Shown here piece after piece: positions 1 to 46,160 of a DNA stretch of 46,160 nucleotides. The first letter of the stretch is position 1. Each line of letters starts with the position of its first letter. The position numbers and the translations under genes were made by a program. The notes beneath the pieces are model-generated. The model did no database searches. It worked only from the letters and a program-made list of their open reading frames with translations, and was not told the origin of the DNA. Where the stretch lies: NCBI GenBank assembly GCA_028875185.1, contig JAPPFH010000099.1, positions 1 through 46,160 of the forward strand, read 5' to 3'. Origin of the DNA: Chloroflexota bacterium (GTDB lineage Bacteria > Chloroflexota > Anaerolineae > Aggregatilineales > Phototrophicaceae).

Positions 1-20
1 AAGGGGCCGGGGGATGGGGG
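1..20 (+). repeat. G-run repeat fragment, cut by window edge
   Basis: Three runs of four to five Gs separated by CC and AT lie immediately beyond the stop of the minus-strand amidohydrolase. The pattern resembles the G-rich arm of the hairpin/G4 element at 42095-42132, so this is probably the end of another copy whose other part lies outside the window. With a fourth G-run it would be a quadruplex motif; that cannot be seen here. Confidence 0.4.
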
Positions 21-40
21 TTTGTCGCGCTATCAATGAA

Positions 41-53
41 ATTCACCACACCC
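41..53 (+). repeat. TTCACCAC-ended dispersed repeat, copy 1 (13-mer)
   Basis: ATTCACCACACCC occurs here and, in reverse complement, at 46127-46139. The core TTCACCAC also ends the two longer copies at 12318-12400 and 35406-35487. All copies lie outside intact genes. It lies just 3' of the amidohydrolase stop, so it could sit in that gene's transcript end. Confidence 0.45.
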
Positions 54-56
54 CGC

Positions 57-914
57 TCATCCGTCCAGGCGGTAGAAAGCGGCGGCGTTGTCGCGGAAGA
101 GTTTCTTCAACTCCTCAACTGTGGATCCTTCGACCGCCCATTCAAGCGTCTCCACCCAGCGCGGATATTCCGTCGCTTGATAGGCGACGGGCCAATCGCC
201 ACCGTACATCACGCGGTCGAAGCCGAAGCACTCGATAACGTGATCGATATAAGGCTTGAGCTGCTCTGGGGTCCAGTTGTCATGATCCGCCTCGGTGACC
301 AGGCCAGAGATCTTGCACCATACATTGGGAAACTGGGCCAGCGTTCGTATTTCGGCGCGCCAGGGATCCATAAGACCGTTCTTGATATCGGGCTTGCCAA
401 TGTGATCGAGGATGAATTGGACATCCGGGCACTGCGCCACCATCTTGATGGTATTGGCCATTTGCGGGTGATGGATGCAAATGTCGAAGTTCAGGCCGTA
501 TTCGGGTAAAAGCTGAACGCCGCGCACGAAATCCGGGCGCAGGCAAAACTCGATATCCGGTTCAAACTGAATGATGCGGCGGATGCTTTTGACGCGCGGG
601 TTGGCGGCCAGCTTCTCCAGCGCCGGACGGGCGGCATCGCCAAGTTCCAGCGGCGCCCACGGGACGATTCCTTGTAGCCGGCTGTCTTGATCGGCCAGGC
701 TGTCGACCCAGTCCGCTTCTTCCTGGAATTGGGAGAAGTCCACCTCAGCTTGCAGAAAGACCATTTTCTCGACATCCACCGGTCCACAGGCACGATCATA
801 ATCTTCCAGCAAGTAAGGCTTGTTCAGCAAGGGGATGTCATCCAGCCAGGGATAGCGCAGACGCTGCGGGTCCCAAACGTGGAGGTGCGTATCAACAAGC
901 GGAAAATCCAACAT
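57..914 (-). CDS. amidohydrolase family 2 protein, probable sugar lactonase
   Basis: A TIM-barrel metal-dependent hydrolase of about 285 residues. The N-terminal HxH metal motif is DTHLHVWDP; further ligand or active-site motifs are ICIHHP, FILDHIGKP and the C-terminal YGGDWPV aspartate. This pattern is typical of L-fuconolactonase and L-rhamnono-lactonase type enzymes, which open aldonolactones in the cytoplasm. I start at the ATG at 914 because AGGGAG lies eight bases upstream; the longer frame starting at 950 has no such site. A strong promoter (992-1020) precedes it, so it is probably transcribed alone. A lactonase would fit the dehydrogenase, dehydratase and aldolase genes elsewhere in the window. 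The lactonase function is inference; 2-pyrone-4,6-dicarboxylate hydrolase-like activity is an alternative. Confidence 0.9.
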   Translation of the reverse strand: MLDFPLVDTHLHVWDPQRLRYPWLDDIPLLNKPYLLEDYDRACGPVDVEKMVFLQAEVDFSQFQEEADWVDSLADQDSRLQGIVPWAPLELGDAARPALEKLAANPRVKSIRRIIQFEPDIEFCLRPDFVRGVQLLPEYGLNFDICIHHPQMANTIKMVAQCPDVQFILDHIGKPDIKNGLMDPWRAEIRTLAQFPNVWCKISGLVTEADHDNWTPEQLKPYIDHVIECFGFDRVMYGGDWPVAYQATEYPRWVETLEWAVEGSTVEELKKLFRDNAAAFYRLDG

Positions 915-959
915 GGTTTCACTCCCTAACAGACTAATGAATCGCGCCATGCATGGTCA

Positions 960-975
960 GTCCATTCATTTGGAC
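960..975. promoter_or_regulatory. inverted repeat, candidate operator of the lactonase gene
   Basis: GTCCA-TTCATT-TGGAC is a perfect 5+5 inverted repeat with a 6-base spacer, placed just downstream of the predicted transcription start from the 992-1020 promoter, where a bound repressor would block. A separate 10-base palindrome, CCATGCATGG, follows at 947-956. No regulator gene is present in the window, so the binding protein is unknown. Confidence 0.35.
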
Positions 976-991
976 ATTGTGCGACGCATTC

Positions 992-1020
992 AATGTATCT
1001 AACCTTGAGAATGCTGTCAA
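992..1020 (-). promoter_or_regulatory. sigma70-type promoter for the lactonase-like gene
   Basis: On the minus strand a perfect -35 TTGACA is followed after 17 bases by TACATT as -10. The start codon lies about 78 bases downstream of the -10. The rest of the gap between this gene and the cytochrome c gene (1021-1159) contains no gene I can name, only a short minus-strand reading frame with a possible shift, which I do not annotate. Confidence 0.6.
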
Positions 1021-1159
1021 AAGCTTGTCGGCGGGCAGCTGCGCGCAAACACGACTCCGGTTGCAGGCGCGATATTCACGGTGAACGCATCATGCAGCCC
1101 GCCATCAAGAAGTTGAAAAAACGCCTGAACGCGCCTTGACCGCGCGCTCGTACCCCTCG

Positions 1160-1624
1160 TTATGCAGAAAGCAAATACGCGATGATGTGCCCGATCTCCG
1201 CTTGCGTCAAGCGATCGGCGAAATTGGCGGGCATGGAATTTGCGTAGCCGTCCACCAAGTAAGCGCCGGGCGATACAATCGATTCATAGAGATATTGCGC
1301 TGTAGACAGCGGCCGCCGCCGCGTCGCGGCAGCTGCGGCAATGCCTGTAAACGATGGAGCGACACGCCCCTCTCCTGATACGTGGCAGGCGCTGCATTGG
1401 AAAGCCTCGATCAGCGCTTCGCCTTCCTTGACAGATGCGCCCGCGAGCGCCGCCGCCACGTCCGTCGCGTAAGATTGGGCGTCGATAGCGGGAGAATTGG
1501 TCGATTTGGATGTGCTGGAGGCGACGAATGCGCCCGCGAAAACGACCGTGACGATGATCAACAGCGCGACAGTAAAGGCGAATGCCGTCCGCTGACTTAG
1601 CCGCATTGGACCGGTGTTAGGCAC
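1160..1624 (-). CDS. membrane-anchored class I cytochrome c
   Basis: A small c-type cytochrome of about 154 residues. Residues 13-35 form one hydrophobic segment that is an uncleaved signal anchor, followed by a flexible Ser/Thr/Ala-rich linker. A single heme-binding CSACH motif lies near residue 77 and a likely axial methionine in SMPANF near residue 130. It would sit on the outer face of the membrane and carry electrons to a terminal oxidase. It follows ctaB by 13 bases, which ties it to heme-copper oxidase maturation. The start is GTG at 1624; ATG at 1606 is equally possible, since neither has a clear ribosome site. No oxidase subunit gene is in the window. Confidence 0.85.
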   Translation of the reverse strand: MPNTGPMRLSQRTAFAFTVALLIIVTVVFAGAFVASSTSKSTNSPAIDAQSYATDVAAALAGASVKEGEALIEAFQCSACHVSGEGRVAPSFTGIAAAAATRRRPLSTAQYLYESIVSPGAYLVDGYANSMPANFADRLTQAEIGHIIAYLLSA

Positions 1625-1637
1625 GCCAAGGGCACGC

Positions 1638-2552
1638 TTACAACAGAAGCCGGTCGAAGATCATCGCCAGGAACAGCAGCGCCAAGTAGAGCGAAGAATA
1701 CTTGTAAAGCGCGCGGGCTGTCGCTTTGTCGGCTCGGTGGATGAGCTTTCCAGCCAAGCCAATAAGTATCAAGCCAAGAATCGCGGCAATGGCAAGAAAG
1801 AAGCGATCCAACATCACAGGCGCCTGCGGCAGCAACAGCAGCAAAGCTGGCGACAAGCTGATGATCACCAGCTGAATGGAATAAAACAAGATTTGCAAGC
1901 GGGTCACGCTTTCGCCGCGCGCCACTGGCATCATGGGAATATCAGCGGCGGCATAATCCTTGTTGACCAGGATCGCCAGCGCCCAGGAATGCGGCGGCGT
2001 CCAGTAGAAGACGATGGCGAACAGAATGAATGCCTGAAGCTCAAGCGCGCCACTCGCCGCCGCCCAGCCCACCAGCACCGGCATGGCGCCAGCGCCGCCG
2101 CCAATCAGGATGTTGACGACCGTGTTGCGCTTCAAAATCAGCGTGTAAATGACGACGTAGTAAATTGCCCCAGCCAGCGCCAGGACTGCTGCCAGCCAAT
2201 TGACAAACAAGCCCAGCACCAGCACTGAGGAAGACACAAGCGCCATGCCAAACGCAAGAGCCTGGTTCGCGGAAACGCGGCCCGATGGAATCGGACGGCG
2301 AGCGGTACGCGCCATCTTGGCATCGATTTCGCGGTCCAGGTACTGATTGATCGCGCTGGCGCCGCCTGCGGAAAGCGCGCCGCCAAGAATGGTCAGCGTC
2401 AAGAGCTCTGCCGGCGGGAACGCGTCGATCGCGACGATCATGCTGGTCACGCAGGTGAAGACGAGCAATATGACAATGCGCGGTTTCATCAGCTCGATGT
2501 ACGGTCGTGGCGAGACGCCAAACGCCATGTTGCTGCGGAGCGTTCTTATCAT
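1638..2552 (-). CDS. ctaB: protoheme IX farnesyltransferase (heme O synthase)
   Basis: A UbiA-superfamily prenyltransferase of 304 residues with roughly nine membrane helices. The allylic-diphosphate motif NQYLDREIDAKM with following RTARRPIPSG is diagnostic of CtaB/CyoE, and the second cytoplasmic loop carries WTPPHSWAL and DIPMMPV. It adds a farnesyl group to protoheme to make heme O. Its start overlaps the stop of ctaA by four bases (ATGA), so the two steps of heme A synthesis are translationally coupled. Length and motifs are normal for the family, so I am confident of the call. Confidence 0.97.
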   Translation of the reverse strand: MIRTLRSNMAFGVSPRPYIELMKPRIVILLVFTCVTSMIVAIDAFPPAELLTLTILGGALSAGGASAINQYLDREIDAKMARTARRPIPSGRVSANQALAFGMALVSSSVLVLGLFVNWLAAVLALAGAIYYVVIYTLILKRNTVVNILIGGGAGAMPVLVGWAAASGALELQAFILFAIVFYWTPPHSWALAILVNKDYAAADIPMMPVARGESVTRLQILFYSIQLVIISLSPALLLLLPQAPVMLDRFFLAIAAILGLILIGLAGKLIHRADKATARALYKYSSLYLALLFLAMIFDRLLL

Positions 2553-3484
2553 AGGTTTCCCGTCTCAAGTCCTTCTCTGTTCATGCCTTCCATGATCGCC
2601 AGCGTGACGAGCAGTCCCCAGACGGCAGCCGCCAAGCCGACATGCAGCGCGCCCCATTCCCTGCCAGCCGAGCTGAGCACAAACAGCGCCCCGGCCACAA
2701 TCTGCACGATGTGAGTGACAGCGGCGCCGAGGGCAATCCGTCTTGTCAAAGGCTCGGTCCGATACCGATGGACTTGCCATATCAAAATGAATAGCGCGAC
2801 GCTCATCGCCGCCACAGACAATCGGTGGATCATATTGATGATCGCCAGCTGGCCCTGCGCAACGGGCAGAATGACGCCGCCATCGCATAGGGGCCAGGTC
2901 GTGCAAGCCAGCGTTGCGCCGCTTCCCCGTACCAAGGCGCCGGTCAATATAACGACGAACGCCATGGCTGCGTTGGCCGCCGCCTGCAAGGGTATTGAAT
3001 CGCTGTGCCTCGCCGGCGTTGGGAGGCGCCAAGCCAAGACCGCCGCGCCCAGCAGCGCCGCCAAGAGCAGCATGGCAACGCCCAGGTGCAAAGTAACAAA
3101 GGTCGGCGGCAGCTCCAGGAAGACAACGATGGCGCCCAAAGCGCTCTGCGCCACGAACAGAATGGCGGCCGCAATCGTCATCCGCAGCACGCGCCGATTG
3201 TCTTGTCGATAGCTCCGCCAGGCGGCCGCCAAGGTCGCCAAGCCGAAGAAGCCGATCAGCAGGGCGAAGAGACGGTGCAGCCACTCAATCCATGCGGTGA
3301 TGTTATCCAGCGGCGGAAAGATAGTGCCGTTGCAGAGCGGCCAATCGGTGCCGCAGCCCAGGCCGGATTCCGTCACCCGCACCACCGCGCCAAAGACGAT
3401 CAAGCCCAGCGTGAGCGCCGCTGTGGAAAGTGAAAGAATGACAAACGTAGAACTTCGCGCTGCTTCCACGCTATGGTCGACCAT
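2549..3484 (-). CDS. ctaA: heme A synthase, COX15/CtaA family
   Basis: An eight-helix membrane protein of 311 residues built as two similar four-helix halves. Each half has a Cys-containing extracytoplasmic loop (GLGCGTDWPLCNG; TLACTTWPLCDGG) and heme-binding histidines (EWLHRLFALL, TLHLGVAML; MIHRLSVAAM, ALHVGLAAA). It oxidises the C8 methyl of heme O to the formyl of heme A, for aa3/ba3-type oxidases. The gene starts 42 bases after the Apd1-like gene stops, so it may be co-transcribed with the siderophore operon. A ribosome site before the ATG is not obvious. Together with ctaB and cytochrome c this implies aerobic respiration. Confidence 0.96.
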   Translation of the reverse strand: MVDHSVEAARSSTFVILSLSTAALTLGLIVFGAVVRVTESGLGCGTDWPLCNGTIFPPLDNITAWIEWLHRLFALLIGFFGLATLAAAWRSYRQDNRRVLRMTIAAAILFVAQSALGAIVVFLELPPTFVTLHLGVAMLLLAALLGAAVLAWRLPTPARHSDSIPLQAAANAAMAFVVILTGALVRGSGATLACTTWPLCDGGVILPVAQGQLAIINMIHRLSVAAMSVALFILIWQVHRYRTEPLTRRIALGAAVTHIVQIVAGALFVLSSAGREWGALHVGLAAAVWGLLVTLAIMEGMNREGLETGNL

Positions 3485-3526
3485 GAGGAATGAATTCGCT
3501 GGAAAACATTGTGCCGAAATACCTTG

Positions 3527-4540
3527 TCACAGCTCTCGCTGTATGGCAGGGTCAAGGTATTTTTCCTTCCGCGCCACCTGATATTGAGCATAGTTGAGCT
3601 TTTCATCCAGCGCGGTGGCGTGTTCCGTATTAATCCGGTGGCTGATCTCAACGCGTGACTCCAGGCTGCGCTCGGCAGTGTCACTCGGCGTCATATAGCG
3701 CAAGCACGCCTGCGCCCATCGTGGATCAGCGCTCCTTTCCTGATTGACAATCTCGCCGGCTTTAGCGAAAGTGAACCAGTCCCAGCCATGTTCCAGCCAG
3801 AGTTGACGCTCCAGCGCTTGCATGAAGCCGCCGTCCAAACCAGCCCAACCACGATAATGTCCGCATAACGGGCGTACGTCTCCTCGCCGCTCGATGATCT
3901 GTTTCGCCTGTTCGCGCTCGACATAAGCCCAATAGTGTCCGGTCGGCATATCGATGAATGTCGGCGCGAAGACATGTCCGCCGAAGTGCGTAACCCGCCA
4001 GACGCGCAGGCCGGCGCTTGATAAGTTGTCGCGCATATATCGGTAGAGTGGATAGCCAAACTTGGCGCAGGCGGCATCGACCGCGCCATGGGTGCAGATC
4101 AGAATATCGCGCGTCCCCTCATGCTCGGGCAGGCGATAAGGCTCATAGTTGACCAGGCGCTCCCGATCCTGATAAAGCGACCAGATCAGTGGGCCGCACT
4201 CGTTCTCAGGCACAAGGTATTCAACCTTGTCGAACTGCGACATCAAGCCAGCGGGCCGACTGTACAGCATCACCCGGCGAAAACCAGGGCAAGCGTATTC
4301 GGGATCGGGCGCGATGGCCAAGGGCAGATGCGAATAGCCTTTGCCGTCCTTATATTCCTGCAACCAGACGCCCAGCAGGTCAATGACTTCCTGCGGCAAG
4401 GGACCTGCTTTTTGCATCATGTCAAGGCGCCAGGGCAGCGGTGTCTCCACCACAATCGCGTTCTTGAAACCATGAGCGCGCCCGCCCGGGTCCAGCCCGC
4501 GCGCTTTAGCCAGGCAATTGCAGTAGGGCTTGCTGCTCAC
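3527..4540 (-). CDS. sucrase/ferredoxin-like (Apd1-type) [2Fe-2S] protein
   Basis: A Suc_Fer-like protein of 337 residues. Counting from the GTG at 4540, C149 and C158 ([10 protein letters not shown]) and H185 and H189 (THFGGH) match the Cys2/His2 cluster ligands of yeast Apd1-type thioredoxin-like ferredoxins. [11 protein letters not shown] motif stands at the N-terminus and LCGHYRG further on. I chose GTG at 4540 because it overlaps the ATPase stop in GTGA and because homology begins only there; the longer frame reads back into the ATPase gene. Its place as the gene after a ferric-siderophore ATPase suggests it may reduce and release iron from the imported carrier; that role is inference. 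Confidence 0.85.
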
Positions 4541-5406
4541 GGAAGCTGTCTCGTCGGCTCTTGAACGCGACCATTGAGCTGGTCCGGCGACTTGGCTTGG
4601 CGCGCCCCAGCGCGTCCGATGGGGACACACATAGGCGTGTCGGTCACCGGGTCGGTCACGATGGTCGATCTAAGGCCGAAGACCTGGAAAATGTTCTCCG
4701 CGGTCATGATTTCTTCGGCTGTGCCCTGCACGACAATCTGACCTCCGCGCAGAGCGACAATGGTGTCGGCATAACGCGCCGCATGATTGAGATCGTGCAG
4801 AACCATGACGATTGTACGGCCTTCGGCATTCAAGCTTTGCAGCAGATCCAGCACATCCATCTGGTAGGCCAGGTCGAGAAAGGTCGTCGGTTCATCCAGC
4901 AGCAAGATTTGGGTCTGCTGCGCCAGCGCCATGGCGATCCAGGCGCGCTGACGCTGCCCGCCGCTGAGCGTGTCCACCGGCCGGTCGGCGAAAAGCGCAA
5001 GGTTGGTCGTGGTCAGCGCCTCATTGACAATGCGTTCGTCCTCGCTGCTCCACTGCTGAAACCAGCTCTGATGCGGATAGCGTCCCTGCGCGACCAGTTC
5101 ATGCACGGTCAAGCCTTCCGGCGCCCTTGGAGATTGCGGCAGAATCCCGAGCTGACGCGCCAATTCCTTCGCCTTCAATTTGTGAATGTCGCGGCTGTTG
5201 AGATAGACGCTGCCATGCGTCGGCTTAAGCAGGCGAGAGACGCCGCGCAATAACGTGGATTTGCCGCAGCCGTTGGGCCCCACCAAAGCGGTCACCGTGC
5301 CCGGCGCGATTGACAGATCCAGTTCGCGCACGACTATGGTTTTGCCGTCGTAGCTTAGCGACAGCTTCTCCAGGACGATCAACTTACTTTCTCCACGCCT
5401 CTTCAC
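4537..5406 (-). CDS. iron-siderophore ABC transporter ATP-binding protein
   Basis: A FepC/FecE-family ATPase of 289 residues. Walker A is GPNGCGKST, the ABC signature LSGGQRQR, Walker [13 protein letters not shown] and the switch histidine VLHDLNHA. The C-terminal tail [13 protein letters not shown] is typical of the siderophore subfamily. It energises the two FecCD permeases encoded at 7623-9733. It lies 57 bases after the DUF2218 gene and overlaps the Apd1-like gene by four bases. The last 25 or so residues, rich in Gln and Arg, are beyond the usual end. Confidence 0.95.
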
Positions 5407-5463
5407 TCCACCGCTGCTTAAATGGCTGTCCCCGTGTATGACGACGGAGACAGCCGCCGTAAC

Positions 5464-5757
5464 TTAGCTCGCGTCCTGCCAAACGATCACGAAAGATTCC
5501 TGCGGCGCAAAGCGGGTCAAATGATCGTCCACAACAGTCTTCGCCCGTTCAAAGCCAGCGCGGTCATCAGCCTGGATATCGATGACCAGCGCGCTTTCAC
5601 TGGCGCGCATCTCGCAATAGGCGAAGCCGAATTCCACTTTTCCCAGCCCATTGTCGCAGGTGGCTTTCACCTTGCGATCAAAGTGATTGCACAAGGCTTT
5701 GAGATAGCGCGAGGCTTTGACGGTCGGCACGTTTGCCTGTGTCTTGTGCATGGTCAC
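5464..5757 (-). CDS. DUF2218 family protein
   Basis: A 97-residue soluble protein matching the DUF2218 pattern: an N-terminal KASRYLKALCNHF helix, a central beta segment with FGFAYCEM, and a C-terminal VVDDHLTRFAPQE helix. DUF2218 genes often accompany siderophore uptake and reductase genes; their biochemical role is not known. The gene starts with GTG overlapping the stop of the binding-protein gene (GTGA); an ATG two codons further in (5751) is the alternative. Its position between binding protein and ATPase suggests a role in handling the iron complex, but nothing in the sequence shows metal ligands beyond one His and two Cys. Confidence 0.8.
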   Translation of the reverse strand: MTMHKTQANVPTVKASRYLKALCNHFDRKVKATCDNGLGKVEFGFAYCEMRASESALVIDIQADDRAGFERAKTVVDDHLTRFAPQESFVIVWQDAS

Positions 5758-7610
5758 TCGCCCGCCAGGACGCTGGCTTCGACATCATCCAGCACAGCCA
5801 TCGCCGCCAGCGGACCGCCCACACTGGTCCACAGCGAGCCGTCTATGACCACGACGCGGTCATTTTGAACAACTTGCAGACTCTGGAACAGCGGATTCTC
5901 CAGCAACTCATCCAGCGCCTCGACCGCATCGCCCTGCCCTTGCAGCGTGCCGAGGAAAGCCCAGTCGACATCGATAATGCCGACCGATTCCAAGCTGAGC
6001 GGCGCCGAGTGCGGGTGGCCCTGCTGCAGCTCGGGGATTTCAAGCGGCGGCTGCAAGCCCACATCGATCAGGATGCGGCTGGAGAAGGTCGTTGGCGCCA
6101 TGATTTGCGGTCCTTCCGCCGTCCAGCGACCAACGATGAACATCTCATCGCCGGCGGCCCCCAGGTTCGCGCCGAGCGTTGCCACACGCTGATCGTAATC
6201 GGCCAAAACGGCATCGGCTTCAGCGCCCATATTCAGGGCTTCGCCGACGCGCGCGAATTGCGCGCGCCAGTCTTCGTCGAAAGTGGCTGTGTTATAGACC
6301 GGCGCGATGGCATTAAGTTGCGCCAGCACATCCGGGTTGCTGTAGCCAGCGAAGAGGATCAGATCGGGCTGCAAACTGAGGATGACTTCCAGGTTGGGCC
6401 GGAAGAATGCCCCCACCGACACGGTATCTTCGGGCAGGCGCTCATCCAGGTAACGCGGCGGCGTCATTTGTCCGCGCCCATTGGTTGCGCCAATCGGCTC
6501 GACGTCCAGCGCCAGCAAACCATCGATGTCGCCTTCCTGCAAGGCGACCACGCGCTGCGGCGCATCCGGCACGCAGACGGTCACACCGACCGCATCGACG
6601 ACCGCGCGCAAGCCCGAGTCACACTCCAGCGGAATCAGCCGCGCGATCTCAGGCGCCATGTTCTCAAGCAAGTATTGCAGGCTCAGCACCGTGCTGAATT
6701 GCAGCGCGTCATCATATTCATCGGAGACGAAGAAGACGCGATCGTCCTGCACCACGTCAAGCTTGCTCAGCAAGGCATCCGCGCTGATGACCTCGCGCGC
6801 CGCGTCGCTGCCGCCTTCATAGAATTGCAGCGCCAGGAAGACCAGCAGATCGGTATCCAGAATATCGATGCGCTCTTCGCTCAGGTAGTAGTAGAAGCTG
6901 TCGCCGGCCAGTTCGTTCTGTTCGGCGGGCACGACAAAGCCCAAGTCGGTGAAGAAGCGGCCGCGGCCATCCTGCCCGGTGTAGTAGCCGTAGGTCTCGG
7001 CGGTCTTATAGGCCACTGATACGGTCGCGCCCTGGAATTGCGGATAGCGGTTCCGCGCCTGCGTCAGGCTGGATTCCACCGCGCCGATGGCGGCCTCGGC
7101 CTGCTCCGACCGGCCCAGCGCTTTGCCAATCAGGCGGGTCGTCTCCTGCCAGGGCATGCCAAAATCAACATAGGTGTCGTATTGCGCAAGGGTGGGCGCA
7201 ATCTGCGACAGGAATTCGTATTCTTCTTGCGTGATGCCGGAATCGACCGCGCTGATGAGATCGGGCGCCAAAGCCAGAATGGCTTCGTAATTCAGATTGC
7301 CGTAAGGCATGTTGAGCGCCTGCGGCTGTACGCCGCCCGACTCATCAATCGCCCAGGGGAAGATGGCATTCTCGGGATCGCCATACCAATAACGCACGGC
7401 GACCGGCGTCACGCCTAGCGCCAGCAGCGGATCCTGCTCGGTAAAGCCGATGGAGACGATGCGCTGCGGCTCTTCGGTGATGGTGGTGCTACCGAACTTG
7501 TGCTCGATGGTCACCGGGAAAGCGTCTTCGCTCTCGTCGGCCGATACGAATCCGAAACTCGCCAGGAAGAGCGCGAGCAGGGCGAAGATGATGATGCTGC
7601 GAGTGTTCAT
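5754..7610 (-). CDS. tandem double-domain siderophore-binding protein
   Basis: At 618 residues this is twice the normal size of a FepB/FecB-type binding protein. After a Sec signal peptide (cleavage near residue 24, no lipobox cysteine) come two homologous lobes-plus-helix units: EPQRIVSIGF at 47-56 matches APQRVVALQE at 350-359, YEAILALAPDLIS matches LEVILSLQPDLIL, and LDVVQDDRVFFV matches LQVVQNDRVVVI. Each unit has the PBP-III architecture used for ferric siderophores, heme or cobalamin. It would deliver iron complex to the two permeases encoded upstream. Stand-alone single-domain proteins are the rule, so this is a fused duplication. The second unit begins with a C-containing stretch (C330, C346) that may form a disulfide. 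Confidence 0.93.
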   Translation of the reverse strand: MNTRSIIIFALLALFLASFGFVSADESEDAFPVTIEHKFGSTTITEEPQRIVSIGFTEQDPLLALGVTPVAVRYWYGDPENAIFPWAIDESGGVQPQALNMPYGNLNYEAILALAPDLISAVDSGITQEEYEFLSQIAPTLAQYDTYVDFGMPWQETTRLIGKALGRSEQAEAAIGAVESSLTQARNRYPQFQGATVSVAYKTAETYGYYTGQDGRGRFFTDLGFVVPAEQNELAGDSFYYYLSEERIDILDTDLLVFLALQFYEGGSDAAREVISADALLSKLDVVQDDRVFFVSDEYDDALQFSTVLSLQYLLENMAPEIARLIPLECDSGLRAVVDAVGVTVCVPDAPQRVVALQEGDIDGLLALDVEPIGATNGRGQMTPPRYLDERLPEDTVSVGAFFRPNLEVILSLQPDLILFAGYSNPDVLAQLNAIAPVYNTATFDEDWRAQFARVGEALNMGAEADAVLADYDQRVATLGANLGAAGDEMFIVGRWTAEGPQIMAPTTFSSRILIDVGLQPPLEIPELQQGHPHSAPLSLESVGIIDVDWAFLGTLQGQGDAVEALDELLENPLFQSLQVVQNDRVVVIDGSLWTSVGGPLAAMAVLDDVEASVLAGE

Positions 7611-7622
7611 TGTGTTCTCCTA

Positions 7623-8705
7623 CTAGATACTAGACTTGTAGAGCAAATACGCGAAGTACGGCGCGCCAATCAGCGCCGTCACAATGCCGAGAGGAAGTTC
7701 CGAGGGCGCGATTACCCAGCGACCGATGAGGTCGGCGGTCACCAGAAGCGCGCCGCCAAAAAGCGCGGCGATGGGAATCAAGCCTTCGTGCGCGGGACCG
7801 GTGAGCCGGCGCGTGATATGCGGCGCGACCAAGCCAACGAAGCCGATCGTGCCCGATACCGCCACCGCCACCGCTGCCAGCGCAACGCTTATGGTGAGCA
7901 AAAAAAGGCGCTGCGCCTCGACTCTGAGGCCTAAGCCCAGAGCGATGTCTTCGCCAAACGCGAGGATGTTGAGCTGGCGGGCGGAGAAAATCGCCAGCGG
8001 CAGCAGTACGATCAGCCAGCCAGCCAGCGTATGAACATGTTCCCAGTTGCGCCCGTAAACGCTGCCGGCCAGCCAGATATGCGCCTGCTGCACATCGCGG
8101 ATATCGCCGAAGACCAACATAAAGGCGGTCGCCGAGGTTAGCATCGCCGCGACAGCGACGCCGATAAGTATCAGACGAATCGGACTGCTGCCGCCCTTTT
8201 CCCAGGCGAGGACATAAATCACGAGCGCTACCAGCAACGCGCCGCCAAAGGCGGCGAATGGCAAGAGCGCCATGGGAATGTCCTTAAACCAGACGATGAT
8301 GCTAACCGCAGCCAATCCCGCGCCCGCGTTGACGCCAAGGATGCCGGGCTCCGCCAGCGGATTGCGCGTGACGCCCTGCAGGATCGCCCCCGATGTCGCT
8401 AAAGCCATGCCCACCAGGAAGGCGGTCAAGATGCGCGGCAGGCGAAAAGTGAAGACCACCAGATTGAAACTGCGCCCTTCCGGATGGTCATCAGGCAGGA
8501 TGCCTATCAGCGTACGCGCCACTTCCAGGATGGAGATATCGTAAGCGCCATAGCTGATGCTCAAGACCAGGACGACAGTTGTCGCCGCCAGGATGACCAG
8601 CGCGGCGGGCGGCGCGCGGCGGTCGATCTTCAGCGAGAAGAGCCACCGTCCCTGACCGACGGTGATCCAGCTCGCTGTGGCGCGATGCTTTGTCTTGCTC
8701 ATCAA
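7623..8705 (-). CDS. FecCD-family iron-siderophore ABC permease (second)
   Basis: A 360-residue polytopic membrane protein of the FecCD family. Hallmarks are FRLPRILTAFLVGMALATSG, QGVTRNPLAEPGILGVNAGA and FVGLVAPHITRRL, with the C-terminal GIVTALIGAPYFAYLL. It forms the channel with the permease encoded just upstream; ATG at 8705 overlaps that gene's stop by four bases. A hydrophilic N-terminal extension of about 30 residues precedes the first helix, so a later start is possible, but the four-base overlap favours this one. The gene is followed 12 bases later by the binding protein. Confidence 0.95.
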   Translation of the reverse strand: MMSKTKHRATASWITVGQGRWLFSLKIDRRAPPAALVILAATTVVLVLSISYGAYDISILEVARTLIGILPDDHPEGRSFNLVVFTFRLPRILTAFLVGMALATSGAILQGVTRNPLAEPGILGVNAGAGLAAVSIIVWFKDIPMALLPFAAFGGALLVALVIYVLAWEKGGSSPIRLILIGVAVAAMLTSATAFMLVFGDIRDVQQAHIWLAGSVYGRNWEHVHTLAGWLIVLLPLAIFSARQLNILAFGEDIALGLGLRVEAQRLFLLTISVALAAVAVAVSGTIGFVGLVAPHITRRLTGPAHEGLIPIAALFGGALLVTADLIGRWVIAPSELPLGIVTALIGAPYFAYLLYKSSI

Positions 8706-9733
8706 CGTCTTACCCGCCAGCGCGCCAGGTAGATGAAGAAAGGCGCGCCGACCAAAGCCATCATGACGCCGACCGGTATCTCCTGCGGCCGCAGCGCGAT
8801 CCGCGCCGCCACATCGGCGACCACAACCATGACGCCGCCCAGCACACCTGAATAGGGAATCACCCAGCGATAATCCGGACCGACAATGAAGCGAGCGATA
8901 TGCGGGGCGACCAAGCCGACAAAACCGATCGGTCCAGCCAAAGCGACGGCGCCGCCAGCGAGCGCAACCACAATCAAGGACGCGAGGACCTTAATCGCGA
9001 CCGTGTTCTGTCCCAGCCCTTTCGCCACATCTTCGCCCAGGCTGATAGTGGTGATCTGCCGCCCAAGCAGAAATGCGCCAAGGGCGCCGAAAGTGAGAAC
9101 CGGCGCAATTTGCGTCAGGAGCGGCATATCCCGCCCAGCCAGCGAACCAGCTGTCCAGAAGCGAATCTGGTCGAGCGTTTCGCGGTCAGAAATGAGGATC
9201 AGTGTCGTCAGCGCCGCGAGAAATGCGGTGACGATGACGCCGGCAAGGGTAAGGCGCAGTGGCGTTGGGCCGCCCCTCCCCGCCGAGCCCAAGCCGTAAA
9301 CCAAGGCGCCAGCCGCGGCCGCGCCCAACATACCAGCCATAGCATAGACGCCGAGCGACGAGACACGCAGCAGAAATACAGTCACCACAACGGCAAAAGC
9401 CGCGCCGGCGTTGATACCCAGAATGCCGCTGTCCGCCAGCGGGTTTCGCGTCAGCGCTTGCATAATGGCGCCCGCTACAGCCAAGGCGATGCCCACCAGC
9501 GCCCCAGCCAAGACGCGCGGCAGGCGAACCGTCTGTATGATGAGATGCTCGAATTCTGTTGCATCCGGCTGCAGCAGCGCGCTGAATACGGTAGCGCGCT
9601 CGATTTCCGCCGCTCCAAGCGTGACGCTCCAGAGCAAACTGGCAAATAACAGCAGCGTAGCCACAATTAATCCTGGCGGCAACAGCCGTCGATTATTCAA
9701 CAGGCGAGTGGAATTGCTGTTATCTGATCGCAA
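8702..9733 (-). CDS. FecCD-family iron-siderophore ABC permease (first)
   Basis: A 343-residue FecCD permease: VRLPRVLAGALVGIALAVAG, QALTRNPLADSGILGINAGA, FVGLVAPHIARFI and a C-terminal VMMALVGAPFFIYLARW. It is the first gene of the siderophore run and forms a heterodimer with the next gene product. The start is TTG at 9733, with GAGAGA eleven bases upstream. The 14-base inverted repeat CTCAC-TCTA-GTGAG at 9749-9762 sits just before the gene and overlaps a weak promoter match (TTGCCT, 17 bases, TAGAGT), so it could be an iron-regulator operator; this is a low-confidence reading. Confidence 0.93.
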   Translation of the reverse strand: MRSDNSNSTRLLNNRRLLPPGLIVATLLLFASLLWSVTLGAAEIERATVFSALLQPDATEFEHLIIQTVRLPRVLAGALVGIALAVAGAIMQALTRNPLADSGILGINAGAAFAVVVTVFLLRVSSLGVYAMAGMLGAAAAGALVYGLGSAGRGGPTPLRLTLAGVIVTAFLAALTTLILISDRETLDQIRFWTAGSLAGRDMPLLTQIAPVLTFGALGAFLLGRQITTISLGEDVAKGLGQNTVAIKVLASLIVVALAGGAVALAGPIGFVGLVAPHIARFIVGPDYRWVIPYSGVLGGVMVVVADVAARIALRPQEIPVGVMMALVGAPFFIYLARWRVRR

Positions 9734-9948
9734 ACCGGCGAAAGGTCTCTCACTCTAGTGAGCGGTCGAAGCATAGGCAACAGCATTCATGATAGAGAGG
9801 TCTACCTGGCATTTCCACGCGCGCAGTTAAAGCGCGTTCGCGCGTCCGGGCAATTGGAACTGATGTCTCGCTTAAGGGAAACAGCTATTGACGCGAAAGA
9901 ATTCAGGAACCGGTGTTAAGGACTTTGTTAGGGAATGTATATTCAATC

Positions 9949-9976
9949 TTGACCCGTGTTTAAGTTTTGATAGAAT
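9949..9976 (+). promoter_or_regulatory. promoter of hemH
   Basis: TTGACC and TAGAAT are separated by 16 bases, about 80 bases before the hemH ATG, in an AT-rich stretch. Confidence 0.5.
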
Positions 9977-9998
9977 TTTGCAGTTTTCACCATCAGAA

Positions 9999-10015
9999 AC
10001 TAAGTTAATATTAGT
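9999..10015. promoter_or_regulatory. candidate iron-regulator operator upstream of hemH
   Basis: ACTAA-N7-TTAGT is an inverted repeat with an AT-rich core located downstream of the hemH -10 box. Its TAAGTTAA element recalls IdeR/DtxR or Fur half sites, but the match is imperfect and no regulator gene is in the window. Confidence 0.25.
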
Positions 10016-10057
10016 GGCATAATTTTCTGACGGGAGCGCAAAGACTGGACAGCATCC

Positions 10058-11101
10058 ATGACCGTTGGTGTATTGCTTGCGCAGATTGGCACGCCTGACG
10101 AACCGACCACCGAAGCACTGCGGATCTACTTGAAAGCCTTTCTTTCCGACCGCCGCGTGATCGACTATCCGCCAATTCTATGGCAGCCAATCCTGCGCGG
10201 CATCATCTTGCGCGTTCGTCCGAGAAAGTCGGCTGCGCTCTACGCCCGTATCTGGACGGAGGAAGGATCGCCACTGCTGGTGCATTCGCAAGCGCAGGTA
10301 GAGGCGCTGCAAGAACGGCTGGGTAAACATTACCGTGTCTTGCTCGGCATGACATACGGCAACCCAAGCATCGAGCAGGCGATGAGCGAATTTGAACGAG
10401 GAGGCGTCGAACGCATAGTCGTCTTGCCGATGTTTCCCCAATACTCGTCCACCACAACCGCGTGCATCTATGACGCGGCTTATCGGGCAGCGGCGGGAAC
10501 CATGTCCAATTGGAACGCGCGGCTGAAGCGAACGATGCCCGCATTACACTTCATCGCGCCCTTTTACGATCATGCCGGCTATATCAGCGCGCTATCGAAG
10601 CATTTGAAGAACGAGCTTGCCGCGCTGCCAGCGTCGCCGGATATGTTTGTGATCACGTTTCATGGCATTCCCAATCGCTATATCCAGACCGGCGATCCCT
10701 ATCGCGAGCACTGTGAAAGGACGGCGGGCTTGCTGGCTGAAGCGATGGCTTGGCGCGACGATCAGTGGACATTGTGTTTTCAGTCGCGCTTTGGCCCGGA
10801 AGCTTGGCTACAGCCTTATACCGAAGATGTTTTCGAAGCGTTACATCGTCGTGCCGTCCGCCGCCCGCTGGTATTCGCGCCCGGTTTCGTGACCGATTGC
10901 CTGGAAACCTTGGATGAACTGGGAAATGAAGGACGAGAGCAGTTCGCTGAGGGCGGCGGGAGTCCTGACCTATTTCACCTGGCGCCCTGCCTGAACGCGA
11001 ATCCGGACTTTATGGATGCGCTGGCGGAGATCGTTCGCGGCAATGTATCGGGCTGGCCAAGCGCGGACGATGGCCGACTGCCGAGCGAGGGTGCAGTATG
11101 A
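10058..11101 (+). CDS. hemH: ferrochelatase
   Basis: A 347-residue ferrochelatase, which inserts ferrous iron into the porphyrin ring as the last step of heme synthesis. Diagnostic features are VGVLLAQIGTPDEP at the N-terminus, LPMFPQYSSTTT, the catalytic histidine H202 in TFHGIPNRY, the FQSRFGPEAWLQPYT segment, and the catalytic glutamate E283 in FVTDCLETLDELG. No iron-sulphur cysteine set is evident at the C-terminus. It is divergent from the siderophore importer and has its own promoter. Porphyrin of the protoporphyrin-dependent branch is the presumed substrate; coproporphyrin ferrochelatase is the alternative and cannot be excluded by eye. Confidence 0.96.
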   Translation: MTVGVLLAQIGTPDEPTTEALRIYLKAFLSDRRVIDYPPILWQPILRGIILRVRPRKSAALYARIWTEEGSPLLVHSQAQVEALQERLGKHYRVLLGMTYGNPSIEQAMSEFERGGVERIVVLPMFPQYSSTTTACIYDAAYRAAAGTMSNWNARLKRTMPALHFIAPFYDHAGYISALSKHLKNELAALPASPDMFVITFHGIPNRYIQTGDPYREHCERTAGLLAEAMAWRDDQWTLCFQSRFGPEAWLQPYTEDVFEALHRRAVRRPLVFAPGFVTDCLETLDELGNEGREQFAEGGGSPDLFHLAPCLNANPDFMDALAEIVRGNVSGWPSADDGRLPSEGAV

Positions 11102-11241
11102 AAGCAAATGGCTTGAGCAACTCAACCCGCCCGGTGATTGCGCGCGCTCAAACCTTTGAGTCGGCTAAACCGCGATTGCCGAAGGTGACGCCTCTTGACG
11201 CGACGGCTTTGGCGCATTCGAACAAGCTAGCGTTTGACAAG

Positions 11242-12129
11242 TCAGCTCAAGCCCAGCAGCGCCAGCGAATCTCGATAAATGATTGCTTCAAGTTTGTCTT
11301 CCGGCACTCGGGGAAAGTTCGTGCCTTCGACGATTTCGTTGACCGCGCGCAGGTTTTCGAAAGCCTCGGTCGCGGTCGTCACCGGAAAGTCGGAGGCGAA
11401 CAGGAGTTTATCGAGAACGTTCCACTCGGTCGCCTTGATCATCGCTTCGTAAAAGCCGAAGGGCCGGTAAAACAGGCCGGAAATATCGGCGTACACATAG
11501 GGATGCTTGCGGACGACGACGGCGGCGTCCACCGTCCATGGATGGCCTAAGTGCGCCATTATGATTCTGAGATTAGGATAGCGCATGGCGACCTCGTCCA
11601 TGAGCAAAGGATGGGCATAGCGAATCGGCGCGGGCCGAACCGGCGACGTGCCTTGGTGAAAGAGTATTGGCAAGCCGCAGGTTTGCGCCCGCTCATAGAT
11701 CGCCAACGCCCGTGATTCCAGCGGATGGAAGTTCTGATAATTGGCGCCCATCTTTATGCCGCGCAGACCGAGATCGCCCCGGGCTCGTTCCAACTCGTCG
11801 AGCGCATGGGGGTCATGCGGATGCAGAGACATGAAGCCGATCAAGCGTTCGGGGTAGGCATTGGCGAAAGCGGCGGTCTTGTCGTTGACATTGCCCGGCA
11901 TATCTGATGCTTCGTCCGGACCATTTACGCCGCCGGTGCTCTCTCCCGGGTACCATGCGATGCCAAAGACGATGGTCTTGTCCGCCGGCGCCTGTTCTCG
12001 CAAGTATTCATCCCAGTTGTAAACGGAGATCACGGCGCGGTCCGGGCGCCAGCCGGGACCTTCACGCCGATTCTTTTCCGGCACGGCGCCGCGAAACTGC
12101 GGACTGTGTGAATGCACATCAACAATCAT
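11242..12129 (-). CDS. amidohydrolase family 2 protein
   Basis: A 295-residue TIM-barrel hydrolase. The metal-binding HxH motif is DVHSHSP at residues 4-10; a strand-end histidine appears in LFHQGTSP, another in IMAHLGHPW, and the catalytic aspartate in FASDFPV near the C-terminus. The family includes decarboxylases and hydrolases acting on cyclic or aromatic acids; the substrate is not recognisable. It converges on hemH with a 140-base gap that contains only the imperfect hairpin CTCAAA-CC-TTTGAG (11147-11160). It shares the family of the 57-914 protein but is clearly a different subfamily. The ATG at 12129 has only a weak ribosome site. Confidence 0.9.
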   Translation of the reverse strand: MIVDVHSHSPQFRGAVPEKNRREGPGWRPDRAVISVYNWDEYLREQAPADKTIVFGIAWYPGESTGGVNGPDEASDMPGNVNDKTAAFANAYPERLIGFMSLHPHDPHALDELERARGDLGLRGIKMGANYQNFHPLESRALAIYERAQTCGLPILFHQGTSPVRPAPIRYAHPLLMDEVAMRYPNLRIIMAHLGHPWTVDAAVVVRKHPYVYADISGLFYRPFGFYEAMIKATEWNVLDKLLFASDFPVTTATEAFENLRAVNEIVEGTNFPRVPEDKLEAIIYRDSLALLGLS

Positions 12130-12317
12130 GATAATTTCGAGGCTCCCGCATTTTTACGCTGGCGCGCTTTCGCCGGCCTAAGGGGCGGAGTTCGGATTCG
12201 TTCGGAAAGAGCTTCTGTATCTTCCGCCGCTAAATCATAACACACGGGCTCTGATCCTGGAGATTCGGGGAGTGGTGAATTCAGCCGACACAAAACTTCG
12301 CCAATCAAACAAGAAAA

Positions 12318-12400
12318 CTCTGTGTCCTCGGTGTCCTCGGTGGTGAAAAAAACCTGCGCAGTGTTCGCCAAGAGGAAAATATCCGCGATATTCACCACTC
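12318..12400. repeat. TTCACCAC-ended dispersed repeat, copy 2 with GTGTCCTCG direct repeats
   Basis: The unit begins with TGTGTCCTCG GTGTCCTCGG tandem decamers. GTGGTGAA at 12340-12347 pairs with TTCACCAC at 12391-12398, and a 6-bp hairpin (AATATC-CGC-GATATT, 12378-12392) sits inside. This is the kind of sequence that gets mis-translated as a TTEDTEDTE peptide in many environmental genomes. It occupies most of the 399-base gap between the amidohydrolase and the sugar ABC genes, the rest of which holds the promoter at 12418. Confidence 0.65.
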
Positions 12401-12417
12401 CAGAGATTCACGAGTAT

Positions 12418-12446
12418 TTGTCAGCTACCCCGGTCGTCGTTATCAT
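12418..12446 (+). promoter_or_regulatory. promoter of the first CUT2 sugar operon
   Basis: TTGTCA and TATCAT are separated by exactly 17 bases, 5 of 6 matches to each consensus. It lies about 80 bases before the ATPase start and immediately after the dispersed repeat. Confidence 0.6.
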
Positions 12447-12528
12447 TGAGGTCATTCCCCAGCCGCGATGCGCGCCAAGGCAACCTTCTGGACAGCGAAT
12501 AATATTGTTTGAGGCATGACGCCAGCTC

Positions 12529-13272
12529 ATGGAAGCGCGACCAGCATTAGAGACGAAAGACTTAAGCCGGTATTTCAAAGGGGTGGTCGCGCTTAACGAT
12601 GTCAGCGTCGCGATATCGCCGGGTGAAGTTGTGGGCTTGGTCGGAGACAATGGCGCGGGCAAATCGACCTTGGTCAAAATTCTCTCTGGCGACCTGGAAC
12701 CTTCCTCCGGGCAGGTCTTGATTGAAGGCGAGGAAGTGCATTTCCGACATCCGCGAGATGCCAAGAAAAGACAAATTGAAACCATTTATCAGGATCTGGC
12801 GCTCTGTGAAAACCTGGACATCATGGAGAATGTCTTTCTTGGTCACGAATCGTACCGCAACCCACTGTTGCGCCTGCTGGATCGCCGGCGCATGTACCGT
12901 GAAACCAGCCAGTTGCTGGAAGAACTGGCCATACGAGTGCCATCGACGCGCGAACTGGTGATGAACCTGTCCGGCGGGCAGCGCCAGGCGACCGCTCTCG
13001 CGCGGGTCGCCAAAGCGGGCGCGCGGCTCATCATCCTCGACGAGCCCACCGCCGCGCTAGGCGTCAATGAGACGCGCAATTTGCTCGATCTGGTCTTGCG
13101 CTTCAAGGCGCAAGGCAAGACGATCATTATCATCAGCCACGAGATGCGCGATGTTTTCGAGGTGACGGATCGCATCATCGTGCTAAAGCGAGGTGAATTG
13201 ATAGCGGACAAGCTGACAGCGGCAACCGATCCGGATGAGATTGTACGTTATATCATTCGCGGTCGGGATTAG
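12529..13272 (+). CDS. CUT2 sugar ABC transporter ATP-binding protein, single domain
   Basis: A 247-residue ATPase: Walker A GDNGAGKST, signature LSGGQRQA, Walker B LIILDEPTAALGV, switch histidine IIISHEM. It is the single-domain type found in FrcA-like and some XylG-like systems, unlike the double-domain ATPase at 40582-42072. The YFKGVVALNDVSV opening and the lack of a regulatory C-terminal domain place it in the CUT2 group that imports monosaccharides such as ribose, xylose or fructose. It starts a plus-strand operon and is followed after 12 bases by its permease. Confidence 0.93.
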   Translation: MEARPALETKDLSRYFKGVVALNDVSVAISPGEVVGLVGDNGAGKSTLVKILSGDLEPSSGQVLIEGEEVHFRHPRDAKKRQIETIYQDLALCENLDIMENVFLGHESYRNPLLRLLDRRRMYRETSQLLEELAIRVPSTRELVMNLSGGQRQATALARVAKAGARLIILDEPTAALGVNETRNLLDLVLRFKAQGKTIIIISHEMRDVFEVTDRIIVLKRGELIADKLTAATDPDEIVRYIIRGRD

Positions 13273-13284
13273 GGGCTCGCGGGA

Positions 13285-14289
13285 ATGACAGCGCAATCCC
13301 CTAACGATGCTTCTGGCCTTGCGGTTCGTTTGCCCGCGCCGCTCGTCGCTATGCTGCGCCGGCGCGACTCGAACGTCTTCTTCCTTTTGTTTGTGCTCGT
13401 CGCCGCTATTGTATTCTTCACAATCCAGTCTCCATACTTCTTTAGTGATCGCAATGCCTTCAACATCGGGCGCGCCGTTTCCATCACCGGCATAGCGGCC
13501 GCTTTCGCCACGCTGCTGATGATCTCCGGCGGCTTAGATTTGTCAATCGGCGCCATCATGAACGCATCGGGGCTGGCGGCCGCGGTCATCATGGTGGATC
13601 CTGAGAACAGCATCATTTTTGCCTTCGCCGTCAGCTTGGGCATCAGCGCATTCATTGGTTTCAGCAACGGCATCATCGTCACCAAGATTGGCGTCAATCC
13701 TATTATCGCAACGATAGGCATGCAGTTCGTCGTCCGCGGGATGACGCTGGCAACGCGCTCGGGCTCGGCGCTCGTCCGCAATCGTACCTTCCTGGAGATC
13801 GGCCAAGGCGAACTTGCGATTGGTACGATGGAGATCCCGGTACCGGTCATCCTTATGCTGACGACGATGCTGCTCTGCTACCTCGCGCTTCGGTTTACAC
13901 AGTTCGGCAAATACATATACGCCATTGGCGACAATGCCTCGGCCTGCCGCCGCGCTGGCATAAATGTCGCCGGCATGAGGATCGCGCTATACACCTTGAG
14001 TGGCTTGGGCGCTGGCTTTGCCGGGATCGTATTGGCTGGATTGACTGGCGCTGGCATACCGTATGCCGCCGGGAGCGAACTGAGTGTTATATCGGCGGTC
14101 ATCCTGGGGGGCGTCAGCTTGTCAGGCGGCGTCGGCGTTATACAGGGCACTTTGCTCGGCGTGCTGCTGGTGGGCGTCTTGAAGAATGGCATGACCCTGC
14201 TCAATATCAACGCCAATTGGCAGATGGTCGTGGAAGGTTCAGTGCTGATGATTGCGGTATCACTGGACCAACTCAAGCAACGGATATAG
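13285..14289 (+). CDS. CUT2 sugar ABC transporter permease
   Basis: A 334-residue RbsC/FrcC-like permease with about ten hydrophobic helices. Family signatures are LMISGGLDLSIGAIMNASG, the substrate-channel GVNPIIATIGMQFVVRG, FGKYIYAIGDNASACRRAGI and VILGGVSLSGGVG. Only one permease is encoded in this operon, so the channel is probably a homodimer. It lies between the ATPase and the binding protein genes in the same transcript. A ribosome site GCGGGA precedes the ATG. Confidence 0.95.
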   Translation: MTAQSPNDASGLAVRLPAPLVAMLRRRDSNVFFLLFVLVAAIVFFTIQSPYFFSDRNAFNIGRAVSITGIAAAFATLLMISGGLDLSIGAIMNASGLAAAVIMVDPENSIIFAFAVSLGISAFIGFSNGIIVTKIGVNPIIATIGMQFVVRGMTLATRSGSALVRNRTFLEIGQGELAIGTMEIPVPVILMLTTMLLCYLALRFTQFGKYIYAIGDNASACRRAGINVAGMRIALYTLSGLGAGFAGIVLAGLTGAGIPYAAGSELSVISAVILGGVSLSGGVGVIQGTLLGVLLVGVLKNGMTLLNINANWQMVVEGSVLMIAVSLDQLKQRI

Positions 14290-14374
14290 ACAGAGACAGG
14301 AGGCGCCTAGACGATTCGATTCCTGCAGGCGGCAACACAGAAAGCAAAGAATTGTAGTTGGAGGAGAGATTATC

Positions 14375-15529
14375 ATGTTGCGAAAGCATCGCATTCTGAC
14401 AATGCTATTGCGCGTCGCTTTACTTGTTGCGCTGGTGGCGATTCCGGTTGTCGCTCAAGACATGCCCGGCAACCCAACAATGGATCAAGATCCGGGAGAT
14501 CCCGATCAGGCTGTTTATTGGGTGAGTTACAACTTTGAAGAAGGGGCGTATGAACTGGCTGAGGATGCCGAGGGCGACGCCATGATGGATTGGGACGCCT
14601 CTATGGCGGCTGAGGCGATGGGCGATGTCACGATTTGCTTCACGCCGGAGAGCGAAGAATTTGATTTCGATCTCAAAGTGAACCCCAGCATGGCTAATGC
14701 CGCGGAAGCCGCCGGGGTCGAATTGCTCGTCTTCAACAACGCCTACCCCAGCACGACGCAGCCGCTGGAGAACGCCGATGCCTGTGTCACGCGCGAGCCG
14801 GATATTGTCGTTTCCTTCAATGTCTTCGCCGAGCTGACCGAAGCGATCATGTCGAAATACAACGCGGAGAATATCCCGGTTATCGCGGTCGATGTGACGC
14901 ACCCCGGCTCGGTATTCTGGGGCGCTGATAATTGCGCGACCGGGCGCTACGCCGCGGAGTTCGCGGCCGCTTGGGCGGCAGAACACATGTGGCCTGAAGA
15001 AGAGATGGTCGTATTCACCGGGCTTGATCCCGCAGTCGGCGGCGCGCCAGCCTGCCGCAACACGGCATTCACCGATTACTTCAAGGAGAATCATCCGGGC
15101 ATTCCGGAGGAGAATTACTTTGATGTAGACATGCGCACGGCTGAGCTGGGACCGAACGCGGGCGCGCTGGCGGCCACGACCGACTGGCTGACCGCCAATC
15201 CGGACGCCAAATATATCGTGGCGACCAGCATCAACGATGACCGCGCCTTTGGCATCGCCAGCGCCATGTCGCAGGCGGATCGCGGCGATCCGACCGTCGA
15301 TGGCGTCGTCATTGGCAAGAATGCCGACGCGATCGCCCTTGACGCGATTCGTGCAGGCAACTCGCCCTTGGTCGGGACGGTATCGTTCTTCCCCGAGCGC
15401 TACGGTGACTTCATTGTTCCGCTAGCCCTGGACATTTTGGCCGGCAATGCCGTGCCGAGCATCGTCCGCGTGCCGCATGAGGTAATCAGCGCGGACAACA
15501 TAGATACCTACTACCCTGAAGAAGAATAG
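14375..15529 (+). CDS. CUT2 sugar-binding protein
   Basis: A 384-residue periplasmic-binding-protein of the type I (RbsB-like) fold. The start is the ATG at 14375 with GGAGGAGAG just upstream; the longer frame back to 14252 reads into the permease gene. The signal peptide ends in PVVA-QD without a lipobox cysteine. The sequence then shows the usual alternating strands, with MANAAEAAGVELLVFNN, IPVIAVDVTHPG and the second-lobe segment DGVVIGKNADAIALDAIRAG. It captures the sugar for the two preceding genes. A strong stem-loop follows its stop, typical for genes whose product is needed in excess. The sugar cannot be told from the sequence. Confidence 0.93.
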   Translation: MLRKHRILTMLLRVALLVALVAIPVVAQDMPGNPTMDQDPGDPDQAVYWVSYNFEEGAYELAEDAEGDAMMDWDASMAAEAMGDVTICFTPESEEFDFDLKVNPSMANAAEAAGVELLVFNNAYPSTTQPLENADACVTREPDIVVSFNVFAELTEAIMSKYNAENIPVIAVDVTHPGSVFWGADNCATGRYAAEFAAAWAAEHMWPEEEMVVFTGLDPAVGGAPACRNTAFTDYFKENHPGIPEENYFDVDMRTAELGPNAGALAATTDWLTANPDAKYIVATSINDDRAFGIASAMSQADRGDPTVDGVVIGKNADAIALDAIRAGNSPLVGTVSFFPERYGDFIVPLALDILAGNAVPSIVRVPHEVISADNIDTYYPEEE

Positions 15530-15551
15530 CGCCTGAGCCAGGCAGTGCGGA

Positions 15552-15577
15552 CTGGGGAGCGTTTGGGCGCTCCTCAG
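15552..15577 (+). terminator. stem-loop after the sugar-binding-protein gene
   Basis: CTGGGGAGCG and CGCTCCTCAG form a 10-bp stem (one G-U) around a TTTGGG loop. There is no T-run, so it is more likely a 3' mRNA stabiliser or partial attenuator between the transporter and the downstream enzymes than a full terminator. Confidence 0.55.
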
Positions 15578-15604
15578 CCCGCCACCTAGGGAAAGTGTGT
15601 TGTG

Positions 15605-16768
15605 ATGGGACGATCGATCACGATTACTGACGTGCATGCCTATCCATTAACATTTTCGGGCGATACAACAAACGAATACCCGGTTGCCTGCCCCATGTCG
15701 GTTTATCCCGCCTATCGCGCCAGCCGGCTTCTGTGGCGCGATGATTTCGGACCGCTAATCGTCAAGATTGAAACGGACGCCGGCATAGATGGCGTCGGCT
15801 ATACCTCTATGGGCAGTGTGATGTGCGCGTTGAGCATTGAGCTGCACCTGAAGCGTCTGCTCATTGGCGAGGATCCGCGGCGCGTTGAACGACTCAACGA
15901 CATTCTCGTGCGTTCCACCTATCATCAAGGGCGCGACGGTTATCTTATGCACGCCATCAGCGCGCTTGACCTGGCGCTGTGGGACATCAAAGGCAAAGAC
16001 GCTGGGCAAAGCGTCTGCCAATTGCTGGGCGGACCGATTCATGAAAGCATCCCCTGTTACATGACTGGCTATGATGATGAACGCGTAAAGCGCGAGCCAT
16101 TCAGCGGCATTAAATGGCCCCTGAAGTTCGGGCCGGCCAGCGGCAAATCGGGCTTTGCCGAGAATATTGAGGATATCGCCAACTTGCGCGAGCGCCTGGG
16201 GCCGGAGCCCGATATTATGCTTGATTGCTGGATGGGGCTGGATGTGCGTTATACATTGGCGCTGGCCCAGGCATTGCGAGACCTGAAAATCAAATGGATT
16301 GAAGAGCCGCTTGTCGCCGGTGATATCGATGGCTACCGCCAATTGCGTCGCGCATGGACAAGCGGCGCCTTAATCGCCTGCGGCGAACATGAGACGCTCA
16401 TTCGCGGCTTTGCGCCATTCGCCCGGGAGCGTTTGGTGGATGTCTGGCAGGCGGATGTTACCTGGGCCGGCGGCATCACGCAGATGCAGAAGATTGCTGC
16501 GCTCGCCCTTGATGCCGAAATCGCAATTATCCCACATTACGGTTATATCCCTTGGGCGGCGCAATTTATCCTAGCCTGCGCGGCCAGCCCCATGATCGAA
16601 TGGTACAACCTGGACATTGAGTTCCCTGGCGGCCAGCCACTGTTTGAAAGCGATGTGGATCTGCGCGAGGGACGCTTGTATCCCGGATCAGACCCGGGCT
16701 TCGGTATCGAGATGAACTGGGAAGTTGTTGAGCAGAATCTCGATCGCCGGGTTCAATTCCCGCGCTAG
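15605..16768 (+). CDS. L-rhamnonate dehydratase-like enolase-superfamily enzyme
   Basis: A mandelate racemase/enolase-superfamily protein of 387 residues. The magnesium ligands are D207 (MLDCWMGLD), E233 (KWIEEPL) and E261 (CGEHE), and the catalytic histidine is H311 (IIPHYG); the spacing 26, 28 and 50 closely follows L-rhamnonate dehydratase, as do the DCWM and KWIEE motifs. It would dehydrate a sugar acid to a 2-keto-3-deoxy acid. ATG at 15605 is preceded by AGGGAAAG; a GTG one codon upstream is the alternative. It lies downstream of a CUT2 transporter and upstream of an SDR, so all five genes probably serve one sugar. Substrate is inferred from motif spacing only. Confidence 0.88.
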   Translation: MGRSITITDVHAYPLTFSGDTTNEYPVACPMSVYPAYRASRLLWRDDFGPLIVKIETDAGIDGVGYTSMGSVMCALSIELHLKRLLIGEDPRRVERLNDILVRSTYHQGRDGYLMHAISALDLALWDIKGKDAGQSVCQLLGGPIHESIPCYMTGYDDERVKREPFSGIKWPLKFGPASGKSGFAENIEDIANLRERLGPEPDIMLDCWMGLDVRYTLALAQALRDLKIKWIEEPLVAGDIDGYRQLRRAWTSGALIACGEHETLIRGFAPFARERLVDVWQADVTWAGGITQMQKIAALALDAEIAIIPHYGYIPWAAQFILACAASPMIEWYNLDIEFPGGQPLFESDVDLREGRLYPGSDPGFGIEMNWEVVEQNLDRRVQFPR

Positions 16769-16782
16769 GCTGAGGCATTCGC

Positions 16783-17610
16783 ATGTTCTCCGACGTGACC
16801 TTTGACTTCTCTGGACGAGCGGCGCTTGTCACCGGCGTCGGCAGCCCCAGGGGAATCGGACGCGCCATACTGCGCGGATTCGCCGATGCCGGGGCGCGTG
16901 TCGCCGGCTGTGATATTGACGATGTCCAGCTTGCCGAGCTTGAGCGTGAACAGCCGGACGCATTTGTCAAGCATGTCGATGTTCGCGATCAGAGCCAGGT
17001 CGCCGACTTCGTTCGCGAGGTCGCAGCGCGATACGGCCGCATCGATGTTTTGGTGAACAATGCGGGCATCGCCCCTTTCTGTCCGATCATTGATCTGGAC
17101 GAATCCATTTGGGACATGACATTTGACACCAATGTGAAAGGCTACTTTCTCTTCGCTCAGGCAGTAGCGCGCCACATGATCGCCGAAGGAAAGGGCGGGA
17201 ACATCGTCAATGTGACATCCGTCAGCGCGCATGAATCCGGCGAGCACAAGGCGCACTACTGCGCCAGCAAAGCCGCGGTCGGCAGCCTAACCAAAGGTCT
17301 GGCGCTGGAATTGGCGCGTTACGGCATTCGCGTCAATGCCGTCGAGCCGGGAACGGTGGATACGCTCATCGTCAAGGACGCGTATCTGGCGGGACTGATG
17401 GACAGTTTGACGGAGGACCCAGGAACGCCCATCAAGCGGGTGGCGAAGGGCGGCGACATGGTTGGCGCGGTACTGTTTCTGTGCAGCGACGCGGCAAATT
17501 ATATGACCGGCTCAGCGGTTCTGGTTGACGGCGGCGGCTTCGCCGGCAGTCAAATGCCCGATCATGTGCTGCGCGAATACGAGAAAGCCAAGACTGCTTC
17601 GGATCAATAA
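16783..17610 (+). CDS. SDR-family sugar dehydrogenase
   Basis: A classical short-chain dehydrogenase of 275 residues. The cofactor motif is TGVGSPRGIGRA (17-28), the structural motif NNAG at 92-95, the active-site serine near 146 and the catalytic YxxxK as Y159 and K163. D45 after the second strand (AGCDIDD) indicates a preference for NAD. It follows the dehydratase after 14 bases. In non-phosphorylative deoxy-sugar pathways an SDR oxidises the sugar to its lactone, so the pair fits that scheme, with the 57-914 gene as possible lactonase. The true substrate is not visible. Confidence 0.9.
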   Translation: MFSDVTFDFSGRAALVTGVGSPRGIGRAILRGFADAGARVAGCDIDDVQLAELEREQPDAFVKHVDVRDQSQVADFVREVAARYGRIDVLVNNAGIAPFCPIIDLDESIWDMTFDTNVKGYFLFAQAVARHMIAEGKGGNIVNVTSVSAHESGEHKAHYCASKAAVGSLTKGLALELARYGIRVNAVEPGTVDTLIVKDAYLAGLMDSLTEDPGTPIKRVAKGGDMVGAVLFLCSDAANYMTGSAVLVDGGGFAGSQMPDHVLREYEKAKTASDQ

Positions 17611-17853
17611 GGCGCGAACGTCGCGGCATCCCGAATAGAAATCGTGCCGGTCGGCAAGTTGGATGAGGCGCCCACTTGCGCAGTCTGCGCACTGGAGAAG
17701 ATCGGCGAGGTTGAGCCCGATTGCCACACCAAGTTAATTCTGCCGCGCGATCGCGACGAAGCAGTCATCATTATCAATACGGGTTTCCCGGAAGCAACAA
17801 GTCATATTCGTAAGGCGTGGCGATTTTCTCAGATGCTATTTCAAGTTCCCTAA
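17611..17853 (+). pseudogene. N-terminal remnant of an MBL-fold-like hydrolase
   Basis: Directly after the SDR stop, in the same frame, about 65 codons read as a plausible protein start: RIEIVPVGKLDE, a Cys-containing loop, then DEAVIIINTGFPEATSHI. The last segment resembles the first metal-binding-domain strands of metallo-beta-lactamase-fold lactonases (an ILVDTG-like strand). The HxHxDH metal motif that should follow is missing and the frame ends at 17853. It has no ribosome site of its own. I read it as a truncated gene; it could also be a chance frame. Confidence 0.3.
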
Positions 17854-17894
17854 CATTGAGCGGATGAAACCGAAATGTATAATGAAGCGCTTAT

Positions 17895-17993
17895 CGGGAT
17901 ATCCCGGCGGGATCATTGATTAGTCGCGTTGATTGCCGCCCCTTTGCAGATGGTGAACATTAGGCATTGAACTGTGCCGCTCGGCGCCTAATG
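17895..17993. promoter_or_regulatory. palindromes upstream of the peptide-type ABC operon
   Basis: CGGGATATCCCG at 17895-17906 is a perfect 12-base palindrome. CATTAGGC (17958-17965) and GCCTAATG (17986-17993) form an 8-bp inverted repeat around a GCCG-CT-CGGC hairpin. Both precede the promoter at 18019, so they may be activator or repressor sites, or the second may terminate transcripts from the SDR operon. The rest of the 556-base gap holds the MBL-like remnant and the promoter. Confidence 0.35.
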
Positions 17994-18018
17994 GGTCTCA
18001 CGGTAGCGATGGACGAAA

Positions 18019-18047
18019 TTGACGAGCTTTTGCAAAGATGTTATGTT
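18019..18047 (+). promoter_or_regulatory. promoter of the SBP_bac_5 / P450 operon
   Basis: TTGACG and TATGTT with a 17-base spacer, giving a leader of about 115 bases before the binding-protein start. Confidence 0.5.
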
Positions 18048-18166
18048 TCATTTGAAGTCATAGCATGTCGACTGTTTGCAGCGCCCGTCTCAAGATATGG
18101 CTAAAAGGAGGTTTGGCAAAGTACGATTCGCAGTGGGAATTGACCGATACTTTTGAGGAGAATCAC

Positions 18167-20080
18167 ATGAATAGGCAACGCCTAATTGCATTTACGACGG
18201 CGCTATTTGTCCTGCTCGGCGGATTGACGCCGGTCTTCGGGCAGGACATGATGTACGGGGAAGCGCCGATGCTGGCGGAGCGGGTTGAGGCTGGTGAATT
18301 GCCGCCGGTGCACGAACGTTTGCCAAGCAATCCCAAAGTCATTCCGGTCGTGGACGCGATCGGCGCCTATGGCGGGACGCTGCGTTTCGGTGATATCGGC
18401 GAACGTATGGACGAAGGGCTGCGCATCCGTCATACCGGGCTCTTCCGCTACAACTTTACCGCCAGCGTCTATCAGGCGGATCTGGCCGAGAGCTGGGAAT
18501 GGACGAACGAGAATCGCACGCTGACCATCAAGCTGCGAGAAGGGCTGAAATGGTCGGACGGCGATGACTTCAACACCGAAGACTTCCGCTGGCATTGGGA
18601 AGATATCCTGAATGACCCTGATATCGCGCCCAACGGTCCAGGTGGTTTCTGGCGCGCTGGCGGCGAAGTGGCGACCTTTGAAGTCATCGACGATTACACA
18701 TTCAGCTATTCATGGGCGATTCCCTATCCGATCGCGATGGACAGTTTCGGGCGCACGCATTTCTCCAGCGACAACAGTTTGTACGGTCCCTCGCATTGGC
18801 TGAAGCAGTATCACGCCAAATACAACGATAATGCGCAGGCGCTCGCCGAAGAGGCGGGCTTGGAAACCTGGGTTGACCTCGTCAACAGCAAGCGCGCGCA
18901 AGGCTACAATCTTTCGGCGCAGCCACTTGACCGCCCCTATATGGACAGTTGGGTGCCGATCATCATCGAGAGCGACCGCGTGCTCTTGGAGCGCAACCCA
19001 TTCTTCCATCAGGTGGACGAAGAGGGCAATCAGTTGCCTTACATGGATAACATTGAAGTGTCGCTGGCTGGCGATCTCGACATTTATGCCTTGCGACTGT
19101 CCGCAGGCGAGCTTGATTTCGGCGTGCGCTATACGCGCCCGACTGATCTGAGGCTCTACCGCGCCGAAGAGGAAAGCGGCGGCTTCACCACTTATATCGC
19201 ACAGTCGCTGCGTCCATCGGAGTTCTCGCTTTTCCCCAACCAGAATTACCCCGACGATGCCTTCCGTGAGCTCTTCCAGAATGTCGACTTCCGTGTGGCG
19301 CTGTCAATGGCCATTGACCGTGACGAAATGAACGATGTGCTTTTCTTCGGGCTGGCGGCGCCACATCCGGCGACGCCGCTGAAAACGCTTCCCTGGTTCA
19401 ATGACGATTGGTTCAGCGAGAAGATCGAATACCATCCGGATAAAGCCAACGCATTGCTCGACGGCTTGGGCTTGACCGAACGCGATGATGCCGGCTTCCG
19501 ACTGCTTGCTGATGGCCGGCGCGTTGCGATCATCGCCCATGGGCTAGTCGACCATCAGTCTGGTTGCGAATTGATGGCAAGTGATTACGTTGACATCGGC
19601 GTCGAATTAATCTGCCAAGGCGCCACGCCGGATCTGATATTCGATCTGTATACCAACGGCGAAATCATGACCGTGATGTGGCATATCGGCCGCGCAACGC
19701 TGTTTGGACGGGGCACGCCCGATCATTTCGCGGTGAATGAACCAGCGCGCCATTTCTGGGCTCACGGCTGGACCACATGGATATCTTCTGGTGGATCAGC
19801 CGGCATTGAACCGCCGCAGGAGATTAAGGATCTCAACACGCTTTGGGACGAATTCAGCCAGTATCCGAGCGATTCAGCCGAAGCGGCCGAGCTCGGCGCC
19901 GCCTACTTCGCCTATTGGGGTGAAGAACTTCCGATCATTCCGTCTGTTGGCTTGACGCCACAACCGGTCATCTACTCAAACCGGTTGCGCAACGTGCCGA
20001 TAGAGGGTCTCTTCTGGGGCTCCGATACCAACTTCTACGCGCCCTTCCACGTTGAGCAGTGGTATATCGACGACATGTAG
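18167..20080 (+). CDS. family 5 extracellular solute-binding protein (peptide/oligosaccharide type)
   Basis: A 637-residue SBP_bac_5 protein. The start at 18167 has GAGGAG upstream; the longer frame begins far upstream without support. The signal peptide ends PVFG-QD with no lipobox cysteine. After it come the family features: YGGTLRFGDIG, LAESWEWTNENRTLTIKLRE, GLKWSDGDDFNTEDFRWHWE and VDFRVALSMAIDRDEMN. The family binds peptides, but in several bacterial groups also oligosaccharides; the neighbouring Asp-box and sugar-acid enzymes point to a glycan. It is the first gene of a ten-gene cluster and its own mRNA end is protected by a 15-bp hairpin. Confidence 0.94.
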   Translation: MNRQRLIAFTTALFVLLGGLTPVFGQDMMYGEAPMLAERVEAGELPPVHERLPSNPKVIPVVDAIGAYGGTLRFGDIGERMDEGLRIRHTGLFRYNFTASVYQADLAESWEWTNENRTLTIKLREGLKWSDGDDFNTEDFRWHWEDILNDPDIAPNGPGGFWRAGGEVATFEVIDDYTFSYSWAIPYPIAMDSFGRTHFSSDNSLYGPSHWLKQYHAKYNDNAQALAEEAGLETWVDLVNSKRAQGYNLSAQPLDRPYMDSWVPIIIESDRVLLERNPFFHQVDEEGNQLPYMDNIEVSLAGDLDIYALRLSAGELDFGVRYTRPTDLRLYRAEEESGGFTTYIAQSLRPSEFSLFPNQNYPDDAFRELFQNVDFRVALSMAIDRDEMNDVLFFGLAAPHPATPLKTLPWFNDDWFSEKIEYHPDKANALLDGLGLTERDDAGFRLLADGRRVAIIAHGLVDHQSGCELMASDYVDIGVELICQGATPDLIFDLYTNGEIMTVMWHIGRATLFGRGTPDHFAVNEPARHFWAHGWTTWISSGGSAGIEPPQEIKDLNTLWDEFSQYPSDSAEAAELGAAYFAYWGEELPIIPSVGLTPQPVIYSNRLRNVPIEGLFWGSDTNFYAPFHVEQWYIDDM

Positions 20081-20098
20081 AGCTCGTTCAATTTGTGT

Positions 20099-20132
20099 GA
20101 AGCGGGATGTCTCAAAAGAGGCATCCCGCTTC
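20099..20132 (+). terminator. 15-bp stem-loop after the binding-protein gene
   Basis: GAAGCGGGATGTCTC and GAGGCATCCCGCTTC pair completely (one G-U) around an AAAA loop. No T-run follows, and the permease starts 38 bases later, so partial termination or protection of the binding-protein mRNA is likely. Confidence 0.7.
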
Positions 20133-20170
20133 TGGCGTGATTCAAGCGTGAGCCGCTGCCAAGGCTTTCA

Positions 20171-21169
20171 ATGAATTTCAGCAAATATCTGCTCCAGCGC
20201 CTCATTTACGCGTTTCTCGTTCTGATTGTCATCAGCTTTTTGATTTTTATGATCGTCCAGCTCCCGCGCGGCGATGCGGTCGACCGCATCGTTAACGCGC
20301 GTCAAGCGCAAGGCGATATCATCACCGAGGAAGACGAAGCGGCATTGCGCGCGCAATACGGTCTCGACAAGCCCGTCTTCGTCCAGTACTTCATTTGGGC
20401 GGCCCAGTTTGCGCGTGGCAACATGGGGCACTCCATGTTGGGCATTCCCGTGGACAAACTCATCAATGAGCGAATTGCGGCGACTGTCCTGCTATCGGTC
20501 ATTTCGCTGATTGTGACCTATGCGCTGGCTGTGCCAATCGGCATTTACAGCGCGACGCATCAGTACAGCCTGGGCGATTATTTCTGGACCTTCGTCGGCT
20601 TCATCGGGCTGGCGACCCCGAACTTTCTTCTGGCGCTAATTCTGCTGTTCCTGTTTCATAAGTTTTTCGGCTTGAGTATTGGCGGCTTGTTTTCGCCGGG
20701 CGTTGAAGAGCAGCCCTGGTCTCCCGCGAAAGCGCTTGACCTGCTCAATCATCTCTGGATCCCGATAATTGTGATCGTGACGGCGCAGACGGCTGGTACG
20801 ATTCGCACGATGAGGGCGACATTGTTGGACGAATTGGGTCAGCAGTATGTGGTGACGGCACGGGCGAAGGGCCTGCGGTATCGCCAACTGCTTTTTAAGT
20901 ATCCGGTGCGGCTGGCGCTGAACCCGGTCGTGAATTCCATCGGCTATATTCTGCCGCGTCTAATTTCGGGGCAGACCATCGTCGCTATCGTTCTGAATCT
21001 GCCTACTTTGGGACCGCTTTTGTTCAGCGCGCTGCTTGCTGAGGATTTGGAGCTGGCAACCAGCATTCTGATGATTCAGAGCATATTGGCGGTCATCGGC
21101 GTGATCTTGGGCGATATCATATTGTCGATGTATGACCCGCGCATCCGAATGGAAAAGGGGGTGACATAA
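20171..21169 (+). CDS. peptide/oligosaccharide ABC permease, DppB type
   Basis: A 332-residue inner-membrane permease: N-terminal helix YLLQRLIYAFLVLIVISFLI, the conserved extracytoplasmic loop with GLDKPVFVQYFIW and FARGNMGHSM, and the EAA cytoplasmic loop ELGQQYVVTARAKGLRYRQL. It pairs with the DppC-type protein encoded next. Its last bases carry a very strong ribosome-binding site for the following gene (21153-21164). Confidence 0.95.
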   Translation: MNFSKYLLQRLIYAFLVLIVISFLIFMIVQLPRGDAVDRIVNARQAQGDIITEEDEAALRAQYGLDKPVFVQYFIWAAQFARGNMGHSMLGIPVDKLINERIAATVLLSVISLIVTYALAVPIGIYSATHQYSLGDYFWTFVGFIGLATPNFLLALILLFLFHKFFGLSIGGLFSPGVEEQPWSPAKALDLLNHLWIPIIVIVTAQTAGTIRTMRATLLDELGQQYVVTARAKGLRYRQLLFKYPVRLALNPVVNSIGYILPRLISGQTIVAIVLNLPTLGPLLFSALLAEDLELATSILMIQSILAVIGVILGDIILSMYDPRIRMEKGVT

Positions 21170-21171
21170 TA
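21153..21171 (+). promoter_or_regulatory. ribosome-binding site pointing to an ATA start of the DppC gene
   Basis: AAAAGGGGGTGACAT is close to the full complement of the 16S rRNA tail. Seven bases after the G-run comes ATA (21169-21171), in frame with the DppC-type protein and overlapping the preceding TAA by one base. No ATG, GTG or TTG stands at that spot. Confidence 0.45.
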
Positions 21172-22317
21172 TCGGCGTCAATCGATGAAGCCGGCGGAAC
21201 GCCCCAAGCAAGTGGCGCGATCTCGGCGGCGGAAGAGCGCTACTATATCGCCTCTCAGCAGCAATTGATCTGGCGCCGTTTCAAGCGACATCGGCTTGCG
21301 TTAATTTCCGTCGTGATCCTGATACTAATGTATTTCCTGGCTTTCACTTACGAATTTTGGACGCCATATCGCGCAGTCACCCAGCATCAGGGATTCGTCA
21401 ACACACCGCCGACGCCTATTCGCTTTTTTGACGCCGAGGGCAGTTTTGTCGGTCCTTTTGTCTACGGACTCAATTACGAGCTCAACCTTGATACATTTGA
21501 GCGCATTTATACCGAAGACACTAACACAATCCACCGCATCCGGTTTTTCACTCGAGGCGAGCCCTACCGTTTTTGGGGCCGACTTGACATGGATTTGCAC
21601 TTCTTTGACGCTGGCGAGGGCAAGGTATTCTTGCTCGGCGCCGATGCCTTGGGCCGCGATGTTTTTTCACGCATTTTGACCGCCAGCCGCATCAGTCTGA
21701 CTATTGGCTTGGTTGGTGTTTTGCTGAGCTTCTTTCTAGGCGCGACGCTCGGTGGCGTCTCGGGATATTATGGCGGCCTGGTTGACATCGTGATTATGCG
21801 GATCACCGAGATCTTGAGCGCAATACCGCAGATCCCGCTTTGGATCGCTCTGGCGGCAATCGTACCGATTGACTGGCCAGTCACACGGACTTATTTTGCG
21901 ATCACCATTATCTTGTCGACGATGACGTGGACGGGATTAGCCCGGGCGGTCCGCGCCAAGCTGCTGGAAATGCGCGAACAGGATTACATCATGGCGGCAA
22001 AAATCGCGGGCGCCAGTGATATTCGCATTATCTATGATCATCTATTGCCAGGCTATATCAGCTTCCTCATCGTCAATATCACTATCGCGATCCCGGGCAT
22101 GATCCTGGGTGAAACGGCGCTCAGCTTTCTTGGCTTAGGCATACGTCCCCCGGCGGTCAGTTGGGGCACGCTGCTCGAAGGCGCGCAAAACATCTCAAAC
22201 ATCGCTTTGTATCCCTGGCTGCTGACACCGGCGCTCTTCGTCATTGTGACTGTGCTGCTGTTCAACTTTGTAGGCGACGGCTTGCGCGATGCGGCCGACC
22301 CCTTCAAGGAATTGTGA
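21169..22317 (+). CDS. peptide/oligosaccharide ABC permease, DppC type
   Basis: A DppC-family permease with the characteristic ALGRDVFSRILTASRISLTIG, the EAA loop REQDYIMAAKIAGASDIRII and GETALSFLGLGIRPPAVSWG. The first canonical start is TTG at 21265, but coding continues upstream without a stop to 21169: the segment AEERYYIASQQQLIWRRF before that TTG is the usual N-terminal lead-in of DppC proteins. The extended start falls on an ATA seven bases after a near-perfect ribosome site. I therefore place the start at 21169 and treat it as non-canonical or mutated; if ATA does not work, the product starts at 21265 and lacks 32 residues. A large extracytoplasmic insert follows helix 1. Confidence 0.9.
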   Translation: MSASIDEAGGTPQASGAISAAEERYYIASQQQLIWRRFKRHRLALISVVILILMYFLAFTYEFWTPYRAVTQHQGFVNTPPTPIRFFDAEGSFVGPFVYGLNYELNLDTFERIYTEDTNTIHRIRFFTRGEPYRFWGRLDMDLHFFDAGEGKVFLLGADALGRDVFSRILTASRISLTIGLVGVLLSFFLGATLGGVSGYYGGLVDIVIMRITEILSAIPQIPLWIALAAIVPIDWPVTRTYFAITIILSTMTWTGLARAVRAKLLEMREQDYIMAAKIAGASDIRIIYDHLLPGYISFLIVNITIAIPGMILGETALSFLGLGIRPPAVSWGTLLEGAQNISNIALYPWLLTPALFVIVTVLLFNFVGDGLRDAADPFKEL

Positions 22318-22319
22318 TC

Positions 22320-23309
22320 ATGTCTGATGTCGTGCTCGAGGTGAAAGACCTGCACACCTATTTCGAGCTTGAAGAGGGCACGCTGAAAGCGGTGAACGGT
22401 GTATCGTTCACAATCAGAAAGAACCGCACCCTGGGCATCGTAGGCGAGTCCGGCTGTGGCAAGAGCGTGACGGCGCAATCCATCATGCGCATCACGCCGA
22501 AAAAGAACAGCCGGATCAATGGGCAGATTCTGCTTCATCATGATTCTGGACTGATTGACATCGCGCGGTTGGATGAAGACAGTGATGAAATGCGCGATCT
22601 GCGCGGGCGCGATATCGCCATGATCTTCCAAGAGCCGATGACTGCTTTCTCTCCGGTGCACACGATTGGCAATCAGATTATGGAGGCGCTGTTTGTTCAT
22701 GGCGAGAAAGACAAGCGCGCGGCGCGCAATCACATTATCTCTCTGCTGGACGAGGTAGGGATACCGGCGCCCGAAAGACGCATAGACGAGTATTCTTTTC
22801 AGCTTTCGGGTGGGATGCGCCAACGCAGCATGATCGCGATGGCAATCGTGCTTAATCCGCGCCTTCTGATAGCGGACGAGCCGACAACTGCATTGGATGT
22901 CACCATTCAGTCGCAGATACTGCGTCTGTTGAAGCGGCTGCAGCGGGATAATGGCATGGCGATTATGTTCATCACCCACGATCTGGGGGTCATAGCGAAT
23001 ATGGCTGATGACGTTGCTGTGATGTATCTGGGTAAAATCGTAGAATACGGCGCGTCGCGAGAAATTTTCAAGAATCCCAAACACCCGTATACGAAAGGCT
23101 TGCTCCGCTCGATCCCAAAATTCGGCGAGAAAGAAGGGGCGCATCTGGCAACGATCAAAGGGACGGTGCCGGTGCCTTTGGACCCGCCAGACGCTTGCCC
23201 TTTCGCCAATCGATGTGGCGAATTCATCGCCGGGAAATGTGATATCCGGATGCCGGCGGCTGTTCAAGTGGCGCCGGGCCATAGCGTGAATTGTGTACTT
23301 TACGAATAA
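22320..23309 (+). CDS. peptide/oligosaccharide ABC ATPase, DppD type
   Basis: A 329-residue ATPase: Walker [11 protein letters not shown], signature [10 protein letters not shown], Walker [14 protein letters not shown], and the oligopeptide-type C-terminal region with [12 protein letters not shown] and the cysteine-containing [13 protein letters not shown]. The start at 22320 lies two bases after the DppC stop with AAGGA upstream; the longer frame reads back into DppC. It works as a heterodimer with the DppF-type ATPase, from which it is separated by an Asp-box gene, an unusual order. Confidence 0.95.
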
Positions 23310-23335
23310 ATCGAAATGAGGCGGAGCAGACGATT

Positions 23336-24682
23336 GTGAAGAGCCTATATCTCGAGAATGAATGGGAACGCACCGAGCCGGATTTGCTGGCTTATATCCC
23401 GGAAAACTTTGAAGGACCGGGCGCCTGCAATCAGCACTTTCTGGTTGTGAAAACGCCGACGGGCGCCTTGCTAGGATTTTGGACGCAGTCAACCTTCGAG
23501 AATGCCGGCGACCAGCGGGTGGTCTTCAGCCGTTCCCTAGATCGCGGTCGGACTTGGTCGGAGCCGCAAGTGATCGATGGTCCCAAACCGGGCGATGCGG
23601 ATGGGACGGGACTGGCCAGCTGGGGCTTCCCGATTGTCGCGCCTAATTTGCTAGGGGACGGCGCCCACCGCGTCTACTACATCTATAACAAGAATGTCGG
23701 AATTGATGATGCGCGTGAGGACACGACCGGAATGGTACGCTGCCGCTATTCTGATGATGACGGGCGCACGTGGAGCGGCGCTGCCTATGATTTCCCGATA
23801 GCGCCGAGCGCCATCAGCCATCCTGACCCAGAGGCGCCACCCAATTGGATCGTCTATCAGAACATTTTCATCACGCCGGAAAATCACGTGCTGGCTCCCT
23901 TTACGCGTTGGGCGAGCAATACATATGATGCAGCCGTCAAGCTGGATCTGAATTTGCTTGAACATTGGTCGGAGATTTGGTTCTTGCGCTTCGAGAATAT
24001 TTTGAGCGAGCGTGACGTGGACAAGTTGATCGTTAGTACCTGGCCGAAAGCGCCGCATGGCATTCAAGTCGAGAATCCATACCGCCCTGGAGTCAGCGTC
24101 GCCCAGGAGCCGACCGTACAAGCACTGTCTGACGGACGGCTTATCTGCGTGTTTCGAACCCTGCTGGGCGCCAATTATTATGCGCTATCCGAAGATGATG
24201 GCCGCTCATGGGACGAGCCTCGGGTATTGCGATACGAACCTGGCGGCAATCCGGTCTTGAATCCGATGTCGCCAAGCCCACTGTATCGCCTGCACGACGG
24301 GCGATATCTGCTGTTGTTTTATAACAATGACGGCACGGCCAACGGCGGCAAATCGCCAGTGGATTCGAAGCACAATCGTTATCCGGTCTGGTTGACCGTG
24401 GGGCGAGAGATCCCGGGTGAAAAGGAGCATCCACTGCGCTTTGGACCGCCGAAGATTTTCGCCACGTCGAATGGCGTGTTGCTACCCTATACCGGCGGTA
24501 CCCAGGTCGCAGTTTACCCCAGCTTGGTTGATGACGGTGAAGAGCGCATCCTGTTTTATCCCGATCGCAAACATTATCTGCTGGGGAAATTCATCACCGA
24601 TGAATGGCTGCGCGATTGCGACCCTGCCCATAACACGGCGCGAATGCGCCCGCCAATAGCGGTAGAAGCGATAAGAGGATAG
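23336..24682 (+). CDS. Asp-box (BNR) sialidase-like protein, cytoplasmic
   Basis: A six-bladed beta-propeller protein of about 448 residues. Three Asp-box motifs are visible: SLDRGRTW (67-74), SDDDGRTW (139-146) and SEDDGRSW (285-292). The FRIP arginine motif of classical GH33 sialidases is not seen, so the enzyme may cleave another acidic or neutral sugar, or bind it. There is no signal peptide, so it acts on imported material. It lies between the two ATPases of the importer, a position that ties it to the transported substrate. The GTG at 23336 is chosen because the frame upstream overlaps the DppD gene and lacks a ribosome site; GGCGGAG precedes it at some distance. Confidence 0.85.
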   Translation: MKSLYLENEWERTEPDLLAYIPENFEGPGACNQHFLVVKTPTGALLGFWTQSTFENAGDQRVVFSRSLDRGRTWSEPQVIDGPKPGDADGTGLASWGFPIVAPNLLGDGAHRVYYIYNKNVGIDDAREDTTGMVRCRYSDDDGRTWSGAAYDFPIAPSAISHPDPEAPPNWIVYQNIFITPENHVLAPFTRWASNTYDAAVKLDLNLLEHWSEIWFLRFENILSERDVDKLIVSTWPKAPHGIQVENPYRPGVSVAQEPTVQALSDGRLICVFRTLLGANYYALSEDDGRSWDEPRVLRYEPGGNPVLNPMSPSPLYRLHDGRYLLLFYNNDGTANGGKSPVDSKHNRYPVWLTVGREIPGEKEHPLRFGPPKIFATSNGVLLPYTGGTQVAVYPSLVDDGEERILFYPDRKHYLLGKFITDEWLRDCDPAHNTARMRPPIAVEAIRG

Positions 24683-24688
24683 AAGGGT

Positions 24689-25702
24689 ATGGGCGGCTCC
24701 AGCCTGCTGGAAGTGCGGGGACTGACGAAGTACTTTCCGATAGAAAAGGGCTTGTTGCGGCGCGTCGTTGGGCATGTGCGCGCCGTCGACCATGTGAGTT
24801 TGAGCATCAGCAAGGGGCGCACTCTGGGTTTAGTCGGCGAATCGGGCTCGGGCAAGACGACATTGGGCCGCTGTGTCTTGCGCGCCATAGACCTGACGGC
24901 TGGTGAAATCCTGTTTCATCATGAAGGAAAGACGACTGACCTGGCGCAATTGAGTCGACGCGAAATGCGTGAATTCCGCAAGCATCTGCAGATGATATTT
25001 CAGGATCCGTATTCCAGCCTGGACCCGCGAAAAACCGTCTTCGACATTGTCAGCGAACCCTTGCGCATCAACAGAATCGCAGCGGGCAAGGCGCTTGAAG
25101 ACCGCGTTCGCACTGTGCTGGAACTGGTTGGATTGGATGTCCGCTATATGAAGCGTTTTCCCCACGCTTTTAGCGGCGGTCAACGTCAGAGGATTGGGAT
25201 CGCGCGCGCGCTGAGCATTAACCCGCAGCTGATCGTTTGTGACGAAGCGGTATCGGCATTGGATGTTTCTGTGCAGGCGCAGATACTGAATTTATTGAAG
25301 GATTTGCAGGCGGATTTTGACTTGACGTATCTGTTTATCGCCCACGACCTGAGCGTTGTCGAACATGTGTCGGATGACGTCGCGGTGATGTACGTGGGCA
25401 AGCTGGTGGAAAAGGCGCCAACACAAGAACTGTTTAAGAATCCGCGACACCCCTACACTGAAGCGCTCTTGTCCGCCATCCCGCGTCCGGACCCGGACAG
25501 GCCGCTGCCCGAGACTGGCGGAATTGAAGGCGAATTGCCGGACCCGGCGAATCCGCCGCCCGGCTGTTACTTTCATCCACGCTGCCCTTATGCCGAGCAG
25601 ATTTGCCGGGAGCGTGAACCGCCTTTGGTCGAGGTCGGGCCGGGCCATACTTCCGCGTGTCACTTCGTCGACGAGCTGGAATTGCAGGGACTTGAGGATT
25701 AA
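24689..25702 (+). CDS. peptide/oligosaccharide ABC ATPase, DppF type
   Basis: A 337-residue ATPase: Walker A GESGSGKTT, Q-loop MIFQDPYSSLDPRKTV, signature FSGGQRQRIGIARAL, Walker B LIVCDEAVSALDV (Ala in place of the usual Pro, a common variant here), and the C-terminal oligopeptide domain with CYFHPRCPYAEQICRE. The start has AGAAGGG upstream. It completes the importer of genes 18167-23309 and follows the first Asp-box gene after six bases. Confidence 0.96.
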   Translation: MGGSSLLEVRGLTKYFPIEKGLLRRVVGHVRAVDHVSLSISKGRTLGLVGESGSGKTTLGRCVLRAIDLTAGEILFHHEGKTTDLAQLSRREMREFRKHLQMIFQDPYSSLDPRKTVFDIVSEPLRINRIAAGKALEDRVRTVLELVGLDVRYMKRFPHAFSGGQRQRIGIARALSINPQLIVCDEAVSALDVSVQAQILNLLKDLQADFDLTYLFIAHDLSVVEHVSDDVAVMYVGKLVEKAPTQELFKNPRHPYTEALLSAIPRPDPDRPLPETGGIEGELPDPANPPPGCYFHPRCPYAEQICREREPPLVEVGPGHTSACHFVDELELQGLED

Positions 25703-25711
25703 GGATTTACC

Positions 25712-27544
25712 ATGCCGGACAATCGACATATTGCCAGCGGATTCGAAATTCCTACCGAGCGCTACAGTGACCAACCTTATGTGGTCAAAACGGATGACGG
25801 CGCTTGGCTGTGTACGTTAACGACCGGAGGCGGCGTCGAAGGCGCATCCGGCCAGCATATCATTGCCACGCGAAGCATTGATCAGGGGCGAACCTGGTCC
25901 GCGCCGGTGGATGTGGAACCGGCGGATGGCCCCGAAGCCTCCTACGCGGCGCCTCTCAAGGCGCCTGGCGGGCGCATTTACCTCTTTTACAATCACAACA
26001 CCGATGATCGCCGCTATGTAATTGCAGATGACCCGCCGTACAAAGATGGGAAATGCTACCGCGTGGATTCGCAGGGCTATTTCGTCTTCAAATACAGCGA
26101 TGATCACGGCCGGAGCTGGTCGTCGAAACGCCACAATGTGCCCGTGCGCGAGATGGCGATCGACCGGGAAAATCCATATGGTGGCAAGATCCGTTACTTC
26201 TGGAATGTCGGTAAGCCGTTCATCCATGAAGGCGCGGCTTACGTTTCGCTACATAAAGTTGGCGGCCTCGGGCATGGATTCTTCACGCGTTCGGAAGGCG
26301 TCTTGCTGCGAAGCGAGAACATCATGACGCAATCGGACCCGGAAAGAATTGTCTGGGAGACTCTGCCCGATGGCGACGCCGGCTTGCGCGCGCCGCCCGG
26401 GGGCGGCCCGATCGCGGAAGAACAATCCTATGTCGTACTCAGTGACGACTCTATCTACAGCGTTTATCGCACGATTGATGGGCATCCCGCATTCGCCTAC
26501 AGCCGCGATGGCGGCCGGACTTGGACACAGCCCGCTTACAAGCGTTATGCCAATGGTCGATTGATGAAGCATCCACGCGCGGCCAACTTCGCCTGGAAAT
26601 GCGAGAATGGCAGATACCTGTATTGGTTCCACAACCACGGAGGCAATTGGTACGAAGATCGGAATCCGGTCTGGCTCTGCGGCGGTGTCGAAATCGACTC
26701 GGATGAAGGACGCGTCATTCGCTGGTCTCAACCGGAAATCGCGCTCTATGACGATGATAGTTATGTCCGCATAAGCTATCCCGACTTGGTAGAAGATGGT
26801 GGATGCACTTTTCTGATTGAAACGCAGAAGGATAAAGCGCGCGCGCATCAGTTGGACCCCGCCCTGCTCGAAGGGATTTGGCGTCAGGTAAGCGAAGGCG
26901 GTTCGCTGACGACTGAGGAAACCCTTGTCGAATGGAACAGCGCCGACGCTTCTGATGATCATGTAATGATTCCACCCTTGCCCCCGTTCAACACAAGGGA
27001 TCATCAACGTCCGGATTATGGCGCCAAGGACTTGCGTTCCGGATTCACAGTTGAAGTCTGGCTAGAGTTGGATCAACTTAATGGCGGTGAAACCTTGGTG
27101 GATGCGCGCGCCCAAAACGGGCAGGGCTGGGCATTGCAGTCTACCGCTCGTGGCACGGTGGAGATCATTCTGAATGACGGGCGAAGCGAGAGCCGCTGGG
27201 ACTGCGATCCCGATATGCTGGGCGCGGGCGCGCGGCATCACCTGGCGGTAGTCGTCGATGGCGGACCCAAGATCATCTCGTTCGTGGTTGACGGCGTCTT
27301 GTGCGACGGTGGCGCATGCAGACAATTTGGCTGGGGGCGCTTTAACTCGGCTCTGCGCCATGTGAATAGCGCCGACAAGAACCCGATCATTGCGCCCGGC
27401 AGTTCAGGCAGGCAAGATCACGCGCCCGCCGCAGCCGATGCGCAGCGGGTGGCCGTCTCATCGGGCGTTCGCTCGCTGCGGATTTATGATCGGGCACTGC
27501 GAACATTCGAGGTCATCGGCAATTACCTTTCGGATTTGTCCTAG
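25712..27544 (+). CDS. Asp-box (BNR) protein with C-terminal LamG-like domain
   Basis: A 610-residue protein with no signal peptide. Residues 1-430 are a beta-propeller with Asp-boxes SIDQGRTW (55-62), SDDHGRSW (129-136) and SRDGGRTW (264-271). Residues about 435-608 form a concanavalin/laminin-G-like jelly roll (FTVEVWLELDQL, GETLVDARAQNGQGWAL, GARHHLAVVVDGG, VRSLRIYDRAL). Propeller plus lectin-like domain suggests a carbohydrate-active enzyme. It is similar in plan but not a copy of the 23336 protein, which lacks the C-terminal domain. It starts 9 bases after dppF with AAGGAT upstream. The bond it cleaves is unknown. Confidence 0.88.
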   Translation: MPDNRHIASGFEIPTERYSDQPYVVKTDDGAWLCTLTTGGGVEGASGQHIIATRSIDQGRTWSAPVDVEPADGPEASYAAPLKAPGGRIYLFYNHNTDDRRYVIADDPPYKDGKCYRVDSQGYFVFKYSDDHGRSWSSKRHNVPVREMAIDRENPYGGKIRYFWNVGKPFIHEGAAYVSLHKVGGLGHGFFTRSEGVLLRSENIMTQSDPERIVWETLPDGDAGLRAPPGGGPIAEEQSYVVLSDDSIYSVYRTIDGHPAFAYSRDGGRTWTQPAYKRYANGRLMKHPRAANFAWKCENGRYLYWFHNHGGNWYEDRNPVWLCGGVEIDSDEGRVIRWSQPEIALYDDDSYVRISYPDLVEDGGCTFLIETQKDKARAHQLDPALLEGIWRQVSEGGSLTTEETLVEWNSADASDDHVMIPPLPPFNTRDHQRPDYGAKDLRSGFTVEVWLELDQLNGGETLVDARAQNGQGWALQSTARGTVEIILNDGRSESRWDCDPDMLGAGARHHLAVVVDGGPKIISFVVDGVLCDGGACRQFGWGRFNSALRHVNSADKNPIIAPGSSGRQDHAPAAADAQRVAVSSGVRSLRIYDRALRTFEVIGNYLSDLS

Positions 27545-27562
27545 TAAAGCGGGACGGCAATT

Positions 27563-28780
27563 ATGGGGCAATTTGACAGCGCCCTCAAATCGGAAGCGTT
27601 CAATCAAAACCCGTATCCGGTATATCATCAGTTGCGGCGCGAAGCCCCGGTCTACTGGAGCGACGCCTGGGGCTGCTGGATGCTGACCCGTTATGACGAC
27701 ATCACCTGGACGCTGCAGGATTATCAGACCTTCACCAGCCTGGGGCGGTTGACCGCCACGATGGACTTGCCCGAACCGCTTCGGGAGAAGGTGGAACCGC
27801 TGGTGCGTCATTATTCGCAGGGGCTAATCAACGTCGATCCGCCCGACCATACCAGAATGCGCAAACTGGTTCACATGGCTTTCACCCCGCGCGCCATTCG
27901 CAAAATGGCAGCATATATCGAGGATATCGTCGAGCGGTTAATTGATGAGCGGATCGAGCGCGGCGAGATGGATGTGATTTGGGATTTCTCGTATCCGCTG
28001 CCGGTCACCGTGATTGCTGAAATGATGGGCATTCCGGTAGAAGACCATGCAAAGTTCAAAGCCTGGTCACGGGAGATTGTTGGGTTCATGGCGACGCCGA
28101 AGCCCAGTGCCGAAGTCCTACTGAATTCACAGGACGCCTTGCTATCCATGCAGCAATACTTCCGTGAGATCTACGCCAAGCGGCGGCAACAGCCAGAAGA
28201 CGATCTGATCACCGCCCTGGTGCTGGCGGAGCTTGAAGGGGACAAGCTGAGCGAAGAAGAGATGGTTTCGAGCTGTGTGACGATATTGATCGGCGGGCAT
28301 GAGACGACAACCTATCTTATCGCCAATGGCGTGTACGCCTTGCTTCAGCATCCCGATCAATTGAGACTGCTGCGTGACAATCCCGCTTTGGACGTTTCGG
28401 CGACCGAGGAATTTCTGCGTTACGAAGGACCGTTCCAGCGCAACCGCCGCATCGCCACCCGGGACGTAAAAATCGGCGACATGCTCGTCAAGCGGGGGCA
28501 GTTGATCATGCAGTTTCTCGGTGCCGCCAACCGTGATCCAGCTCAGTTTTCAGATCCCGATACGCTCGACATCAGGCGATCGCCAAATAAGCACCTGGCT
28601 TTCGGCTATGGACCGCATTTCTGCGTGGGCGCGCCCCTCGGCCGCCTCGAAGCGTCTACCGCGATTCGCGCCCTTTTGCGGAAGCTGCGAGGCATCCGAT
28701 TGGCTCGCGAAGATCTGCAATGGAACAGCGCTCTATTCCGCGGGTTGAAGTCGCTGCCAATCCAATTCGACCAAGCCTGA
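27563..28780 (+). CDS. cytochrome P450
   Basis: A soluble bacterial P450 of 405 residues. The I-helix oxygen-activation motif is GGHETTT (244-250), the ExxR pair is E283/R286, and the heme thiolate is C354 in FGYGPHFCVG. It hydroxylates or demethylates a small substrate and needs two electrons from a ferredoxin and its reductase; neither gene is adjacent. It sits inside an uptake and sugar-acid operon, 18 bases after the LamG-type gene, and its stop overlaps the next start. P450-mediated O-demethylation of methylated sugars is known from marine bacteria; that or removal of an aglycone is my inference. Confidence 0.95.
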   Translation: MGQFDSALKSEAFNQNPYPVYHQLRREAPVYWSDAWGCWMLTRYDDITWTLQDYQTFTSLGRLTATMDLPEPLREKVEPLVRHYSQGLINVDPPDHTRMRKLVHMAFTPRAIRKMAAYIEDIVERLIDERIERGEMDVIWDFSYPLPVTVIAEMMGIPVEDHAKFKAWSREIVGFMATPKPSAEVLLNSQDALLSMQQYFREIYAKRRQQPEDDLITALVLAELEGDKLSEEEMVSSCVTILIGGHETTTYLIANGVYALLQHPDQLRLLRDNPALDVSATEEFLRYEGPFQRNRRIATRDVKIGDMLVKRGQLIMQFLGAANRDPAQFSDPDTLDIRRSPNKHLAFGYGPHFCVGAPLGRLEASTAIRALLRKLRGIRLAREDLQWNSALFRGLKSLPIQFDQA

Positions 28781-29946
28781 TGAATATCGCCGCTGTTAAG
28801 ACCTATCTTGTCGAAGGCATCAAATACAATTGGACGCTGGTAAAGGTCGAGACCGATGTCGGCATTCATGGCTGGGGGGAAGCGACCAACTGGCCCGGCT
28901 CGCCGCTGATCGAAGCCGCCTGCCAGCATGTCGGGCAGTTTGTCATCGGCATGGATGCGCGCCGCATTGATTTCATCTGGACGAAAATCTACCGAGATTT
29001 ACATTGGCTTGGGCAGGCAGGTCCTTTGCTGTCAGCTATCAGCGCCATTGACATCGCTCTGTGGGACATCAAGGGCAAGGCGCTGGATGCGCCCGTGTAC
29101 GAATTGCTGGGCGGGAGTTATCGCCGGCGGATCCAACTCTACGCAAATTACTGGTTCATCGACGGCGGGCACTCCGCCGCCAGCTATGCCCGCCAGGCGA
29201 AGGAGACGGTTGCCGCCGGTTTCACTGCGCTCAAATTCGATCCCTTTGCCCATGTTCATTATGGCTACGGCGACGATCTCAGCGACAGAAACCAACTCAG
29301 CGAGGGACAGAAGCAACTTGCGCTGGATCTAGTGGCAGCGGTGGCGGAGGCAGTTGGCCCGGATGTGCCGCTGGCAATCGAAACGCACGCCTTCCTCAAT
29401 GGACCTACCGCCGTCGAAATGGCGCGCCGGCTCGCCCAGCTTGGATTCAACTGCATGTGGTATGAAGAACCCGCCTTGCCGGAAACTCCCGACGCCATCG
29501 CCGATATTCGCCGGCGAATCCCGTTGCCGGTTTGCGTCGGGGAGCGTTTGCATTCACGCTTCATGGCCAAGCGCATCCTTGATTTGCGCGCTGCCGATAT
29601 TCTTATGCCCGACATCACGCGCTGCGGCGGAATCAGTGAAATGAGAAAGATCGCGAATATGGCTGAAGCCTACAATGTGCCAATCGCACCGCACAATCCA
29701 AACGGTCCAATATCAACGATCGCTTCGGCGCATACAATGGCGACCATTCCCAACTTCTATCGGCAGGAGTTTATGGTCAAAGATGTCGCCTGGCGCGATA
29801 GCGCTCTCTCTGACGCGCTGCCGATTGATGAAGGATATTTTGTACTGCCGGATCGTCCCGGCCTGGGCTATGACCTGGACGAGACGATTCTTCTGGAGCG
29901 CCCGGGCTTGCGGTCAGTGTCGACGGGCCGAACTTACTACGTTTGA
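28780..29946 (+). CDS. galactonate-dehydratase-like enolase-superfamily enzyme
   Basis: A 388-residue mandelate racemase/enolase-superfamily protein. E201-T-H203 takes the place of the DxH motif of D-galactonate dehydratase, E229 (WYEEP) and E255 (VGERL) are the other metal ligands, and H305 (APHNPNGP) is the second catalytic histidine; the last two spacings (26 and 50) equal those of that family. The Asp-to-Glu change at the first ligand is notable. The start is the ATG overlapping the P450 stop (TGATG); the frame upstream reads P450 code. It would dehydrate a sugar acid produced from the imported glycan. Confidence 0.9.
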   Translation: MNIAAVKTYLVEGIKYNWTLVKVETDVGIHGWGEATNWPGSPLIEAACQHVGQFVIGMDARRIDFIWTKIYRDLHWLGQAGPLLSAISAIDIALWDIKGKALDAPVYELLGGSYRRRIQLYANYWFIDGGHSAASYARQAKETVAAGFTALKFDPFAHVHYGYGDDLSDRNQLSEGQKQLALDLVAAVAEAVGPDVPLAIETHAFLNGPTAVEMARRLAQLGFNCMWYEEPALPETPDAIADIRRRIPLPVCVGERLHSRFMAKRILDLRAADILMPDITRCGGISEMRKIANMAEAYNVPIAPHNPNGPISTIASAHTMATIPNFYRQEFMVKDVAWRDSALSDALPIDEGYFVLPDRPGLGYDLDETILLERPGLRSVSTGRTYYV

Positions 29947-30038
29947 ATCAGAAGCGGACGTCCACCGTTTCGCAACACGGCGGGACAAGGACGAGTTCAA
30001 GCGCATGCGAGCAAAACATTCACGACGAAGGGCGATAT

Positions 30039-31019
30039 GTGAAAATGTATAAGGTACTGATTACGAATGCGGTACCGCAAATCGCGCTACAGCCGCTGGC
30101 GGGCATCGCAGAGATCATTCAAGGTCCAGCTGGCGGACGTTTAATGCCGCGCGAGACGGTTTTGCGCCACGCGCCGACGCTGCATGGCATCATCAATCAG
30201 GCCGAGTTGACGGTGGATGCGGAATTATTGGATGTCGCTCCTCGGCTTAGGGTGGTCGCCAATGTGGCGATCGGTGTAAACAATCTTGATCTAAAGCTGA
30301 TGGAGCAACGCGGCGTTTGGGCGACAAATGTGCCGGACGCGTTTGTGGCGTCAACCGCCGATTGCACCTTGGCGCTGATATTAAACTTGATGCGTGGCAT
30401 CAAACCTGCTGACCAATATGTGCGTTCGGGGCGCTGGCAAAACGATGGTTTCCAGCCAGGTATCTGGGATGGCGCGCTGCTGGCGGGGAAGACGCTCGGC
30501 ATTGTTGGATATGGCCGCATCGGCAAAGCAGTCGCGCGACGCGCCAAAGCATTTGATATGCGGGTCATTTTTCATAGCGGCAGAGCTTCGGCGGACAAAG
30601 CGTTTCGGACGCTTGACGATCTCTTGACTGAGGCTGATGTGGTTACATTGCACACGCCGCTCACGGCGAGCACGCATCATCTGATTGACGCCAAGAAGCT
30701 GGCGCAAATGAAAAGCAAGGCGTTCTTGATCAACATGGCGCGGGGCCCGGTGGTGCATGAGCAGGCATTGGTTGACGCGCTGCTGGACGGCAAGATCGCG
30801 GGCGCGGCGCTGGACGTGTTCGAATTTGAACCGGAGGTGCATCCCGCGCTGCTGCAAATGCCAAACGTCTGCCTGACACCACATATCGGCGGGGGAACCC
30901 GTGAGAGCCGAATGGCGGCGCGCCATCGGTGCGCGGAAAACGTTGCCGCGGCGCTGCGAGGCGAACGACCCACTACGCCGGTCAACAATCCGCGCGATCG
31001 TGCCGCCGACCTATCTTAA
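30039..31019 (+). CDS. D-2-hydroxyacid dehydrogenase (glyoxylate/hydroxypyruvate reductase-like)
   Basis: A 326-residue NAD(P)-dependent dehydrogenase of the formate/glycerate dehydrogenase family. The dinucleotide motif is GYGRIG (157-162); catalytic residues are R235 (NMARGP), E264 (VFEFEPEVH) and H282 (LTPHIGGGT). It interconverts a 2-keto acid and a D-2-hydroxy acid in the cytoplasm, a fitting partner for the preceding dehydratase, whose product is a 2-keto acid. GTG at 30039 is six bases after GAAGGG and is preferred; ATG at 30045 is the alternative. It is the last gene of the ten-gene cluster. Confidence 0.92.
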   Translation: MKMYKVLITNAVPQIALQPLAGIAEIIQGPAGGRLMPRETVLRHAPTLHGIINQAELTVDAELLDVAPRLRVVANVAIGVNNLDLKLMEQRGVWATNVPDAFVASTADCTLALILNLMRGIKPADQYVRSGRWQNDGFQPGIWDGALLAGKTLGIVGYGRIGKAVARRAKAFDMRVIFHSGRASADKAFRTLDDLLTEADVVTLHTPLTASTHHLIDAKKLAQMKSKAFLINMARGPVVHEQALVDALLDGKIAGAALDVFEFEPEVHPALLQMPNVCLTPHIGGGTRESRMAARHRCAENVAAALRGERPTTPVNNPRDRAADLS

Positions 31020-31095
31020 TAAATCTGTCGATTCCTGGCGCTTCCGCGCTTAAGCGGCATGAAGACAGAATCATTGCGGTCATGGATTCTATGGC

Positions 31096-31471
31096 TTAGC
31101 GCGCAGGCGCCAGCGGGATAATGACTCCTTGAAACGGGGCGTCACTGATCTGATCGTTGCGCTGGATCTCCTGCATGCGCGCACATTGCGAGCCATTAGC
31201 CGCCACAACCCTTGTTATGGTGAGCAAGGTATCACCCGTCTTGGAGTCGATGACAACCCAGCCTTCTATTGATTAATTCCAAGTCTTCCGCCGCCGACTC
31301 AACACCATGCTCATCCGCAGGTGCAAGCGATTCGGTTGAAAAGTCATCGCGCCCAAGCGCAGGGAAATCGTATCTGCGGCGCTCAGCTGCTGCAAAGCGC
31401 CAAGTTATCCTGCCTGGTCGCGTCAGACCGTGCCGGTTTCGCATTGCGCGACCAAATAGTCGCTCGCTCAT
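31096..31471 (-). pseudogene. frameshifted LysM-domain gene remnant
   Basis: On the minus strand the last 55 or so codons before 31096 read EGWVVIDSKTGDTLLTI, then RVVAANGSQCARMQEIQ and a typical LysM ending FQGVIIPLAP. This frame is closed by TAA immediately upstream, while the preceding stretch back to 31471 stays open in a different frame. The two parts overlap around 31266, as expected after a small frameshift. No membrane segment or other domain survives. The rest of 31020-31724, a 705-base gap between intact genes, holds no gene; a weak promoter match (TCTACG, 17, TATAGT near 31490-31518) lies before the M23 gene. Confidence 0.45.
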
Positions 31472-31724
31472 AGAACATTAGCGCTATTCTACGAAAGGTC
31501 TATCAGATTCTATAGTCGAAAGGACACGGGTATAAACGGAATTTAGGAGGCGGCGCCAGACGCAGCGGTTCATTCGAGGCGCCTTGTGAGCCGGCTTGTG
31601 ACAAGGCAATGTCCGCACGGCGGTTTCACAGACTTGCTTGATGATTAGCAGAGCCACGCGGAGAATGACGGCGAACAGGCGATTTATTTGCACTTGGAGT
31701 GATGGAGTTACAAGGAGCGGTAGC

Positions 31725-32918
31725 ATGGATAAAACAAGAGCGGCGCAAATGGAAAAGAAGGCGGCCAGTGCGCAAACGCTGCCTGAGCCGGAAGGCGTCC
31801 AGCTGGCGCTGCGAGAGATAGCCCAGGCGCGCGAGCATCTGCGGCTGGCAGGTGATGCGCTGAACGCATTAGGCACAACGGAAGCCGCGGGGGAAGCGCC
31901 AGCGGCCGTCTCGCGCGAAGGGCGACAGTTGGACATTGGGAATGCGCGCGATTTTCTCGATATCGCCCAGAAAGTAATCCAGCAAGTCTTTCCTGAGCAA
32001 CTGGCGCAACGAGCGCTTCAAGATAGAACAAATCCGCGAGACTGGCTGTATCGCGTGTACACCGTGTCCTGCGCGCCCAGGGGCATTTCTGAACCGGTAA
32101 CAACACTTGTCGTCATGCTGGCGGCGGTCAAGTTTGGACTGCGCCACCAGTTGCTGCTGCAAACCGAGACCCGCCTGGGAATAACGCACAAAACCCCGAT
32201 TCCCAATCTCGACCTCTTCCTGGAGACCTTCGTGTCCGAGATGATAGAAGCGGATAGAAGCGAGGCGCGGCTAAATGACTGGCTCCAACAGACGATAGCC
32301 GAGCACTATCCAAGTTTCCGCAACGGGAAACACCTCGACCTGCCGAACGGTGATTATGTGGTTATCCCGGAGGCCATCGAGCCGATCCGTCAGCAAGCCG
32401 CGGGGCCGATAGCCGCCTCCGCGCTGACATCGCCTGTGAATCCGGCCTCACACGCTATCATCCCAGCAGGAAGCGGCTGGCGCATCACGCTCGGTTACGC
32501 CGAGGTCTTGCGCGCCGCGGCATTTCCCGCCTTCAATGGCAAGCATCACAGCGGCATCGACCTGTATCGATGGGACGCGCGCCACAAGCCTATCTATGCG
32601 ATGCGTCCAGGGAAAGTCATCGACAGCGTCTACCTGCCCAAGGGCTTCGGCAACACGGTCGTCATTGAGCACGACGACGGAACCTGCCTGCGATACACCC
32701 ATCTCGACAAGAAGCTGGCAGCAGCGGGCGACCGGGTCGCGCGCGGCCAGCAGATCGGGACGGTCGGCAAGGGCGCCAATAACATCTACGCCCCGCATCT
32801 TCACCTGGATATGCCGCGCTCCAGCGCCTACGCCCGCGCCACAACCTATTATGACACGCCGGCAGAGGTTGCTGATCGCTTCATTAACCCGCTGAGCCAG
32901 ATTGCGGCAGCTATCTGA
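31725..32918 (+). CDS. M23-family metallopeptidase-like protein without signal peptide
   Basis: A 397-residue protein. Residues 270-370 form an M23/LytM domain with zinc ligands H275 and D279 (HSGID) and H358xH360 (HLHLD), plus H326 (YTHLD), so the active site is complete. The first 230 residues are an unrecognised, partly helical region (QLALREIAQAREHLRLAG at the start). No signal peptide or membrane segment is visible, which is odd for a peptidoglycan endopeptidase; another export route or an intracellular substrate is possible. I chose the ATG at 31725 because AAGGAG lies just before it. Flanked by decayed genes on both sides. Confidence 0.85.
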   Translation: MDKTRAAQMEKKAASAQTLPEPEGVQLALREIAQAREHLRLAGDALNALGTTEAAGEAPAAVSREGRQLDIGNARDFLDIAQKVIQQVFPEQLAQRALQDRTNPRDWLYRVYTVSCAPRGISEPVTTLVVMLAAVKFGLRHQLLLQTETRLGITHKTPIPNLDLFLETFVSEMIEADRSEARLNDWLQQTIAEHYPSFRNGKHLDLPNGDYVVIPEAIEPIRQQAAGPIAASALTSPVNPASHAIIPAGSGWRITLGYAEVLRAAAFPAFNGKHHSGIDLYRWDARHKPIYAMRPGKVIDSVYLPKGFGNTVVIEHDDGTCLRYTHLDKKLAAAGDRVARGQQIGTVGKGANNIYAPHLHLDMPRSSAYARATTYYDTPAEVADRFINPLSQIAAAI

Positions 32919-33138
32919 GATCGGGGGCGCGCGCGATAAATGGCGGCAATGGGCATCGAGTCGCCGTCTACGCATTGTCGACGTGTTCAGGTGAGAGTCG
33001 GCGTCGCAGGAGGCGTTCCAAACGCGATTCAAGCGAAGCCCGCAATAAGAATCACTTTGATTCTCGCTGGAAACGGGTAATGGACCAGCATAAGCGGTTG
33101 CCTCCAATTTGTAGCGAACACAGCGCTCGGGATTTACA

Positions 33139-33277
33139 ATGCGCATGACGGCAGAGAGGGAGTCGCCGGGCGGCAGGCATTGGCTTCAAAGACAGCGTCG
33201 CCGCGCAACGAATGATTGCTGATGAACCGCCGCCGATGATTGAAGCGGAAGAGATTCTTCATTTCCAGCCGCGCTGA
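33139..33277 (+). pseudogene. small frameshifted remnant, unknown family
   Basis: An ATG at 33139 opens MRMTAERESPGGRH, and in the next frame a natural-looking C-terminus follows, GFKDSVAAQRMIADEPPPM then EAEEILHFQPR and a stop at 33275. Together they look like one short protein joined by a frameshift near 33180-33185. I do not recognise the family. The rest of the 382-base gap 32919-33300 shows nothing gene-like. Confidence 0.25.
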
Positions 33278-33300
33278 AGCCGGAGAAATACAGGCGGAAA

Positions 33301-33701
33301 ATGAATATTCGCGACTTCGAACTGGGCCAACTGCGGCGCAACGGCAAGCAGTCCACCTGGCTGGAAATCGCGAACTGAGCCGACGGCGGCAAGTGACGGC
33401 TGCCGCTGCTAACCGTGACCGGCGCCGAAGCTGGTCCCACGCTGCTGGTCTTGGCTGGTGTGCACGGTGATGAATTTGAAGGGATAGCGGCAATCCCACA
33501 GGTTTCCAGCGTGAAATTTCATTGCTGGATAATGTCGAGAGCGGCCAGCGCCTGGGCGCAATCCTGGACCCGTCCGGCGCGGAATTGGCGCCTGTCGAAG
33601 CTGATCAAGCGGGCGTGATCATCATGCTGCGCGGCATCCCGTCGGTGAAGGCTGGCGACGGCCTTGCCCATATTACGCAGCCTTATCATTCCCGGAAATA
33701 A
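33301..33701 (+). pseudogene. M14/AstE-like deacylase pseudogene with internal deletion
   Basis: Starts MNIRDFELGQLRRNG; continues to the family's zinc motif in LVLAGVHGDEFEGIAAIP (HxxE), as in succinylglutamate desuccinylase/aspartoacylase-like deacylases. Two in-frame TGA codons (33376, 33394) interrupt it. After the HGDE motif the sequence jumps, in another frame, to the C-terminal end LDNVESGQRLGAILDPSG and LRGIPSVKAGDGLAHI, stop at 33699. The central catalytic portion, about 200 residues in normal family members, is absent. It lies 17 bases before the MlrC gene, with which such deacylases often pair. Confidence 0.7.
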
Positions 33702-33718
33702 AAGTCGAGGTTCGCGGC

Positions 33719-35218
33719 ATGCCAGGCATAAGCACATCAGCGAAAGCGCGCGTCGCTATCGGCGGTATCATGCACGAGACCCACACCTTTATGGAGAACG
33801 GGACGACGCTGGCGGACTTCGCGGAACAATCGCTGCATTTCGGCGTGGACATGCTCTCGTCCATGCGGGGTTCGCGCAGCGGCATCGGCGGGATGATCGA
33901 CAGCGCGACAGATTACGAGTGGCAGCTTCTGCCAACGCTGTACGCCGCCGCCATGCCTGCTGGCACAGTCACAGAAGACGCTTATCGCAATCTCCTGAGC
34001 GAGCTAAAGACTCGATTGGCGCGGCACATGCCCCTTGATGGCGCGCTACTGGCGTTGCACGGCGCGATGGTGGCGGATGGCGTATTGGACGCCGAAGCCG
34101 AAATTGTGGCGCATACGCGCGCCATCGTCGGCGCCGCCGCACCGATTGTCGTCTTGCTGGATATGCACGGCAATGTCAGCCCGCGCCTCGTCGAATTAGC
34201 GGATGTGCTGCTGGCGTATGACACAAACCCGCATACCGATGCCTATGCTCGCGGCTTTGACGCTGCCGAGATAATGGCGCGCCTGCTGCGGCGAGAAATT
34301 CAGCCTTCAGCGGCTTATGCCCGCCCTGCTCTGCTTTTGCCAGCGCAAAGCACCGGCACTGAAGCCGCCCCGCTTTCGCTAGCGCATGCACGCGCCGCCG
34401 GGATAAAAGCCGAAGATGACGTGATATGCATCGCGGTGATGGCTGGCTTCGCTTATGCCGATACGCCCGACACCGGTCCCAGCGTCATCGTCACCACTGA
34501 TAGCCAGCCCGAGCTTGCGCGGAAATACGCGAATGAACTCAGCGATTTGCTATATCGTCATCGTCATAGCGCCTTGCCGGTTTTCCTCCCGCCTGCTGAT
34601 GCGGTCGCGGCAGCCGCGCGCTATGTAAGTGGACCCGTAATTCTGGTTGATTCCGCTGATAATATCGGCGGCGGCACGACCGGCGATGGCGCCGACGCGC
34701 TAGCCGCGATGCTGGCGCAGAACGTCCACGAAGGGACGATTATATTGGCTGATTCGGAAGCGGTCGCTATTTGCTGGGATGAAGGTTACGGGGCTGAAGT
34801 TACACTTTCGCTGGGCGCCAAAGTAGATCGCTGGCACGGGAGCGCGGTGACCGCGACCGGAACCGTGCTCGCCTTATCTGACGGGGTATTCCAGTGCGAA
34901 TTGCCCGACAATCACTTCGCTTCTTTCTATGGCGAAACGATCCACATGGGTCGGTCCGTTTGGCTCCGCGCTGCGGGTGTGAACATCCTCTTGACCGAGC
35001 GCAAGACGCCCCCGCTGGATCTCGCCCAATTGCGACATATCGGCATCGTGCCGGAAACACAGAGCATGATCGTCGCCAAATCCGCCGTCGCCTGGCGCGC
35101 CGCCTACATGCCGATTGCCGCTGCTGTCATCGAGATGGATACTGCCGGCTTGTGCAGCGCCAATCTGTCACGCTTCCCCTATAAACACTTGAGGCGCCCG
35201 GTTTTTCCGCTGGATTGA
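33719..35218 (+). CDS. M81-family (MlrC/microcystinase C-like) metallopeptidase
   Basis: A 499-residue MlrC-family zinc protein. The zinc ligands D148 and H150 (LLDMHGN) and H172 (DTNPHTD) have the spacing of MlrC, and the N-terminal GGIMHETHTF and the C-terminal domain with DNIGGGTTGDGADAL are family-typical. Members cleave linear peptides or act on small amides; most have unknown substrates and occur beside dipeptide-type transporters. GAGG precedes the ATG. Its usual partner deacylase, just upstream, is a pseudogene, so this enzyme may now act alone. Confidence 0.93.
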   Translation: MPGISTSAKARVAIGGIMHETHTFMENGTTLADFAEQSLHFGVDMLSSMRGSRSGIGGMIDSATDYEWQLLPTLYAAAMPAGTVTEDAYRNLLSELKTRLARHMPLDGALLALHGAMVADGVLDAEAEIVAHTRAIVGAAAPIVVLLDMHGNVSPRLVELADVLLAYDTNPHTDAYARGFDAAEIMARLLRREIQPSAAYARPALLLPAQSTGTEAAPLSLAHARAAGIKAEDDVICIAVMAGFAYADTPDTGPSVIVTTDSQPELARKYANELSDLLYRHRHSALPVFLPPADAVAAAARYVSGPVILVDSADNIGGGTTGDGADALAAMLAQNVHEGTIILADSEAVAICWDEGYGAEVTLSLGAKVDRWHGSAVTATGTVLALSDGVFQCELPDNHFASFYGETIHMGRSVWLRAAGVNILLTERKTPPLDLAQLRHIGIVPETQSMIVAKSAVAWRAAYMPIAAAVIEMDTAGLCSANLSRFPYKHLRRPVFPLD

Positions 35219-35405
35219 ACACGGTCTCCGGCATTCCTCAGCATCAATGACGCTGGCGACCTGCAGTGCTGATCCGCACGAATCGTAGCGTTGGCAACGC
35301 CGCGAACCATTTACAAAGACAGCCGCTCGACCGCGCCGATACACCATGTCGCCAGGGGAGTAGTGAAAACTGACGATACGGTTTCAGCCCGATCTTGTCA
35401 AGAAA

Positions 35406-35487
35406 TCTCTGTGCCCTCTGTGTCTCTGGGGTGGATTACCAGGTGTGAAACTCGCCAAGCATCGAAACGCTTCGATATTCACCACTC
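35406..35487. repeat. TTCACCAC-ended dispersed repeat, copy 3
   Basis: TCTCTGTGCCCTCTGTGTCT resembles the head of copy 2, followed by CGCCAAGC, a perfect hairpin ATCGAA-ACGC-TTCGAT (35461-35476) and ATTCACCACTCG. In copy 2 the hairpin arms differ in sequence but also pair, while the flanks are conserved. The surrounding gap 35219-35603 holds nothing else I can name. Confidence 0.6.
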
Positions 35488-35603
35488 GCGTCGCCAAGCT
35501 GCTTTTGCGCGCTCGGAGTCCATCGGCTATTCTCCAAAATGTGAACTGCGTTCAGATATATGAACCATTCCCAAAGTGTGCCGCAATAGATATGTGATTA
35601 ACC

Positions 35604-35874
35604 GTGACTCATGAAGAAAAGGGTATTATTTCGCCGATTCCGACCGCGCGCGCAACGGCGGACGGCGTCGACATCGTCATTCATCAGGCAGCCCAGATCC
35701 TGGAGGGAATCTACCCGTCTGAACGCATGCTTGAGATCAACACGCAGTCCACGATTAGTTTGCTGGAAGGCGCGCTCCCTGCTCGGAAACAACCCACAAC
35801 ACAGCTTCGACAAAATGGTGAAAACCGCCTTGGCTTTCCAGCGCGGCGACGCCATTAATCAGATCCCGAATTAG
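35604..35874 (+). pseudogene. NAD-dependent epimerase/dehydratase pseudogene with internal deletion
   Basis: The segment ADGVDIVIHQAAQILEGI, then YPSERMLEINTQSTISLLEG, is the part of an extended SDR where the cofactor-binding VDxVIHxAA motif and the following helix lie. After a frame change the typical C-terminus HSFDKMVKTALAFQRG DAINQIPN follows, ending at 35872. The glycine-rich N-terminus, the YxxxK active site and the substrate domain are missing. So it keeps two short ends and lost the core. Confidence 0.5.
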
Positions 35875-35885
35875 TTATTGGGGCG

Positions 35886-36899
35886 CTATGACACTTGCGG
35901 GGTCGGCAATTCCGGCGCGAACTGATAGTCGGGCTCAAGCTGTTGACGCCGCAGGATGGGGATGATTTGGCGCCAGGTCCCGGTGATGCCTTGGCAGGGC
36001 TCGGGCAAATCGTGCTTCACGATCCGATGCAATTCGGGCAGGTTGTAGCAGGGCACGGCCGCGTACATATGGTGCTCAATATGATAATTCATTTGCCAGT
36101 AGAGGAAAGCCAGAATCGGGTTGAGCGCGATGGTGCGGGTATTAATGCGGTAATCGGGCGTGTTGTCGGTCAACCCGATATGCTGCGCGACATTTAATAG
36201 ATACTGGAAACCGCCGGCATAAAAGGATCCGAAAGTCACCAGAACGGCGAGCATCCACCAGCCGGTTAGCGCGGACACCAGCACGATCAACCCGTGACCA
36301 ATTATGAGAGCGCGCGCCCAATTGAAGAGCGCCCGCCTGCCCTGCGCGTCTTCGGGCGGGAAAAGCGCCAGCTCCCAATCATCTTCAATAATGCCGAAGC
36401 AAAGTCTTAGCGTGTGTCTCATGCGCAGGAAGAAACCGCGCGCATTGATGAAGGCGAAAAGGAGATAAGACTTGAGGGTGAATTCGACTGGCAGCACCAC
36501 TTCAGAATCGTCGGGCGGGTGCAAGGTATAGCGGTGATGCGCTTGATGGCTCGCCCAAAACGAGACGTGATTAAACCAGCCGAGGAAACCAAATACGCGC
36601 ACAAAGATTTCATTGAGCCATTGGGTCTTGAAGACGGTTTTGTGGCAGAATTCGTGATGCCCATTGACCGTGAACTTTTGCAAAGAGCCATACAAGAAAA
36701 TCAGCGCGATGACGAACAGCCAATGCGCCCGGCCCACCGCATACCAGGCAAGCGCGCCAGCGCCAACGAGGACGCCCAGGAAAGCCAGCGTCTGCGCCAT
36801 GCCTTTGACATCACTGCGCTGGTTCAGGCGCGCCAAATCCGCGGCCGAAACCGGCGAACGATAAAACTTTATCCGTCGCCGCTGCTTGTCTTCGGTCAT
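35886..36899 (-). CDS. membrane fatty-acid desaturase
   Basis: A 337-residue desaturase with about four membrane helices and the three histidine clusters that hold the di-iron centre: HHEFCH (81-86), HQAHH (118-122) and HIEHH (273-277). It introduces a double bond into a lipid acyl chain using O2 and electrons from a ferredoxin or cytochrome b5-like donor, or acts on another lipid such as a carotenoid. The ATG has GAGAGG upstream. It stands alone between decayed genes; the palindrome AGCCCGGGCT (36942-36951) lies upstream of its start. Confidence 0.92.
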   Translation of the reverse strand: MTEDKQRRRIKFYRSPVSAADLARLNQRSDVKGMAQTLAFLGVLVGAGALAWYAVGRAHWLFVIALIFLYGSLQKFTVNGHHEFCHKTVFKTQWLNEIFVRVFGFLGWFNHVSFWASHQAHHRYTLHPPDDSEVVLPVEFTLKSYLLFAFINARGFFLRMRHTLRLCFGIIEDDWELALFPPEDAQGRRALFNWARALIIGHGLIVLVSALTGWWMLAVLVTFGSFYAGGFQYLLNVAQHIGLTDNTPDYRINTRTIALNPILAFLYWQMNYHIEHHMYAAVPCYNLPELHRIVKHDLPEPCQGITGTWRQIIPILRRQQLEPDYQFAPELPTPQVS

Positions 36900-36911
36900 G
36901 GATCGACCTCT

Positions 36912-37325
36912 CTACAAACCGGGCTGCATCATTAGAATAGCCCGGGCTTGCCACGCGCTAATCCCAATTATATGCGGATTCGGCGACATTTTCACGGCTT
37001 CGGCGCGCTCTCGCCACAGGCAAATCCGAGACAACTCAGCGGAAACGAGCGCCGCTTGAAGCTGCCGAGCAGGAAAGAGAAGGTTTTGCGGGAGCGGCGT
37101 ATTGAGCGCAATCCGCCCGCCGCCATCAAGGTCAAGTTCACCTCTATTGAAGGCGGCCTTTAGCGGCTGGGGCAGCAGATTGAGCTGCGCGTTCAGCGCT
37201 TGCGCGTTAAAAAAGTGGAGACGCGAAAGAAGACGAGCAGCGAGCCACTCCAGCCCACAGCCCGACAAACAAACACTCACGTTAGTCTTCGAGGATTTCC
37301 TGCCATTCCTTTTGCATGGCGGCAA
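36912..37325 (-). CDS. doubtful hypothetical protein
   Basis: An open frame of 137 codons 12 bases upstream of the desaturase. The middle part (NLLPQPLKAAFNRGELDLDG, ARQLQAALVSAELSRI) has protein-like composition, but there is no ribosome site at the start and I recognise no family. A GTG near 37277 is an alternative start. Its upstream end overlaps the fragment at 37282-37430. I keep it only as a possibility; together they are all that the 544-base gap 36900-37443 contains. Confidence 0.25.
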   Translation of the reverse strand: MPPCKRNGRKSSKTNVSVCLSGCGLEWLAARLLSRLHFFNAQALNAQLNLLPQPLKAAFNRGELDLDGGGRIALNTPLPQNLLFPARQLQAALVSAELSRICLWRERAEAVKMSPNPHIIGISAWQARAILMMQPGL

Positions 37326-37430
37326 CGCGTCCTCTATGATTTCCTGGCTCCAGGGTGACCAGGCTGACCCCCTGCCTGTAGATATTGTACAAAGGCGCTA
37401 CTTCAGGATGCGCGAAGGGCGCGCGCCCAT
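37282..37430 (-). pseudogene. short frameshifted coding remnant after the aldolase gene
   Basis: After the aldolase stop, GGGAGG stands seven bases before an ATG (37430) that opens MGARP; a one-base shift at the CCC run (37417-37419) then gives a convincing C-terminus, FAHPEVAPLYNIYRQGVSLV then TLEPGNHRGRV and MQKEWQEILED. The unshifted frame stops after ten codons. Family not recognised. A good ribosome site and natural sequence suggest a gene lost by a single-base change and by truncation. Confidence 0.35.
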
Positions 37431-37443
37431 TTGGCGACCTCCC

Positions 37444-38229
37444 TCACAAGCGCCCCTCCAGCATACGGTCCATCTCCTCGCTGGCTTGCTGCAGGACCTG
37501 ACTCAATGCGAAGTCGCTGCCGTGCGGAACCATCTGCGCGCCTTGGCGGCGATACTGATCCACTTCTTCAATTGAATTAGCCGTTCGCGCCCAGACGACC
37601 CCGTGCCGCTTCGCCGCTGCCGCGACCCGGGCGACCGCATCGTCAACCGTCATGCCATGCTCTGGATACGTTGCCAGACGCAATCCGAGATCGGCTGGAC
37701 CAACGAAAAGCGCGTCAATACCCTCGACCGCGGCGATCGCGTCAGCATTGGCGACCGCTTCCGGCGTTTCGATCTGGGCAACGATGTAAGTCTCGCGATT
37801 GGCGTCAGCGATGTAGCTGCTGCCGGCGCGCCAACTGTCCAAGCCATAGTCGGCATCAAGACCGGCGCCATCCAGCCCGCGATTGCCGATCGGCGGATAC
37901 TTTGCCGCCATTACGATCTCACGAGCCGTCTCCACGTCTGAGACGAAGGGGACCATCAAGCCAGCCGCGCCATCTTCCAGAAAGCGATAGAGCCGGGCGC
38001 GCTGCGTCGTCGGCGGCCGGATCAAGCAGTCGATATCATAACGTTGGCACAGCGCCAGCAGATGCTGCACTTCGCGCGTATCGAAATTGCGATGTTCCAG
38101 GTCGAGCCAAATGCCATCATATCGATAGTGGGCGGCGTACCTAATGTAAAACGGCAGCACATGCCCCAGGGAACAGAAGCGCGCGAATTCGCCCGCCCGC
38201 CATTTCGCCAGCACCTTGCTTTTTCTCAT
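37444..38229 (-). CDS. HpcH/HpaI-family 2-keto-3-deoxy sugar acid aldolase
   Basis: A 261-residue class II pyruvate aldolase of the HpcH/HpaI fold. The base and metal motifs are GIWLDLEHRNFD, the substrate arginine CLIRPP, the metal-binding QIETPEAV and GPADLGLRL. The best-known sugar members split 2-keto-3-deoxy-L-rhamnonate into pyruvate and lactaldehyde, which matches the rhamnonate-dehydratase-like gene at 15605. GGAGG lies nine bases before the ATG. It follows the CUT2 operon with aminotransferase after a 218-base gap, with a weak promoter match (AAGACA, 17, TAGAAT) in between. Confidence 0.9.
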   Translation of the reverse strand: MRKSKVLAKWRAGEFARFCSLGHVLPFYIRYAAHYRYDGIWLDLEHRNFDTREVQHLLALCQRYDIDCLIRPPTTQRARLYRFLEDGAAGLMVPFVSDVETAREIVMAAKYPPIGNRGLDGAGLDADYGLDSWRAGSSYIADANRETYIVAQIETPEAVANADAIAAVEGIDALFVGPADLGLRLATYPEHGMTVDDAVARVAAAAKRHGVVWARTANSIEEVDQYRRQGAQMVPHGSDFALSQVLQQASEEMDRMLEGRL

Positions 38230-38317
38230 GATGAGTCGCCTCCCCGGCTAAACCTTCACCGCATTCTAACCAACCTGAGGTCAGTTGTCTTGTTTGCGCT
38301 GACTTGCGCCATCGCCC

Positions 38318-38346
38318 ATCCGATACCGACTTCGGCAGCGTCGGAT
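38318..38346. promoter_or_regulatory. nested hairpin between aminotransferase and aldolase genes
   Basis: ATCCGA and TCGGAT enclose a second hairpin CCGA-CT-TCGG. It lies in the 218-base gap after the aminotransferase stop and could end most transcripts of the CUT2 operon or be a regulator site for the aldolase. No T-run is seen. Confidence 0.3.
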
Positions 38347-38447
38347 TTGCGTAGGCGGCGGCATTGTCGCGATTGTGTCTACAGATTGTGGTCTTAGTAA
38401 AAGGTTTAGTTTGCGCGCGCCAAATCAAGACATAAGCGGCAACGCGC

Positions 38448-39611
38448 TTAGATAAGCAGCGGTCTCATCCGCTCTAGCGCTCGCTCCAGCAGTGAGACAT
38501 CAGCGGCAAAGCAAAGCCGCAGGTAGCCCTCGCCCTGCGGACCAAAAGCGGCGCCCGGCGCCAGCCCAACGCCACACTGGCGCAATATCCGCTCGGCAAA
38601 GGCGTAGCTGTCCGTCACGCCATCGACCGCGAAAAAGGCGTAGAATGCCGCATTTGGCAGCGGCAGTGTCACGCGCGGCAATTCGCCGAAAGCGCGTTCA
38701 ACCGCCGCCAGCGCATCGCGATAGCGCATCGTCGACGAGCGAATAAACGCTTCGCCGCCCTGCAATGCCGTGACGCCGGCGATCTGCACCGGCGCGAAAA
38801 TGCAGGAGTAGTTGAACTCGCTCACAGCTTCCAGCGTATGAATCAGCGACTTTGGCGCCGTCAGCCAACCCAGGCGCCAACCGGTCATCGCCCAAGACTT
38901 GGAGAAACTGTTGACGATCAGGTATTTGTCGTCCTCGGTTACCTTGTCGATGAAGCTCGGCGCATAATCTCGGTCATAAACGATGCGACTGTAGACCTCA
39001 TCGGCGATCAACCAGAGGTCTCGCTCGCGGCAGAAGTCGAGGATCAACTGCTGTTCAGCGTCATCAAGCGTCCAGCCGGTTGGATTGTTGGGCGAGTTTA
39101 TCAGCAGCGCGCTGGTATTCGCTTTGCAAGCGGCGAAGAGTTCCTCCAGATCCAGCCTCCATCGCCCGCAATAAGGGCGCAACGGCACACGCGCAATCTC
39201 GGCGCCCAGGATTTCGGCGGCGCCTGGCAAATTCGGCCAGACCGGTGAAGGAATGACCACCGCATCGCCCTCGGCGACAATGCACTGCAGCGCGACCGCT
39301 AGCGCCGCCATGCCCGATGGCGTCACTGCGATATTGTCCGCGTTAAGGTCGGTTCCATATAAGCCATTCATATAGAGCGCGAGCGCCTGCCGCAGCTCGA
39401 CAATGCCGAGGTTGGGCTGATAAAACGTCTGCCCTTCGTCGAGCGCGTCTTTTGCGGCCTGCCGAATGAATTGCGGCGTCGGCTTGTCTGGCTCGCCAAA
39501 CCAAAGCGGAATGATATCGCTGCGTCCCATTGCCGAGTTTGACAGCTTGCGAATCAAGCTCGGCTGCAGCGCCTGTACGCTGGGACGGTTCGCCCGCAAT
39601 GCCATGGACAC
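38448..39611 (-). CDS. PLP-dependent aminotransferase class I/II
   Basis: A 387-residue fold-type I aminotransferase related to aspartate aminotransferase. The PLP lysine is K238 in SFSKSWAMTGWRLG; NSPNNPTG (173-180), ADEVY (203-207) and the N-terminal WFGEPDKPTP are the other signatures. GTG at 39611 overlaps the permease stop (TAGTG) and has GGAGG seven bases upstream, so it is preferred to the ATG two codons in. The open frame continues far upstream over the permease gene but that part is not coding. Its link to sugar uptake is unclear; an amino-sugar or amino-acid derivative may be involved. Confidence 0.93.
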   Translation of the reverse strand: MSMALRANRPSVQALQPSLIRKLSNSAMGRSDIIPLWFGEPDKPTPQFIRQAAKDALDEGQTFYQPNLGIVELRQALALYMNGLYGTDLNADNIAVTPSGMAALAVALQCIVAEGDAVVIPSPVWPNLPGAAEILGAEIARVPLRPYCGRWRLDLEELFAACKANTSALLINSPNNPTGWTLDDAEQQLILDFCRERDLWLIADEVYSRIVYDRDYAPSFIDKVTEDDKYLIVNSFSKSWAMTGWRLGWLTAPKSLIHTLEAVSEFNYSCIFAPVQIAGVTALQGGEAFIRSSTMRYRDALAAVERAFGELPRVTLPLPNAAFYAFFAVDGVTDSYAFAERILRQCGVGLAPGAAFGPQGEGYLRLCFAADVSLLERALERMRPLLI

Positions 39612-40585
39612 TAATCCCCCTCCTGTTTGTAAAGAGCCACCGCAGCCACGATGATTAAACCCTGAATGAGACCCTGAATGAATTGATTCACACCGAGCAT
39701 GACTAGTAAATTGGCGGTGATGCCGAGCAGCAGCACACCACCCAGCGTTCCGATCACGGTGCCGCGGCCGCCGAAGAGGCTGGTGCCACCGATGATGACC
39801 GCCGTGATCGCCTGCAACTCGATGCCATCGCCAATCGCCGGATCGCCAACGCCCATCCTCGACAACCAGAGCAAGCCGGTAATCGACGCGCTGATGCTGC
39901 AGATCACATAAACGCCGTAGCGCGTCAGCTTGACCGGCACGCCGGACAGATGAGCCACTTCGATGTTTCCGCCGATGGCATAGAGGTATTTGCCAAAGGC
40001 GGTGTAGCGCAGAAGCAGCGCCGTAAGCACGAGCAGAGCGACGAACATGATTGCGATGACCGGAACCGGACCGATCTTTTGCACATAAAACATGATGAAG
40101 GGTCTGCTCGCCGAGCCCACCGGCGATGTCGATATGCTGAGGCTGATGCCGCGCAAGATGCCTAAGGAAGCCAGCGTAACAATAAAAGGCGCGATCCTGA
40201 CCTCGTTGACGAGGAATCCATGAACCAAGCCGACCACCAGCCCCAGCCCAAGCGTCGCCGCGATTGCCGCGCCGTGATTGTTCACATCGCCGTTCATCAC
40301 GATCGCCGCAACCAGTATCGACAACTTCACCAAGGACCCGACGGAGAGGTCGATGCCAGCGGTCAAGATGACGAGCATTTGTCCCAAAGCGACGATGCCC
40401 AAGAACGCCGCTTGACGAGCGACATTGGTCAGATTGCGCACGGTTAAGAAGCGCTCTGACTGCGTGGCGCCGATGACAATCAAAATGATGATGAAGCCGT
40501 AGACGGCGAAGATCGGACCGTAGCGCCGCAGGAACAGCCGCTGGGAATCGCTTAAGCCGCCAAACAGCCGCGCCGAGACCTTCAT
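39611..40585 (-). CDS. CUT2 sugar ABC transporter permease (second of the operon)
   Basis: A 324-residue RbsC-like permease: LVILTAGIDLSVGSLVKLS, VRIAPFIVTLASLGILRG, FGKYLYAIGGNIEVAHLSGV and VIIGGTSLFGGRG. It overlaps the ATPase stop by four bases and the aminotransferase start by one. It differs clearly from the other permease of this operon (43409-44386), so the channel is probably a heterodimer, as in the rhamnose and autoinducer-2 importers. Confidence 0.95.
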   Translation of the reverse strand: MKVSARLFGGLSDSQRLFLRRYGPIFAVYGFIIILIVIGATQSERFLTVRNLTNVARQAAFLGIVALGQMLVILTAGIDLSVGSLVKLSILVAAIVMNGDVNNHGAAIAATLGLGLVVGLVHGFLVNEVRIAPFIVTLASLGILRGISLSISTSPVGSASRPFIMFYVQKIGPVPVIAIMFVALLVLTALLLRYTAFGKYLYAIGGNIEVAHLSGVPVKLTRYGVYVICSISASITGLLWLSRMGVGDPAIGDGIELQAITAVIIGGTSLFGGRGTVIGTLGGVLLLGITANLLVMLGVNQFIQGLIQGLIIVAAVALYKQEGD

Positions 40586-42072
40586 ATTCGTTCGGCTCTG
40601 CTGCCCGCCATCGTGGCAAGCTCAATGACGCCGGCCTCGGTCGCCTCCGCTTGCGCGACTTCGCCGACGATGCGCCCGTCGTTCATAACGAGAATCCGAT
40701 CGCTCATGCCGATCACCTCGGGCAGTTCCGATGAAATCATCACAATGGCGATACCGCGATCGTTGAGCTGGCGCATCAGCTTGTAGATTTCGAATTTGGC
40801 GCCAACATCGACGCCGCGCGTCGGCTCATCCAGGATGACGACAGCCGGATGCGTCTCCAGCCACTTCGCCAGCACCACCTTCTGCTGATTGCCGCCGCTG
40901 AGGTATTGCGCTTCCTGATCGGCTGAAGCCATGACAATCGACAAACGCGCCTTAGCCGCTTCGACGATCGCGTCTTCCGCCTGGCTATCCACCACGCCAA
41001 AACGAGTGAGGCGGGACAGTATCGGCAGCGTGACGTTGACGCGCACCGACAAAGACGTGAAAAGCCCGTGCAGTTTGCGATCTTCCGGCACCAGCACCAA
41101 GCCCGCGTCAATCGCCTGCGCCGGATTGCTCCAGCTTGCGCCCTTGTCGCCCACCAGCGAGATTGACCCGCTCGTGAGCGGATCAGCGCCGAAGAGCGCG
41201 CGCGCCAACTCCGTCCGCCCGGCCCCGACCATGCCGGCGACACCCAGAATTTCACCGGCGTAGAGTTCCAGGCTGGCGTCTGCGAGAATGGTGTCGGTTG
41301 AGATATGCTCGGCAACCAAGACCAACTCGCCCTGCTCATGATCGGTCTGCGGGAAGATCTCATCCAGCGGACGCCCAACCATCAGCTCAACCAGGGTCGC
41401 GCGATCCAGTTGATCAATGGGACGTGTAGCGACAAGCTCGCCATCTTTCAGCACGGTCACCTCGTCGGCGATGCGAAAGACCTCGTCGAGTCGGTGAGAG
41501 ATGTAAATAATGGTGACGCCCTGCTCAACGAGCGACGAGATGATGCGAAACAGTTGGTCGAGCTCGCTGCCCGCCAGAATCGCCGATGGCTCGTCCATGA
41601 CGATGAGATCGGCGTTCTGCGACAGCGCTTTGGCGATCTCGACCAATTGGCGCTGGGCCACGGTCAACTCGCTGACAGGCGTACGCGTGTCCAAAGAAAT
41701 GCCGAGACGCTCAGTCAATTTTGCGGCGCGTTCATGCAGCGAACGCAAGTCCAGCACCCCAAAGCCCCGCTGCGGTTCGCGCCCGAGGAAGATGTTCTCG
41801 GCTACCGACATCTGCGCGACCAGCGCCAGTTCCTGGTAAATGATGCTGATCCCGCTGTCGATGACCTCGCCGGCGGTCGCGCCAGCGCGCTGTTCACCTT
41901 TGTAGACGATCTCGCCAGCGTCAGCTTTGTAGGCGCCCGCCAGGATTTTCATCAATGTCGATTTGCCGGCGCCGTTTTCGCCCACAAGTCCATGAACGCG
42001 CCCCGGCTTGCAGCGAATTGAAACATCCTCCAACGCCCGCACACCGGCAAAGGACTTGGAGATATTGAGCAT
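40582..42072 (-). CDS. CUT2 sugar ABC transporter ATPase, double domain
   Basis: A 496-residue RbsA-type protein with two nucleotide-binding domains. Domain 1 has Walker A GENGAGKST, signature LTVAQRQ and Walker B LIVMDEPSAIL. Domain 2 has the family's degenerate Walker A GMVGAGRTEL, the signature LSGGNQQK and VVILDEPTRGVDV. The first in-frame ATG is at 42072 (MLNISKSFAG), but the codons before it read IDEYILE, which is the usual N-terminal lead-in of this family, and are directly abutted by a G-run repeat. The original start seems to have been lost to that repeat. The CCTGGAG before the ATG may now serve as ribosome site. Confidence 0.94.
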   Translation of the reverse strand: MLNISKSFAGVRALEDVSIRCKPGRVHGLVGENGAGKSTLMKILAGAYKADAGEIVYKGEQRAGATAGEVIDSGISIIYQELALVAQMSVAENIFLGREPQRGFGVLDLRSLHERAAKLTERLGISLDTRTPVSELTVAQRQLVEIAKALSQNADLIVMDEPSAILAGSELDQLFRIISSLVEQGVTIIYISHRLDEVFRIADEVTVLKDGELVATRPIDQLDRATLVELMVGRPLDEIFPQTDHEQGELVLVAEHISTDTILADASLELYAGEILGVAGMVGAGRTELARALFGADPLTSGSISLVGDKGASWSNPAQAIDAGLVLVPEDRKLHGLFTSLSVRVNVTLPILSRLTRFGVVDSQAEDAIVEAAKARLSIVMASADQEAQYLSGGNQQKVVLAKWLETHPAVVILDEPTRGVDVGAKFEIYKLMRQLNDRGIAIVMISSELPEVIGMSDRILVMNDGRIVGEVAQAEATEAGVIELATMAGSRAERI

Positions 42073-42094
42073 CTCCAGGATGTATTCGTCGATA

Positions 42095-42132
42095 CCCCAC
42101 CCCTTACCCCTCCCCAGTAAACTAGGGAGGGG
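42095..42132 (-). repeat. G-quadruplex motif with overlapping hairpin
   Basis: Read on the minus strand, which is the mRNA strand, four GGGG runs are separated by A, TAA and T (42095-42115), an ideal two- to three-tier or four-tier quadruplex motif. Its 5' GGGGAGGGG arm also pairs with CCCCTCCC (42125-42132) to form an 8-bp hairpin, so the two structures exclude each other. It lies between the binding-protein stop (42163) and the ATPase start (42072). It looks like a mobile or dispersed extragenic element; a related G-run tract is at 1-20. Confidence 0.7.
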
Positions 42133-42162
42133 AATTGCTATTCGATTCGCCCGTGGGCAGAA

Positions 42163-43311
42163 CTAGCCAGACTCTTCAATCAGGAAGCCGAGCTCCGCCA
42201 GCGCCTCGTCCGACATGGTGATCGGACCATGCACGTCATCGCTCCAACTAGGCTCGTAGTAATCCTCAGCCTCAGCATGGGTGAAGGGGCGCGCCTCAGG
42301 CATATCGTTGATGAAGTCAATGAATCTCGGCGTGGGCTCGCCCTGCAGAATCTGTACGGCGGCGTCAAGGCATAGCGTGATCATCGCGTTGGGATACATC
42401 CAAGCCAAGAAATCAAAGCCGTGTTCCAGCGCCGAGCGCAGGAAGCCGTTTTGCTGTTCCCCGCCCGCGATTGGCGGGATAGCCATCTCGGCATCCTCAT
42501 AGGCGCTGATGATGCCCTGAGCCTGCTGCGCGCCACCGGTCCAAATGCCGTCAATCGCGTCGCCATGCTGCGCCAGCCAGGTCTCCATGATCTTCTTGCC
42601 TTCAGCCGGCGACCACATGCCAGGTTGATTGTCAAGCAGCTCAATGCCGTAGGAATCGAAGACGGCCAGAGCGCCTTCTTCCATGATGACCGAAGTGGTC
42701 ACGCCCGGGATGCCGGTCATCATCACGAAGTCGCCATCTTCTCCAACTGCCTCAATCAGCCATTGCGCCAACATCGCGCCGATATTGAATAGATTTGTCC
42801 CAACTTCGGTGACGAAGTTATCGGTCTCGACCGCGCTGGCGCAGAGCACGACGGGAACGCCCTGCATCATCGCCCGCTCGACCGGCGCCGACAATGCCGC
42901 CGCGCCCATCGGCACCAGGATCAGCGCGTCCGGTTCCTGCGCCAGCAGGTCTTCCACCTGCGGCACTTGAACATCGGCGCTGGCTTGCGCGTCTCCATAT
43001 AGCAGCTCGGATACGACGTCTTCGCCCAATTCCTCAACGTACCAGTAGGCGTGGGCGTCAAATAACGCCGACCAGGCGTTGCTAGTGCCTTGCGCCGCCA
43101 GTGCGATCCGGTAAGGCGGATCCTTGGCGAATTCGCTGGTGTCATAGACTTCATCCAGACGCGAGAGCACGCTCTGCAAGTATGGCGACGCGTCTATCAT
43201 CTCTTGCGTGATTTCGAATTCCATCATCCCGTCGTCCTGCCCAATCGACACAAGCGATGTGCCGAGCAGCAGCGACAAAATGAACAACGCGTAAAACAGT
43301 TTCCTCAACAT
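42163..43311 (-). CDS. CUT2 sugar-binding protein
   Basis: A 382-residue type I periplasmic binding protein. The signal peptide ends SLVSIG-QD without a lipobox cysteine. Core features are YRIALAAQGTSNAWSALFDA, VEDLLAQEPDALILVPMGAA, GVPVVLCASAVETDNFV and GDFVMMTGIPGVTTSVI, ending in the second-lobe segment FINDMPEARPF. AGGGAGGAATTC precedes the ATG. The gene follows the first permease after 97 bases. The ligand is unknown; RbsB-like and autoinducer-2-binding proteins share the fold. Confidence 0.93.
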   Translation of the reverse strand: MLRKLFYALFILSLLLGTSLVSIGQDDGMMEFEITQEMIDASPYLQSVLSRLDEVYDTSEFAKDPPYRIALAAQGTSNAWSALFDAHAYWYVEELGEDVVSELLYGDAQASADVQVPQVEDLLAQEPDALILVPMGAAALSAPVERAMMQGVPVVLCASAVETDNFVTEVGTNLFNIGAMLAQWLIEAVGEDGDFVMMTGIPGVTTSVIMEEGALAVFDSYGIELLDNQPGMWSPAEGKKIMETWLAQHGDAIDGIWTGGAQQAQGIISAYEDAEMAIPPIAGGEQQNGFLRSALEHGFDFLAWMYPNAMITLCLDAAVQILQGEPTPRFIDFINDMPEARPFTHAEAEDYYEPSWSDDVHGPITMSDEALAELGFLIEESG

Positions 43312-43408
43312 CAGAATTCCTCCCTAAGCTGGCTAAGGGTCAGCGCGAACCGACCCGCTTCTCAAACAACTCTTTTGTCCCGATACGCCCCCCTTTTCGC
43401 TCCAAGCC

Positions 43409-44386
43409 TTACTCTTCTACATTGGCGAGGCTGTACAAAGTCACCGCCCCCAATATCACCAAGCCTTTGATGATGAATTGCACCTGAATATCCAAGCCCA
43501 TCAGCACCGCCATTGTGCCGAGAATCTGAATGAGGAGCACGCCGGCGATCGTGCCCAGCAAGCCGCCGCGCCCGCCGACGAAAGCCGTGCCGCCGACGAT
43601 CGCCGCGGCGATGGAATCCAGCTCCAGCCCGGTGCCTATAAACCGATCGACATAGCCGACGTAGCCGGTCAACACCACACCCGAAACAACCGCCAGGCAA
43701 CTGCCCAGCACATAAACGGAGATGCGTATGGTATCAACCGAAATGCCCGACAGGCGCGCCGCTTCCGTATTGCTGCCGACGGCGTACACTTTACGGCCGT
43801 AGGCGGTGCGCCGCAAAACGAATATGAAGAAGGCATTCAATCCCAGCCACAAGAGCAGCGGAATCGAGATCACATACCAGGATTGATTGACGATGCCCAG
43901 AATATCCGGCACGAATCCGCCGGGAACGCCCTTGGTGTAGGCTTGCGTAGCGCCTTTGACCAGCACCAGCATCCCCAAGGTCGCCACAAACGGGGGAACG
44001 CGCCGCTTGGTCACCAGCAGGCCATTTCCCAAGCCCACAAGCGCGCCCAGCGCCAGCGCGATCAAGATCGCCGGGATCACCAGCTCATCGCGCCCATTGG
44101 TGACATCCGCCACCACAATCGAGGTCATGATGAAGATGCCGCCGATGGACAGATCCAAGCCCGCGACCAGCAGGATCATCGTCTGCCCGATAGCGACAAT
44201 GCCCAATTGCGTTGCCTGCCGCATCACGACGGCGATCGTGTTGACATCGTAAAGGCGCGGCGTCAAGACGGTCGCGGCAAGCAACAGCGCCAGCAGTGCG
44301 ATGTACACACCGTAATTGGCGATGAAAAGGCGCAGCCTCCAGCCGCTGAGGCTTTTGGCTGATTCGTATGGCTTGGCGACGCTCAT
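43409..44386 (-). CDS. CUT2 sugar ABC transporter permease (first of the operon)
   Basis: A 325-residue RbsC-like permease: ILLVAGLDLSIGGIFIMTS, VPPFVATLGMLVLVKG, YGRKVYAVGSNTEAARLSGI and AIVGGTAFVGGRG. It precedes the binding-protein gene, whereas its partner permease follows the ATPase. The ATG at 44386 is chosen over a TTG two codons upstream. It lies 62 bases after the PNPOx-like gene, so it may be transcribed with it. Confidence 0.94.
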   Translation of the reverse strand: MSVAKPYESAKSLSGWRLRLFIANYGVYIALLALLLAATVLTPRLYDVNTIAVVMRQATQLGIVAIGQTMILLVAGLDLSIGGIFIMTSIVVADVTNGRDELVIPAILIALALGALVGLGNGLLVTKRRVPPFVATLGMLVLVKGATQAYTKGVPGGFVPDILGIVNQSWYVISIPLLLWLGLNAFFIFVLRRTAYGRKVYAVGSNTEAARLSGISVDTIRISVYVLGSCLAVVSGVVLTGYVGYVDRFIGTGLELDSIAAAIVGGTAFVGGRGGLLGTIAGVLLIQILGTMAVLMGLDIQVQFIIKGLVILGAVTLYSLANVEE

Positions 44387-44448
44387 GCGCAATCCACTTT
44401 GGCAAACTTTGCCGCGAGCGCTGTCATATTGCTGCGCTATGCCCAGCC

Positions 44449-44964
44449 TCAGTGCGGGGCGGCCGGCCCGTCCTCATCGTCGAGATATTTCGCCGCCCAT
44501 TCGACGCCTTCCCAGGATATCGTCTTCTCCGGCGTGATCTTGACCAGATAGCGCGGGCGCACCCGCGACGGCTCCAGGTACTCGGGACCGCGTTCGCCCA
44601 AATAACGCACCGACATGCGCCGCCCGATTTCCAGCCACTCGCCATGCATCAGCGCCGGCCCCTCGACAACTTCCGCCGGACCGCGGAACAAGACCCGGGT
44701 GTAGGGGCTGCTGTCTTTGGCGCAGGATACCGAACAACGTGGAAAGCGCAGCAAATGCTGGGCGAAGACGGTCTTTGCCCGCGGGATGATCCACATGCTC
44801 TCGCCGTCCCACTCCTGCCAGACCGGCGTTACGTATGGATCGCCCTTGCTGTCAACCGTCGCGACCCGCGCGACTATAGGACCATCCAGGAATTCTTGCA
44901 GTTCCTCGGCATTCAAGGCGCGCATCTTGCCCATCCATTCGGGGTATTGTCTCTCAGCGCTCAT
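44449..44964 (-). CDS. pyridoxamine-5'-phosphate-oxidase-fold flavoprotein
   Basis: A 171-residue split-barrel protein. The core pattern is FLDGPIVARVATVDSKGDPY then VTPVWQEWDGESMWIIPRA, with SVSCAKDSSPYTRVLFRGPA in the second half; this is the FMN- or F420-binding PNPOx-like fold. AAAGGA precedes the ATG by six bases. It opens the minus-strand run that continues into the sugar transporter. Family members oxidise or reduce diverse small molecules, so the function cannot be assigned; co-transcription suggests it could act on the imported compound. Confidence 0.88.
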   Translation of the reverse strand: MSAERQYPEWMGKMRALNAEELQEFLDGPIVARVATVDSKGDPYVTPVWQEWDGESMWIIPRAKTVFAQHLLRFPRCSVSCAKDSSPYTRVLFRGPAEVVEGPALMHGEWLEIGRRMSVRYLGERGPEYLEPSRVRPRYLVKITPEKTISWEGVEWAAKYLDDEDGPAAPH

Positions 44965-45088
44965 AAATCGTCCTTTCTACAAATTATTGTCTCGACCTGG
45001 CGCGGCTATGCTGGCGCGCAAAGCAATAGGTCGTTCAGCCAGAGTATATCCAATGTTGCGGGGGCTGCCAAAATAGGGCGCCGGCCGC

Positions 45089-45241
45089 CTAGGCAAACTC
45101 GATGCGCGCATTTCCCGCCGCTGCCGCAGCGACAACTTGCTCAGGCCCGTCCGTCTTAAAGCGAATGCGATAAGGAACGGGATTATTCAGCGCGAGTATA
45201 TCATGCCGACGCCTTCCTTGACGGATGCAGCCGAGTTCGTT
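45089..45241 (-). other. possible coding remnant in the divergent intergenic region
   Basis: A minus-strand frame without start codon ends at 45089 and reads HDILALNN PVPYRIRFKTDGPEQ followed by an Ala-rich stretch and IEFA. Composition is protein-like but no family is recognised and no canonical start fits. It occupies half of the 314-base gap 44965-45278; the rest carries the PNPOx ribosome site and the promoter at 45218. Confidence 0.2.
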
Positions 45242-45246
45242 CTACT
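45218..45246 (+). promoter_or_regulatory. promoter of the MBL-fold gene
   Basis: TTGACG and TCTACT separated by 17 bases, about 33 bases before the start codon. Confidence 0.4.
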
Positions 45247-45278
45247 TGTATTCGAAGGTTTTCTTTTGGAGCAAAGTC

Positions 45279-46025
45279 ATGAAACTGACAAGCGATTTGC
45301 ACGTTGTTGGCGGCGGCTACTTTGGGTTTGGGCTATCCGGCTATCTGGATTGTCATGTCTTCGTCCTCAATAGTGGCGATGAACTGGCGCTGGTAGATCC
45401 GGGCATGGGCATGGACCGCGACTTTGATACGATTCTGGATCATATCCGCGATGACGGCTTGGATCCCGCCAAGATTCGCAAGCTGATCCTGACGCACTAC
45501 CATTGCGATCACATCGGCGCGGCAGCGGAAGCGCAGAAGCGCCTTGACGTCGAAGTCTATTCATCCGCATTCGCCGCCCCCGTCATCCGCGAAGCGGACG
45601 AAAAAGCGGTCGCGCTTGATGTCGCCAAGGCGGCCGGCTTCTATCCGGACTCGTTTCATCTTCCGCCCTGCCCCGTCGATGTGGAGCTGGTCGAAGGCGA
45701 TGTGATCAAGGTCGGCAATCTGGAACTGGAGACTTTCGAGACGCCGGGTCATTGCGATGGCCACCTCAGCTTCCTCATGCGTGGCGGCGACCGCGTCTAC
45801 CTGCTCGGCGCCGACCTGGTTTTCTGGGGCGGCAAAGTCGTCTGGCAGAACATCCACGACTGCCGCATCGACGCCTACGCCGACAGCATGTTCAAGCTGG
45901 AGCCTTACGACTTCGATGCGCTAGTCCCCGGCCATTTGCAGATTTCGTTGACCGGCGGCAAAGCGCACCTCGACGCGGCCTGCGCGGCTTTCCGTCAGTT
46001 GGGCGTCCCGCCGAACCTGCTTTGA
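45279..46025 (+). CDS. MBL-fold metallo-hydrolase
   Basis: A 248-residue metallo-beta-lactamase-fold enzyme. The metal motif is H73xH75xD77H78 in THYHCDHIG; further ligands are H158 in ETPGHCDGH, D174-178 region in LLGADLVFWGG and H236 in PGHLQISL. The fold hydrolyses thioesters, lactones or phosphodiesters in the cytoplasm; no signal peptide is present. I start at 45279 because GGAG lies eight bases upstream; the frame back to 45225 overlaps the promoter. It is divergent from the PNPOx-like gene. A lactonase or glyoxalase II-like role is possible; the substrate is unknown. Confidence 0.9.
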   Translation: MKLTSDLHVVGGGYFGFGLSGYLDCHVFVLNSGDELALVDPGMGMDRDFDTILDHIRDDGLDPAKIRKLILTHYHCDHIGAAAEAQKRLDVEVYSSAFAAPVIREADEKAVALDVAKAAGFYPDSFHLPPCPVDVELVEGDVIKVGNLELETFETPGHCDGHLSFLMRGGDRVYLLGADLVFWGGKVVWQNIHDCRIDAYADSMFKLEPYDFDALVPGHLQISLTGGKAHLDAACAAFRQLGVPPNLL

Positions 46026-46126
46026 CGCCTAGTCCTTCAATACTTTGCGCATTACAAGCAATGGTGTCGATCTAGCCGTCCGCAGGCAAAGAGGTTCTAG
46101 CGACCGGTCAACTGATTGCAGGATTC

Positions 46127-46155
46127 GGGTGTGGTGAATGTGTTGATATATCCCT
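46127..46155 (-). repeat. TTCACCAC-ended dispersed repeat, copy 4, partial
   Basis: On the minus strand: GAGGGATATATC, a short spacer, then ATTCACCACACCC. It aligns with copy 2 (GAGG, ATATC, ATTCACCAC), and its last 13 bases equal copy 1. The remaining sequence between the MBL gene and this copy is without features. Confidence 0.45.
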
Positions 46156-46160
46156 CGTTT

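Follow-up and report, generated by a model that had tools for sequence, protein, structure and literature searches.

A conserved gene cluster in Chloroflexota joins a Dpp-type importer, two sialidase-fold proteins and a cytochrome P450

In contig JAPPFH010000099.1 of an uncultured Chloroflexota bacterium (the window, the whole stretch of 46,160 nt that was analysed), ten genes lie at positions 18167-31019, all on the + strand and in a single direction, encoding a solute-binding protein (SBP), the importer components DppBCDF, two Asp-box proteins (BNR1 and BNR2), a cytochrome P450, an enolase-superfamily enzyme and a dehydrogenase. SBP, DppBCDF, BNR1, BNR2 and the P450 constitute a conserved core, and it is newly seen here that, in other members of the class, P450s closely homologous to this one are often located in importer operons. 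The component types are known and their combination is unusual; a literature search, with subscription journals mostly outside its coverage, revealed no publication joining these genes. Judged from sequence, the cluster is probably, though by no means certainly, an operon for the import and catabolism of a carbohydrate-type oligomer or glycoconjugate, in which the P450 would oxidise the imported compound, perhaps by O-dealkylation.

Organization and conservation of the cluster

Every gene proposed in an initial annotation was recovered in place on the + strand with the Pfam domains expected of it. The tight spacing that this annotation described throughout the cluster is present between BNR1 and DppF (6 nt), DppF and BNR2 (9 nt), and BNR2 and the P450 (18 nt), and the P450 stop codon overlaps the enolase ATG (TGATG, 28778-28782), but the gaps are looser between SBP and DppB (90 nt), between DppB and DppC (95 nt), and between the enolase and the dehydrogenase (98 nt if the latter begins at the Met at 30045). 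A scan for promoters and terminators was uninformative, yielding 15 promoter-like sites against 8.6 expected and 11 terminator-like sites against 13.6 expected. The open reading frame at 22053-23492 on the - strand, which runs antisense to conserved genes, was not counted as a gene.

Twelve close-relative loci preserve the gene order up to the limits of their contigs, and 11 of the 12 contain the P450; median dN/dS across the relatives' loci is 0.04-0.13 for each of the ten genes, at dS near 1, indicating purifying selection. The preserved order and the low dN/dS of all ten genes place the cluster beyond chance. These relatives are presumably of sponge origin. Among the close-relative clusters, a strong sulfatase match is confined to L034, with a weak one at L039.

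Among 25 genomes of the same genus, SBP, BNR1 and the P450 co-occur in nine and all three are missing from the other 16; six further genomes of the genus agree, three carrying BNR1, BNR2 and the P450 and three carrying none. The initial annotation would have been contradicted by a P450 and BNR genes that were not conserved with the transporter in related genomes, and what was found instead is a conserved core and, in the genus genomes searched, the presence of SBP, BNR1 and the P450 together or not at all. Within the genus, such co-occurrence is a consequence of physical linkage and does not amount to independent proof. The BNR1 frame of genome G019 and the SBP piece of genome G004 contain internal stops. 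Outside the genus, five of six Chloroflexota cases (L040, G083, G047, G394 and G243, with G172 the miss) have a Dpp-type importer and a BNR1-type gene without the P450. The importer and BNR1 may represent an older module, to which the P450 would have been added in this genus.

The importer and its ligand

The SBP_bac_5 extracellular binding protein (18167..20080, +; PF00496, 156 bits) has a signal-peptide-like N-terminus. Its open reading frame begins at 18065, and the start at 18167 favoured by the initial annotation coincides, as read from the sequence, with a Met preceding the signal-peptide-like stretch. It is followed by the permeases DppB (20171..21169, +; PF00528 and PF19300), with 91-98% identity across the 12 relative loci, and DppC (21265..22317, +; PF00528 and OppC_N). 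The two ATPases, each bearing ABC_tran and oligo_HPY domains, are DppD (22314..23309, +), whose start, at GTG 22314 or ATG 22320, was inferred from the relative L029 and from candidate start codons, and DppF (24689..25702, +). By Pfam, the Dpp-type ABC importer is therefore complete, comprising its binding protein, a pair of permeases and a pair of ATPases with oligo_HPY domains, and SBP would hand its substrate to DppBCDF.

The nearest PDB entries to SBP are the pectin-binding protein SPH1118 (7ver, 261 bits), 5ipw (249 bits) and an alpha-galactoside-binding protein (6epy, 144 bits), so that, of the solved relatives for which a sugar ligand is named, the nearest bind pectin and alpha-galactosides. 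These relatives favour the imported glycan of the initial annotation, but the acidic character also proposed for it is unsupported, because three of the four ligand arginines of SPH1118 (R57, R438, R466 and R496) are replaced in SBP; the missing RIP arginine of both Asp-box proteins, described below, also argues against an acidic ligand. R57 aligns with R86 of SBP, the sole arginine of the four to be retained, whereas the SPH1118 ligand residues N53, E216, N324, R438, R466, D483 and R496, as named in the available text, correspond to E83, N248, R349, H463, P488, H506 and D519. With one arginine in four retained, pectin was set aside as the ligand.

Family 5 binding proteins (SBP_bac_5) are mostly peptide carriers. 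Since, in addition, the available text on SPH1118 has its authors allowing that it might bind oligopeptides as well, SBP may have a peptide or some other ligand. We nevertheless consider it improbable that the importer serves peptides or opine-type compounds and that its neighbours are unrelated passengers, with other roles for the Asp-box proteins and the P450. Such an arrangement might be suggested by genome G010, in which SBP resides on a different contig from BNR1 and the P450, but BNR1 is embedded among the importer genes themselves, after DppD and immediately before DppF, in an order that is conserved, and other families of the class also combine an importer with a BNR1-type gene.

Two sialidase-fold proteins with an altered site

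BNR1 (23336..24682, +; BNR_2, 60 bits), for which a GTG start was inferred from relatives, and BNR2 (25712..27544, +; BNR_2, 49 bits), which carries a C-terminal LamG-like domain (Laminin_G_3, 41 bits), had been described as signal-less Asp-box proteins; in keeping with this, inspection by eye detected no N-terminal signal in either, or in the P450. The AF2 model of BNR1 (pLDDT 80, pTM 0.85) is a sialidase-type propeller that matches GH33 in Foldseek (E 4.7e-15), and the weaker model of BNR2 (pLDDT 66) likewise matches sialidases.

Both proteins appear to retain the sialidase-site Glu together with two of its Arg and a putative counterpart of its Tyr. The Glu was aligned to sialidases by HMMER, whereas the Tyr, present in 16 of 18 BNR1-type rows and 13 of 13 BNR2 rows, was matched by motif and spacing rather than by superposition. 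The column of the RIP arginine contains Q in 14, E in two, Y in one and I in one of the 18 BNR1-type rows, and D in 13/13 BNR2 rows. The acid/base Asp is also absent from its aligned position, with an invariant Glu one column away (18/18 and 13/13 rows). Because both of these residues are missing, we do not call BNR1 and BNR2 sialidases: as predicted from sequence and models, they have the sialidase fold with an altered site.

Sialidase activity was for the same reasons set aside as the main reading, despite a NanE epimerase gene on another contig of the genome. That the cluster imports sialylated oligosaccharides, to be cleaved by BNR1 and BNR2 as cytoplasmic sialidases, seems very improbable. 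The fold, the GH33 best matches, the retained residues and NanE are all consistent with it, as are the enrichment of GH33 in sponge-associated MAGs (PMC8163846) and its abundance in one sponge Caldilineae bin (PMC6306507), both as reported in the available parts of those sources. However, mutation of the RIP arginine inactivated NanH (PMC9472817, available text), this arginine is missing in both families, the substitute Glu is displaced from the acid/base position, and there are no sialic-acid genes among the ten. More plausibly, BNR1 and BNR2 would act in the cytoplasm as glycosidases on the imported substrate, with a target other than sialic acid, using the apparently retained Tyr/Glu pair, the two arginines and the substitute Glu as acid/base. 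Surveys of symbiont genomes may well include genes of this kind in their counts of GH33 sialidases; given the altered site, such counts should probably not be taken as evidence of sialic-acid use unless the residues have been checked.

The P450, the downstream enzymes and known systems

The P450 (27563..28780, +; PF00067, 110 bits) and its orthologues, 12 of 12 including that of the window, contain the heme motif FGYGPHFC(V/L)G, the ExxR motif EFLR and the I-helix acid-alcohol pair in GGHETT. As 402 solved sequences match at E 1e-10 or better, the structure matches do not single out a substrate. Natural-product and steroid P450s, with ancestral CYP125 and CYP142, are among the best 60 listed solved relatives (216-286 bits), and the cleft of SPH1118 is large according to the available text; both observations would suit the import of a glycosylated small molecule, such as a steroid, terpene or polyketide glycoside, from which the Asp-box proteins remove sugars before the P450 hydroxylates the aglycone. 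This alternative appears unlikely, as the ten genes include none for aglycone degradation (acyl-CoA or ring-cleavage enzymes), several of the genes next to P450 homologues are of sugar-acid type, and the many solved matches indicate no single substrate.

Close homologues of the P450 elsewhere in the class lie in an importer directon in 19 of 31 cases, compared with 9/59 random genes and 0/7 distant P450s. One P450 stretch retrieved for the control, L125, entered neither set, being the 44% genus homologue already represented as L065. Collapse at 60% identity leaves 13 groups, of which 8 include a member in an importer directon (p = 0.0013 versus random genes), or 7 when judged by the majority of members (p = 0.006); 12 of the 31 homologues are outside any importer directon, and 11 are near-copies within one genus. 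This same-directon test replaced a simple distance test (24/31 homologues on the same strand, versus 8/20 random loci on any strand, with a permease within 5 kb), which is weak because so many random stretches qualify in these importer-rich genomes. Some homologues neighbour Ldh_2, RraA-like, HpcH, GFO_IDH_MocA, galactarate/altronate dehydratase, PhyH or GH-like genes, and some neighbour peptidases (M55 at L063 and L064, M20 at L087) or Cpn60-like genes (L082, L086). The P450 tree does not fix the branch of the window P450, which would nonetheless belong among those repeatedly located in importer operons.

Pfam detects no ferredoxin or ferredoxin reductase among the ten genes. A search for a cognate ferredoxin covered a small-ORF pattern, which gave no convincing candidate and matches resembling chance antisense frames, as well as Fer4_15, with none in the genome, and Fer2, with five genome matches in open frames of 167-951 aa.

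The enolase-superfamily enzyme (28780..29946, +; MR_MLE_C, 214 bits, and MR_MLE_N) resembles galactonate dehydratase and contains the motifs YEEP, GER and APHN in 8/8 orthologues checked and AIETH in 7/8; the Glu of AIETH stands where an Asp metal ligand would be expected in D-galactonate dehydratase and its relatives. One open reading frame is a natural P450-enolase fusion. The last gene (30045..31019, +; PF02826, 2-Hacid_dh_C, 203 bits, and PF00389), its start inferred from candidate starts, encodes a D-isomer-specific 2-hydroxyacid dehydrogenase. Both enzymes, listed as cluster members in the initial annotation, are present in the window but are not constant parts in relatives, where 6 of 11 loci have a full-length enolase and some tails include an RraA-like aldolase; they are dispensable to the cluster. 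In the carbohydrate pathway that we favour, the P450 would oxidise the released unit, most likely by O-dealkylation of an ether-substituted sugar, and the tail enzymes, with the aldolase where present, would pass the product into 2-keto acid chemistry.

To our knowledge, P450s are rarely regarded as parts of sugar-uptake operons. The conserved importer-BNR-P450 core, with related P450s recurring in importer operons of the same class, may indicate an oxidative pathway into modified sugars that has received little study. A broader and distinctly more tentative proposal is that an Anaerolineae clade of soluble P450s has become specialised for the opening intracellular reaction in catabolic operons with ABC importers, where it would oxidise imported polar sugar derivatives, and that in this genus it has joined an older importer module with a previously undescribed family of sialidase-fold glycosidases that lack the RIP arginine.

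Several known systems resemble parts of the cluster. The enolase shares its MR_MLE domains with D-galactonate dehydratase and its relatives, but scores below the NCBIfam cut-off (PRK14017, 263.8 versus 311 bits). BNR1 and BNR2 have in common with the GH33 sialidases NanA, NanH and that of P. gingivalis the propeller fold, three Asp boxes each, a Glu separated by 16 residues from an Arg, a second Arg further on and a Tyr matched by motif and spacing, and differ in the missing RIP arginine, a Glu displaced by one column from the acid/base Asp position, the absence of a signal peptide and an identity of ~16%. SBP belongs to the same SBP_bac_5 branch as SPH1118 of Sphingomonas sp. A1 (261 bits over residues 31-616 of 637), which, in the available text, also serves an oligopeptide-type ABC importer (PMC7055323; PMC9314435). 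For the marine 6-O-methyl-D-galactose system of Formosa/Zobellia, the available text describes a P450 whose own redox partners are a ferredoxin and a ferredoxin reductase, with an ADH gene close by, none of which is among the ten genes here, and the Dpp-type importer is a further difference; nevertheless, in both cases a P450 resides inside a carbohydrate-use cluster (PMC10033563).

Conservation of the cluster within the genus

The ten genes named in the initial annotation were all found on the plus strand at 18167-31019, and each name is backed by Pfam matches. They reside on contig C37 of a genome comprising 158 contigs and 4.37 Mb, and a tRNA search of the window found none. Among named genomes, the nearest are MAGs titled Chloroflexi or Anaerolineae bacterium; their isolate names hint at sponge hosts, and a literature search for some of these names gave no result.

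A BNR1 scan of the species-genome collection yielded 14 loci, 12 of which (L029-L039 and L041) are from close relatives with BNR1 identities of 82-94%. The order DppB, DppC, DppD, BNR1, DppF is kept in all 12. The binding-protein gene (SBP) lies upstream in 11, the exception being L038, whose contig begins just before DppB; BNR2 and the P450 gene lie downstream in 11, the exception being L032, whose contig ends past DppF. In this check of the neighbourhood, SBP, the BNR genes and P450 proved conserved (11/12 loci each for SBP and P450); less constant is the enolase-superfamily gene, which is full-length in 6 of the 11 loci downstream of P450 (L033, L036, L037, L038, L039 and L041), reduced to fragments flanking an internal deletion in the nearest relative (L029), and absent at the corresponding place in L030, L031, L034 and L035. 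The 2-hydroxyacid dehydrogenase is present in 7 of 11 loci, with an RraA-like aldolase between it and the enolase in three (L036, L038 and L039). At L034, P450 is followed immediately by another SBP_bac_5 importer, which is accompanied by a sulfatase (9740-15421). Median dN/dS values range from 0.04 to 0.13 across the ten genes (P450, 0.08; BNR1, 0.07; BNR2, 0.10; 6 to 12 relatives per gene), figures that are rough because median dS is 0.8-1.5.

BNR1 and the orthologues of P450 (at least 81% identity) and SBP (at least 90%) are common to the same 9 of 25 same-genus genomes, the window's own included, and none was found in the other 16; these counts are not independent of the locus counts because named loci and genomes overlap (L029, L030, L037 and L039). 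BNR2 is the second match of the BNR1 search in those nine genomes. Six further same-genus genomes are consistent, with BNR1, BNR2 and P450 occurring in three and missing from three. Some of the BNR1, P450 and SBP genes are on separate contigs in G004 and G010, SBP is divided over two contigs in G024, and internal stops interrupt the BNR1 frame in G019 and the SBP piece in G004.

Other importers were observed in the window's own genome. At window 12529-17610, a separate Rbs-type importer precedes one gene of the enolase superfamily and one SDR gene. Further Rbs-type importer genes lie on the minus strand at window 37444-44392, alongside an HpcH/HpaI aldolase and an aminotransferase frame of 725 aa, the long N-terminal part of which is unassigned. 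On contig C132 (L068), a Dpp-type importer occurs with a pair of sulfatase-like genes and another two large genes, of which one has a BNR_2 match.

Importer and BNR1 genes outside the genus

A BNR1 profile search of 396 class genomes (cut-off E 1e-120) matched five genomes outside the genus, which together with L040 make six cases. Dpp-type importer genes and SBP_bac_5 occur in five (L040, G083, G047, G394 and G243), although in G394 and G243 just the SBP_bac_5 end is visible at the stretch edge; no Dpp-type importer genes were seen in the G172 stretch. No P450 relative was found in the stretches of the six cases, and the P450 homologues of G394 and G243 are located elsewhere in those genomes. 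The importer and BNR1 therefore look like an older unit, to which P450 would have been added later. Of the 396 genomes, 15 outside the genus carry BNR2 family members; in the BNR2 stretches examined, importer genes were recognised nearby solely in G083 and G047, a count limited by short contigs and unlabelled genes.

Neighbours at the non-genus BNR1 loci include 2HADH, enolase, GntR, HpcH, UROD-like, PhyH, GFO_IDH_MocA or GH32/43-like genes. In L044 and L047 (from G394 and G243), a BNR1-type gene occurs with an importer, an enolase-like gene and GFO_IDH_MocA; in L044 a PhyH-type dioxygenase lies in between, and neither stretch contains a P450. An Omnitrophota MAG (L042) carries a BNR1 of 62% identity with SDR, GFO_IDH_MocA and UROD-like genes; DppB was not found within the 12 kb examined. 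UROD-superfamily genes also adjoin BNR1-type genes in other families (L045 and L048). Because UROD relatives include corrinoid methyltransferases, it is conceivable that these neighbours are a methyl-transfer counterpart to P450.

Asp-box proteins and the binding protein

The BNR1 model (pLDDT 80, pTM 0.85) finds its structural matches among GH33 sialidases (the best at E 4.7e-15, TM 0.59, identity 16%), as does the weaker model of BNR2 (pLDDT 66). HMMER alignment with solved sialidases places E257/R273 of BNR1 (numbered from window 23339) and E237/R253 of BNR2 on the sialidase Glu and the Arg 16 residues on, the same spacing as E407 and R423 in NanH. An Arg (R347 in BNR1, R317 in BNR2) and a Tyr (Y393, Y356) are conserved further on. 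The RIP arginine is missing, its column holding Q in 14 of 18 BNR1 rows (E in 2, Y in 1, I in 1), D in 13/13 BNR2 rows, and E (7/7) or D (6/6) in further distant rows; Arg is present there in two other BNR_2 proteins (L040 and L045) outside both families. An invariant Glu (E54 in BNR1, E43 in BNR2), kept in 6/7 and 6/6 distant rows, is one column off the expected acid/base Asp. In T. forsythia NanH, changing the RIP-type arginine R212 is described as abolishing activity (PMC9472817). We therefore set aside a sialidase identity for BNR1 and BNR2, which are putative glycosidases of another kind.

The best solved relatives of SBP are SPH1118 (261 bits), 5ipw (249) and the alpha-galactoside-binding 6epy (144). 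SPH1118 is described as binding pectin and possibly oligopeptides (PMC7055323). Of the ligand arginines named in a second account (R57, R438, R466 and R496; PMC9314435), the window protein aligns an Arg at R57 only. A sugar ligand is plausible; an acidic ligand, one of the options initially proposed, is unsupported, with one match in four.

The P450 and its possible role

All 12 P450 orthologues, the window's included, retain intact heme and I-helix motifs. Outside the genus, 31 homologues were found at E 1e-100 or better in the 396 class genomes, and all 31 loci, 11 of which form one group of near-copies, were examined. Of the 31, 24 have a same-strand importer permease no more than 5 kb away, versus 0 of 17 distant P450s (19 used, two without a model match); random stretches, at coordinates picked by the analyst in related genomes, contain one on any strand in 8 of 20. 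By a stricter same-directon test, 19/31 homologues share an importer directon, versus 9/59 random genes from the same 20 stretches and 0/7 distant P450s (those of the 19 that could be placed). When the homologues are collapsed at 60% identity, one or more members lie in an importer directon in 8 of the 13 groups (p = 0.0013 versus random genes, 0.015 versus distant P450s), and a majority of members do so in 7 of 13 (p = 0.006 and 0.044). The importer label changes 9 times on the P450 tree versus a shuffled mean of 14.2 (0/500 as low), a contrast inflated by near-copies; well-supported branches alone require at least five changes, and the window P450 has no firm position on the tree.

Transporters at these loci vary (Dpp-type, MalFG-type), and RraA-like, HpcH and GFO_IDH_MocA genes neighbour some homologues. 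Ten hand-picked neighbours gave Pfam matches to Ldh_2, galactarate/altronate dehydratase (at L080, a P450 locus not in an importer directon), PhyH (two), GHL10, a BNR-like protein, SBP_bac_1, Cpn60-like proteins (two) and an M20 peptidase. At L082 (G394, contig C34), a homologue has PhyH, BNR/Sortilin-like and Cpn60-like genes in its vicinity. A purely sugar-based reading is weakened because two of three genus P450 homologues at 43-44% identity adjoin ABC permeases and an M55 peptidase. In a single MAG (G004, contig C194; L073:181-2541), P450 and enolase are fused in one 786-aa open frame with both Pfam domains, hinting at functional linkage.

The sequences themselves establish which genes are present, their conservation and selection, and the predicted folds and motif states. 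Beyond this, as we envisage the pathway, the imported ligand would be sugar-type, BNR1 and BNR2 would act by glycosidase chemistry, P450 would carry out O-dealkylation, and the product would enter 2-keto acid metabolism. A small-ORF ferredoxin pattern scan and Fer4_15 and Fer2 searches of the genome identified no redox partner for P450. The marine 6-O-methyl-galactose P450 is described as working with a ferredoxin and reductase, with an ADH gene nearby (PMC10033563). Unlike the system in that description, the window cluster has no ferredoxin or reductase among its members; it could nevertheless work in a similar manner.
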